Shown here one piece after another: positions 1 through 64,000 of a stretch of 64,000 nt of DNA (positions within the stretch are counted from its first letter, which is position 1; each line of letters starts with the position of its first letter). A program made the translations under genes and the position numbers. Below the pieces are notes generated by a model. The model made no database searches. It had not been told where the DNA came from and saw only the letters and a program-made list of their open reading frames with translations. The stretch covers positions 1,550,001-1,614,000 of the forward strand of contig OZ037771.1 in assembly GCA_964035545.1 (NCBI GenBank). Reading direction: 5' to 3'. This DNA comes from Bugula neritina. Taxonomy: Eukaryota > Bryozoa > Gymnolaemata > Cheilostomatida > Bugulidae.

Positions 1-696
1 GAGAAGTATAGAATAATCCTGTTAGCATGGCAAACAATACCCCTGAGAGACATTTCCAGCATAGTCCAAGTGCAGAGTTGTAGTAGTGTGAAATAGTGGT
101 AATATTTGTAGCAGCAGAAGTTGTCAGACTATGAAATAATTATACAGCAGACACATCTCCAAACACCAAACCCAAAATTATACACTTGAGTTACACATAA
201 TATCTACACCTCTAATACCCAGTATATCCAGCCCCCCTCACCAGAAGTGATGGGGTGAAGCAAGTTCAGACAAGCCAAAAGTATTACCACCCCCTCTGCC
301 CTCCACTCCTCAACTAGTGTAAGCACACCAGGGTCTGCCAAACAACAAATACTTGTAACGCAAGGAGTTGTCCGTCTGTTAGTATAGAAAATCTATCTCA
401 AAGCTGAACTAGCACTCAGAAGCTAGTCAACTGTCCATCCACACTGTATATGAAGGGCAAGTGGTTTCCAAGAAGCAGAAAGAGGAGTGAGAGATGATTT
501 AGGGACGAGTGAGGTAGAGTAACAACACAAATGGGATACAAGGAAGGTGGTGATGAGTGACAAACAAGAAAAGAAACTAAAGAAACACAGATTCAAAGAG
601 AAGATACTATTTGATATGAGTAGTCACTTTGAAACTATAGCCTTCCTTCCAGTCAACAAACTTAGAGTTAAAAAGATGTGGGAGTGAAGAACCTAC
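1..696. other. Left edge, no exon identified
   Basis: This should be intron or downstream sequence of the large gene. I found no frame that both follows exon 14 in phase and ends at a convincing donor. Positions 85-180 resemble a copy of the dispersed short repeat seen best at 40310-40380. Confidence 0.4.
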
Positions 697-786
697 CGTC
701 TCCTCATTAGTTTGTTATAAAATCCCAGTCTAGACTCACACGCCTCCTCCGGCGCCTTGTTGGTGGTTGGCAGACGAAAACTGGCT
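697..786 (-). CDS. Large gene, exon 14 (last exon seen)
   Basis: 90 nt, in and out phase 2, donor GTAGGT. It reads ASFRLPTTNKAPEEACESRL and onward to NKLMRRR. Two acceptors six bases apart, at 786 and 780, keep the same frame and would add or drop two residues. The acceptor has a weak pyrimidine tract. The exon ends in mid-codon, so at least one further exon is expected to the left of the window. Confidence 0.5.
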
Positions 787-3700
787 CTGTGATGTGGATG
801 CATTTTCATTTTAATGGTTGAAAAAATAATACGTCTACTGAGAGAGAAATTCGAGCTACTGATGGTGACTTTAGCTACACAATGTGACTAGAAGTGAAGT
901 GGTCTCACAGGTAACCCCAGGTAAATCTCTACCTGTATCCATGACTCATTGTGAGAAAATCCAAGTACGGGGCTGAGTAGACAGCCAACTAACAATACGT
1001 CTTCAGAACTAACTGCCTAAATCGTTTCCAACTGAATAGGCATTTCTAATGATAAGCATTTCCATAATAAAAAGGCATAATCAGTCGATGCGAAGTATAC
1101 AATACCAGCTAGCCACAACGATGTGATTGGCTGAACGTGTTGTAAGAAGACATCTCATTGGTCGCTAGTAGTTTTCATTAAACATTATAATAATAATCCT
1201 ACTTGCCATCAATTCCATCATAAAATTGATTGATAGTTGGAATTAAAGGTGCAATGCCTGTATTAGAGCAGGAAGAATGTAAAAACTACAAATCCCATGA
1301 TATTAGCTGCAGGTTCACCTGGCAGCAATGTATCTGAGACAACAGGTAAACTAGTAGGTATATACAGAGATATGGTAGGTGAACTAGTAGGTATATACAG
1401 AGAGATGGCAGGTGAACTAGTAGGTATATACAGAGAGACAACAGGTAAACTAGTAGGTATATACAGAGATATGGCAGGTAAACTAGTAGGTATATACAGA
1501 GAGACAACAGGTGAACTAGTAGGTATATACAAAGAGATGGCAGGTGAACTAGTAGGTATATGCAGAGAGATGGAAGGTAAAATAGTAGGTATATGCAGAT
1601 AAAGAGACAACAGGTGAACTAGTAGGTATATACAGAGATATGGCAGGTGAACTAGTAGGTATATACAGAGATGGCAGGTGAACTAGTAGGTATATACAGA
1701 GATATGGCAGGTGAACTAGTAGGTATATACAGAGATATGGCAGGTGAACTAGTAGGTATATACAGAGATATGGCAGGTGAACTAGTAGGTATATACAGAG
1801 AGATGCCAGGTGAACTAGTAGGTATATACAGAGACAACAGGTGAACTAGTAGGTATAGGCAGATAAAGAGATGGCAGGTGGGGGAGTTAAGTGAAAAATT
1901 AGGGTACCGAAAAGAATGCTTTTACTGTTTTCATTAGACGTATAAAATTTTCCCTGCAGGACCAGGTTGAGATTTTATTCATTAAGCTAATTCTTATAAA
2001 CTTAAGGGAAGTAGAGAATAGCACTGGTTCTTCAGAACTTAGTAGCAAGAGAGGCTGGCCCACTATCAAATACAGCACTTTTACCCCTAAACACCAAACC
2101 AAGATGTTGAAATAAAACCATCTAAGAACAGATTTACACTCATGCACTCAACACAGGTATAATAAAAGTACTTTACAGACAGTAATGTACAAGTATAGAA
2201 AGAGATTCAATACAACCCACTACGCTGCCAATCTGGCGCTAGGGTCAGCAGAGAGAGGTGTAAAGTGTAGAGACAGGTTAGTACTGTGAACTAGGACACA
2301 CCCAACTGGCCAACTCAGCAGGAGTGATTGTTACTATGAAATTGATCAGTTTTTGATTATTCTTTAATGACTTGGCATAATTTCACACATACAGGAATGC
2401 TTTCATCAGAAAATTGGACACAAAAAGGGAACTGTAGTCAATCTTGGCACAAAATTTCAGCCCAAATTTGGGAGAATTCGGCAACAGCAGAATTTTCTAA
2501 CGAAACATTTCAATATCTTGGAACGAAGAAATAAGCAAAGAACAGTTTACCTGTAGAAGCTTGTTTCGGGCTCCATATAAGAACACAATGCCGGTATAGA
2601 GTATAGTATAGAGTATAGAGTATAGAGTATAGAGTATAGAGTATAGAGTATAGAGTATAGTATAGAGTATAGAGTAGAGTATAGAGTAGAGTATAGAGTA
2701 TAGAGTATAGAGTATAGAGTATAGAGTATAGTATAGAGTATAGAGTATAGAGTATAGAGTATAGAGTATAGAGTATAGAGTATAGAGTATAGAGTAGAGT
2801 ATAGAGTATAGAGTATAGAGTATAGTATAGAGTATAGAGTATAGAGTATAGAGTATAGTATAGAGTATAGAGTATAGAGTATAGAGTATAGTATAGAGTA
2901 TAGAGTATAGAGTATAGAGTAGAGTATAGAGTATAGAGTATAGAGTATAGAGTATAGAGTATAGAGTATAGAGTATAGAGTATAGAGTATAGAGTATAGA
3001 GTATAGAGTATAGAGTATAGTATAGAGTATAGAGTATAGAGTATAGAGTATAGTATAGAGTATAGAGTATAGAGTATAGAGTATAGTATAGAGTATAGAG
3101 TATAGAGTATAGAGTAGAGTATAGAGTATAGAGTATAGAGTATAGAGTATAGAGTATAGAGTATAGAGTATAGAGTATAGAGTATAGAGTATAGAGTATA
3201 GAGTATAGAGTATAGTATAGAGTATAGAGTATAGAGTATAGAGTATAGAGTATAGAGTATAGAGTATAGAGTATAGTATAGAGTATAGAGTATAGAGTAT
3301 AGTATAGAGTATAGAGTATAGAGTATAGTATAGAGTATAGAGTATAGAGTATAGTATAGAGTATAGAGTATAGTATAGAGTATAGAGTATAGTATAGAGT
3401 ATAGAGTATAGAGTATAGAGTATAGTATAGAGTATAGTATAGAGTATAGAGTATAGAGTATAGAGTATACTGTAGACTGTAGAGTATACTGTAGACTGTA
3501 GAGTATACTGTAGAGTGTAGAGTATACTGTAGAGTGTAGAGTATACTGTAGAGTATAGAGTTATATACTGTAGACTGTAGAGTATACCGTAGACTGTAGA
3601 GTATAGAGTTATATACTGTAGAGTGTAGAGTATGTTGTAGAATGTAGACTGTAGAGTATAGAGTTATATACAGTAGACTGTAGAGTGTAGAGTATCGAGT

Positions 3701-6700
3701 ATAGAGTACGAAGGTGGAATGTGTCACTAGTTTAAGAAAGAAGCAGCGAAGGTGGAATGTGTCACTAGTTTAAGAAAGAAGCAGCAAATGCTAAAGGAAC
3801 CAAAAAAGAAGAGTAGTGATCTCAAGATAAAGAAGAGAGATAAGTGAATGAACTTTAGAAAACATATACTAAGCAATTTATCTTTGATTTGTTTAACTGT
3901 AGATAACAACACAGTGTCACAGCTATACACTGTAACACTACAACACTACAACACTTGAAAGCATTTTTGTGACGGAATCCATCATAATAAGTTGTCTAGA
4001 ATGAGTTATGAATATGAGAAAATATGGCCAGCTAACTTGACATAGTGAATGATATGGATAGTGAAAAAGAGATTGTCGTATAATGTGCATTCTAAGCACA
4101 GTAGACCTGATTGATTACCCAACAAATGCTTTCATCCTACATGAATAGATTATTAAGTGATTAGTATTAGTACTCTAGTACACTGCATAGAGAGAGTCAT
4201 TTATCTCTAGAGACGCTTTAACCAAACAGGCATATGGTAATTAACTTTAATAACTTGAAGTAATCTAACTGTGGAAGTAGGAATGACTCATTCCAGACAG
4301 CGTTTATGAATGATCATTTTTCAGAAGTTCATTGAGAGACAGCAACGCTAAGGCAGCAGTAGGAAGACACTTTGTCACATGATCTCGTATCTACACTGCA
4401 GAAGAATGTTGATGCGCAGAGTAAGGTTCAGTTGCAGACAAAACATGACTAATAATAGAATGCTGAAGATGAACGTTGCATCTGTTAGCTGATATACAAG
4501 CCTCTTCTATTATAGTTCATCTGTTGGTAACTCTATCTGATGGGATGTGACTTGCTAATTATATTACTGGATTGTAAAGAATGAAATGCAGTTTATTCTT
4601 ATCTTGCCTATTATTATTGTTTTTTATGGCTAAATGAAACATGCAAACGTGTAGCAATGCTACACAAGAATGTAGAAATGTATATCCAGTTGATATGGAT
4701 CAAATACCAAACGTAGCATTTGTAGATAAAATTATGTTGATGGTTGTTTTTTACTGATAACCCATAATGCAGAGTAAGCTTAGGTTTTTTCAAAAATCCC
4801 GAACTCTGTAAATACACTTCCAAATTCCAATAGTTACGAATTCCCAGAATGCTATGAGGAGAGGAAAGATATTCCATGGAGATTCCAGTGTCAACACGAG
4901 TGTCACAATAATATGAATAATAACAAAGATGAGCAGAACTGGCACTCAATTATATGAACAGACAAAGTCAATTAGCTTAACAAAAACCTCCTCTCTTTTT
5001 TAAAGTGCTAAATCAACAGCAAGCATCAACAAACACAGATAATTAACCTTTAGTCTTAGATAGAAAGTCAATTTTCTCCTGAGCAGGGCAGACACAAAGA
5101 CTGTGGCAATGAGTTATTAGCTGGTAGATAAGGGCAGCTGAAAGGTGTATAAACAAGTGCTGTATTGTCTGTAACATAACTCTGAGCTGAAATAAATTGC
5201 AGCTGACACTAGAAATTGTGTGAACTATCAGGCACTGGGGCTCTTTAACTTCCCATTTGTTACACCAGCGTGATAGCATCCTGCTATACTACAGTATATT
5301 ATACTACAGTATATTATACTACAGTATATTATACTACAGTATATTATACTACAGTATATTATACTACAGTATAGTATACTACAGTATATTATACTACAGT
5401 ATACTATACTACAGTATATTATACTACAGTATATTATACTACATTATATTATACTACATTATATTATACTATAGTATGTTATACTATAGTATAATTATTA
5501 TACTACATGATATACTATAGTTAGTTTCTCACAATCCACTGCATAAATAACAGAAATATTCTAAAAATAATATTGTATATCATCTTATAGTCTAAATAAT
5601 CTACAAAAGATAGGATAAAGATTACATTGGCATTGAAACATTAGCATTAACTATTTAATGTAGCATTACACTTTACAGATAAGGATATTGCTTTAAATTT
5701 TGGAGTTGTATTTTCAATAAAAACAAGAGAAGATAACTATCAGTTTTAGTTGCAGGAGTAATTAGATGCTTAGCCAACTGGCAGGTATTTACAGAATAAT
5801 AGGCAACAGGTTGGTGCAACTACATAAAATTACAATTAGAGATGTTATTGTATTAGTACATCTAACTAGAGATGCTATTGTATGAGTACAGTTACCTAGA
5901 TATTATATTCTTACTTGAACATTACTACTAAGAACTGCTACTTCACGAGTACATATACCTAAGTATACTACTACATGTGCACATCTACTGTCACATTCTA
6001 ATGTACTTACACCATAATATAATATACACACTTACACCATAACATAATATACTTACATACACCATAATATAATCTACGTACTTACACCAGAATATAATCT
6101 ACGTACTTACAACATAATATAATCTACGTACTTACAACATAATATACTATACGTACTTACACCATAATATACTATACGTACTTACACCATAATATAATAT
6201 ACGTACCTCGAGTGACTTCCAACCTCCAGATGTGCTGGTCTCTCATTTCTACTTGGGTTGGGCATACTGAAGGGGCTGACTTCTGCCACCTAACAACACA
6301 ACGTAACAATGTACATGTTATAATACAGTGTTACAGTATAGTGTATTACGGTACAGTGTATTACAGTACAGTGTATTACAGTACAGTGTATTACAGTGTA
6401 GTGTATTACAGTATAGTGTAGTACAGTATAGTGTATTACAGTGTAGTGTATTACAGTATAGTGTATTACAGTACAGTGTATTACAGTATAGCGTAGTACA
6501 GTATAGTGTAGTACAGTATAGTGTAGTACAGTATAGTGCAGTACAGTATAGTGTAGTACAGTATAGTGTATTACAGTACAGTGTATTACAGTATAGTGTA
6601 TTACAGTATAGTGTAGTACAGTATAGTGTATTACAGTATAGCGTATTACAGTGCATCATATTACAGTACAGTGTAGTACAGTATAGCAGATTTTAGTATA

Positions 6701-9700
6701 AGATATTATAGCGTAGTGTATTACAGAGTATGTATTATAGTATAACGTATTACAGGGTAATGTATTCTGGGACATATAAATCCATCAGACCACTAACTGC
6801 TTACACCGAAGGCATCTTACATGTTGTGACCTGTTGTCTATCTAATGTGCTTGACAAGGTAAATGCAGTTGGTAATTCTTTTATAATCTGTAATATTTTA
6901 CTATAATAAAGCAATGATTTTATGTTTTCCTTGATTTTAACCAATCATGATTCAGTAAATAGCTCTCAACCAATCATAGTGAGAAAGTTGTGAAGGCAGC
7001 AGCAGCAGCAGCAGCAGTAGTAGTGCCTGAGAGTGAGACATATACAACAGTGTTGCCAATGGCCAACACTGTATAATCATTATTTAAATAATTAATGGGC
7101 ATTCAGTGTTAGAGTAGTTGGAATTCAAGACAATGCCAATCAAGTGACATCACCATGAGCTGCTGTAACTGTTTATTCTAAACAATTTCTATTATTGATT
7201 GCTGCCGACACCACAGATGGTCAGTGCTGATTCTATTTTGTGTGAAACTTTGCCATTGAGTGTTAAGTTGAGTGTTAATGCACTGCAATAGCTGCCACAA
7301 CAGACTTCATATATTCATTTTGGCTTCGAATATAAAAACATGGTAAGAAGTTTGATTTCAAAACAAAGAAAAGTTAATTTCAGCGCTGAATATACAGGTT
7401 GCATATAAAACAAACACATTCTCTGTTTAGAGAGAAAAGATCTCTCCACTGTAGCATGATTTCACCTACCAGAGGTTTTCTCACTCGTGGAGATTCCAGA
7501 GGACTTGGTAGGCTCCTGTTAGCTATGGAACTAGCATCCCAAGAATGCATATAGGATGGGGGCGCCGAGGATACGGTGCCTTTAACATCACCCGTTTTTA
7601 TCGATGGAGCTCGGTCTACGTTGCTGGCTCGAGAGTTGGGAATGTTGTGATTCGTGGTGAACGATCTAGCAAATAGAAGTGGCAGTCATTGTTGCAATAG
7701 TTTATTATATCTCAGCAGGTAAATCAATAACTGTTCATATGTTGTAGGATGAGACAATTCCCAGTTGGACATTACTCAATAAATCTAAGGATTTACGGAT
7801 ATGAAGATGAGCTCAACATAAAGAGACTATTTCAACACAGGAAATAATAGCACAATGTATGTAACTTAGCCAATAAATATTAGTATACAAGAGAACATAA
7901 CTCCAAGTATTAGAGTTACAAATATAAACAAATATTATTTGTTTCAATAATGACATTCTCCAACTAATTCATGAAATACGATGTTAGATACGCTTATGAG
8001 TTATGTATGAAATTACCTTTCTGAATGGGCCCAGTGCATAGGCACATTCGGTAAAGATGGTTTGGAAGGAGATTGATGGAGATGAGTAGAGTGTGGTGAG
8101 GTGTTGTTTCCATTCACATTTGACATGTGTTCAGTATTGTCAATGCTACAATCTCGGCTCTTTCTCTTACAGAAGTCAATGAGATTATCTCGGATCACTC
8201 GTTGGTTGTCCAAACCACCACGAGTTTCAATAAGTGAATTACGTCTGCAAACATACAGCACAGAGTAAGTGAATTACGTCTGCAAACATACAGCACAGAG
8301 TAAGTGAATTACGTCTGCAAACATACAGCACAGAGTAAGCGGAATACGCCTGAATAAATAAGAATGACACCACACTATAAATGATCATAGAATTAATTTT
8401 CAAGTTTGTACAATTGGAGTCACCTTCCCCTACACACACATGTACGGGGGGGAAGGGGGAAGGGAGGAGGGGAGGGGCTACATTAGACTTACTGTGCGCG
8501 ATACGAGCTTGTACGGTCAATATTCTTTGCTCTCGGTTGCACGCGGCAAGAATCAGTTCTCATGGGTTTGTTTCTCATCTTTACAAATTCATCGGTGCGT
8601 TCAGATAAGTTACTTTGTGAGGTGTATGGAGATTGCAGAGCTAAGAAGTACAAATTTCATTTTATAAGCATCAAAATTTCCCCATAAAAATATAGGAATA
8701 AAAGCTCCATGAAGAAAAAAATGCTAGAAAGTCAAGATTCCTGCAATGATCGCTCAAAACACTAGAGTTGCATTTATTTATTTATTTGTTTACAGGTTTA
8801 TTTATGCTAATACATATTTTTTAGTCAGATGTAACAAAATGCAAATTCATTTTCTAATCATTATAACCTTTTTATCATCAATTTCACTATCACTATTATT
8901 ATCATTATTATTATTAATTAATAAATTCCTAGGTTAATATGGTAATAATTTATAATTATTTTACTTCACTTTTGAAGAAAGATTTTCACCCCCACCTAAC
9001 TTCTACTAATACTAGAACACTCACATTGAGCTTTGCCAAGAGGCGGAGCAGAGTGGGCGGAGTTTTGAGAGCGATGTGTGGGAAGGACTGGGTTGACATT
9101 CACCCTGGCACTGTACTTGTTCGGAGTTATTTCCTCTCGAGTGGGGCTCGTTTTGAGTTTGTTACCGTTCTCTATAGACGTTTGCCTGCAGTGAAATGAT
9201 TATCAAGTTAGAGATCAAATGACAGAGATGAGCTAGAGATAGCGTAGTGGACAGTTACAAGTATTTATTCAGAATCTATGGTAACATTTGAGAATGAAAA
9301 ATAAACACAAATAAATTATGATAGAGTAGGCTATTGCTAGATGTTTGTTGATTTGAGAACTTTTGCTCGTTTAATATATAATTTCAGTTATTGAGAAGTA
9401 ATTTCCTATTCCAAGCTGCTGCTGTGGTGACTGGATTAATACGACATAACTATAACAGCTAAACAAAACATTTCAGTCGAAGTTCTCCATACAATTTTGT
9501 CTCTAATTTTTACAAACTTGTAACAGTTTAATGTAAGTCAAAGGCAAAACTTACAATATAATTTGTATAGATTGTAAACATCCATTTTGACTAGTCGAGT
9601 AGTCACTAGGAGTCACCTAAGTTGAGAAATTAAATTCACAAATACTGCTGCAATGGCCGACATATCAAGTATAAGCTTTAGACTTGTGTCTATTGCATTA

Positions 9701-12700
9701 TGGCGACATATCAATATTACATGAAGCAGACAACTTCTATTATCAAAACAAGGAACTGAATTTTCAAGGCCTGTCAAGTGCATACGATTACCAACATAGA
9801 GCTTTGTGAGAGATAAGCTCATTTACCAAACAATCTACATAATACAAGAATCTAAATTACTTAGAACTGAGCATCAATTATATTTATGGTAGAGTGCAAA
9901 CGTATTAACAAGTAAAATTAACAAACTATCACATTCCATATCAATGACTGACACTGGGATTAGATAAGAAAAAGAGCTGTGTTAAGTAGTGACTTGGTGT
10001 TCCTATTCTTTGACAAATGCAAATGAAAAACACGGAGCTGGTGTTTACAGAGTTGTCTTCTCTATGAAACATTTCAAATATAACCGCAGTTCTTGCAAAG
10101 ATAAACTGTAACTGACAATTTCGTCTAAAAATAGCAAGCTATAATTTCAGCGATTTCTTAGAGTATAAACATTTTAACACCCGTACATCAGTACATCAGC
10201 ACTCAGCAACTAACAGCCCAGATCTCCAGTGTTTATAGACGACACAACTCTGTGATGTAACTCAACAGTCATGGGCAAGTCAAGGCATAGATTATTCAGT
10301 GAGTAGTACATGATTAGCGTGACAGGAGGGCTGATGGAGTAGATTGGAATGCAGATCTCCAAGACTAGATAGTATTGGATGTCATAAACTGGAGCCAACA
10401 TATCCAGACTCCATGTTTACTTTATTATTAACTCTCTGCTCATTAACATAACTCAAGTCAATGTCGTAGAATTCTTTCAAAGTTGGGTTCAAATTACATC
10501 ATTTCCCACTTAGACTCATAAAGTCAGCACAATGACATCACAGCAGACGTGTAGAATGTGCGACATCAATCGCATAAGAGCCGAGCCCCCCTTCCCCCCT
10601 ACTGCTGGTTTAGGGTTTCAGTACATGCGTCACCAGGGTGTCAATTAGCTGCCAGTCAGGTTATGTTGTTAAGCATTAGAAGTCCTCAACTGCACTCTCA
10701 ACACTCGCTAATTATTTACATTGGAGTTCACAGAGAGACACACAGACAGACAGCTTGTGTGCCTTGCATATATTATGCATTAAGTTACATCAGGTTACAT
10801 GCTAAGTTACTGGTACAGCTGGGCATTACTAGATGGTAAACATTGACTTAGAGATTTAGTTACAAGCAGCAGAGTTGGCAAACACATGGACATGTAGTAG
10901 TGAAGTTATCTTCCCCTAGCTAAGTGCTGGATATCCCAATATTCTATTAACCATTCTAATTGGTCAAACAGCAGAGCTGCTTAAACACCATATGGAGTTG
11001 TCTAACACTCTTACAGTGGAAAACATCCTAATGACCAAAGATACACTTCCTGGTGGAAGGATTACTAAAAGTACGAGAAGGAAAAATCTACTTTCAGACA
11101 AAACCAAAGCCATAATCTTCAATACTACTTGTCAATTTCAAAAATCTACAAGAATCCTGTATAGCCTATGGTCCAAGCAGCTTACCTAAGGGTGCGGTGA
11201 CTAGCCTCCCTGACTTGATGGCTGTAGTTTTCCTCCTCATGGCTGGCATTGAAGTCTCTGTCGCCGTTGACGACGGAGAAAGACCTGGTGAGGGCGGAGT
11301 CCATGGAGAGACCCCTGTGGTGGTCACCTTCGAAGCTGCGTCTGTCAATCTAAATGACAACGCAACTAACAATAGCTTCTTGTTGTAAAAATACACACAC
11401 AAAACACCAACCAAACACGTATTGCCTGTCATTGAATAACACTGAATGTAAGAGCTAATTGAAAAGAGTAAATATTTGCACATTATGTTACGAGACTATG
11501 TTCTGATTTTAACACCTAGACAGTCAAGTACTGGAGTATGAAAGCTGAGTCACCTCTACTAGTGTCTAGTACATTCACCTTACAGGAACAATGAGCTTTT
11601 TATACTATATAGTGTGAGATATTGTGCACAGCTGGCATATTGTATACGTCTGATCATGTAGTATCACACACTAGTCACTATACTAGTACAAGTCCAGCAA
11701 CTTTCAGTGTACATACAGTGAGGTGTACATACAGAACCAAATCACCTAATTTTAGCGGCTTTTAATAAATCTCATAGCCATTGATTGTAGCTTGATTTTT
11801 TAAAATCCAATTTATTACAGAGTTCCATGCTCAGCTTGCTGTACACAGAGCTATAAATGAGTACGTATGTGTATATATAAAATGCGTAAGACAGATAATA
11901 TGTCATGCATATAGTTTTGTGTTATAACTTTTAAACTTTATTCAATAACTCTGAAGTGATAATCCAAAATATAGATTTACTTCATCTATTTAGATAAAGT
12001 AGTGAGTAAACAAGCGTTTCTCGTCTATTTTAAATAAAGTTACTAGCCTTTAATAATATAATATTTAAAATATATAAAATATAGAATTATATATAAAGTT
12101 ATACCCACCCTCCTATCAGACAGGTTATGATGCATTCCCATTTCTACAAACTCATTGGACGGAGTAGATGAGGGGATATTCATGTAGTTACCATAGCAGG
12201 GTTCTCCAGGCACTGGACCTACAGTATAACAACGCCTTAGATACAGCAGCTCTCTATCATACAGCTGTCTGGGTAGAGTACACCAGAGTGTAGAGTACAC
12301 CAGAGTGTAGAGTACACCAGAGTGTAGAGTACAACAGAGTGTAGAGTACACCAGAGTGTAGAGTACAACAGAGTGTAGAGTACACCAGGGTGTAGAGTAC
12401 ACCAGGGTGTAGAGTACACTTGATGGTAGAGTACACCAGAGTGTAGAGTACACCAGAGTGTAGAGTACACTTGATAGTAGAGTACACCAGGGTGTAGAGT
12501 ACACCAGAGTGCAGAGTATATACAGAGTGTAGAGTACACCAGGGTGTAGAGTACACCAGGGTGTAGAGTACACCAGAGTGTAGAGTACACCAGAGTGTAG
12601 AGTACACCAGAGTGTAGAGTACACCAGAGTGTAGAGTATACCAGGGTGTAGAGTACACCAGGGTGTAGAGTACAAAGTGGACTAATACCCTAGCAACCTA

Positions 12701-15700
12701 CAGCAACTAAACAGAACAACATCCTTCTGATAATCACAAATCTATCGGACATTAAACTGCAATAAACACAGCTTTGAAGTGATAATTTCAAGGTTTACAT
12801 AAGTTTTACACAATGCTTGATTTTATATCAATCAGCTTAGCTGATGGTTCAGGAACTTCGGCCAGAGGGAAATGTATGGTAATCTTAGATAACAGTGGAG
12901 ATCAAAGGCGGTGTTAGTTCAGATCTCCTGGTAACCTAGGAGGATCACGACTAATGGACTAATGGCCGTACAGTACAGCAGCTTTAAGCTGCAGCATATT
13001 GAAACAATCTGACCAGATAATGTACGTCTGCAGGTGCAGACGTCAAACAGAGTTCAGCAGACCCCACACTGAGTTTGACTCTTCCACACGCAACACTTCC
13101 ACATTCAACACTTCTACACTCAACGCTTCCGCATTCAACACTTCCGCATTCAACACTTCTACATTCAACACTTCTACATTCAACACTTCTACACTCGACA
13201 CTTCCACATTCAACACTTCTACACTCAACACTTCCACATTCAACACTTCTACACTCAACGCTTCTACATTCAACACTTCTACATTCAACACTTCTACATT
13301 TAACACTTCTACATTTAACACTTGGTTGAAAAATTACAGGAATTGAAAACAAGCAAAAAATGTAGTAGACAGACTATAACAGTGAATAAGAACATGTGTA
13401 TGAATTCCTAAGATTTAAAGAGCCACAGAAAATAAACAACTCTACAACAGGAACAGGAAGTTCTGAAGTTGTCCCTCATGTTACAAAAAATTCACTAATA
13501 GTTGGAAACTGTCCGTCCCAGTCATAGCTTCAGTCACTAAACTGTCAATGTTGACAACTAGTAGAACAGTATAATGTAAGGAACTCACTGATTGGCTCAT
13601 AGATGTTTTCCATTTCCCGTGCGCTGTTACTATTGCTAGGCTGCACTCCCTCTAAATCCTCGTAGTGATTAGCTGCCTCTCCTTCTGCTAGCTGCTGACG
13701 TAGAATCTAAAATAAACAAAGTAAATAATATTGTAATACACAACGATACTATAATCTATAGAATGCAGTACCATATATCAAATATAGTTACACTATATAG
13801 CAAATAATATATAAAATATAAAACAAAATTTAATATACAAAATATGATTTAATTTGCCAGAGATTGAACATAGAAGAATAGAGTATAAATAAGCTAGTAC
13901 TACTACCACACAAAGTCCAATAGAGTGAATGTACTGTGACTAGACTGTTTCTGCTGTCTCACAGAGTATAATGAATACTGTATATGCAGGCTACTAGACT
14001 ATAAAGGGATATAATACAGACTATTACATAACATGAGTTATCACTTACAGCATTTCCTTCTACTTATTGCTAAGCCTTTCACACAAACAATAATCCTAAA
14101 TCCTTACATTGGTCTACACTGTAGCCTGTGACCTAACCTAACTGTAGCCTATGACCTAACTACTCTGTAGCCTGTGAACTAACTACTCTGTAGCCTGTGA
14201 ACTAACTACCCTGTAGCCTGTGAACTAAGCTCACTGTAGCCTGTGAACTAACCTAACTGTAGCCTGTGAACTAACTACTCTGTAGCCTGTGAACTAACCT
14301 AACTGTAGCCTGTGAACTAACTTAACTGTAGCCTGAGGAGCATCAATACTAATGAGGGTAACCAGGTAACCCTACCTGACAACTATTAGTGTGACAATTT
14401 GTTTGTTTGTCCTACTCTGTTTTGTTTCCATACTGTTAACCCCACTTTCATTCTCAACTAATTACAGAGCAGACTGTAGAAGTACCAGCAGACTGCAGGC
14501 AGCAATATGAGACTAAGTGCTGCCTCACAACATCCAATAGCATATCATTTATATTTACATTGTAATTTAAGGAGAAATAATCAATAGGGGTGAATTCCTG
14601 AGTAACCCTAATGGTTACCACCTATTCACAAATATTTCAATAATATAAACAGGGTAATTAAAACAACTTATCTAGAAATTGAATTAGCGATATTACAGTT
14701 CATGACACCATGAATACCATCTTATCAGCAGTCAGCGTTTCAGGAATTCGCTGTGAAAATTCATTTCAATAAATCATTTTCCATTACATTATCTACTTAT
14801 TGATTTTCTTAGCAGTGGACAATCAAGTCGGGAGTTATCTGCCTACAGTGTCTGGAGTTGTGTTCCCCAAGGAAGTAGTTACAATGATCTCTCACCTGTT
14901 TGCTGAGATGCAGATGCTGCGAATAAGGTTGGTAGCCAGAGGGCACGTTGGGAGTAACGCTGTCGGCAGCGCGGTCTCCATGATAGAAGCCACGGGAGCC
15001 GCCGTCAGCCCTGGCAGGATACGCTGACTCCACAGGGACATCAAACACCGGAGAGTCCATCCGTTCAGTGGGGGGAGTGAAGACATCATTGGAGACATAG
15101 CTCGATGTTGAGGATGATGTCATAATGGCCAACTTAGGCCTTGGTCCACCACTGAATGTCTCCGCCTTAGCGATTCTGGCGCCGCTAGAAGAACTAAGGC
15201 TAGGCGAGTTTCTAGACTGTGATTGGTCGGTAGGAGAGAGCTGCATTGGGCTGGTCTGTGCGTCGGTGTAATTAACAGGCGGTTTGGCCGAACAGTCTTC
15301 TATCTGAATAAACTTGGCTATGTGTACTACTTGAGTAGCAGACCTATCGGAGCGTGACGCCATCTGATCCTCGCTCACACTTCCTGTTTCAGGGCCTACA
15401 GATTCTACCTCCTCCATCAGCGATCCATTTTCCTGCTTCAACCGCGCATTCGCCAACGCCTGGTGTATAGCCGGCTGATCGAACATACCCACAATGCTTT
15501 TAACCGACCTGCCCTTCTCACTTATGACCTCATTTCCCTCGCGAGGAGAACTCTCGCCATGCGACTGGTGGGGTTGGGGGTTACCAGACGATATTTTACC
15601 TCCTCCTCCGCCACCGGTTGCTGCCTTCTTGTTACTCTGCAACCTCCTTTTGACACTCTCCACCCTGCGCACCTTCGGCGCGATGCTCTGCTTGTTAGTC

Positions 15701-18700
15701 ACCGGGGCAGAGAAGGAAGCCTGTCGGGAAACCCGACTGCTGCTGTTTGGAGTTATCATTCCTTGTGGAATATAGGAGTGAGGGGGAAAGACTTTGCGAT
15801 GTTTGTAGAAGTTTTCCTTGTCCATTTGTTCGGTGTGCTTGTGTTGAGGGGGCAGGGGGTCTGGAGTCAGGGAGGACGCATTGTGACCTGAAGGTTTATA
15901 ATTCACCTGGGAAGGTCTGTGCATTCTGGCATCACCTCTGGCAGCGGTCATAGGCTGACAACCATTAGAGATTGGCACCTGCAAACATGTTGAATCAATT
16001 ACATTATTTCAAAAATCTAGTAATTTGAATAAAATGTAAGGTTAGAATAATCTAGACTATACACAAAGTCTTCAATATTCTCTAAGCGAGGTGCTGTATG
16101 CCACGAATCAGCATTCCTCGCCTATTTAGGTCATTGTAGAAAAGCATAACTCCATTTGATAACTCAAGTTCAAATTACAACCATGGTCTGGAAACACAAC
16201 GTTCAGCAACTTAGATTTCCAATCTCAATTTGGTATTCTATTTCATAAACACACAATTTTCAACTGTGAAAATATATAAAACTGCACAGCCTTTACTTAA
16301 CCTTCTTCATTATAGACTTAAAACTGATGTAATTTTAGTCCAAAGTGCAGACTGCAATATTATCTATCAAGTCTTGCAGCTATATGTCAGTATACAGAAG
16401 TTCTAGGCATAGCTCAACTTAGCTAAATTTACAAAGGTCAACATTTCAGTATCTACAAAAACTACTTTCCCCACTGCATAGGAAATAAATAATCTACAGA
16501 AATTATAGGAATGTATGTTAGTGACAAAAGAGTTGGTAATTAAGTAGTGAGTGAGTGAGTGAGTGAGTGAGTGAGTGAGTGAGTGAGTGAGTGAGTGATA
16601 CAGTGAGTGAGTGAGTGAGTGAGTGAGTGAGTGATACAGTGAGTGAGTGATACAGTGAGTGTGAGTGAGTGAGTGTGTAGTGAGTGAGTGAGTGATACAG
16701 TGAGTGAGTGATACAGTGAGTGTGAGTGAGTGAGTGTGTAGTGAGTGACTGAGTGAGTGAGTGAGTGAGTGAGTGAGTGAGTGAGTGAGTCTGAATACAG
16801 CTACTCTACTGCCCCACACGAGGCCAACTTAAAATATGGATGGCTTCAAAAAGTTCTCAAACAATACAAATTGTACGTCATATACAGTACTCGTGAAACT
16901 GAAAACTGCAGTTTGAGTTTAAAATGAAGATTTGTCTCCCCAACACTGATCTCTAATAGCAGTCCTCGTATCTCAATATTTACCAAGATTCAACTACAAC
17001 AGAGATCTCTAGAAACACCTATAAGACTCAAAAAGTATGCTAATTTATAGTATAAAACAACTGGTATACCATTACTTCATTATTGTAAATTTGGGTTTCA
17101 TTCTCAATAAACTGGTGACAGCAAAAGAAAAAGATTTTCTGCAGCCGAAACAAATAAAGTTTGATGGTAATACCTGTACAGATGGCACAAAGGATAATAT
17201 TGTAGAACTTCTTCAAGGGAGTCAACAGTCATCCAGACTATGAGAAATCGAATTTATAGGCAATACAGAGATAAGTGAATAGGAATAAAGAGAAGACCTC
17301 CTTATGAGACAAGCAGCCTATTGATTGCAAGTGAACATGACAAATAAATCGATTAGAACGTGAAACTCAACACCAAAGCATAAATACTTTCATGCAGTGA
17401 AGTTACAAAAAGCCATTGTTGTTTAACCTAATAGAAAACAAACTTTAGCTTTAGTTCCTTTCACTACATGCTGAGTGCATCTATAAAAGCCGTATAGTTT
17501 ATCAACTATATAAACAATCAACAAATAAAAGTATGTTTGTAGGAATGTGCCCCCAGGCTTTGCATGACTAATACAGGCCTAAATAGTTGTCTTTCTCTTT
17601 TTCCGTAAATCAAATTTTGGTTTATAATTAATGCACAATAATAAATGTAAAAAAATACAAAATTCGTGACTATGTTAGTATAAAAAATCAATAAAATATT
17701 TGGCCAGTACGGGGCTCGAACCCGCGACATTCGCGTTATTAGCACGACGCTCTAACCAACTGAGCTAACCGGCCACGATGTTAGAATGCTCCCTAACCAT
17801 TATTAGGACCATTAACACACACAGTACCCTGTAACCCATTTCGTTTACATTGTGATGATTTAATATCATTTTCATGAACTCTGCACTTTTTTTATTAACT
17901 AGAATTGGTTTGTTTAGTTTTCAAAAATTGTTTTTAAATACTCTATTTTTAGCAAGAGCTACATCTTGTCTTGATAGCAATGCTTTTTAAGAAGTGTCCT
18001 GCTGTAGACAGAACTTTACAAGGTATTAGCCAAGCCAATTAAACAACAGAATCAATTCTGTCACATTATGTGCAAATTTTGATGTTTCATTTCTTATTTT
18101 AAAATAATTCAGCTACATTGCATTTGCTATATCCATACCATATGCATGTTAGAACAGAAAGCTCTGAAACTATTGCATGTAGCACCATCTTGTTGAGATC
18201 TCTGAGTAGTTTTGAATACAGTATGTTAGATAAGGTGCTTTATTAAGTTAAATTCCCAAACTGACTTTGTTATAATCCACTGACCATAAAACATCTTTTC
18301 AACGTAATTCATAATATCAGCAAAGAAAATCTCTACGGCCAAGTCAGTTTGTGATAATAAAACCTTCTATTGCACGAGTGATCACAATTTTAAAAGTTAA
18401 TTCCTATCATTATTTTTACCAACTGAATTAATGCAGTTACACCTATTGAATTGGCATAATTGATTCTGATCACGTTTGCAACACCTCTTCTAATTCATCC
18501 ACAGGTAATATCTATTACCAGTGCAGTTGTTTCAACTCTGTCACAATCAGTGACAGGCAAAGTTGAAAGGTGTGTTTATGTTAAGATCAGCTAACACACG
18601 TAAGATTGACAAATAGTTGAGAAGTTGATGACATGAGCTGGAATGTGGCCAAATTTCATATAATACTAGAGTGTCAGTGTAGATAGGTAGCTAGTAGATA

Positions 18701-21050
18701 GTCCTTCTCTGAGAGGGAGGAGCTACCCCTCTCAGAGGGAGGAGCTACCCCTCTCAGAGGGAGGAGCTAACTCTACAAGAGGTTAGAGTCGGAAATATGC
18801 TGACTCTCTACACCAAATTAACATCTTCCCTGTTGGTGGTATTGTGACTTCAGCTAGTAAGTGAGGCAAAGCTTTGCGAAGATATAATAAAGAAAGTGTA
18901 GACAGGAAAACACAACCCAAACAACAAACAGACAAAAACAGAACATAAAGGAAGAAAAAGTGTCAATATAACTAAACAAAAATTAATCCAATAGGGAACA
19001 CAACTCCACTAAAACAATTATAATCAAAAACAGAATAGCTTTGAGTGAAGATAAAGCTTATAGCAGTCACAGGCTGTACTTGCAATATATATTTTGTTAA
19101 AGTGTCGATTAAAACTGAGAGGCCCTTAAGGTGGTAGAAGCAGAGAAACTGTTAGCTGAAATAATGAGTATTTTGTTTATCTGGTCAGAGAGAAAGACTG
19201 AAGGGCCTAAAGTATAGCTAGTACAAGATCACTCCATCAGCATATCTCAGTATCAGTAACTCACAACAATAAATAGAATGTATAACCAGTTGATCTACTA
19301 GCTACTCAAGGAATCTATGTCATTGAGGGCAAAGGGCAGCTGCCTCACATCAGTTTACAACTTCTACTGCAGGTAGAAAAGCTATAACCTACAGTCCAAC
19401 ACTGAGAGCTGTATAAGCAAGGTGATACACAGACCACACACACAGGCACCATGAGTAAGTTAATGAACCTTATCGCTATTTCAGCCATAAAATAAGATCT
19501 AAATCACCACATAAACATAAGCACTTCTCACCTCAGGGGGCCTGTGGTATTGTAGACTGGTACGCTGGTTCCTGCTCATGTCAAAGTGCAAGTTGGCTGC
19601 AGAACTGTAAGAGACAGGGGAAGAGAAATCCGAAGTATGCCCATTGGTAGACACAAAACCGAATGCATCTATGATGCCACCTTCCATTGATGGAGGTCGA
19701 CTGAGCTCCCTCTGAGACATTGAACGCCTGTGAGCACCTGCAAAGCGTGTCACTTCATCATACCGTGTCATGGAGAGCAGGTGCTATGCAAACATGCAGG
19801 TTAAGCGAGAAAAATGCAGAATTTGATTTCTAAACTACTACTGGCTGGTAACTGTACAAATTGGAAAGAATTTTAACTCTATTGCCTACAAATTCAACTA
19901 TAATAGATGCAGGAATGCAGCTGAAAATATGGCAGGTATAGACGTAGTCATAAACCAACTGCGTGCAGCTATAATATCTCTTTAACTAGAGAATTTTGAA
20001 TGCCTGAAAACTGGTGATTTCATGCAAGTCAGTTGCAGGTAAACTTTTCTACTGCAGGTAAAAGCTCCTGGAACTTTTGTTTATATTTACAAGACATGGA
20101 AATTTGTACATAAACAAACAGTACCTAGGTTTTCAGGAAAAGTATTAGACAGGTGTACATCTCTGTAGAAAGGAGGTTGGTTTAATCCACCATCAATACT
20201 TTGAGCGTGAGGTAACCTGAGAGGTGATCCACCAATTCTACAACGAGAGAACACAGTCTATAAGGAATAATATAGTATATAACCATGTTCCATGCAAATA
20301 CTATAGCCTCAGATCTCTGTAGTTTCAAAAGAGTACACTCTCGGTACAAGATGTTAGTTTCGTATCCAACTGGTGCTAATATGATGAAGGACACATCATC
20401 AAGGTCAAGGATAACGTGCAATTCTGTGCTATTTTTGGATAAATGTAAATTTCCATTTCACCTTGACCTACACTGTGGCTTATGGCTGAGATATAGGAAG
20501 GGAAACACAACTTCTGTTCCAAAGACAATGAAAGACTGTCATAAACATCAGCTTAAAGCTCTGGCCACACGATCGTGAGAATGACACGAAACTCGTGTGA
20601 CGATTATTCGTGAGTTATCTTTTCGTATTGACCAGCCACATGATCGTTTAAATGAAAAGCCATTATGCCGAGATTGGTACCACAAGTTTATATAAGTTAT
20701 AAAGGAAAAATTTTGCCATTTTTGTTATTTTTTTGGTATCTTATGTGTACATTTTTTTAGTTTTGTTTATTGGTAAAGTTTTTAAAAACATTTTTTACAT
20801 ATATAAAATTAAAAAAAATTAAAACTCACTCATGCACGTAAATACAAAGCTATAAAGTTTAAGCTTCGCTGTGATTACCATGTGAATATGAATTGAATAA
20901 TGCTTGCAATAGCTATTTTACGCAAAATACTTTACAGTTGCTATAAATGTAAGACTAGTAAATTGGATGCAAATAGGCATAGTAATACTACTCAATTTAT
21001 GCTATTTTTGAAATTTGTAGTAATTATTTGGCGTGCATAATATATATATA

Positions 21051-21098
<48 letters not shown>

Positions 21099-24000
21099 CT
21101 TAATATATACCACTTTGATGGCAACAAGTCGTTTTTATTAGTCCGTGAATGAGTCTTGCACGAGATACAAGCAGCAGAACATTGCCAAATAGAGAAACTT
21201 AGTAGAAATGAAATAATCACTGTTGCTAAAATTCTATTGACCAATCAAATGGTACTTATCGTCGATTGTGATTTTTCGTCCATCGTCATCGTTGTGCACA
21301 CCCAACGATGACGATTTCGTTTGAATTCCCTCAAATTTTCTCGTACGAATGTTTTTTCGTGTCAAATAGACGATTTCGTGTCATTCTCACGATCGTGTGG
21401 CCAGAGCTTAAGTCTAGAAAAACTAATTAATACAAAAATTGCTCAAAGGAAGGCCACTATTTGTTGAGAGATACAAGTAGGGGGGATATTTCTTCAAGTC
21501 AATACAGTACCTCCAAAAGTTAAAAGTTGTAATTACTGATAGAGCCATAGTTGTGAGCAGGGAGGTGGTTATGGTAATCAACGCACTCCCATCAATGCCA
21601 ATAAACTTTTTAATGAGTGATATTTTGACAGAAGATGTTATCAACTCGTCAAAAAGTTAATGGTATGCGAGACCAAGTGGGCCTGCAGCTTACTTCAGTG
21701 ATGAACTAAGCAATACACATGATCTATAGCGCATTACCTTTTCTAATCATATGAATGAGCACACATCACGAAAACTTGGCAATTAGATGACAGAAATTAT
21801 ATAAACTAAGATATCATTGAACTCTGGCTGCAGTTCTACAGCCAATAACCTTAACTATCCACTCACTCCACACTAGGGGGGGGGGGGGGGCAGTCAACCT
21901 GTTCTTCAAATCAAGCTAATAATAGTACAGTAGTCTGGGCTTTTTGAGTTTGAAATAAGCTCCAACTCTAAACTGGAGAATCCCAAACTATTGCACTCAG
22001 TCACTCCCAACTCCACGCTGCCTGTAGAACTATTCGTGTTCCTAAGTTACCTAATTGGGGGGCTTCCTTGAACCCCCAATCTTCAGGGTTTTATAATAAA
22101 CGGCTACAATTATTAACCTTAAAAAATAATCCCCAAGGCGCATCCTGTTAAAGAGGAAATGGGAATGTACACCGACCACAAAATGAATCACCTCAGTGGC
22201 TGCTTATTGGTGTTAATACCATTTAATCTGCCAGAATTCAAGTTGCCTCAGTCCGGGCTGGTAAACATATTTAATGAAATTACCAAGGACAACAAAGCTG
22301 TAAGCAGTAAACACAATAATAATAAAAAGGTTAGGAGGCAAAACAAAGTGTTATCGCTTCACAATGACGGTTTAATTACACATTTTATCAATAAACTCTG
22401 TACTGACATACACATAAATAAATGGATGCAACAAAATAAAGTTTAGTGCCTACTGTAAGCCATAAACTAATATTATGAAATAGTAATAATATAATAAATG
22501 CTGAAAGATGGAGAAGATTACAAACTTGCGGGAACAAGCCAGCTACTGGATGAAAAGCAATCAAACCCTACCCACAGCTTAACCATCTTGAAATAATTGC
22601 AATCTCATTTTTATGGGCCATTAAAAGAGCTTCATTAACTTTCAACAATTAATATTAATCTTTACCAGATAGCAAATAATTAAATTTATTAGAAAGAATT
22701 TAAATTCTCCTTGCATCAAGCTAATTTGCAATAAACTTTATGTAGCAATAAGCTTTGCTAGACAATTACGTTCTTTTCATCTTGGTGGAAGCAAAGAAAA
22801 ACTGGGGCTATGCAATAAGCTGAAACATCTATTAACTAAATTGATAACATTCTAAGAATTTGTAGTTGAACTGAAAGGATTAATCAAAACAAGCCAGTGT
22901 GAAAGGGGATGGGTGGATGAAGGGCAGGGCTTGTGCCCTTGTCAATATAACAACATGGCTCAAGCCTGTCTCTACCACAACAGGTCATGTGACCTTTGTC
23001 CTGGACCACAGCTACTTCCTCATTGGCTACATTCTATTAATTGCACTTTGTAACTACTTTTCTGTTCAAAACTTCAACATTCCATATTTCTTAATTAATA
23101 AGTTACTAGCACAACTAAAAAATTGCTGAAGTTGATTGTCATTACATGAAGGTGCCTGCCTAGTTAGAAGTGAGCATTAAGTATAGCTAGCAGATTTGTA
23201 GGATTACGCTTTAAACTTTACTAACAAATGAAGAGTAAAACTATTACTATAAGTTGTACCTGGTGCTGCTGGCACTAACTTCTCTCAGTTTTTATGTAAT
23301 AAAACGAACACAAATACCAGTAAGAGGTAAAAGCCATTTCAACAACTGCAACTAGTGCAAACCTGTCATGTCTACACATTGAAACACACAAGTCAATGAG
23401 GAAGACGCCTATTAAAACTGATTTATGAACTAAACGTTTGCCAATACATAAAATTATGCAAAAAAACTGGCGGATTTCACAATGGAACACCTTTATAAAT
23501 TAAACCATTAGTTGGATACTGAAAGGGATAGAAGTTAGACAGTATAGGCGTTGGTTTAACATAGTTTGGTGTAAGAGTGCGGCTGTTTATGTACCATGGC
23601 TGCACAGGGTATAAGGCTCTAGTTGTCATGTGTGTATATGTGAATTTGAAGTTACCAGAATCTCTCTAAGGTATTAGCCTACTTTTTACAGAGATGAAGC
23701 ACTAGATTAGAATACCACCTTAGATTATCTCTTAGGAGTCATCTGCACACTAGTTGCAGAGATTAATGACAGTAACAAGGCTTGTGATAATTAAAAGCAC
23801 TAAATCTAAAACAATAGCTCAGGTTTCTAACCATTTAGTCTTATAAAGTATAGCCGATATTCTAGAAATAAATTTATAAGGACGAAACATCAACTCCTCT
23901 AGATCTGACCTCTAAGATAAACATCACCATAATCACTAGTCCAGCACAGAATGTAGAACACGACTGTTTTCATGAACTCCACAAATATTCGCTAGAAAAA

Positions 24001-27000
24001 AGATCCTGCAGCAAGATGTAGTCAAAAAGACCTTGTAATCTGCAGCAGACCGGGTCATGTGATGTAAAAGTTGACCTCTGTTACTGGCCATTCAACTTGA
24101 CCACAGAAACAAAGAGAAGAACTCCTTGCTAGTTTAACGCAGGTGTTTGATCTCAGAAGCCTAGCTAAAAATTCCACACTAGCTAGTAAAAACAATTTGT
24201 GTAAACAACTGGTAAAGGCATTCATGGATTGGCAAAGTCATTCATTAAACCATTGGAATATTTTCATTCCAAACTTGAACATAATGTAACAATTGAGTTT
24301 ATATCAACATTAAAGTATCACATATTCTACTAACAGAAAAACCTGTTTACTTTTCTAGCAAGCATCATTCAAAATTGTTGTGGGTCAACTGATGCTGTAG
24401 TAGTTACTTAAAAAGAACAGTTGAAACCTACGCAGAAGAAAGGGGGGACTACACTGCAGGATATGAACAATGCTGGTACGGTGGTAAAAAATGTTCAGAA
24501 TTCCTTCAAGTCAGTTCAAGCTGGACAAACAACGTATACGTAATTCCAGTATAAGAAAAGTGTTGCATGGGCTATAAGAATGTGCTACAAGAAGTCTACT
24601 GTCTTCAAAAGTGCATTTTTATGCAAAAAAACAAGAGATTTATAATGTTTAAGCGAAGCCACAAAATATCTTTTACTTCCGAAACAGTTCCATTCATTTC
24701 CTCATGTTTATTAAGCTCCTAATAATTCCTGTGTTGACAAGAAAAACAATTTCTACAAAAACATTTAGTCACCATTTTGCTGAAATAAATTTTAGAATAG
24801 ATAAGATAATTTGGACTAAACTAAATCTTTAGTTTTCACTAAAAAAGCACTGATATTTTAAATCCACCCATATTATGGGTACAGTAGATTATTGATTTCG
24901 AAGTTGTCCTCTCTCCTTAAGTTATTTTAGAAAAACACCTGAGCAAAACAAAGGCCACAGGGTTTTTAGCAGCAAACTAAAGTTTTTGCAATCTTTTGTG
25001 AACCAATTAGATGCTAGAACTAAATTCTAAGTATATAGAGTAAGTACTAAGTATATAGAGTAAGTACTAAGTATATATAGTAAGTACTAAGTATATACAG
25101 TAAGTACTAAGTATATATAGTAAGTACTAAGTATATACAGTAAGTACTAAGTATATACAGTAAGTACTAAGTATATACAGTAAGTACTAAGTATTTATAG
25201 TAAGTACTAAGTATATAGAGTATGAAACTACTAGTTAGGAACTACCACTGCACTATACTTACACGCTAGCCTATCATAAACACACACCACGATCTCTACC
25301 CTTTAACCACTAGCAGAGTAGATCTGCAGAACTGATTGATGAGATGACAGCCAGGACTAATTTACATGCTGATACTCCACTGACAAGCTGACCACACTAC
25401 TAAATTAATTAATAGTTACAAAAATAAACCCGGAGAGTCAAACTAATCCACGCTGGAAGCAACTCATCTTCCCAGTTCTAAAGATAGTACTTCACCTAGC
25501 AAGATAGAAGTTGCTAGAACATTGCTACCTGTTGCCCTCAACAATGAGCTCTGTTAAATGTTGGGACTTGTTTTTGTTTCTTACACAGCAAAGATGCTGT
25601 TTCTTGTGTAGCCTAGGTTCAAAATTGTTAATTTAAAGTTTGGGTTTAAAACAGAGTCTATTGAAACCTCAAGTAGTCATCTTATTTGAAAATCATAAGC
25701 AAGAACTGTGATGTTATTCTGTACTAGCTTAGTCAGACTACACTGGCATCTCCTCAGTCAAGACGTCAGTGAGGTGTTTTACAGGTGTCAGTCAGGTGTG
25801 AGCTAAGTGAATGCTGTTCACAAATGTGACATAAACATCAAAATCCGGCAAATAATCAAATAATAAAAAGGCCAACTCATCAATTCACAGGTGAAACAAA
25901 TAGGCAACTAAGTGATGGTAGACAATCTGTGTTTAGTGTATGTGAACTATTGGAACATGTGTCGCTATGATAAGGTACAAGAGACTGAGCTAAGGAATAG
26001 TTGGCTAGATAAGAATATGTAAACAAATGTTGGACCCTCGACAACAGCAATTAAACCTATTAAACGATAAAAATAAAAGCTAGCAGAGATAAGAAAGGAA
26101 TGCAATTTCTATGCTTGAACCCAAGTGGGAAGGTACAGCATAGCATTGAACTATAACTTCATTGCTGTATAGCAGCTGAGAAAATGTAGAGCAATAAACC
26201 AAAGGCAGTTGATTAACAAGCTTTTACAGCTCTTAGTCGTGATAATAAACAAAAACGTTCATTTTCATGATTTGCATATATTGAAATAAAACTTATTATT
26301 ACAGCAGCAGTTGATGATTTTATTTTTTACATCTACATAAAACATCTAACTTTCCCTTCCGAACATAATTTTTATATTTTTTACATGCAGACTGCTAATG
26401 AGATAAACAATTATGATAGATCCCCAGTCACCCTATTATTTCCTACTAATCTTCTAACAAACGGATTAAACATACTGAGGCCTAATTAATTCCCCTAATC
26501 CCAAGTGGCAGTAAATTAACTACAAGTAAAGAGATTAATATACCTTACATAATAGAATGAGCACCTGCTGTGGTGAAGGAATAGCCTAGCCTTTTAAATA
26601 CTGGTGGTAATAGTAGCAGACTAAGGTGAGAATTTGCATCAACCAGTTCATCACACCAATAACTGAGTGCATTTCTATTATCACAAGGCTAAGGGACTAG
26701 ACGGAAGGATTTACTGTAATACATAGGCATCGCAGTTGGTGCAATACCAGGGTTTAGCACAGCCAATGAAAATTCTGGTGTTATTTACTGCGCATCATCA
26801 GCTGAAATTTAACTTTATGACTAATTTTATGTGTTGGAGAATTATGTTGAGGGTAAAATGTGTCGGTTTAAAAATTTCAATACCATTTCAAACATTTTAG
26901 GAACAGAAACTTCATTTCTCACCCCACTACCAGTGAACATATCCTTGAAGGTTTCACATCTGCTAGGAACACCTTCAGTATACAGCTTCAATGTGCCTCA

Positions 27001-30000
27001 TTGATCTTTCATGATGTAAGAATAATTACAATACTCCTAGGAGAAGGCTACATTCCTTGAAGAGGTTTCCAGCAAGAATAGAGTTTACAACAAATGAGCA
27101 ACTATCAGAGCACAGGTAGATTTGCTGCCAATATTTTATTGCAAAACAAGCTGTTGACTTGACCCAGTGTTTGGTTTGAAAGGTTCAAGGTTATTTTTAA
27201 TATTACACAAACTCCATAGCAAAAATATTTTACCATGATGGAAATAAACACTTTTGAACCACACTAGCAACCAAAATGACTCCAAAATAAGTAAATTCAA
27301 ATTAAAACTTCTCCGTTACCCACAAGTCTAATAATCTTGTCAAAAATCCTCTTAGCATCTCAATCTCGTAATAACAATTTGTAGGTAATTTAATGTTCAA
27401 GTAATTTTTATTATTGAATATTTTAAAAGCCACTAGTAGGGTGTCATCCTAGTTAGACGCTATTTATTTATTTTGGTACAATATATATTCTAGGTGCAAT
27501 TTAATTTAATATTATAGAATTATATGTATATGTTCTCCTGACTGTAAGCTTCAATTCTGGGGTTTACATTCTACTACACTGTTGAACAGCTTGGCAAAAC
27601 ATCTTTATATTGCTATTTAAGTATCTGAGGTGTGCCAAAGTGTTAATTTGCACCAAGGTTAGAGAACAAGAGCAGTGCACAAAATGAATAGTCATTTGGG
27701 TGCGTTAACAAAGAGCAAATCTTGTATCATGAATCATTGTGAATAGGATTAGTTTATCTACAAGCTACAAAGTAGAGAAAAGAGAAAATTGAAAACTGCT
27801 AGCGTACAATGCTTTCTTTTCCCTTCACAAATATTTGCTCACAGCGAATAGTTGAGTGACACAGTAATCAATTATTTTCATCACATAACTGTCACAGTCC
27901 AATTCATAAAAGTCATCATGTTTTCATAACTATTTTACCATGATGCAGTTCAACAACTCTTAAGAGAAGACAAGCATACAAGATGCTTTTCCCATTAAAA
28001 CGACAATAATTTTCAGTACTTTAAATTGTCAAAAACTCTTGGATATTTTTCTAGAATTTTCCATTTGCAAGTGGAGATAATTTTTCTAGCTATTATTGCA
28101 TTAGAGCCATAGAGTGTATCATAAACTAGAGCAACTAAAATATCAAACTTCAAGCATATAAGTATTGGTGAATAGCCTGCAACTGTTCCGAATCAATTTC
28201 TGGATCAGTAGATGGTCATCGGTTGAGCCAACTGCACCTACCTCAAATTGAAACTGAATTTACTAAATATAAATATGCCTAATTTGAATTTCAAGCAATC
28301 AATACTTAATGAAAAATCAGCCTGTGTACATGCATTATACTCACAATTGAAGTAATGCCAACTCTGATGTAACACCACTAAGAGACACAAAGTGAAAGTA
28401 AAACTTAGACGAAATCAGTAAAATTAAATCTGCAATTCAAATTGATATTGTAAATCAAAATACAAAGCTTTTTTATTTCATGTAAAATTCATTTAACTGT
28501 TACAAACCTAGTTTCACTCTGTTTCTAGTCACAAAGCACTAAGCACTGTGCAGTGTGTAAACTCAAATTGTAATGATCAAGAGAGTGAGAAATAAATCTA
28601 ATAGTTATCTGATAGCAATCATAATGATGATGATATTATTATTATTATTATAATATTCTATTAAACTTAATAATAATAGAAATAGAAGTAGATCAAAACT
28701 CATAGTCATACTGATACTGATAGTCATAGTGTGAGTGTCTGATACGGGTAGTCTTACTCTTAGTCTTAGTCTAATACTAATACAAAAATACTAATACAGT
28801 AATAGTAATAGTAATACATACTGATAACCAATATCATAGTCAACCTCGAAGTTAATGTTACAGTCATACTGATACTCATAGTCACACTGTCATAGGGCTA
28901 TGACTGTTAGTCAGTTACTGTTAGTGTTACACTTACTGACTTAGTCTTACTGTTACACTAACACTTACACTTACAGTTAGTGTTACTGTTACTGTTAGCG
29001 TTATGCTAATTACATTTGCAAATTTTTAATAATTATGATGTAATAAACTTCAACTTACACTCTGCTACCATAGAATATGAATACCAATGTGCTTCTGCAC
29101 TAAGCAATACGCTACTAAAATAAGTTGGTACTCAAGAAATAATTTTAATCATCATCATGCAGTGAGCTAATCTCCTATTCGACAAGCATCAATCATGGGC
29201 AATAGAAGTATTTTACTTTTAACCTTAGACACCAAACAACTTATCAAATAATAAGGGGCGACTGCCGTACGTCGTTCACGCAATTAACCAACCACGAAAG
29301 AAGAAAGAAGTAGTGGTGGAACCAGAAATTAAAATCGGGGTACCAGAAAATATCTGCATTACTTTATATACTTTACTTTCAAATAATAGAATTTCTAAAT
29401 ACATGTGTTTTATACATAATACAATGCATCTTTAACAAATCAACATATACTGCAACTTTGATTTATAAATTTTGAAACTGATGAATATAATACACATCCC
29501 ACAACTTTATATTAAAGCAATTTGGAATTTAAAAAGGTTACCCGTAGATACCAACTAAATTAGATAAATGTTGCCAACAATAAATTACATGCAATATGTT
29601 CTGCTAAAACTCTACAAAAGCTAGTTGTTTTATGTATGCTTGGTGAGCAATTTCAGCATGTCATAGATGTAGCATTTCATCAAAAGCTTCTGTTTTAATA
29701 GATGTTTATTAGAATTATATATTAAAATATTGATTAACATGATCTTAAATATCTCTTTAAAAAACAGTTCTCTATGGAATAACTCATTCATAGCGTTTAT
29801 AACCCCCTTCTTTTATGACTACCTACATCCCTTTTATCCCTCTAAACAACGTTTAAAAATTTCAGGTCCAGCGAGTCAATTATGTCTGTCAGTGTATCAT
29901 GATTATTTGCTTGAACACAAATTATTGAAAAGACAACTCCATAATCAAATAGACGGACACGTTTGCTAGAGATAATTAATGAATGTTCCAACACAGTATA

Positions 30001-33000
30001 ATAACATTTATATTTGGACCAATAAATCTTCAGTCATGATTTCAAATTTTATACATAAGGCTCAAGGCTACGTGGACTAGCAATGATGCATCTCACCACC
30101 TTTAGTAACTCTGAATAAATAGTCATATATGCATACATACATACATATGTAGAAGTTATTATTTCTCACAATGAATTTGTTGCCTTTATAAGTTGAATTA
30201 TTACATAAATTTGAGCAATAAAATAGATAATTAAATTATAGTTCTTGGCTTATAACATCTTTCCAGTTCTTTTAATTGCAGAAACAATTTAAGCTCAAAA
30301 ATTAGCTTTAAACACCATTAATTACAACATATTGCAATAAATAAGAGCTTTTTCCACTTCCATGACTCAACACAACATTATGAACTCCAATAAATGTATT
30401 AGTTTAGATAATCTACAAATCCTATAATAAAATATGTTATGGCTCAGCGAGTTAAAGGCACTAAATTCACTCTAATATTCTGTAGGACCTTTTAGGTCTA
30501 TAGCAAGAAACTTTAAAATCAATCACAAGCCATTGTTTCTTAGATATTTATTGATATTTCAACAGAACATATTTGTTATACTAGTTTAGTTTACAAAAGC
30601 ATTGTACCAAAAATTAACATGGCCCAGCCCTTCTGCATGTAGCTAGTACGCTTTATATGTATAGTACAACATTATGATTGTTTAAGCATAGTAACAATCA
30701 GTCAAGGCACCTATGAACAAATATAAAACTTATAGCAAGTTGTGATTCTACTGTTTTCACGCTCCCACTTTCTCTATTATGCATATTTAATTGATTTTAT
30801 AATAAGCTATCACGAATTTTCAATTAGATAATGCATATTTGTTAAGTCCTGCCATGGCATGTAAATGTTACAAAGAATTGGCTAGTTCAGGAAGGTCACT
30901 TTTCTAGCTCACAATATTTTTGTGTATAAATAATTATCAATTGAGTGTTTTTATTAATTATAAATAAATCTATGTTATTATGGTAGATGGGAACACAGCC
31001 TATATGGTGGCTTTTAGTATTAGCTATCATTTACACTTTACTTTAAATAATTGGGCTCAATTTTATTTAATTATTTTGCAATTTGGAAATGGAAGATATT
31101 TCAATGTGATGTAATTGATTTCGAAATACATGCTTTGGCGCTGATTGCTATGCCCAAGAATTTAGCTCCAATTACAATCAATTTAAAATATTATATATTA
31201 CAAAAAGACCATTACTACTTCACTTAAGCTGGTTTTTGTCATGCTATCCATTTTGATTTGTTCAAGGAAACAAATAATACCAGGTGATACTTTGAGCTCT
31301 TCATCAGACAAGTAGATCTTACCCACCAGGCACTGTAATCATTTAAAATCAAAGTGATGACATGATGAAATGAAGACATGTTGATATGTTGAAATAAAGA
31401 CATGATGACATGTTGAAATAATGATATGAAGATATAAAGACATGATGATATGAAGATATAAAGACGTGATGATATGAATATATAAAGACATATATGATGC
31501 ATCAACGCTAGTATAGCAGAAACTGTGTCTATTAATATCATGCAATTTCCATAATTAATATTTAATTTTTCACTCAATAAATTAATGTGACAGAACTAAA
31601 TCCATACTTATAGTGCAACGTAATCAATAATCAATTTGTTTTTGTACTAGCTTTCACATCAAAAGTTAATTCATATAAACTTCTATATATGCACTATGTA
31701 ACAGCTATACACTTTGGTTTTGCATTAAATTGTAGCCCAGTTATAATAATTTTATTGAACAAATTTTGAACTGATGGAAGGGGTAACTTTTTTTTAGTCT
31801 TTAGCAATTGCATTACAGATCAAAGCTTGCTAAATCAAAATATTTTCATTTTTGTTTTGAGATAGGTAGGGAAGATAAATTTAAAGGTAGAGAAGATGAA
31901 TTAAAAATTTTTGGCTGGTGTAAGCTAAAAATTAGCAATCCTTACCTACAGACTGTATTTATTTAGCATTTTATTTTAGCATGAAAAACCTTATAACTAA
32001 ACAGACGCTGTTGCAGATGAAATCATCGGGATTGCAATTAATGGTGTCAGGTTATAAAACTGCAAACTTGTAGGTGTGAAATATGGAAATACATTTTGAC
32101 ACATGTTATTTCTGTTAGAATTAAGCTAATATGGCTGGCATTTGATTACTTGGTTTTATAATGAAAGTGGTTAAAAGAATGTTGCAAATGGTGTCATCCC
32201 AGATAGACGCTTCCCACGTGGACGTGGACGCTTTCCAGTTATTTATTTGTTTATTTATTTGTTTTGTCACCAAAAGTCAGTTGTTTCATTGGAATTTATA
32301 TTTGATTATGATTATTATGTTCTGCAGATGCATTCCATGGTAGGAAGGACAACTTCTATTGCAACATTACAAAAACCCAATTTAAAGTTTAAACTTGAAG
32401 GAAGGTTTTGATTTGGCAAACATGTTGGGCAAGTTAGAGGAAGCACAACTTTCAGCTAGACAGTGTGGAATGTGACATCTTACATATGCTGCTGTAGCAG
32501 AGTCACAAGCTGTGGCAAGCACACCTTGTACGGTCACCATGAGTTTTTCAGCTTTCTTAACTGAGCTGCACTATAGTTTACATCTAGCTTTTGAAAAGAA
32601 TACACTTTATGCAATTCAGTTGAACGTGAAATATTACACAAACTCGTAAATAAACACACAATTACTATGAGCTGCTTAAATTAGCATTATGGAAATCTTA
32701 TTAGCCCTCCTTTCTTATGCTAATGCGTGAATGACATGTGGCTGAAGTAAATTATCGAGGAATTTATTAATTTTATTTCTGCCGCATGCATGCTACAGTT
32801 TCACAGTATTTGCTACAGTTTTACAGTATATGCTACACTTTCACAGTATATGCTACAGTTTTACAGTATATGCTACAGTTTCGCAGTATATGCTACAGTT
32901 TCACAGTATATGCTACAGTTTTACAGTATATGCTACAGTTTCGCAGTATATGCTACAGTTCTACAGTATATGCTACAGTTTTACAGTATGTGCTACAGTT

Positions 33001-36000
33001 TTACAGTATATGCTACAGTTTCACAGTATATGCTACAGTTTCACAGTATATGCTACAGTTTTACAGTATATGCTACAGTTTCACAGTATATGCTACAGTT
33101 TTACAGTATATGCTACAGTTTTACAGTATATGCTACAGTTTCACAGTATATGCTACATTTTTACAGTATATGCTACAGTTTCACAGTATATGCTACAGTT
33201 TCACAGTATATGCTACAGTTTTACAGTATATGCTACAGTTTCACAGTATATGCTACAGTTTTACAGTATATGCTACAGTTTTACAGTATATGCTACAGTT
33301 TTACAGTATATGCTACAGTTTTACAGTACACTATGGTTTTACGGCTTCACAAGCAAAGCTTTCAATTATCGGGCACATAGTATGCTATTTGAAGACACTC
33401 TCGAACAGCCCAGACTGATGAACTAGAAAAGTATACCCCCACTAGACACCAAAGCAATACCTCATTAATAACCTCTGAATATAATTATCTTCACATTCAT
33501 TGGTGTTAGTCATTTTAATTAACTTTGGGAAACAAGCCCATAGGAAGTTTTTGTACATATTAGTTGTTTTTCATTCCTTTTTACAATTTGTACTTTCAGC
33601 CATGCGTCAGTACAAGCGGCTTATTCATATCTAATCATTAAAAACATATAACCGTGCACTATTTTATTGACGATTTAGTAACGCCTCTTATCCACCTTCA
33701 CAGCAAGAGAAATCCTTACACCAAAACATGGCTGGAATAATATATATTTGTTGCACAAATCTGTAGTAAAAAATTTTTTCTTTGAATAATGCTTCATGTT
33801 CCAAATTTAAAACTTCACACAATCATAAAGGCCAAAAAATTGGACAAAACTTTGGCATCTTCAAAACATCCCTTTTTTAAAAAAAGTACTTTTTCTCTGT
33901 GGGAAATATAATTTCAAGTTCATAAATTATCATGAATATTTTTTAAAAAGTTTCATTTTAACTTCCCAGTGCCCAATGTTAAGCACAGTTGGTGAATTTA
34001 CCTCCAAGCAACGAGCATTGTCTTGAGACTCAAATCATAACTATATATATACAGAATGTTCAGCAGTTGAAGGGTAGATTGAAGAAGTTGCGTGTCTGCT
34101 GCAGTAGAGTGCAGACGGACCAATTATATCTGCTGTATCTATTAGTAGAATGCAGATGGACCAATTATATCTGCTGTATCTATCAATAGAATGTAGATGG
34201 ACCAATTATATATGCTGTATCTATTAGTAAAATGCAGACGGACCAATTATATCTGCTGTATCTATCAATAGAATGTAGATGGACCAATTATATATGCTGT
34301 ATCTATCAGTAGAATGCAGATGGACCAATTATATCTGCTGTATCTATCAATACTATATGAATATGCTTACTGAAAATTAATTACAATATCATTTATGGGA
34401 ATAATCATATTTGTGGTTTCTTAGCACTTTAGTGCATCAATAGCTCAGTTAATTACAAGGACTTTTAAAGCAAATAAGATCTTCAAATAATGTAATATAT
34501 ATTTTTAAGCCTTGGCATTAAATTTTTTATTGACTGCGTTATAAAGAGTGCAGTTAAACAAAGCATATTGCAAGACCCACTTGGTCCAGTCTGCATTCTT
34601 TACAGCTATTCAGTTTAATTAACTTTTACACAAAAGAGTTATAAGAAAATATTATGCTATTTGCAGTATAATTTTCAGTCTATTAGCTATATTTTAGCCA
34701 ATGCAAAGTATAACTGTTCAAAGTGTTATGAATCACTAGCACCACTTTGACTGAGACTACGGTATTCATTTTAGACTTCGTATTGTGTGCCAATACATTG
34801 TTATTGTAATTTTAGTAATGCAAACAGCTAAGTATTAGGCATATTTGCTATTACTAATGGCTCTTGCTATGTTTTGATATTCTTACTTGACGGTATTATA
34901 CAAAGCTATATAATATAGCTAAGATGAGAGAGGGGAAGGAGATGATGGAATTTCAAGGGCCCCTCGGCTATAAGGAGAGATTATGACAATACTATTAGTT
35001 ATAACCACCCAGGAGTGAGCTTTACAAACAAGAAAGTAGAAAATTTATGTATTCTGTGGTCATGTTATGTGCAATATGCACTATTGAATAAAATGTTTCC
35101 ATATCTTTAGCAGTGTCTGTGCATGTAGTATAATAATAATATATCCGTAGCTGTTTATACCGAAATTTCACTTGTATAATGTATAATAATTGTTTGAAAC
35201 TAAATAATTAATGATATAATATTATAATTTAAACTCTAACTTGATAAAATATTCTTACAACTACTCCTAAAACTAATTATGCCCTGTACTACTCTGAGGG
35301 TATATATTTCAATGCTCTGTACATGATGTTCATATAATAATCTTCAGTTGAATAATATTGTCAAGGTATTTGAAATTGGTGCGGTTTAGGAAAGGTAAAA
35401 ATTTGGTACTTTTGAAAAAAAAACAGCTATAGGATGGCCCGAAGCTGGTTGGGCACTCCTATTAAAAAGAAAAAATTTTGAGTCATATTTAAGGACCTTT
35501 TAATTTATTCAAAGTATGCGCCATCTATACTTAAGCCATGCTCCAGGAGCGTTTAAGGCATACTTAAAGTATACTCAAGGCATACTCAAGGCAAGTATGT
35601 GGATGTAAAAATTTATCTATGTCTTTTGAAGCAATCACATCCCAAGACTTGGTAGGTCACAGTGAATCAACTTTACCGCCAAAATGTTACAATATTTATT
35701 TCTTGCTTAAATAAAATACTGCTTTATTTTCCAGGTAGGTCTATTAATTTTGCAAATTAGATATAAATTTTTCCCCACCTTTAATAACAGAATGCTAAGA
35801 GTTCATGACCAGTCATATAGTTAGTGAAAGTTGCAACGGTTTATCTTAACAACTTGATGCATTATTCTCACTCACACCATAAGTGCTATAGTTATAATGT
35901 CATGATTTCTAATGTTTGCAGAAAGTATATATACTATGGAATTGCCTGATTATCCAGGTTTGATTGAAAATAGTTTTAAGTACTCTTTGTCTCATTTCCA

Positions 36001-39000
36001 GGTTTCCACATCTTAACTATGAAATACATTTGAAATAGTTTGAATTTTTTAATCATATAAATCTAATAGATTTAAAAGGCAATAATTTCTTCATTATTGA
36101 CCCTAAGCTACACTAGGAAAATTACCTTTAATTAAAAGTTAACTAAATCTACAAATTATTAACATCATTAAAAGAGCTCCTTTTTTCACCTCCTACCCGC
36201 TACTTAAGAAATTGAGTGATAGGATTAAAAGCCAAGTACCACATTTCCTTGAGATTTTAAATATAAAACTTATTTGTTTAAACTTAACAGCAGTTTTAAT
36301 CACTAGCTAAGCAAAAAAACACAGTGGAGTTATCTTCTTTTTAAACCAAAAAGCGGAGACTGCAGTGTAATACCAAAACCTCGCTGTTCAATGCAAATTT
36401 ACAAATTATGAAGTATAACAGTAGGAGTTGTCTTCTTAGTTGAGCCGCACACACATGATATGGAATAAGAAATCTCAGTGTTACTATAATAGCTTTTATA
36501 ATAAATTAAGAGCTAGCTGCTATGCATTAAAAAGGGGATTGTGATTTCCGTAGACCAATGTGCAAAAGAGTTTGTCTACATATTATATGTAGACATTTTA
36601 ACTACACACACATAAATAGTTGGTAAGTTGACATGACATTGCTTGTGATGTATGCTGAATATCTTGCTATTATTGGAGTTATTCTCTCTACCCAGTTAGC
36701 CACTAATGTGCTACAACAAATAAACAAGCCTCACCTGGGCTCAGATATGGGGCCTCTTCTCTCGGACTCAACTCTTCTCAGCAAAGCCATATCCTCAATT
36801 TCACTACTAAAACGCTGAACAGTACTACTCTTTTGTGTAGGAGATAAGTAATTACTTGTGAGCGCCTTTGAGGATTCACTTTCACTGAGGACACATTCCA
36901 GAGATCTGCTAGAGTACTTGTTGAACAGAGTTTTCGTTTTTCGGCTGAGTTTTTGTTTTAGTGACTGGCCAGCAGTGTTTAGCGATTTTAAGCTGTTGGA
37001 GTGAAATCTGGAGTAGAAAGAGTTGTCGGACCTCTCCTGGGGTTGATCGGAATACTTTGTGTGAGCAGGTGAAGGGCTTACGTCATACTCTGTTGACACC
37101 AACTCTTCATTCGACCTCCCAAAACCAGTTCTAAAAGTTAAATGAAAAATAAAATATATATTGTATTTGTAGCGCTGCTTTCCCAATGTAAACACAAAGT
37201 GTTTAATGTTCATATAAGTTGAAATGAAATTCCAAATTTGACATAAAAACAATCATGCATGTACTCCTGGCAACCAATATGCACAGATAGCAATCTTGAT
37301 GTATCTTGATAAAATAACAATAAATGTTAAATTTGAAAAGTTTATGCAATTAGACCAAGTATAATGATCCTAGGAATTGGATTGCATGCAAGCCATGCAG
37401 TTCACATGATCTATGCAGACCTCAACGATATCTAGGATAAACTTGCAACTAAATTAAAGTATGATTAGCTATTAGGATGATTAGAAATCAATGAATGCAA
37501 TCAGATATGCCGTTCAACTCTCTTAGCATTAGTGCATTTGAATTTTTTATCAATTCCTAAGAGCATGTGCTCACAAGAAAATAGTACTAAGAATTCTTAT
37601 TTGAATTCTAATACTTCAACACTCCTACATTAAAATTACTCATAAATGCCTTTAAAAGCATAGAAGTATTGTCATAGACCACTTTGCCATGAAGTTAAGC
37701 CTAATATCTCTAAAAAGCTTTAAACACACATTCAATCAAAGTTGATATAAGAACATTCAATGCTGCAAGAAGAAGCTGGTCTAGAATGTCAGCTTACAAA
37801 CTAACCCACATCACATATTAATACATCATCTAAATCTAGACTCTCTCTTTGGAACTTAGCATAAAAATAAAGAGACCACAAATTGAGAAATATGAAACTA
37901 CCAGAAATCACTGCAGGCAACAGATTTCAACTTATTTTCATTGAGCATAAAGTCTAGACTTAAAAACTGAAAAGTTAATAAAATTGTTCTCCTGGAAAGT
38001 TTAATTTTTAGCAGATTATTGCAAAATGTTGCATGCTTGCGAACTCATTGTACGTTTCAACATAAAACTTGAGCAAATGAGTATGCTAAGCAGAATTAAG
38101 TTTTGTCCTATAAAACAAAATATTTGCATGAATCATTAATTAGATATAAATAGTACATAAAGATAGAGCTTATAATTACTACGATAAGAAATTAGCTTCA
38201 GTTCATAAACTATTTTACCATTCATAATCATAAAACCCATCTTATCTTGCATAGTATATACACAACCAGATATTAGCTTTGATCTTTGTCATAACTCTGT
38301 CTTCAAAGATAGAATCTAGTCCGCATAATGCAACATTGCACAAACACAAATAAGACTTACCCAGGAATGACAAGCTAAAATCTAAGTTATGAGATCGACT
38401 TGTAGTCTAGAAGACTACAGTTACACAGAGAAATGTGCCGATGCGATGACTGCAGACGTTTACTGATAAATATCTGCCCGCAGTTGGGTGGTGAGGTGGA
38501 GTCATGAGTCACTGACTTATGTAAACAACTACGACCCTTGTGAGACCGAAACAACAATACGAGTCAACAGAACGTCCCCACAGGTTTGCATACGCACAAA
38601 GTTGCTAGTACTCGAGATTAGAATACAATACTTGAAGCCCTCTAACCTGTTACCTTCATGTACAAAAGCTCGTCAATGATATAGAAACAAGTTGGCCAGT
38701 GTCACATTTATCAAATAAATAGAGGTTATTGGAACTGTGCTAATGAGCACTCATTACTGGTAAGATGATAAGACAATGAAATGTCACAAAGGGTGAACAA
38801 AGAGCGCCAGATAAACACCCTCTACGTAGTGGAGCATATTTAAGATGAAAGTATGGAGATATGTTGACTTTAAGACACGGATTGCGACCGCAGCCAGACA
38901 AAAAAGTACTCGTTTTGAGCTAAAAGCAAACATTGCTACAGAGTTGTTCTGATTTCAGTCGGTGTAGTATATTGAAGAAATCATAGAATTCTGTTAAAAA

Positions 39001-41401
39001 TGAAGCTAATATTGTATGCAAATTGTTTTAACCAAATACCTACAGTCAGGCTTAACAAAGATATGAAACAAAGAAATGGGGACAGGAGTTACTCTGCATT
39101 ACAGTGTAGAACAGTAAAAACAATGTGCGTGCAGTCAATATTATATATTATAAATTTATAATTATTGTATATTATATTACCCTATATTATATTATATGCT
39201 GTATTGTAATATGCTATATTATAATATGCTATATTATTATATGACATTAATTTTGGCATTTTATACCTAATTATTACTAATTTTAATGCTACAGTTGAAA
39301 TTTAAACATTTAAAAAACAATTTGTTTGAACAATAAGATTTGTTCATCTACTTTTTAAGTAAGGGACTTTTAAGACTAATTTACATAATTGACATAAGAT
39401 AACAGCTGTAGTCTGGTTGAGTTATGCATTATCAAGACGATAATTAGGTATTTCTATAGAAAGCTTGTGTTGTATTTGTAAATCATAACTCAATGTAAAT
39501 ATTATACTCTTAATAAAACGCTAATAATAGCTTTCCATCTCTGAAGAATCTATGGATTGTTTACCCAACAACTACTGGAGGTATGCAAAGGCATTCTTTC
39601 TAGCTGATATAGAGGTTGAATCAATAAAAGCAATAAGAGATGCAATTGTTTGGCTTGTACCTTATAGCATCAGTATTATGCATTATTATATTACAGTTAT
39701 GGTATATATTGGGATAATAGGATGGCTCTTGAACTCAAAGTCTATAACTAAGGCATTGATTTAGTTACGAGTGCTTTGTCAATAGTTGGTAACAACTTGT
39801 TTGCAAAGTCAATGGATTAATATAAGGCTATGCAATAATATACTCATTTACTGTAATAGACCTAACTTCTACATGAATAAAGTAATTTCTATAAACTCAA
39901 TAGCAAAACATTTAGCCATACAATAGCTTACATTATAAAATAAAACAATAGAAGTAAATATTTGGCTAGTCAACTAAATCTCACAGCATCTACAAATCTT
40001 TAAAGCCAACAGCTAATCTTTTAGGCACCAAATAAATTAAAATTGAATATTTTATTCTTACCGCAAAGGAGTACGCTAACTTAATACGTTCCCAAACACC
40101 CGACTAACCTACTGAGTCCACAGCTAGTCGTTAGAGTTGCTAAGTAAATTCAGTCTTGTTATCTTCAACATCTTAATTGCAGAAACTACCATATGCTTGA
40201 CATGCTGGTTAAACATGAGGGGAGCCGAAGAAGCCGGTGAAGTAAGGAGCTGAACTAATGTTTGGAGACAAACCCCCCCCCCCCACTCACAGTTATGTCA
40301 AACACCTCGTGAATATTTGTAGCAGGAGAAGTTGTCTTCTCGAAAAATGAATCCTCTAACACCACACCAGAAATTATAGACTCCAGCTAGGAAAAACTCC
40401 ACCTCTCTGCACCCAAGAACTGGCGAATCAACCCTCAACAGCAGCAGCAATGATGTAAAAAATTGCATCTGAAAGTCTTTTTGTCCAATATTAAAAAATA
40501 CTCAAATTTTGTTGTTTGTGGTGAAGTGGAACATTGATTTTAAAAATTCTTACCAATAGGGATTATGACTTCCTATAAACATGATGTAAGCAAAACAAAC
40601 TGAGTTATAAAAGTAAGAAAAAAAGAGAGAAAAGTCTGAGTGGAGAAAGGGTGGAGCAGGAAAGGATAGTGGGATAATCTTCTCACGGATCTGATATTGT
40701 TCTCTAGCTAAAGTTTTTTTTATTGCTGGCCAGCAGAGTAAACAATGTCTTAATTTGACATGTTGCACTTTTTGCACTCAGCAGCACCGATGCATTATAG
40801 CAAATTAATCAATGGCGCTAGAAATAAATTGTTATGCAAAAATTGCCAACACAAAAATACAAACAATTATACTAAACTCTAAAGCATCAATAATATCATG
40901 ATGTGTATTGTAAAGGCCATAATTTGTGTCACATAAAAGTACCACTACTTATCAATAACAAACAAGGCAAAGTCTATCTATCATCAATGAGAATTGAATA
41001 TTGTATATGATGTAGCTTTGATTCAAAACCACTCTGGTAATCATGATTTCAGGGAAAGATTTAATGAGATATTTAAAAACAATTCACTTTTAATTATCAC
41101 CTAATTTCTAAGGAATTAGAAATGAAATGCCAACAAATGGCTATTTTTAGAATGAAGCAACAGTTTACTTCTAATTATTATTAAATTTCATCATAGCAAA
41201 CAACAATCACGTCCAAGTATATCAATCTTATGAAATAAAGTGTAATTACTTGCAATACAGAAAAGCGTATGTTCCAAAAAATAGAAACAACTCAAATTCA
41301 AATCAGAAAGCAACTAAGAAACTAGGACATTGTGCAGTGGAAAGTGCCAGAAAGAAAAGAAACACATACCTGTTGTTGAGATGTTTAACAAACTTAAGCA
41401 T
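697..41401 (-). CDS. Large multi-exon gene for a disordered scaffold-like protein (whole span, 14 exons, 3' end probably outside window)
   Basis: I rebuilt this gene from 14 minus-strand exons: 41401-41370, 37130-36735, 20237-20125, 19737-19532, 15978-14896, 13706-13589, 12218-12109, 11349-11186, 9185-9025, 8640-8493, 8244-8017, 7665-7470, 6289-6207 and 786-697. Every junction has AG/GT signals and the reading phase carries through all 14 without a stop, giving 1,042 codons plus 2 nt. The product is rich in Ser, Pro, Asn and Gln and shows no signal peptide, membrane segment or globular domain I can name. It has many Arg-directed phosphosites (HRRSMS, SRQASF, RRSFEG, RRNSL), a Gly6 run and clustered tyrosine motifs (HYEDL, IYEPI, NYMNI), the last resembling a GRB2-type SH2 ligand. 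I infer a signalling or cytoskeletal scaffold and do not recognise the family. The last visible exon ends in mid-codon at a donor, so catalytic or globular domains may lie beyond the left edge. Confidence 0.75.
1338..1870. repeat. 33-bp minisatellite
   Basis: About 16 copies of a unit built on AGGTGAACTAGTAGGTATAT plus ACAGAGATATGGC, with some 30-bp copies. Because 33 is a multiple of three, the plus strand reads as an 11-residue repeat (GELVGIYRDMA). No start context, splice signals or family similarity suggests a gene. Confidence 0.9.
2594..3465. repeat. 7-bp GAGTATA array with interspersed 5-bp units
   Basis: About 870 bp of GAGTATA repeated head to tail, interrupted at irregular spacing by a shorter GTATA unit. 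Groups of units repeat as larger blocks (for example around 2700-2830 and 3110-3230), showing segmental duplication inside the array. Confidence 0.95.
3466..3709. repeat. Degenerate flank of the 7-bp array
   Basis: Imperfect repeats of CTGTAGAGTATA type with recurring GTATAGAGTTATATACTGTA segments. It is probably an older part of the same array. Confidence 0.7.
3710..3785. repeat. 38-bp tandem duplication
   Basis: Two identical consecutive copies of a 38-bp segment beginning GAAGGTGGAATGTGTCACTA and ending AAGAAGCAGC. The absence of differences indicates a recent event. Confidence 0.9.
5284..5500. repeat. 15-bp minisatellite TATACTACAGTATAT
   Basis: About 14 copies of a 15-bp unit that is close to its own reverse complement (TATACT...AGTATA), so it can form hairpins. 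Later copies carry ACATTATAT variants. Confidence 0.92.
5985..6206. repeat. 25-bp minisatellite beginning at the exon 13 splice donor
   Basis: About eight copies of ACTTACACCATAATATAATA plus TACGT. Read on the minus strand, each unit begins GTACGT, the same six bases that form the donor of exon 13 at 6206-6201. The array extends the intron start with successive copies of that donor. Confidence 0.88.
6207..6289 (-). CDS. Large gene, exon 13 (between two minisatellites)
   Basis: An 83-nt exon from acceptor TGTTAG to donor GTACGT, in phase 0 and out phase 2. It reads VAEVSPFSMPNPSRNERPAH and onward to VGSHSR. A 15-bp array ends about 30 nt upstream of its acceptor, and a 25-bp array starts at its donor. 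The phase fit supports it, but its short length and repeat flanks make expression checks worthwhile. Confidence 0.55.
6318..6745. repeat. 15-bp minisatellite GTATTACAGTACAGT
   Basis: More than 25 copies of a 15-bp unit with variants TATTACAGTATAGTG and TAGTACAGTATAGTG, decaying toward 6745. It lies in the intron between exons 12 and 13, ending about 30 nt from the exon 13 acceptor. Frames are open on both strands because the unit is a multiple of three without stops. Confidence 0.92.
6996..7024. repeat. CAG/TAG trinucleotide run
   Basis: Seven or so GCA/CAG triplets followed by two TAG triplets, in the intron between exons 12 and 13. Too short to be remarkable but likely polymorphic. Confidence 0.85.
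7470..7665 (-). CDS. Large gene, exon 12
   Basis: 196 nt from acceptor GCTAG to donor GTAGGT, in phase 2 and out phase 0. It encodes SFTTNHNIPNSRASNVDRAP and onward to LPSPLESPRVRKPL. An alternative donor GTGAGA 15 nt earlier (exon end 7485) is also phase 0 and would remove five residues (VRKPL). Confidence 0.65.
8017..8244 (-). CDS. Large gene, exon 11 (acceptor is triplicated)
   Basis: 228 nt, in and out phase 2, donor GTAATT. It reads RNSLIETRGGLDNQRVIRDN and onward to HWAHSER. The acceptor TTTGCAG and the first 14 exon bases are repeated in two perfect 35-bp copies just upstream. Only this innermost acceptor keeps the frame: the copies at 35 and 70 nt upstream lead to stop codons. Confidence 0.7.
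8231..8360. repeat. 35-bp triplication containing a 3' splice site
   Basis: Three perfect copies (8231-8265, 8266-8300, 8301-8335) of TAAGTGAATTACGTCTGCAA plus ACATACAGCACAGAG, then a degraded fourth. On the minus strand each has the pyrimidine-rich tract, the AG acceptor and the first 14 bases of exon 11. Confidence 0.93.
8493..8640 (-). CDS. Large gene, exon 10 (hidden exon)
   Basis: 148 nt from acceptor TCTTAG to donor GTAAGT, in phase 1 and out phase 2. It reads LQSPYTSQSNLSERTDEFVK and onward through RAKNIDRTSSYRAQ, matching the polar, basic composition of its neighbours. It joins exon 11 as CA|A CGT (Gln-Arg). Confidence 0.65.
9025..9185 (-). CDS. Large gene, exon 9 (hidden exon)
   Basis: 161 nt from acceptor CTGCAG to donor GTGAGT, in phase 2 and out phase 1. 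It reads R-QTSIENGNKLKTSPTREEI and onward with no stop, in a locally GC-richer patch. The phase 1 exit is rescued by exon 10 (T|CT, Ser), so exons 9 and 10 together keep the frame between exons 8 and 11. Confidence 0.65.
9186..11185 (-). other. Intron 8 of the large gene
   Basis: 2 kb of AT-rich unique sequence between exons 8 and 9. I see no exon with compatible phase. A copy of the dispersed GAGTTGTCTTCTCT motif lies at about 10049. Confidence 0.45.
11186..11349 (-). CDS. Large gene, exon 8
   Basis: 164 nt from acceptor CATTTAG to donor GTAAGC. Entered in phase 0 it reads IDRRSFEGDHHRGLSMDSAL and onward with no stop, leaving in phase 2. Longer open frames exist here in other frames on both strands, but only this one fits the neighbouring exons and their Arg/Ser/Asn-rich composition. 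Confidence 0.65.
12109..12218 (-). CDS. Large gene, exon 7 (NYMNI motif)
   Basis: 110 nt from acceptor CTGTAG to donor GTGGGT, in phase 1 and out phase 0. The junction completes AGT (Ser) and reads SPVPGEPCYGNYMNIPSS and onward. Y-M-N-I fits the pYxN consensus for GRB2-type SH2 domains. The 17-bp minisatellite lies about 55 nt upstream in the preceding intron. Confidence 0.65.
12274..12672. repeat. 17-bp minisatellite GTAGAGTACACCAGAGT
   Basis: About 23 copies with variants ACCAGGGTG, ACAACAGAG and ACTTGATGG, plus one disrupted unit near 12512. It sits in the intron upstream of exon 7. A 17-bp unit without stops keeps several frames open, which explains the long minus-strand frames here. Confidence 0.93.
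13024..13043. other. Perfect hairpin palindrome
   Basis: Two perfect 9-bp arms, ACGTCTGCA and TGCAGACGT, flank a GG centre. It lies just before the 15-bp array inside intron 6. No function is assigned. Confidence 0.8.
13084..13322. repeat. 15-bp minisatellite CTTCTACATTCAACA
   Basis: About 16 copies with variants CTTCCACATT, CTTCCGCATT and ACTCAACGC. It is in intron 6. Multiple-of-three periodicity makes four frames open, and none has coding support. Confidence 0.93.
13589..13706 (-). CDS. Large gene, exon 6 (tyrosine motifs HYEDL and IYEPI)
   Basis: 118 nt from acceptor TTTTAG to donor GTGAGT, in phase 0 and out phase 1. It starts ILRQQLAEGEAANHYEDLEG and ends ENIYEPI. Acidic-flanked tyrosines followed by hydrophobic +3 residues are typical SH2 or PTB ligand contexts. 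Confidence 0.7.
14110..14335. repeat. 22-23-bp minisatellite CTGTAGCCTGTGAACTAAC
   Basis: About ten imperfect copies alternating between spacers CTACT and CTAA, in the intron between exons 5 and 6. The rest of this 1.2-kb intron is unique. Confidence 0.88.
14896..15978 (-). CDS. Large gene, exon 5 (largest coding exon)
   Basis: 1,083 nt (361 codons), phase 0 at both ends, acceptor TTTGCAG and donor GTGAGA. It is noticeably more GC-rich than its surroundings. It encodes a His/Pro/Ser-rich segment with basic serine motifs (SRQASF, RRVESVKRR), a Gly6 run, the short hydrophobic motif KSIVGMFD followed by a helical AIHQALANARLKQEN segment, then Ser/Thr-Pro motifs. This is the core of a disordered protein. 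The KSIVGMFD-helix patch is the best candidate for a conserved binding motif. Confidence 0.8.
16545..16789. repeat. GTGA tetranucleotide microsatellite
   Basis: A (GTGA)n tract of about 245 bp interrupted by GATACAGTGA and GTGTAGTGA segments that themselves recur. It is in intron 4. The open minus-strand frame reading THSL repeats is an artefact. Confidence 0.95.
17701..17774 (-). tRNA. tRNA-Ile (anticodon AAT)
   Basis: The 74-nt minus-strand sequence folds as a full cloverleaf. The acceptor stem is GGCCGGT with ACTGGCC and discriminator A. The A box is TAGCTCAGTTGG, the anticodon stem-loop is TCGTG-CTAATAA-CGCGA (anticodon AAT, read as inosine AU), and the T arm is GCGGG-TTCGAGC-CCCGT. There is no intron. 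A T-rich run for Pol III termination follows within about 20 nt. It lies inside intron 4 of the large gene on the same strand. Confidence 0.95.
18707..18770. repeat. 22-bp triplication CTCTCAGAGGGAGGAGCTACC
   Basis: Three near-identical tandem copies, each containing the self-complementary CTCTCAGAG. It is in intron 4 between the tRNA and exon 4. Confidence 0.85.
19532..19737 (-). CDS. Large gene, exon 4
   Basis: 206 nt from acceptor TTTGCAG to donor GTGAGA, in phase 1 and out phase 0. It encodes GAHRRSMSQRELSRPPSMEG and onward. The frame stays open upstream to an ATG at 19771, but phase from exon 3 requires the acceptor at 19738/19739, so the upstream residues are read as intron. Confidence 0.7.
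20125..20237 (-). CDS. Large gene, exon 3 (short, not visible as a long ORF)
   Basis: The acceptor TTGTAG and donor GTACTG enclose 113 nt. Entered after AG from exon 2, it reads R-IGGSPLRLPHAQSIDGG and onward with no stop, and leaves in phase 1. That phase fits only the inner acceptor of exon 4. The composition (Pro, Gln, Ser, Arg) matches the neighbouring exons. It lies 0.3 kb downstream, in transcription order, of the inverted-repeat transposon. Confidence 0.6.
20557..21408. mobile_element. Non-autonomous DNA transposon (MITE) with 35-bp perfect terminal inverted repeats
   Basis: The first and last 35 bases are exact inverted copies beginning AGCTCTGGCCACACGATCGT. Flanks are TAA on both sides (20554-20556 and 21409-21411), or TTAA if one terminal base is shared. 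A diverged second copy of the terminus (CCAGCCACATGATCGT) lies at about 20631. No transposase frame is present. A TA-dinucleotide run sits in the interior. A TAA target duplication suggests PIF/Harbinger, whereas TTAA would point to a piggyBac-like element. It lies in intron 2 of the large gene. Confidence 0.85.
21039..21096. repeat. TA dinucleotide microsatellite inside the MITE
   Basis: A nearly pure (TA)n tract of about 58 bp. It lies within the transposon interior. Confidence 0.95.
25022..25222. repeat. 20-bp minisatellite TAAGTACTAAGTATATACAG
   Basis: Ten copies in almost perfect register, differing only in ATATAG, ATACAG or TTATAG near the unit end. Confidence 0.93.
28680..29010. repeat. 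Cryptic 6-bp-periodic low-complexity tract
   Basis: Degenerate hexamers of the AGTCAT/ACTGAT/AGTGTT type run for about 330 bp without any exact long repeat. The same style of sequence recurs at 49.6-51.1 kb and 62.8-63.0 kb. Confidence 0.65.
31365..31500. repeat. 24-bp minisatellite ATGATGATATGAAGATATAAAGAC
   Basis: About five imperfect copies, with earlier copies carrying GTTGAAAT. Confidence 0.85.
32793..33330. repeat. 20-bp minisatellite TGCTACAGTTTTACAGTATA
   Basis: About 27 copies in strict 20-bp register, differing mainly as TTTTACAG, TTTCACAG or TTTCGCAG. Twenty is not a multiple of three and no stop occurs, so all three plus-strand frames are open for about 200 codons. Confidence 0.95.
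34096..34352. repeat. 41-bp minisatellite
   Basis: Six copies of a 41-bp unit containing CAGATGGACCAATTATAT and CTGCTGTATCTAT. Copies alternate between ATCTGCTG and ATATGCTG, and between TCAATAGAATG and TTAGTAGAATG. Confidence 0.92.
36735..37130 (-). CDS. Large gene, exon 2
   Basis: A 396-nt open exon between acceptor TTTTAG and donor GTGAGG, entered and left in phase 2. It encodes about 131 residues rich in Ser, Thr, Arg and Lys, with a basic amphipathic stretch (SLKQKLSRKTKTLF) and several acidic-serine clusters. It is followed by the largest intron of the gene, 16.5 kb. Confidence 0.7.
37131..41369 (-). other. Intron 1 of the large gene
   Basis: 4.2 kb, AT-rich, with an AT-only stretch at 39140-39245 and a 12-base C run at 40273-40284. 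Two GTAAG donors following more GC-rich sequence, at about 38359 and 40062 on the minus strand, may mark alternative untranslated first exons (see findings). Confidence 0.4.
41370..41401 (-). CDS. Large gene, exon 1 (start codon)
   Basis: The ATG at 41401-41399 has A at -3. It opens a short frame, MLKFVKHLNN plus AG, ending at donor GTATGT. Its phase 2 end joins exon 2 exactly (AG|A, Arg). No other upstream exon I tried gave an open in-frame ATG. The 5' untranslated part extends to higher coordinates by an unknown length. Confidence 0.6.
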
Positions 41402-42439
41402 CCTTACTAACTGACCGTCCTACTAGCTCTGCCAGAGAGCAGGGAAATTGGTACGGGACGTTAAGTTACTGCAGAGTTATAGAGAAATAATCCAGAGGAT
41501 TAGAGCAAGGAAGCTCATGCAGAAGAAAAACTTCCACATTGTGGCATAATTAACCAACCACTTCTAGCTCCCATCATACCTCCATTTAGCATTGAATTTA
41601 CCAGGCTTTAATTGAATTTTCAATTTGTTGTTATAATCCTTGCATTATCACTCCAGCTATTTAGACAATGTTCAATCACTTAAGATGAATAAATACCGCA
41701 TTGTGTTCTGCTATATATAATCAATATTTTCAACTCATGAAAATATAAATGTTTTACTGGTATTAGATGTGTACTCTATTATTGATCTGAACCTAATTAG
41801 TCTGAAATAAGATTACAACACGAGTGTGTGGAACAGATTTCTCTACTTAGTAAATTAAAGAATTAATTTGAAAAGATTCAACCAGGGATCTATTCATCCA
41901 AATTAAATTATATTCAAAGAAAATATTAATAGAGGAATAAATGAAAGTAATACATGTTGTAAATTAAAGTAGGTAAAACTGCTAGGATTAATTAACAGCT
42001 CTATGTGAAGTATGTCACAATGTTAGCACATAATTAGCGGTCATCCATCATAATTCTAGTTTAATGAAAGTGGTAACAAATAGCCATACTACCTGTCTAG
42101 TCTTGTTAATTAGCACCACGGGGAGGCACGAAATTGTGTTGACATTAATTTACTTATTTCCTCTATTTAGTCCAAACAACTTCCACAATGTTATTACCCT
42201 AAAATTTGGTCTGAGTCATGTAAGTTTACTTCTAAGCTTTTCGGGTAACATATGTGATATGGTAAAGTTTTATTTTTATTCCTCAACATACCAATATTTG
42301 CACGATTTTGTTAAAAGAGGAGTAATGCTAAAATATGCCCATTGATATACTATAAATTAAGTCTTTTTGAAGTCTCCATTCCTGTAAAAACTTCTGACGG
42401 TCATTAATTGTGCTAAGACAAACAGGCAAAGAAGCAATT

Positions 42440-42556
42440 ATGATTGAATGCCCTTTCTGATTTCACCAATAACTCTTTTGGGATTTAAACTCATGACCTT
42501 GTGATCACTATGTAAGTACTCTATTCACTATAGACCACTGCTTCTCCACACTTATA
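42440..42556 (-). mobile_element. tRNA-derived SINE fragment
   Basis: On the minus strand a tRNA-like head (AGTGGTCTATAGTGAATAGAG resembling an A box, then GGTCATGAGTTTAAATCCC resembling a B box) is followed by unrelated sequence. The spacing fits an internal Pol III promoter, but the cloverleaf is broken, so this is a degenerate SINE rather than a tRNA gene. Confidence 0.5.
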
Positions 42557-43349
42557 ATATGCTGTAACTTTGTAGAAAAATGCTTATTCAGCTGAAAAAC
42601 TAATTTGAAAAATGAAATTATTATAAAAGCTAGCAGCTTTTTCTTTACTCATTGCATGTACCAAACAAAACTTGTCGCAAATAAATATAGAGCAAGCGTG
42701 TCATTTGTCGAACTATTTATGAAATAAGAAAGACATTCAACTCTAAGACAGTTAATTACCTACAAGATTATAATGTCTCCTCTAAGCCAGAGCAAGCTTG
42801 ACCGACTTTATGAGTTTCTTCTCCTCTCTCTTCTCTTAATGACCATAACATCGGAATTTATATTAAAAATAGCTAGTTTAATTTTATTACTAGTAAACTC
42901 ACTAACTTTAGACAGGCTAATGAGAGCAACTGAGTAAGAGAAAACATAGAATTAGCTGTAAATGTTGAGTAATAAATTACGAAATGATTGAGATTATGTA
43001 CCTATTAAACCACGCAGACGCCAGACTACTGAATTAAACTCACTTTCTTCTATATTAACTGTCTGATGCATTGTCTTAATTAATTCACAAAAGTAATTAA
43101 TTTAAAATAAATAATGGAATGCTTTTTAATGAAAACTTTTTAACTACTCACTGCTGTGCCTGGAACAAGAAAGTCAATTGCTAACAAGAGACCAACTGTA
43201 ACAACTTTAGGCTGTGACCATTATAATATGTGTGGCATAGTTGCTCATATATTGTTGCATATGGTTCAATAGGACTTCATTGATTTCATGATTTAGAGCA
43301 GACAAATAATTGAAAATAGAATGGGTTTCAGTTTTTGTAAGCGAAGGGG

Positions 43350-43425
43350 AACTGAGAGGAACTGTGAGGAACTGAGAGGAACCGTGAGGAACTGTGAAGA
43401 GCTGTGAGGAACTGTGAGGAATGAT
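43350..43425. repeat. 10-11-bp array GAGGAACTGT
   Basis: About seven imperfect copies of GAGGAACTGA/GAGGAACTGT. It lies upstream of the large gene. Confidence 0.88.
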
Positions 43426-46400
43426 GGCTGTAGCAGACGTATGTTCCAGGAAGTCATGAATAAACCAATGTTAGCCTATCTGATGATTTTTGTTGGATTT
43501 TCACAATTCCAAGTGTTACTTAAATGATAATCACTTCCACCCACTATAATATTCAACCAATGAATAATGATCAACATTAGTGTTTGAAAACTAAAGTTAA
43601 AGGAGTTGCCTTCTCTATACTAAACCAAAAATGTCATGTGCAAAAGACTGCATTGTATTCTATCCTGTAGCTGTAATAAGAGTGAAAGCACTTCAGGATT
43701 TCATCTTTGATGAAACTTATCTAGGTAAAATTTACCTAATAACTTCTCTTCCAGCCAAATTATTAAAACATTTTTTTAATTACTAATCACCACTCAGACA
43801 CAAATCTCAGTCTTATAATCAAATGGAATGATGTTGTTGACTTTAGCACCAACTAGATGAACATATATCAACAATTTCTCACCGAGTCTTGCTTTAGGCA
43901 TGAATAAGTTACAATCCAGCAGTGTCTATGAGCATATTATAAAATTAGAAACTTGACTTTATATTTTAGTTAGAATTGAATCCATGAACAAACTATTATA
44001 GAGGTAAACTAAAAGCATTTTTAAAAATGAAGTCTTTTGAAAAAATACACAACTGCTATTTACCATAATTACCTCCAGGCAATCACATAAACTTTAATTT
44101 CATTCCAAGGGGCAACTACTACTAAATTGTATTGAAATCTTGCATGGTTTCAAGTAATTGGCAGCATATACTAAAAAGGTTTGCACCTGATCACAGTCTG
44201 CTTGGTTATTTAAAAAATTATGTTTGGGGTTAATAAAAGTCACAGATATTAGGATTATCAAGAGAAGGGAATGTTAATTCTTAGGTAATGTAAGATTATC
44301 CTTTTTGTGGTAGCAAACCACATCATATTTATATAGATCGTTAATCCCTGCTAATAACTCGCAGTGACATCACGTAATGGGTCCCAAAATAACTTGCTTA
44401 TAGATTATCATCTCCACTTAGCCTTCTGATGTCTATTTAGAAGTTGGGTGGGTCACCAACTGTCTAGAAATTATCTCATGACAGAAAACTGTCCTTGTGG
44501 GTGGTAGAGGACCATCTCGCACTCTCACACCGGATTTGAGTAAAGATTTTTTATCAGCCAGCCACAAAAACCTGGCAGATTCTAAATCTTCAGCCGCAGG
44601 ATACCAGAAAGAATGTGCAACAAGACTACTTACAATGTGTGTCGCCTCCTCATTCTTAACACGACGTCTGCTAGCAAAACTTAGCTATGTTTGTAGCAAA
44701 GACCTTAGCAGAAGCAAAAATGTTATAACTTATATATCAACCAGTTTTATACTATACCATACTGTCACATTATTATGTTAACTGCCAGTTTTCGATTACC
44801 CAAACATGAACAAAATCAATTATAGGACTGAATTTTTCAATTGCTGCACATGAATGGTCGTCATTGTATTAATTTGTACCGAAATTATAATCTTTAAATT
44901 GTATCAGAGTCTAGGATCTGTATACTATGGATTGAATAGCATGAGCTATTAAAGAGTATAAAGGGATATTACATACCCTTGGGTAACAAAACAATAAAGT
45001 AACCTAACATGAACAATACTCTCGCTAATTAACCAGTGTTGAGCATATCAAATATTTATATTGTTATTACTAACATACACACATAATACTATTACTTTTT
45101 CATAAAGTTCAATTATGGAAATTCTTATGTCTTTGTTTAGCTTGCAAGGTGAAGGTCAGGTTATTTTATGTACTATCCTTAGATACAGATATTGTTTGGT
45201 TCATATAGAAGTGTTCTTGTAATTTAAAAAACGAATTTATTTTGTCATATTTGTGAGGTAGAAACTGTGCTATACACCAAACCCAATACCATGCTAGTAA
45301 TAGTAATCAAAATAACTTCAGTATGTAAGACAGCCCATCTATAATCTACTGAACTACACTATTGAAAAAGCATATGAAGGGCTACATAACTTTTTGGCAA
45401 AAAGAAAACAGCCAAGATATTGCCACTTCACCACTTTGCACAGTGCAACTTAAATTATATTCAAGAGCACTCTGAAACAAAGTGGTTTCATAACTCCAAA
45501 AACGCAATTGTTTCTGTATTACTTCTTACTGCATTGTATTATGGAAAAATTATATGTGATACACACTTACAAAGTAAACCTAAAACATTTTGACACCAAA
45601 CTGAATGTAGAGAACTTGAACAAGTTTGTGTATAGTAACAACGCTTAAATTTCCATATACACAGTTTTATATTTGCCAATTAAAAATTAACAAACAGAAA
45701 CTATTTTTCTGTATATACATAGAAGTGTGCATGCATACAGAAATATTGTCTAAACATTTCATATACTAGCTGCAGGGTGTGTGACTTTATGTAAAGAGAA
45801 ACTGAGTGTTTGTTCAACAAGTAAACTCAACGTGTGAGAGAAATATGAGTGTTCTAGTACTTTCTTTCGCACAGACTTGATAAACTAGCTGTCTATCAAC
45901 GCCCACATGCCATGCTGTTTGTTTGGTGTCAAATAATCGAACCACTTTAGTGCAGCACTCGTGATGTAACCAAGACAACAGGTACATAAGTTTCAGGAGC
46001 TAATAGAGCACAACTCCTAAGTGCAAAGTAAACTACTGTACTTCTTGATTTTATTTTAGTAAAACTGAAATATATTGTACGAGTATTTAGCTGGGATGGT
46101 ATTGATTAGTTTTCAGCTACAGAGTTTATGTGATGCAAGATGTTTCTTCAATAACCATGTGCAGGTAGTATTTTACCAAATATACTCTCCTAAAATGTTA
46201 TTGCGCCTTTGCACTATTAAATAAACTGGTTTTAAAATATTAGAGTCCGATTCAATAACGCTGAATTATAAACAAATGTTTTGCTTGAATTATTAAAAGA
46301 TATGTTCAATTGTAATTTATTGATAATTCTTAATAAAGTAAATGCTATAATCAGCAGTTTGTTTACTAACCTAAATTCAGAAAAATAGAATATATAGAAC

Positions 46401-46655
46401 ATATTGACGTTCACAAGAGCAGATAAATCTATACATACAAAATACTGGCTACGAAAATGCTTTCTTAGGTGCAACATAGAATCATTATACATACAGACAT
46501 ATTCCTAGCAATTACCAGAACTAGAGTAATTCACACCACAAACAATCATATGAAAAATTACTTATTTTACAATTGCAACATACATTTAAATACCACACGA
46601 ATATAAGATGCGCAAAGGTGTTATTTTTGAATATAGAAAACACTAGAAACAGTAA

Positions 46656-46661
46656 TTTATT
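46656..46661 (-). terminator. Poly(A) signal candidate for the 174-aa protein gene
   Basis: AATAAA on the minus strand about 140 nt after the stop codon. It is the first canonical hexamer I see downstream. Confidence 0.45.
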
Positions 46662-46801
46662 GACAGGTAAAGAGAGATAAAACTAATAACAGTATTGAGC
46701 TACTCTGTGTGTATATATAATAGATATGAGCTACACAAAATCAATTTACTTGCATTTGTAAAATATTATTGTGCAAAAATAAATTCAAATCAAACACAAA
46801 A

Positions 46802-47023
46802 TCACTGGGACTTGGTGGTGGCATTATAGACAGCTCCGAGGAGAGTTCCAGCTGCCAAGCCTAAGGCCCCTCCGCCAAGTACGCTGCTACCACGGGCCAC
46901 GGCCGTGGCCACCCCTACTCCAGACACAATGATAGAAGCTCGGTCTACTCTCACCTGACCCCTGTTATGACGGAGTCTGTAGGCGCGGTCAAAGTATTCG
47001 TAATCCATGTCCACATCTGGCTT
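46802..47023 (-). CDS. 174-aa protein, exon 3 and stop
   Basis: 73 codons plus TGA after acceptor TTACAG. It starts KPDVDMDYEYFDRAYRLRHN and ends in a Gly/Ala/Leu-rich hydrophobic segment followed by YNATTKSQ. Confidence 0.8.
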   Translation of the reverse strand, partial: KPDVDMDYEYFDRAYRLRHNRGQVRVDRASIIVSGVGVATAVARGSSVLGGGALGLAAGTLLGAVYNATTKSQ

Positions 47024-49096
47024 CTGTAACACACAGAGAATGTTAAACAGTTCAAAGTTGTCTTCTCTTAGCTATGAGAAAAAAACTGGAATGCCATTTA
47101 GAGCAGCACATATTATAGAAGAAGTTGAGTGAAGAAAAGCTCAGCCTGTCTGTAATTTAGAGAGTGCTGAAATTGTTTAGAGGTTGATTAAAAAGTTCTT
47201 GTCTGGTAGTCTTTCAAACAGATATGACTCCAAGCACCAAGGTATAGCAGAAGTGGCTATCTTATTCTAGAGTTTCTTTAACTTTAGCAAAATATCATGC
47301 CATAATTAGAACAAAACTAGAATAGTTTTAGTTTCACACTAGTAATAAAAATATAATTTCCTGAAACAGAAAATATCTTTAAGAACTAGTACTACGATTT
47401 AGGAACAACTGAAGTGGAACCTATAAATGTTACTAAATAGTATTTCACATAATACTCAGCAACCCCATACGAAGTATGGCATTTAATAGAGAAGATATTT
47501 AATGGCTGACCTTAGAAGTGTTGCGCATAGCTCCGTACGTAGCCAGCACTCCCAAGGGAGCTCCTATAAGCATGCCGTTCCTTGAGCCGTTCATGAGAGA
47601 GCGGGAGATGGGTCCAGTCTTCCTGACGGCTGCGACGCCAGCTCCTATGATGGCTCCTACGATAGAGCCAGCTTGTTCCATCTTCAGCACTACATGGGTA
47701 TACAACTCTCCCTACACACAAACCAGTCTCTGTGCAATACAACGTAGTGAAGGAGATCTACTGTACATATATACAGAAATACGTGAAGATAGTTTGCCTT
47801 TTTGCATTATAGAAAGCAGCTTACACACACAACTAAGCTATAAAAGTTGATTTTAAAATATTGGAGCAAAATGTTGTTTAACAAAAATATTATGTAAGTA
47901 GAAATTAAACTTTTCATTATAATTTTTGCTCCTCCAATAATAAAATATGCTGGAGTTATGTGCACCATACAGTATTATCTTGCATAACCCTATATCTTTA
48001 AAGAGAAAACCCCAGGCTAAACATGTCATCATAATCTTGATATATGCAAGGAGACGTACATTGAAGCCTAGTGGCTTACAACACCAGTGCTTGAACTGTC
48101 CACTGTGACAGGTGGCATTATGATTGATAAATATTTCATCCAGGATATCCATGTTGGTAAGACTGTTATGGCCGGGCAATTATGAAAGATGAATCACTTA
48201 TCATAACAAATTACCATATTTCTAATCTCTGTGAATTTCAAGTTGCATTATATATATTCTATCATCCGTAAGAGTTAGTGGGGATATTGAAGCAGGTTGT
48301 ATATTATCTTCAAGTGATAGCAAAGTAACATCCGAATGACAAACATACTTGCTCTTTTCAAATCAATTGAAACACAAAGAAATATAAAATATAGTAAGGT
48401 AGCTAAATTAAATTATATTGCCAACATCGAACGCTTGCTTATAACTTTTGGCAAACAACAAAATACAACCAACAAAATTTCCTGCGACATCTGCAACTAG
48501 GTCTCAGCCAGGTGAGGTAAGCTTGCAGACAGTCTAATTGAATACCACTGCAATATTATCACAAAGTAAACAAGGAGTCTTCAGAAGAGATAAAGCTAAT
48601 GAAAAGAGACTGTATAATGAAGCTGCTAGATCTTTATAGTAGAGCCCCAACCTATTCTAAATGTTTGTTTTTATATCAGATACTGAATAAGGTGCAGTAC
48701 AAACATACTCTAAAAATAGGATGAAGCATCAGAAAGATAAACAAAGTAAAAACTAGAAGTAAATTTAGTAGCACTGAGGTCTAACAAAGCCCACTATTTC
48801 CTCTCTAATAACACATGGGAAATTCAGCAATAAAAAACCCTAAAATTAAAGTACTACAGGCTACATGTGGTGAATGAATCCCAAGTTTATCTAAAGCTAA
48901 ATTTGCTTTCAATCTGAATATCTGCTGGAGTTTGAAAGGCGATGCTGTAAAGCCTGTGTGATCTTCTAAGAAAGGAAATGAGCAATTGTGTTACCTGTGC
49001 GTGCGGAACTGATTTCATGCTTTCATCATCAACTTCCATACCCACCACATTTCTTAAGTATGGGTACGACACAACTGGACTCGTCTCTCCTGCCAT
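46802..49096 (-). CDS. Complete three-exon gene for a 174-aa glycine-rich, probably membrane-embedded protein
   Basis: Exons 49096-48995, 47711-47511 and 47023-46802, all joined in phase 0 with AG/GT borders, encode 34 + 67 + 73 residues and a TGA stop. The ATG has A at -3 and G at +4. The N-terminal 45 residues are soluble and acidic. Exon 2 encodes a glycine-zipper hydrophobic segment (GSIVGAIIGAGVAAV), basic residues, then a second one (GMLIGAPLGVLATYGAM). Exon 3 has a Tyr/Arg-rich linker (DYEYFDRAYRLRHNRGQ) and a Gly/Ala-rich hydrophobic tail. Paired GxxxG segments of this size recall Tim17/22/23-like or other small mitochondrial inner-membrane proteins, but I cannot assign a family. The start codon faces POLH head to head, 1.5 kb away. 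Introns are 1,283 and 487 bp. Confidence 0.75.
47511..47711 (-). CDS. 174-aa protein, exon 2
   Basis: 67 codons between acceptor GTGTAG and donor GTCAGC, phase 0 at both ends. It carries two glycine-rich hydrophobic stretches separated by VRKTGPISRSLMNGSRN. The exon is clearly GC-richer than its introns. Confidence 0.8.
48995..49096 (-). CDS. 174-aa protein, exon 1
   Basis: 34 codons from ATG to donor GTAACA, phase 0. It encodes an acidic, proline- and tyrosine-containing N-terminus (MAGETSPVVSYPYLRNVVGM and onward) without a recognisable signal or presequence. Confidence 0.75.
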
Positions 49097-50588
49097 TGTT
49101 ACGGTTTCTAGAATGAAATAAAATTATTATAATTCAAATGTCATCTTATTTTGTGCAATCCAAACAATCCAGTTAATCAGGTTTATACTTATTGCAGGTG
49201 AAATTAATAATATTAATAGCAATATCAACACTAAGTTTGAATAAAAATGCAACGATGTAGATACTTTTGTAGGACGACATATCATGAGATAAGAGATTAA
49301 AATATAGCCACTCAAACATATGGGGTTTAGCATTATAATAATTATGGTAATTATTTGCATTACTACTATCAAGCATTATTGTGACAAGTTACAAGTAATA
49401 CTAATAGTATTTGATGAAACATTATTCGTAATGATAAAAATGATCATACTCATAGACCATAGCATATCAGTAACCTAAGTTAACTGTTAAAGTACCGCGC
49501 AACATAAGTAAAGCTAAAGGTTAGCAGAACTAACAAAAGTAAAAAAAATTAAAATTAAGTGCACCACGTTCAACTACTACTAGCAATATCTCACTTTTTT
49601 GTATGATACTAATTACGGTAATAGTAATACTAATAGCGTTAGCGTTACAGACCATCAATTCATCAGTCAAAGACTCAAAATAAATGTAATTATTTACACT
49701 TACACTTACTCTTAGTCTTACAGTTATTATCATAGTGATAGTTGCATAATTAATATTATTATGCTGGTATTTCAATTTTGTTACCTGTACTTGTAGTTCA
49801 CCAGATTTATATGTATGTCGTTGTATTTATATTATTGAAACAACCACAATTTAGAAGTTTAAGTTAAACTTAATCTAAATATTAAAGTTAATCTGTTTTT
49901 ATTTTAATTTTTCGTGACGCTCACACTCAGTCTCACAGTCACACTGACACTGACCTGAGTCTGACTCGCTCATTATTTATTATTATAAGTTAAAGCTATT
50001 TGACATGCATGCAAATTGCTATTTACATGCTTGTTAATAAAATAACAACTACATCAAAAAATTGACTTAATTCATTTTTATTCTAACAGCACTTACCAGA
50101 TAAAAATTAAAATAGCCGTGATCTTTGATAATAAATGGACGTTGAACCTTAGCTGCAAGATAGTAATGTAAACACAGTTAAAAAGCTTAAAAGATAAATC
50201 GCTACAATAGTTTACGGTTTGAAGTATCCGCGTTGCTCTCCAAAGTTGACCGCAATAAGTATTATTATAATATTCTAGGTAACATAAAAAGCAATAGAAT
50301 AGCTTTACTGCTAATAAATGTTTTGTGAAACGTGAATAGTTAATTTGTGCAAAATTAACCAATAATAGCAACGCTAACTAAAATCGCAAAGTTAGCGGTT
50401 CCCCTTGCACAAAGTCACAATAATAACATCGCATGTGAAAAGTTACATAACTGTAGACTGAACGTGAATGGCATTTTAATTTTAACTAGCCGTAAGTGGA
50501 CATAAAAATTATTTATGAATAATTGCATAGGTGGTTAGGAATAAACCATAAGACTTTAAAAGAGTAAAATATCTACTATCCAATCACA
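49097..50588. other. Divergent intergenic region between the 174-aa protein gene and POLH
   Basis: 1.5 kb separating two divergent start codons, so any shared or bidirectional promoter lies here or in POLH intron 1. Parts (49600-50020) are cryptic hexamer repeats of TAGTAATACTAATAGCGTTA and CACACTGACACTGACCTGAG types. I see no TATA box or CpG-rich island. Confidence 0.45.
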
Positions 50589-50599
50589 ATGGCAATTCC
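50589..50599 (+). CDS. POLH: POLH exon 1 (11-nt coding start, predicted)
   Basis: Exon 2 has no in-frame ATG before the catalytic motif and a stop just upstream, so the start must be in an earlier exon. ATGGCAATTCC, with A at -3, G at +4 and donor GTAAGC, is in phase 2 and joins exon 2 (CC|T) to give MAIPDIQSRIVALID, close to the expected N-terminus. The total length then divides by three. A CCAAT sequence ends three bases before the ATG. Another first exon cannot be excluded. Confidence 0.55.
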
Positions 50600-53500
50600 G
50601 TAAGCGTTAGTAACATTAAATTTTGATTTTCACTTAATCTTCATCTTAATCTTATACTTGTACTTGTAGTTATAAGTTAATGTTATTACATTTACTTATA
50701 GTTATACTTATAGTTATAAGTTATTAGTATAAACTTATACTTATAGTTATTAGTATTACTATAACTATTAGTTATTACTATTAGTATTACTAATACTAAT
50801 ATTAATAGTGATTACTTAGTCATAAGTTGATGTTATAGTAATAGTTATTATGTAACACTAACAGTAACAGTAATTACTAGTTAATAATTATAAATTAGTA
50901 TACTGCTACTCATAGTCATAGTGATATACTTATACTTATAGTGATAGTCATATTTATACTCATACTGATGCTGATGATACTCATAGTGATAGTGATACTG
51001 ATCGTCATTGTCAATCATATTCATACTGATACTCTGTTACCCATAGGGCATAGTGATAGTGCCTGTGATAGTGTCATACTCAGACTGATACTGTATAGAT
51101 AATTATTACATAGCAGTAAGCGTAGCTTTAACTTGAACTTTGAGTTCGAGCAGCGTAATTTAATTTTATATAACAGACTAAAACTAAGCTTTAGGCTTAA
51201 GCCATGCCCATTAAATTTAATCATTATGATTGTGATTGTTATTATCATTGTGATGGCCTTTAGCATAACTTATATACACCTTTATTTTCTTTTGAAGTTC
51301 AAATTCAATTCGAAATAAAGAATTAAAATGGCAATTGCATTGAGTGAATCATTGACAGTTACACAATCTCAATCACTCTGAGTATGAGAAACATGATTAT
51401 CAATACGAATGTTATAATCACTTTTTATCGATATAAATATGAATAATAATAATTAATACCATATATTGTATAATCAAGGATATCATAAATTTTTACAATG
51501 CAGTTTTTTATTGACATTCTTTAAAATTAAAGTAAGTGACAGTATGACTTCCGTTTTCTAAAATATGATTTTCATTACAAATGGCTACAGATAAATCTTT
51601 GTAATTTGAATTTGGCATATTTAATAAAAATGTCTCAATTTTCGACCTGTTTAAACTGTTTTAGAGCTCAATTATTGAATTTTATACCAAGTTTAAAAAC
51701 TCAGACAAAATGATGGATGGAGGTAACTTATATTTCAACTCTAACGTCTCCAACAAAGAATCTCATCGAAAGTTGAAAAGGTGATCAGAAATTGTTAACC
51801 TACAATATAGTTATAAATTAATAACCTGTATTACTAACTATAAATAACTTGCCTGTGAAATACTAGTAGTTGTACATTAGGCTAATTTTAGTTGGTTGTT
51901 GCATCATACTATACTCAAATTACATAACTCTAAAAAGAATCTCAGTGATAAAAGTTATATAATACAATAATACAATATAGTTTGCACTTGTTTGTTGTTA
52001 TAAAATTAGGTGAGAGAATATTTACAAATATCCACGGCCTAAAACTTGCAGCTATTCATTTGTATGCTCAATGTTGTTTAAATTAATTGGCTTTTAGTGA
52101 CATTCAAAGCCGAATAGTAGCACTGATTGACATGGATTGTTTCTATGTTCAAGTGGAGCAGAGATTGGCTCCAGAATGGAAAGGAAAGCCATGTGTTGTA
52201 GTACAGTATAATGAGTGGAAAGGTTTGTCTAGCCTGTGGTGTGGAAATTGTGAGACTAGAATCGTATTTAAAGCATCAGTTTTTGTCACATTTTATTGTG
52301 TTGGTGTGAAACCGTGACTTTATCAGTCTGACATGAAGTAATATTATAGGTTGAAGTAGTAACTCTGCACTATGGAACTATTCATGTTACTGGTTTGAGT
52401 TCTACTTTAATAAAACTGTGTTTAAAATTCTATAAAATATTTTGTACTTATCTTTAATTTTTTTCTTGCTGGTGTGAAACCAGATGCTACTTGGATGCTT
52501 TTCCCAAAGTTGTATTACAAATAACGACAGTATAATACAAGCTCTATGCAAATGTATGATAGATCTCATTGGCTGTTACTGTTAGGAGGGGGAATCATAG
52601 CTGTCGGGTATGAAGCTAGGGCTAAGGGAGTCACTCGCAGAGGTATGAGGGGAGACGATGCCAAACAAGTCTGTCCAGATGTGAAGCTGTTCAGTGTGCC
52701 AGAAATCAGAGGTGAGGAAATATTTGCTGCTTCACTAAAGAAGCTGCCAATTCTTTCCGCATGCTTCAAGGCAGTACGTTTACACTCTACATTACATTAC
52801 TGTAACTGTGTACTACTTGAGATGTTTAGGGAATTGATTTTAGTTATCTGCCAGCATTGCAGCATTTGTGTGTGCAACTTAGTTGTAGTTCTATTGTTTC
52901 TAGTGATGTCAGAAGGGGTAAATTAACTATAGTGTGTAGTTCATAGCCTGAGGGTTTTGTTACAGACCACTAAACTATTAGAACAGTGCATTATAGGAAT
53001 GCCCAGAAAATAGCAATTTTACTTGTATATATTAGAAAAGCATTTATATCCATATGATTATATTTACTTCTATATATTTCCTTTATGTCTTTAAATGATT
53101 ATTTTTACTTTTACATATTTGAATAAATATAATATTTACTTTAACATCTTTACATGAATATATTTACTTTAACATGTTTATGTGAATATATTTACCTTTA
53201 TACATTTATATGTATATTTTATTTACGTGTACATATTTGTATGTATATACTTCATACGCAGGTACATATATTTGCATGTATATAATTCATACGCAGGTAA
53301 AGCAGATCTAACAAGATACAGAGAAGCTGGGGCGGAGGTAATATCTGTTCTCACACAGTTCACGGGATGTAGAGTGGAGAGAGCGAGCATAGACGAAGCG
53401 TATATAGACCTCACTGATAAAGTACAGGATATGATTTCACAGGTTTCAATGTCACAGCTAGCGATACCCTCCACTCAGGACTTACCTCATACGTTCGTAG

Positions 53501-56500
53501 TCGGCTCTGAAAACGGTATGAGTTGTACAAGATGTCTAACATATACACAAGTAACATTATATTGTAATAATAACAAATGGAATAAAACATTTCTTTGTTT
53601 TATTGATAGAATATTTAATAATAGTTTTTTCAATAGTTTTATTACTGAGATTATTGTTAGTGACCCAGGTTTGTTTTGCGGTAGGTTTTACGAATCACAC
53701 TATAGATTTATAATAAGTGCAGCTCCTATTTATTCTCTGACTGTATCTAAAACCTGGATGCATTCTGATCACGTTTTTAGCATTTGTTGTAAATATGTAT
53801 ACTCTGAGACGCTAAAAGAATAAAACTTGGACTCGAGGCAATCTATTTAAGGACTTTAGAGCATATCACATGACCAGAATGTCGTATTGATATAAACCAG
53901 CTGTTTGACAGAGGTTTGGAGTGGCTCCTTTCTACTTGTATAGACTGTGGCTTCTTAAACTCTCACAGCTTTTGATCCTACACTTTCCTATGCTTTAGAC
54001 AACCGTGAAGATTCGCTCAGAGAGTGGCTCGAGTCATTGAGCTCTCCAGACTCTCTGGATTCTCACAATGATCTCCGATTGTGTTTTGGCGCCGTCATTG
54101 TGGAGAAGATGAGAAAGGCAGTTAAGGATCAGACAGGGTTTGAGTGCTCAGCAGGCATTTCACATAACAAGGTAGAATACAGTTTCACATAACAAGGTAG
54201 AATATAGTTTCACATAACAAGGTAGAATACAGTTTCACATAACAAGGTAGAATATAGTTTCACATAACAAGGTAGAATATAGTTTCACATAACAAGGTAG
54301 AATATAGTTTCACATAACAAGGTAGAATATAGCTTCACATAACAAGGTAGAATATAGTTTCACATAACAAGGTAGAATATAGTTTCACATAACAAGGTAG
54401 AATATAGTTTCACATAACAAGGTAGAATATAGTTTCGCATAACAAGGTAGAATATAGCTTCACATAACAAGGTAGAATATAGCTTCACATAACAAGGTAG
54501 AATATAGTTTCACATAACAAGGTAGAATATAGTTTCACATAACAAGGTAGAATATAGTTTCACATAACAAGGTAGAATATAGTTTCACATAACAAGGTAG
54601 AATACAGTTTCACATAACAAGGTAGAATATAGTTTCACATAACAAGGTAGAATACAGTTTCACATAACAAGGTAGAATACAGTTTCACATAACAAGGTAG
54701 AATATAGTTTCACATAACAAGGTAGAATATAGTTTCACATAACAAGGTAGAATATAGTTTCACATAACAAGGTAGAATATAGCTTCACATAACAAGGTAG
54801 AATATAGTTTCACATAACAAGGTAGAATATAGTTTCACATAACAAGGTAGAATATAGTTTCACATAACAAGGTAGAATATAGTTTCACATAACAAGGTAG
54901 AATATAGCTTCACATAACAAGGTAGAATATAGCTTCACATAACAAGGTAGAATATAGTTTCACATAACAAGGTAGAATATAGTTTCACATAACAAGGTAG
55001 AATATAGTTTCACATAACAAGGTAGAATATAGTTTCGCATAACAAGGTAGAATATAGCTTCACATAACAAGGTAGAATATAGCTTCACATAACAAGGTAG
55101 AATATAGTTTCACATAACAAGGTAGAATATAGTTTCACATAACAAGGTAGAATATAGTTTCACATAACAAGGTAGAATATAGTTTCACATAACAAGGTAG
55201 AATATAGCTTCACATAACAAGGTAGAATATAGCTTCACATAACAAGGTAGAATATAGTTTCACATAACAAGGTAGAATATAGCTTCACATAACAAGGTAG
55301 AATACAGTTTCACATAACAAGGTAAAATATAGTTTCACATAACAAGGTAGAATATAGTTTCACATAACAAGGTAGAATATTGTAGACGGTTTCATCCTCT
55401 AAGCCCTCTAATGATATAAACTGTAGTTATAGCAAGTTTCATACAGCAATTCATGTGTTGCCCAGGTTCTTTCAAAGCTAGCCTGTGGACTACATAAACC
55501 ACAAAAGCAGACCATTCTGGGCATCAGTGCAGTGCCCGACTTATTTTCCACTTTCCCAATAAGCAAGGTCAGACATTTTGGCGGAAAGCTGGGGCAGAGT
55601 ATAAAAGAAGACTTTGGTGTGAACTTTATAGGAGAGTGTGTGACAATTCCTCTCAAGGTGAACTCTTTGATGCAGAAGTTCGTAAACAATATTATATAGG
55701 CTGTTGGATACCCCCACCCGATAGCTAATTGTTAATCAGAACTCTAAGGCTTGTACAGCCAGTTACAGTCAGACTGTTTCTATTCAGTGATCTCTTTAAA
55801 TCTGAATTATTCAACTTCTTAATTTTATTTTCATTTTATTGAACCTCACTTCTTGTGGTACTTCCATTACTTTTTCTCCTAAGATTTATTATTAAGATTT
55901 CCCCCTCCCGAGATGATTATTTAAAAATGATGTCAGGTTCTATCATTGTCAACATTATTATCCACTATTCAGGATTTGAGGGACCAATATGGTACAAAGA
56001 CGGCTAACTTTATACACGACATGTGCAGAGGTCATGACCCCGAGCCTGTCAATGACCGACAACTCCCAAAGTCAGTTGGCTGCAGTAAGAATTTTAGAGG
56101 AAAGCTTATAATAACCACATACAAGAAGGTACTCACTGTTAACTGTTGACTATTTACTGTTCACTACTTACTATTACCTATTCACTATTAACTACTCATT
56201 ATTTACCAGTAATTATTTACCAGTTAAATATTCACAAAATGTTTATTGCTGTTCCTGTGTATTGCTAAACCAACTTATGTACCTTAGCTTTCAATGTAAG
56301 TAATTTATTATGTGAGTTTGCTTTGTAACCAGGCCCGCTATTGGCTGAAACAGTTGTCTGCAGAAGTAGAAGAGAGGCTGATTAAAGATCGGGAGCAGAA
56401 TCATAGAATACCTAAAAGTCTCTCCATGTCAGTGAGGTTTGTGTATAGATTTGTGTATAGACTTGCGTAAAGATTTGTATAGACTTATGTATAGACTTGT

Positions 56501-58875
56501 GTATAGACTTGTGTATAGACTTGTACACGATTTGTCTATATACTTATGTATAGACTTATGTATAGACTTGTGTATAGACTTGTGTATAGACTTGTGTATA
56601 GACTTGTGTATAGACTTGTACACGATTTGTCTATATACTTATGTATAGACTTGTGTATAGACTTGTACACAAGTTGCTGAACTATCCAGTCTCTTATGAC
56701 TGTGAATAAAGTAGACTGAATTGTTCACCTGAAGAGGGAGGTAACATACAGAATATCTCTACAGGCGTGGAAAATGTTTAAATACACAAAAATAAAGAAT
56801 CTAGATTTTCTGTACTGAAAATATATTTTTATAGAATTTTATAGCAAAATATTTTGTAAATAAATACTGTGTTGTAGGTTCACAGACTATCAGTGGCTGT
56901 CCAGGGCCCTCCCCCTCTCTAAGATGACGCAGCAGGCAATAGAGAACTCAGCTATGACTACTCTCACTAAGATCTGTGGTGAAGAGACTACAGTACTCAA
57001 TCCTGCCATCACCTGTTTGAGTACGTCTGCTTATTCTCTCTGCTTACCTTCTGCTTTCTCTGTTTTCATATCTGCTATGTTCTTTCTGGTATTAATTGTC
57101 ATCAACGCTTGGCAAGTTTCTAAAAGTTGTCACATCATGTTTTAGAAACTTCATTTTTGTCGAATGCTGTTTAATTTTACTATCATATTATTTGTGTATA
57201 ACAGCAGTTGCAGGTGTTTGTGCCTAGAGAAAGTAATCTCACATGTTGTTATGGTCATATGTATTTACTCAAATCAATTGCAGTTTGCCATGCTGCTTGT
57301 TGCACTATTATAGGTCTAAGTGCTGGGAAGTTTGAGGAGCTCGAGGGCAAGTCCCTTACAAACTACTTCTCTACCGGAGCTAAGTCTACAGTTGACATAT
57401 TTGACAGCATAGCCCCTCCGTCCCCCGAACCCCAGGTGATTCCCGGACCGCCGCTACCGCCGAGTAATGGCTGCAGTTTGAAGGCTTTCTTCAATGACTC
57501 ACACAAGGTCCTTGACCCTTTCAACTCCCTAGCTAACTCCTTCACTTCTCCGTCCAAACCCGAACCGGCCAAACCAAAAGGCATTGCTAAATATTTTAAA
57601 CAAACTGCGCTGAATAAAGTATCTCCCAAAGCCTCTGTGGGTGTATTTTATGATCCGAGTGGAGGCAGACTGAACGAGGATGTTTTAGATATGGACTCCT
57701 ATTCAAACTCTGGACTACAAGAAGACTGTGTCAAATGTGATGAGTCAGGAGAATTGACAGATCTAGGAGAGGACAACTTTGAGAGAGAAAACTTAAAAGA
57801 CATTTCACTGAAAGAATCAGATGTTACTGTCGTCGTAAAGGAAGTGCTGAACGAGCTGATTGATTCGTTTGCCAGTGACTCATCAACTCACTCGACCTCT
57901 AAGCTGTTAGCTGAACTAACGGATGGAAAACAGGAGGTCTGTGAAGCTACAGTCCCGCACTCTGACACTTCATTTCTAGATGTCATTGAAAGGGAGGAGC
58001 GAATGTTTAGAGAACGGACCAATCAGGTGAAAGATTCAGTCACATCTCTAGAAAATTTCACTAATGTCAAATCTCCGCTTCCGATTGGCCGTTTCATAGA
58101 GAAGCCCGTTACTCCAAGGCGAGATAATTCCTCCAAGTTGAGGAAAATGACGTTGAATAAACAAAAGAAATCTGGTGTGACAGACAACTCGAAGCGTCCT
58201 GGTATTGATATCAGAGCTTTCACACAGTCCAGTAACTCGACAGTGTGGGATAGAAGTTATGAGCCGGTGTTGAGGGTTCGTGACTGTGAAACCGGGGGTT
58301 TGGGGTTTGATGCTCTGAGTAGAGAAGATTCTAGTAGAACTCGGGGTACTAGGGAGAATATGGAGGACAGTGATGAGGAGATTTCTGTGGTGTGGCAAGC
58401 TGATGGCTGCCGTAAAGTCTCTCCAGGTGTTGGTAAGTCTTCTTTACTCTTACATGTTCTGCATCCAGAAAGGTGACAACTCCAGTGAAACCTAGCTAAT
58501 GTGTAAACATGTGGGACATTTCGGCATGCCATCCTAGTACTACAAACTTATTTTATGTAAAAAGAGTGAAGATGCATACTTTTCTTTTACAAATTTTTTA
58601 TATTTTGGAATGCGACAGCTTTATGTTCACAAGATACGTTTATATCCAACCACCCAAAGTGCCATACTATAAGGAGTTTAGGACTATATGTCTTCACTTT
58701 TTTGTATTTCAACTCGTAGTCTGTAAAAGGCATCCTTGTTCTTTTTTGGCTGTTAGTGTAGTGAACACGCTGCCTTCATAAACTGTTTGCAGGCGCCAAA
58801 AGTAAGTGGAAGTCAGCACAGGGAGCCTCTTCATCACATAAGAAGTTGAGGTCCATCACCGATTACTTCAAGTAG
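50589..58875 (+). CDS. POLH: DNA polymerase eta (translesion Y-family polymerase), complete, 11 exons
   Basis: Exons 50589-50599, 52098-52222, 52586-52711, 53297-53515, 53999-54171, 55466-55657, 55973-56128, 56333-56436, 56878-57020, 57314-58432 and 58793-58875 sum to 2,451 nt: 816 residues and TAG. The enzyme copies past UV dimers at stalled nuclear replication forks. The palm shows IALIDMDCFYVQVEQR-type sequence (VALIDMDCFYVQVEQR here, metal ligand Asp15) and RASIDEAYIDLT (Asp120, Glu121), followed by CSAGISHNK|VLSKLACGLHKP, RQLPKSVGCSKNF and the little-finger domain ending LSAGKF at about residue 423. The C-terminal half (about 390 residues) is disordered and has four PIP-box-like motifs. 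A Cys-x2-Cys pair at 555/558 has no following His pair, so the usual UBZ zinc finger appears degenerate or lost. Family similarity comes from memory of the human protein (713 aa). Confidence 0.95.
50600..52097 (+). other. POLH intron 1 with cryptic hexamer repeats
   Basis: 1.5 kb. From 50640 to 51110 it is built of degenerate hexamers (ACTTAT, AGTTAT, TAGTAT, then CATACTGATAGTGATAG). The other half is AT-rich and unremarkable. Confidence 0.5.
52098..52222 (+). CDS. POLH: POLH exon 2 (first catalytic motif)
   Basis: 125 nt from acceptor TTTTAG to donor GTTTGT, ending in AAA G. It carries DMDCFYVQVEQR, including the first metal-binding aspartate, and the VVQYNEWKG segment typical of Pol eta. 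Confidence 0.92.
52586..52711 (+). CDS. POLH: POLH exon 3
   Basis: 126 nt from acceptor TGTTAG to donor GTGAGG. It reads GGGIIAVGYEARAKGVTRRG and onward, matching the Pol eta finger motif (human GIIAVSYEARAFGVTR) that contacts the incoming nucleotide and template lesion. Confidence 0.93.
52712..53296 (+). other. POLH intron 3 with degenerate ~33-bp repeats ending in a duplicated acceptor
   Basis: From about 53040 a diverged repeat (TATATTTACTTTAACATGTT-like) runs to the exon. The last two units both end in TTCATACGCAGGTA, so the acceptor exists twice, 35 nt apart. Confidence 0.6.
53297..53515 (+). CDS. POLH: POLH exon 4 (SIDEAY motif)
   Basis: 219 nt from acceptor ACGCAG to donor GTATGA. 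It carries KADLTRYREAGAEV and RASIDEAYIDLT, the palm motif with two catalytic acidic residues. A copy of the acceptor (ATACGCAGGTA) lies 35 nt upstream but would shift the frame. Confidence 0.92.
53999..54171 (+). CDS. POLH: POLH exon 5 (ends at the splice-donor array)
   Basis: 173 nt from acceptor CTTTAG. It reads DSLREWLESL-like sequence, GAVIVEKMRKAVKDQTGFEC and SAGISHNK, ending exactly at AAG|GTAGAA. That junction is the first unit of the 49-copy 25-bp array filling most of the next intron. Confidence 0.92.
54161..55380 (+). repeat. 49-copy 25-bp minisatellite made of the POLH exon 5 end plus its 5' splice site
   Basis: The unit CACATAACAAGGTAGAATAT plus AGTTT repeats 49 times in exact 25-bp register without an indel (the last copy starts at 55361 and is cut at 20 bp). 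Unit 1 is the real exon end (CACATAACAAG, coding H-N-K) plus the first intron bases. Substitutions are few: TAC for TAT, AGCTT for AGTTT, and CGCAT for CACAT at 54436 and 55036, exactly 600 bp apart. Paired AGCTT units recur every six units late in the array. Confidence 0.97.
55466..55657 (+). CDS. POLH: POLH exon 6
   Basis: 192 nt from acceptor TGCCCAG to donor GTGAAC, phase 0. It reads VLSKLACGLHKPQKQTILGI and onward, with the helix-hairpin-helix thumb region VRHFGGKLG. It resumes the conserved LAKLACGLNKP block interrupted by the array-bearing intron. Confidence 0.94.
55973..56128 (+). CDS. POLH: POLH exon 7
   Basis: 156 nt from acceptor TTCAG to donor GTACTC, phase 0. It contains MCRGHDPEPVNDRQLPKSVG and CSKNF, the conserved start of the little-finger domain, which grips the DNA template. 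Confidence 0.94.
56333..56436 (+). CDS. POLH: POLH exon 8
   Basis: 104 nt from acceptor AACCAG to donor GTTTGT, ending in phase 2. It reads ARYWLKQLSAEVEERLIKDR and onward to SLSMSVR, matching the little-finger helix LAQELEERL. The first base of the following intron is also the first base of a 12-bp array. Confidence 0.9.
56437..56672 (+). repeat. 12-bp minisatellite starting at the POLH exon 8 donor
   Basis: Units of GTGTATAGACTT type repeat about 18 times, with an internal duplicated block that includes TTGTACACGATTTGTCTATA. The first unit (GTTTGTGTATAG) is the splice donor itself. Confidence 0.9.
56878..57020 (+). CDS. POLH: POLH exon 9
   Basis: 143 nt from acceptor TTGTAG to donor GTACGT. 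It reads FTDYQWLSRALPLSKMTQQA and onward to NPAITCL, aligning with the human LSSLRRCCALTRYDAHKMSH region of the little finger. Confidence 0.88.
57314..58432 (+). CDS. POLH: POLH exon 10 (regulatory C-terminal region)
   Basis: 1,119 nt from acceptor TTATAG to donor GTAAGT. It starts SLSAGKFEEL, the end of the catalytic core, then encodes a Ser/Asp/Glu-rich disordered region. Three motifs match the non-canonical Pol eta PIP pattern (hydrophobic at 4, aromatics at 7 and 8): GKSLTNYF (428-435), GCSLKAFF (469-476) and PKGIAKYF (504-511). FF-containing motifs can also bind REV1. CVKC at 555-558 is the only trace of a zinc finger. Confidence 0.88.
58793..58875 (+). CDS. POLH: POLH exon 11 (C-terminal PIP box and stop)
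   Basis: 83 nt from acceptor TTGCAG to TAG. It reads AKSKWKSAQGASSSHKKLRS then ITDYFK and stop. LRSITDYF at 808-815 matches the extreme C-terminal PIP box of vertebrate Pol eta (MQTLESFF), and the Lys/Arg-rich stretch before it is a likely nuclear localisation signal. Confidence 0.9.
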
Positions 58876-60314
58876 CCTTACAGGGCAGGAGTAAGCAACT
58901 CCTGGCTTTAAACCAAATACTTTTAGAAAACGACTCTATAGACTGAGAATTAGAAACAATAATTCTTTACTAATCTCTGCAAAACAGGTTATGTTTCAGT
59001 TTATTCTAGATTCTTACATTTTTCTCAAAATTAATCTCATCAAAATTATAATCCTTTTATGTCAATTATTTGTTTTACTTTTGTACGGTGCTAATAATAA
59101 AAACTGGATATATTTTCTAAATAACCATTTTTCTCACAGTTTTTTCAAGGATACGCTTTTCTTGAAGCCTTCTGAACAAATCAAATGCATTTATTTAAAA
59201 ACATGAAAATTAAATTTATTACTTAGAAAATGGAACAAAAAATGTTAGTTTTTTTAAGTTTTGCAATGTTAAATAGTGTATTGTTTGGTGACACTTGACC
59301 TTGGCACATAGCCTGAGAGTCTGTTGTTGGGTGTGTGGCTAGACGGGCAGTCTTGAAAGGCTCAGTAGTAGGGAAATATTTTATTGGTCTTTTGGATACA
59401 TTTTAGTTTATGTTGTGGGTTGAAGATTGCATGAGAACATAACTTCTCTTGTTACATTTCTCATTACTGCAACTAACGTGGCGGATGAACATTGATATCT
59501 AAATGGTTACTGAGGGGTTATATAGCAATGAGATCTAAACACTGATAGTGGCTAGTAACTTGATAGTATAATACAGACAATGTGTAGTCCATATCAGTCT
59601 AGGGTAGCTTTTGTTTGTTATTAGGGATTTGATTAATGACCTTTTAAATGATGTGAAATGTCACTGGAATGACGGCTACTTTACCAGTTTGCTATAGTTT
59701 TATATTGTAATTACTAGCAAGTTACACTCCTATAGACCAGCCTGATAGATTACCCTTTAACCCTTTGCAATAGACTAACTTATACTAAAAGTAGAACTTC
59801 TGGGTGCCAGTAACAGCTTAGTAATACCAAGGTACGTATTCTATTCTACAACATTCTACTGACAGTATTTCACTTACAGTATTTTTCCAGACTCCAATAT
59901 AAAACTAAAAGTAATTTTATTATTATGTAATACTGTATTCAACTAGTAAAGGCTTTAAAGTATACCTGTAAAATATGCAAGCAATATCATATAATGCAAT
60001 ATTCTATTATATTATTGATATTACTGAACTTATATCAATCTTTATTGCATTGCCAGTAAGTGTAGCAGTCTACTGGTGTATTGTTCAAGTAGAAATGCTT
60101 CCTAAATTAACTGTCGTGCTTTGCTTTACTCTGGCTTTACTTGCTGCTATTAGCATTAGTTCCAAGACAGGCAAAGTCGGGCAGTGTCTTTATAGAACCT
60201 CAGGCTATGGAAGTCTCTATTTAGCTGCAACATAGATTCAGTAGTCCTTAGTATCTACGCAGTATCTACACATGCAGGTTTTTAGCCTAAGTTTCTATTT
60301 CATAGATTGTAGCC
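58876..60314. other. POLH to MTARC intergenic region
   Basis: 1.4 kb between two same-strand genes, holding the POLH 3' UTR and presumably the MTARC promoter. I see no further gene, RNA or repeat array. A plus-strand frame at 59975-60235 is rich in Ile, Leu and Ala but has no support as an exon. Confidence 0.45.
59096..59101 (+). terminator. Poly(A) signal candidate for POLH
   Basis: AATAAA 221 nt after the POLH stop codon, in T-rich sequence. It is the nearest canonical hexamer downstream. Confidence 0.5.
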
Positions 60315-60535
60315 ATGGTTTCTACACCCAGCAGAGAGATGACCGGGGCGTTAGTCCTGGGTGCCGGAGTGCTACTAGTAGCTGGTTATGTTCTTTATAA
60401 GCGGAAATCAAAATCCTATTCGGTTGGGAAACTTTCACAGCTCATCCTCTATCCGATCAAATCAGGGCCACCCATGCATGTCCAATCAGCAGAATGCTTA
60501 GAAACTGGACTTAAATATAAACAAGTTTATGATAG
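60315..60535 (+). CDS. MTARC1/MTARC2-like: MTARC-like exon 1 (anchor and MOSC_N start)
   Basis: 221 nt from ATG to donor GTCAGT, phase 2. It encodes the N-terminal membrane anchor and the YPIKS motif typical of MOSC_N domains. Confidence 0.9.
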
Positions 60536-63114
60536 GTCAGTATATGTTGTTGTCATGGCAATATGTGTATACACAAAAATTATTTGCATCGCAATTTCAA
60601 CGACTTGAAACTTGTTTATTAGTGCACTGTCTTGTGGTTGAGGTCAAGGTCGATACGCTTGTAATGCGATATTTTCATTTCCTCTGCAGACAGTTTGCTC
60701 TGATAGGAAAGACAACTTTCATCAGCATAAGAAAAAACCTACGACTTCTAAAGTTAAAAATAAATTATGACGAAGACACGAATAGCTTGATTCTAAAAGC
60801 TCCTACGATGACTGCTGCATTGTCTATACCTCTGCAGGTTCCAGAATATGACCCCAGTAAGGTCAAATCCTTCATGTAAGTGAGACTATCGTAAGTTATG
60901 CTTCATTACTATGTTTCTAATGGTAGCATAGATTGCTGTATCAGTTGGAATATTTATTGGGTGCATAATTCTATAACATATCATAATAAATGAATTTACA
61001 CATGAAAGGGGAAGCAACTCATGAATTTAACTTTTTCACAAAAAAATAACTATTTCTGCTTATCGATATTATAAACAATCTTAAAACAAAACTAAACCAT
61101 ATCACAGAAATAGAAATGTGTGAATTTTATTGACAGGTGGTTCGATAATCGAGAGACCCTCTACTTTGATTACGGAGATACGTACTCCAAGTGGCTCAGT
61201 GAATTCCTTGAAGAAGAATGCAGAATGGGGTATGCACACCCTGAGATTGTAAGGGAGATAAATCCTGAGATGGTGTACAATCATACAGACGTACACCCAG
61301 ACAGCAAGGTAATAGGCTCACAGGCTACACATCATGAACTTCCTGCTGACTAGCCTTAGCTCTAGAGTTGTATAGCCGCAATGTGTAAATCATACTAGTG
61401 TATTAACAAAGAGTGCTTTATAAGCTGTCAGTGAACAGGCTGTTGTTCTACACATTTTAGTACAAGTTTTAAAGGTAATGGAAAATACCCTTATGATAAA
61501 CATTGCAAATTCTTAAAGTGTACCAAGTGGCTTATATTTGAATAAATGTGTTTTAGAGATGAGGTTTTGAATGTGAAATTTTGTCACAGAAGATGATCAA
61601 CACTGGCTTATCTAATTTTTTTTTGCCAAAGTTCTAAATTTTTCTGAAGATGCAAGTGGCTGTGGCATGTTTTTTTATATGACTACCGAGCCTATTACCA
61701 TCAGGCTAAAAGAGTTTATGTCTAAAATGATTCAACATTTAGCTATTTCTTTGTAGTGAATCCATTTCACTTTGACATTATTTACAGATTTTGTTCTCAA
61801 ACACTCACCCATTTATGATTGCCACACAAGCGTCTTTAGATGATTTGAATGAAAGGCTAGAAGACAAGGTCACTATGGATTCATTTCGACCCAACTTTGT
61901 AATAACAGGAGAAGGCAACTCCGTCATTGAACCGTACATCGAGGTCTGTAGTCTGTTGAACAGAATTATGTATTGCAGTGTTAGTATTTAGCAGAATAAT
62001 TTAGATTTTGTGAATTTGAGTTTGATAGAACAAGGGGAAACACAACTTCTTAAACATGAATTGCCAATATTTTTTTATTTTGAATGTATTGCAGTGAAAT
62101 AAAAGTGATGTTAAAAGTTTATTAATCTTTTAGAAAGTTCATAACTCTAACTATATAAAACCAAAAGCTTTATAAGGCTATTTATAGCTTTATAAAGCTA
62201 TAAATAGCTTTATAAAGTTATAAATAGCTTATGTCAAGTGTCTTGGAACAGCCAGTCTATAGTTCCATAGTTTAGTTTAAACTCAAATATTACACAGGAA
62301 GAATATTTTCTAAAGCCTACTCATCGTTAAGCTTATTAAAAAGCTCAAGATTTTAAATATTTTCTGAGCAGTTTACATCAGCTAATATTGTCAACGGCTA
62401 ATAGAACACAAGTACAAACATATATCATTGACAAATAGTGCATGCATTCTGTAGGATTCTTGGCGTGAGATTTGCGTAGGACCAGATGCTGTTCTGTACA
62501 ACTCGCGGGCGTGTCCAAGATGTCCCATGATTTATGTTGACTACAATAACCACAAGATGAGAGATAACAAGGAACCAATGACAACTCTTCTCAGGTAAGT
62601 TACAGCTGAGCAACCAATGGCAATGCTCGATAAAAGCAGTCAAACTCTCTAACTAGTAACATGAAATTATTGAGCATTAACGACAATTGAAATATCTTTT
62701 ATATCAGTGATGTAAACAAACCTCATAATTTAATGTGCAATTTATAATCTTATCAGCCAGTAACAGATTTTCTAAATGAGTAAATCCACAATATACATAA
62801 AACTAATAAGCAAACCATGCCTTATAATAACCCTAATAGTGTTGAAATAGTTCTACTAGTACTAATAGTACCAATAATCCTAATAGTCTTAGAGTAGTAC
62901 TTCTAGTACTGCTAGTACTAATAGTCATGATAGTCTAGTTAGTACTACTAGTACCAATAGTCCTAAAAGCTATTAGCATATTACTCTTAGATATCGCAGA
63001 GGGACTGTGAAGAAGGACAAAAGCAAGACTGTATTTGGAATCAATGTTACTCTGATTAAACATGGCCGAATTTCTGTCGGAGATAAATTCGTAGCTGCTT
63101 ATGCTACAGCATAG
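60315..63114 (+). CDS. MTARC1/MTARC2-like: Mitochondrial amidoxime-reducing component (MOSC-domain molybdenum enzyme), complete, 6 exons
   Basis: Exons 60315-60535, 60690-60875, 61137-61308, 61788-61943, 62455-62594 and 62991-63114 total 999 nt: 332 residues and TAG. The start is GCCATGG. In the family, mARC reduces N-hydroxylated substrates such as amidoximes, taking electrons from cytochrome b5 and its reductase at the outer mitochondrial membrane. Here a hydrophobic anchor at about residues 10-27 (TGALVLGAGVLLVAGYVLY) is followed by basic KRKSK, fitting a signal anchor. The MOSC_N barrel begins KLSQLILYPIKSG. The MOSC domain has SFRPNFVI and ACPRC, whose second Cys (268) should be the molybdenum ligand. 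The substrate-side region between residues 70 and 90 is shorter than in the human proteins. An invertebrate single gene cannot be assigned to one vertebrate paralogue. Confidence 0.93.
60690..60875 (+). CDS. MTARC1/MTARC2-like: MTARC-like exon 2
   Basis: 186 nt from acceptor CTGCAG to donor GTAAGT. It joins as AG|A (Arg) and reads QFALIGKTTFISIRKNLRLL and onward to YDPSKVKSF. It corresponds to the second half of the MOSC_N barrel. Confidence 0.88.
61137..61308 (+). CDS. MTARC1/MTARC2-like: MTARC-like exon 3
   Basis: 172 nt from acceptor GACAG to donor GTAATA. It reads WFDNRETLYFDYGDTYSKWL and onward. It matches the family block where GD/CGE precedes the W-(I/L)-S/T-x-F-L helix. Confidence 0.9.
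61788..61943 (+). CDS. MTARC1/MTARC2-like: MTARC-like exon 4 (SFRPNFVI motif)
   Basis: 156 nt, phase 0 at both ends, acceptor TTACAG and donor GTCTGT. It contains HPFMIATQASLDDLNERL and SFRPNFVI, both strongly conserved in MOSC enzymes around the cofactor. Confidence 0.92.
62160..62235. repeat. AT-rich repeat TATAAAGCTATAAATAGCTT
   Basis: Three to four imperfect copies of a largely self-complementary unit (AGCTTTATAAAGCT), in MTARC intron 4. Confidence 0.8.
62455..62594 (+). CDS. MTARC1/MTARC2-like: MTARC-like exon 5 (molybdenum-ligand cysteine)
   Basis: 140 nt from acceptor CTGTAG to donor GTAAGT. It reads DSWREICVGPDAVLYNSRAC followed by PRC. The second cysteine of ACPRC lines up with human mARC1 Cys273. 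Confidence 0.92.
62840..62965. repeat. Cryptic ACTAGTACTAATAGT tract
   Basis: Degenerate repeats of TAGTACTAATAGTCCTAATAG in MTARC intron 5, ending about 25 nt before the exon 6 acceptor. The style is like the hexamer fields at 28.7 and 50.7 kb. Confidence 0.7.
62991..63114 (+). CDS. MTARC1/MTARC2-like: MTARC-like exon 6 and stop
   Basis: 124 nt from acceptor TCTTAG to TAG. It reads YRRGTVKKDKSKTVFGINVT and onward to ISVGDKFVAAYATA. It matches the family C-terminus, where a GxxxxV..GxI.VGD pattern closes the barrel. Confidence 0.9.
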
Positions 63115-64000
63115 AAAGACATGGTAACACTGTATGGATAGGTAAACCAGTAGATATACAGATACCTACACATGTCTACAGGTGTCTGCAGGTGTCTGCA
63201 GGTGTCTGCAGTTACTTTACATGTTTAGCTCAAACATATAATTGAAAGTCACCCATATGGAACTTTGTGATTTTTGCTTTGATAGAAAAGCCCCACAAAA
63301 AGTTACACAATTACTTAAACATTGATAGCTTATATAATTATTCTTTTTATTTTGAGTGTATTTTATTTAGTTTAATTTCTTTCAGAAAATTTAAATCTGT
63401 ATTTTTGAAGTGATATCCTAAAGTTTTTTCAAGCATATGAAAGCTCATTAATTATTTTCATCAAGTTTTAACTTGACACATGCTGCTTCGGATTCAGAGC
63501 ATGCTGTCTAAATGCCTAATCTAGTCTAGTTTTTGTAAACATAAAATTCAAACATTACAACTGTTACTTTCACAACTTTAATTTTTCTATCTTGAAACTT
63601 TCTGATATCTGCAAAATATTATACAGTATGCAACACTTATCTTATTCAACTGTCTCTTATTATATTATGCAACTGTCTGCAATTGAAATGTTCAACTATC
63701 TGTGTAGATTTAAGTAACCAACGTCTAGAGATCACTTTACCTGAATGCTAACAGAAGAGCCATTACAATGTTATATCTAGCTTACTGTATGCAAACTGTA
63801 CACACCCTAATAAGATGACCTCACGTGTCTATAGCAACTATATACAGTCTAGTTAACACTATGAGTAAGAGTATTTGCATCATTATTCTAATATACACTT
63901 TATTTTAAAATAATTATATGTAACACAGTGCTACATATGGGTTGGGAGCTAATACTTAGCTGCATTGACTCTTAGACTCCTGACAGTGCACAGTTGGGGT
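63115..64000 (+). other. MTARC 3' flank to the right edge
   Basis: Presumed 3' UTR and downstream DNA. I see no canonical AATAAA in the first 700 bp and no further gene. Confidence 0.4.
63171..63211. repeat. 10-bp array GGTGTCTGCA
   Basis: Three perfect copies plus diverged flanking units, within the presumed MTARC 3' UTR. Confidence 0.9.

Follow-up and report, generated by a model that had tools for sequence, protein, structure and literature searches.

In the bryozoan Bugula neritina, the 5' splice site that ends the fifth coding exon of POLH, the gene for DNA polymerase eta, heads a tandem array in which the site is present 49 times. We propose, with a probability of about 0.72, that an ordinary minisatellite fell on this splice junction in a minisatellite-rich genome and that it is tolerated since the donor nearest the exon is used. 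The window analysed here is the whole 64,000-nucleotide stretch of DNA that contains the gene, positions 1550001–1614000 of B. neritina chromosome 7. Coordinates without a locus name refer to this window.

The POLH gene and its array

When joined, the exons align with human DNA polymerase eta across all 354 residues submitted (PDB 4o3s, E 2e-110), which bears out the identity of the host gene given in the original prediction. On the plus strand, the gene model contains exons at 52098–52222 (IQSRIVALIDMDCFYVQVEQ...), 52586–52711 (GGIIAVGYEARAKGV...) and 53297–53515 (KADLTRYREAG...). These are followed at 53999–54171 by a 173-nt exon, placed by homology, which ends with GISHNK in phase 0 and whose last 14 nt are the exonic part of the first array copy. 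It is the fifth coding exon when an upstream exon implied by P0001, a second B. neritina protein record discussed below, is counted. The intron that follows spans 54172–55465 (1,294 nt) and is 94% array. The next exon, 55466–55657, begins with VLSKLACGL, is preceded by the acceptor gttgcccag and was placed by homology and translation, while homology places two more at 55973–56128 (DLRDQYGTKTANF...) and 56333–56436 (ARYWLKQLSAEVEERL...).

Both ends of the intron, donor 1 (54172–54173) and the acceptor at 55466, are fixed because GISHNK and VLSKLACGL are contiguous in human DNA polymerase eta (residues 215–229, PDB 4o3s). The same contiguity shows that the first copy holds a genuine 5' splice site, as had been claimed. 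In this alignment the junction sits after the residue aligned to human K220. Human POLH, we assume, has an intron at this very position (c.660/661), and on that basis the array-bearing intron is probably old.

Two neighbouring open reading frames can be named. One lies downstream of POLH on the same strand (60306–60605) and encodes a MOSC N-terminal domain (E 8e-6); the other, on the minus strand (46805–47071), matches DUF1757 (E 4e-7). Of ten window reading frames searched against Pfam, these two alone scored above the cut-off, and four weaker names were disregarded.

The array occupies 54158–55382 on the plus strand. Tiling of the copies shows a 25-bp unit repeated 49 times in one register with no indel, and TRF reports the same structure (period 25, 48.9 copies, 97% matches, 0% indels, score 2306), so the predicted copy number and the lack of indels stand. 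Each unit is composed of 14 exonic bases (TTTCACATAACAAG, first copy 54158–54171) and 11 intronic bases (GTAGAATATAG), and not of 11 coding and 14 intronic bases as was first described. The consensus, TTTCACATAACAAGGTAGAATATAG, is found in 29 of the 49 copies. The remaining 20 differ from it by one or two bases and draw on five substitutions, one or two each. A donor is present in all 49 units: 48 carry AAGGTAGAA (AAG|GTAGAA), the form that had been assigned to every copy, and copy 47 carries AAGGTAAAA (AAG|GTAAAA). The order of variants in copies 8–17 recurs in copies 32–41, which represents an internal block duplication. Predicted RNA folding of the array start gives a z-score of -2.36, with 2/100 shuffles equally stable and a scattered structure.

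Minisatellites are head-to-tail arrays with a unit of roughly 10–60 bp, and the POLH array, with 49 units of 25 bp, is one of them. Its origin is local, because all 28 exact genome-wide matches (no mismatch allowed) to the 21-mer AAGGTAGAATATAGTTTCACA lie inside the array. Dispersed copies, as an introner would have, were thus absent outside POLH among exact 21-mer matches in the whole assembly. The genome searched comprised 295 contigs and 215.85 Mb; the accessible part of the assembly's description gives 320 scaffolds and 216.00 Mb (PMC11480708). We suggest that 14 exon and 11 intron bases were copied in tandem into the intron, and that slippage or unequal exchange afterwards enlarged the array and homogenised its copies. 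This growth process is our interpretation of the in-register copies and the block repeat 8–17/32–41, which are themselves observed. Since the native exon end is itself the first copy, the coding sequence has stayed the same.

A second record of the gene

The best protein match, P0001, is a 244-aa DNApol-eta from B. neritina with 98% identity over the matched part. It is a different sequence from that of the window because 5 of 214 residues differ. The C-terminus of P0001, ...CSAGISHNKVEYSFT, is a read-through into copy 2 (VEYSFT). The start of the array is therefore no artefact of one assembly, since a separate record reads into the second copy. The original prediction had allowed that independent assemblies might lack the array; what was found is that its start recurs in P0001 with five residues different. 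The record covers the start of the array and not its length, and there is no splice at donor 1 in that model.

P0001 probably derives from a 2020 assembly of PacBio and Illumina data with AUGUSTUS models. The available text on the 2020 B. neritina annotation describes AUGUSTUS predictions with transcriptome hints (PMC7576161). If P0001 is such a prediction, read-through RNA may exist. At the least, donor arrays can break gene models, as the P0001 model of B. neritina POLH stops inside the array.

That the array was created during assembly is extremely improbable. We found nothing in support of such an error, and both the divergent P0001 with its VEYSFT ending and the quality of tzBugNeri2.1 speak against it; the latter is a HiFi assembly with 132-fold coverage and a QV of 53.7, according to the portion of its description that could be consulted (PMC11480708).

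A separate observation concerns the content of the assembly. In a kinase search, 14 of 16 matches on C1–C8 were free of internal stops. On small contigs (e.g. L009–L038), most matches contained in-frame TAA and TAG and few contained TGA, which is a ciliate-like code. To judge from these reading frames, the assembly seems to include a ciliate associate of the bryozoan.

Products and choice of the 49 donors

Donor 1 is the only one that joins GISHNK to VLSKLACGL, and by translation and homology it is the sole donor that yields the full-length protein. Donors 2, 3, 10 and 49 were translated and every one gives ...GISHNKVEYSFT followed by a stop. The same truncation applies to all donors from 2 to 49, because the first unit retained already sets the frame and contains the stop. 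Two predictions are confirmed here: the first donor alone is productive, and a stop is reached within seven codons after the later ones. Judged by translation, copies 2–49 would be intronic decoy donors.

The U1 duplex was computed for eight array copies. The predicted energy is -6.5 kcal/mol for copies 1, 2, 8, 12, 18, 46 and 49 and -6.8 for copy 47, compared to -14.0 for a perfect site and -4.4 to -10.2 for the seven POLH donors. By this measure the array donors are weak and near-equal, and predicted strength cannot separate the copies. Local sequence is equally uninformative: donor 3 matches donor 1 at every position from -14 to +58, and donor 2 does so from -14 to +8 and first departs from it at +9. 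As donors 1–3 are locally identical, what decides between them must be either position or exon sequence further upstream than -14.

Splicing would join donor 1 to the acceptor at 55466, which is the only choice that keeps the conserved protein. Most likely, donor 1 would be set by exon definition, that is, by pairing of the acceptor at 53999 with the nearest downstream donor. The decoy donors would then go unused, or transcripts spliced at them would be degraded by nonsense-mediated decay. A duplication across a donor does no harm to the exon, provided that splicing takes the donor closest to it. There is counter-evidence to splicing at donor 1, as P0001 reads into the array instead of splicing there. 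In addition, competition between identical donors in vitro favours the intron-proximal one, which here is copy 49. In DOK7, as far as the accessible text goes, neighbouring donors also compete, upstream exon sequence influences the choice, and the intron-proximal donor is preferred; that donor is also the stronger one, and DOK7 has two unlike donors whereas POLH has 49 near-identical ones (PMC5585400).

The facts about the donors also bear on a regulatory role. Here, a fixed share of transcripts would use decoys, reach the same stop and be degraded, and the length of the array would tune POLH output. The single truncation shared by donors 2, 3, 10 and 49, the near-identity of the donors, the weakness of the first one and the reading of P0001 into the array all suit such an attenuator. 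We nevertheless regard it as unlikely, since the similar arrays in unrelated genes described below fit neutral tolerance better than regulation of a single gene.

Each unit also contains AG|GT plus a GT...AG stretch of 11 nt, so that the unit could be read as a segment of 14 nt, flanked by TATAG and GTAG, that is subject to recursive or micro-exon splicing. An intron of 11 nt is far below known minimum intron lengths. Acceptor-grade sequence before AG|GT, as a recursive site would have, was not found in the one array unit scored with a generic matrix: its AGs score -1.9 and -2.7, below the range of -0.5 to 2.2 for the seven POLH acceptors. This form of splicing is accordingly given almost no weight.

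Arrays at other splice sites of POLH and the window

The POLH array had been presented as unique, and in this respect the prediction fails: donor arrays recur elsewhere in POLH, in a sampled locus (L052) and in loci found through the hexamer AAGGTA, all in the same genome. In POLH, an array starts within 14 nt of the donor at 3 of 7 donors. Besides the 49-copy array, these include a plus-strand 7/14/21-bp array at 56135–56203, which starts 6 nt past the donor of exon 55973–56128 and repeats no exon bases, and a plus-strand 12-bp array at 56438–56666, which starts in the donor dinucleotide of exon 56333–56436. The acceptor of exon 53297 is spanned by a 35-bp duplication (CATACGCAG|GTA twice; 53233–53299, plus strand). 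All three were called by TRF.

Three more cases lie on the minus strand of the window. A 35-bp repeat of 3.1 copies (8231–8339) multiplies the 3' splice site (TGTATGTTTGCAG|ACGTAATTCACTTA) of the predicted exon 8017–8244, such that the acceptor is present three times. An array of eight 25-bp units (6003–6206) starts at the donor of a predicted exon (GTCACTCGAG|GTACGTAT), which it abuts at 6207 with no exact repetition of exon bases. Finally, an array of 24 units of 17 bp (12273–12674) stops 4 nt short of a predicted exon's acceptor. Elsewhere in the window, 1.1 kb of a 7-bp GTATAGA array (2594–3708) runs directly into a 38-bp unit present in two exact copies.

Donor and acceptor arrays in the genome

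A genome sample of 14 loci of 10 kb each was analysed for comparison. It contained 44 arrays (0.31 per kb) against 37 in the window (0.58 per kb), both for periods of at least 7. A fifteenth locus, L045 (C2:18000001–18010000), was left out since its entire 10 kb is one long tandem array (99.8% covered), perhaps a centromeric satellite.

Two of the 44 sampled arrays span a donor by reading, and both are in L052, a single 10-kb locus; one of them is in an Ig-like exon (V-set E 0.005, below the cut-off). On the acceptor side, an array of 16.5 × 20 bp (L049:8003–8334) ends on the acceptor of PRMT5 (TTACAG|CTG), the joined exons matching PRMT5 chains with a best E of 3.6e-19. Many acceptor-like AG copies seem to precede the real PRMT5 acceptor. 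Two further acceptor candidates were found, in L051 and L052. The PRMT5 intron holds two arrays, the one ending on the acceptor and another 45 nt past the donor; the latter had been called a donor-edge array at L049:6715 by the exon caller and was dropped given this distance.

The whole genome was then surveyed for AAGGTA occurring three times at gaps of 8–38, which gave 4,345 matches. Flanks were read for the first 20 of the 24 loci among the first 100 matches listed, all on C1. By this reading, 7 of the 20 loci have a coding exon's donor as their first copy (L057, L060, L062, L065, L069, L072 and L073). L060 is the weakest of the seven, with irregular spacing and no second GT at the chosen period, and without it the count is 6/20. 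In an eighth locus, L056, the array starts a few bases past the donor. Eleven loci are away from any recognisable donor, and L058 starts inside its own array and was not judged. Among the eleven is L066, which looks like an acceptor on the opposite strand, its exon being one that we take to be NOC-like. L055, L067 and L071 were not accepted as exons, and L070 hardly repeats.

The clearest homology is that of L069, which is INTS1 (Pfam E 2e-14; human INTS1 E 3.5e-9), with the alignment to the human protein reaching the last residue before the donor. Matches are weak for L062 (UPF2, E 0.0098), L072 (NCAPD3, E 0.084) and L065 (Laminin_G_3, below the cut-off). No family match was obtained for L057, L060 and L073, whose exon calls rest on open frame and codon use; the exons of L065 and L066 had no match among solved structures, and an NCBIfam search with three exons returned none.

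The extent to which exon bases are repeated exactly varies. It is 14 in POLH and L065, 17 in L072, 12 in the Ig-like exon of L052 and 8 in INTS1, followed by 6 in L057 (25 allowing mismatches), 6 in L062, 4 in L073, 3 at L052:35–215 (18 by looser matching) and 2 in L060. It is 2 for the POLH exon at 56333 and 0 for both the POLH exon at 55973 and the exon at 6207. Scaling 7/20 to the approximately 1,000 loci expected from 4,345 matches (100 matches being 24 loci) suggests some hundreds of genes with donor arrays, a rough estimate based on a single hexamer and on part of one chromosome.

Placement of the arrays

An association with so many junctions could mean that splice junctions are favoured sites of array birth, for instance as a result of DNA damage linked to transcription or splicing. 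The 7 of 20 AAGGTA loci and the 3 of 7 POLH donors point in this direction, though the 20 loci were picked by a donor-like motif. About the donors of 60 predicted exons, array starts number 2 + 2 in two 40-nt bins and 0–1 in each of the next nine; array ends about the acceptors number 1, 4, 1, 3, 0, 2, 0, 0, 2, 1 and 0 by bin. These counts are small and lean on the window, which was itself chosen for its array. Exon-facing calls also exceed opposite-edge controls, at 7 vs 3 and, in a second comparison, at 9 vs 6 donors and 13 vs 7 acceptors.

Random placement nevertheless accounts for the counts. When the 44 sample arrays were re-placed at random, a mean of 4.5 fell on donor edges and 5.4 on acceptor edges, against 5 and 8 observed (permutation P 0.48 and 0.18). 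In the window without the POLH array, 3 donor and 5 acceptor edges were observed against means of 3.7 and 4.6. The exon caller is noisy and the permutation has little power, such that a twofold excess would be missed. The excess of AAGGTA triples over the reversed hexamer (4,345 vs 511) was rejected as proof of donor targeting, as the non-donor pair AAGTAG and GATGAA is also strongly skewed (3,913 vs 514). As far as seen, array placement is blind and targeting is not needed, because arrays placed at random yield a similar number of junction calls. Targeted birth is therefore considered improbable, more so than a regulatory role. As there is no excess over random placement, a repeat-rich genome together with tolerance explains the facts. 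From the arrays on other genes, it would appear that the splicing machinery of B. neritina tolerates donor arrays in general.

Discussion

The original prediction knew of no described case of this scale. There is a precedent: in 1995, Turri, Cuin and Porter (NAR 23:1854) reportedly found that a minisatellite in human 6-16 (IFI6/G1P3) provides multiple splice donor sites. Its unit is said to be 12 bp, present in about 26 copies, with the donors used in mRNA. In both cases a minisatellite supplies one gene's transcript with multiple donor sites. The first POLH copy holds the native donor of its exon, and the copies after it are repeats of that donor; 6-16 reportedly shares this feature. POLH differs in its 25-bp unit, its 49 copies and its near-identical donors, where any shift truncates the protein, and B. 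neritina has similar arrays on other genes of its genome.

The Rogers model derives new introns from AGGT segments duplicated in tandem, and fission yeast offers multiple tandem duplications of 24 bp with an intron running across them, both as set out in the available part of one paper (PMC4974935). POLH resembles this model in that a short AG|GT segment lies in tandem in a coding gene and splicing across the copies would leave the peptide unchanged. It differs in that one intron boundary only is multiplied, the acceptor bearing no relation to the repeat. The POLH intron is probably old, so that the array does not call for the gain of a new one. No paper on genome-wide donor arrays was found among the matches listed, which were titles and starts of abstracts, with most subscription journals outside the search. 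What seems to be new is the copy number combined with a truncating consequence, plus the recurrence within one genome.

A broader proposition is more tentative, and we hold it at somewhat less than even odds: in hundreds of B. neritina genes the 5' splice site heads a tandem array of near-identical donors, and the spliceosome reliably takes the donor nearest the exon. Two-site minigenes are the usual means of studying selection between equal 5' splice sites. B. neritina offers natural donor arrays on conserved genes, with copy numbers that differ widely and reach 49, and in these every wrong choice is readable from mRNA. The POLH array indicates that a gene can absorb more than 1 kb of repeats over a splice boundary with its protein unchanged. 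If the broader proposition is true, the genome is a natural experiment in which 5' splice-site choice in B. neritina would be set by exon definition rather than by the strength of a donor or its proximity to the acceptor.
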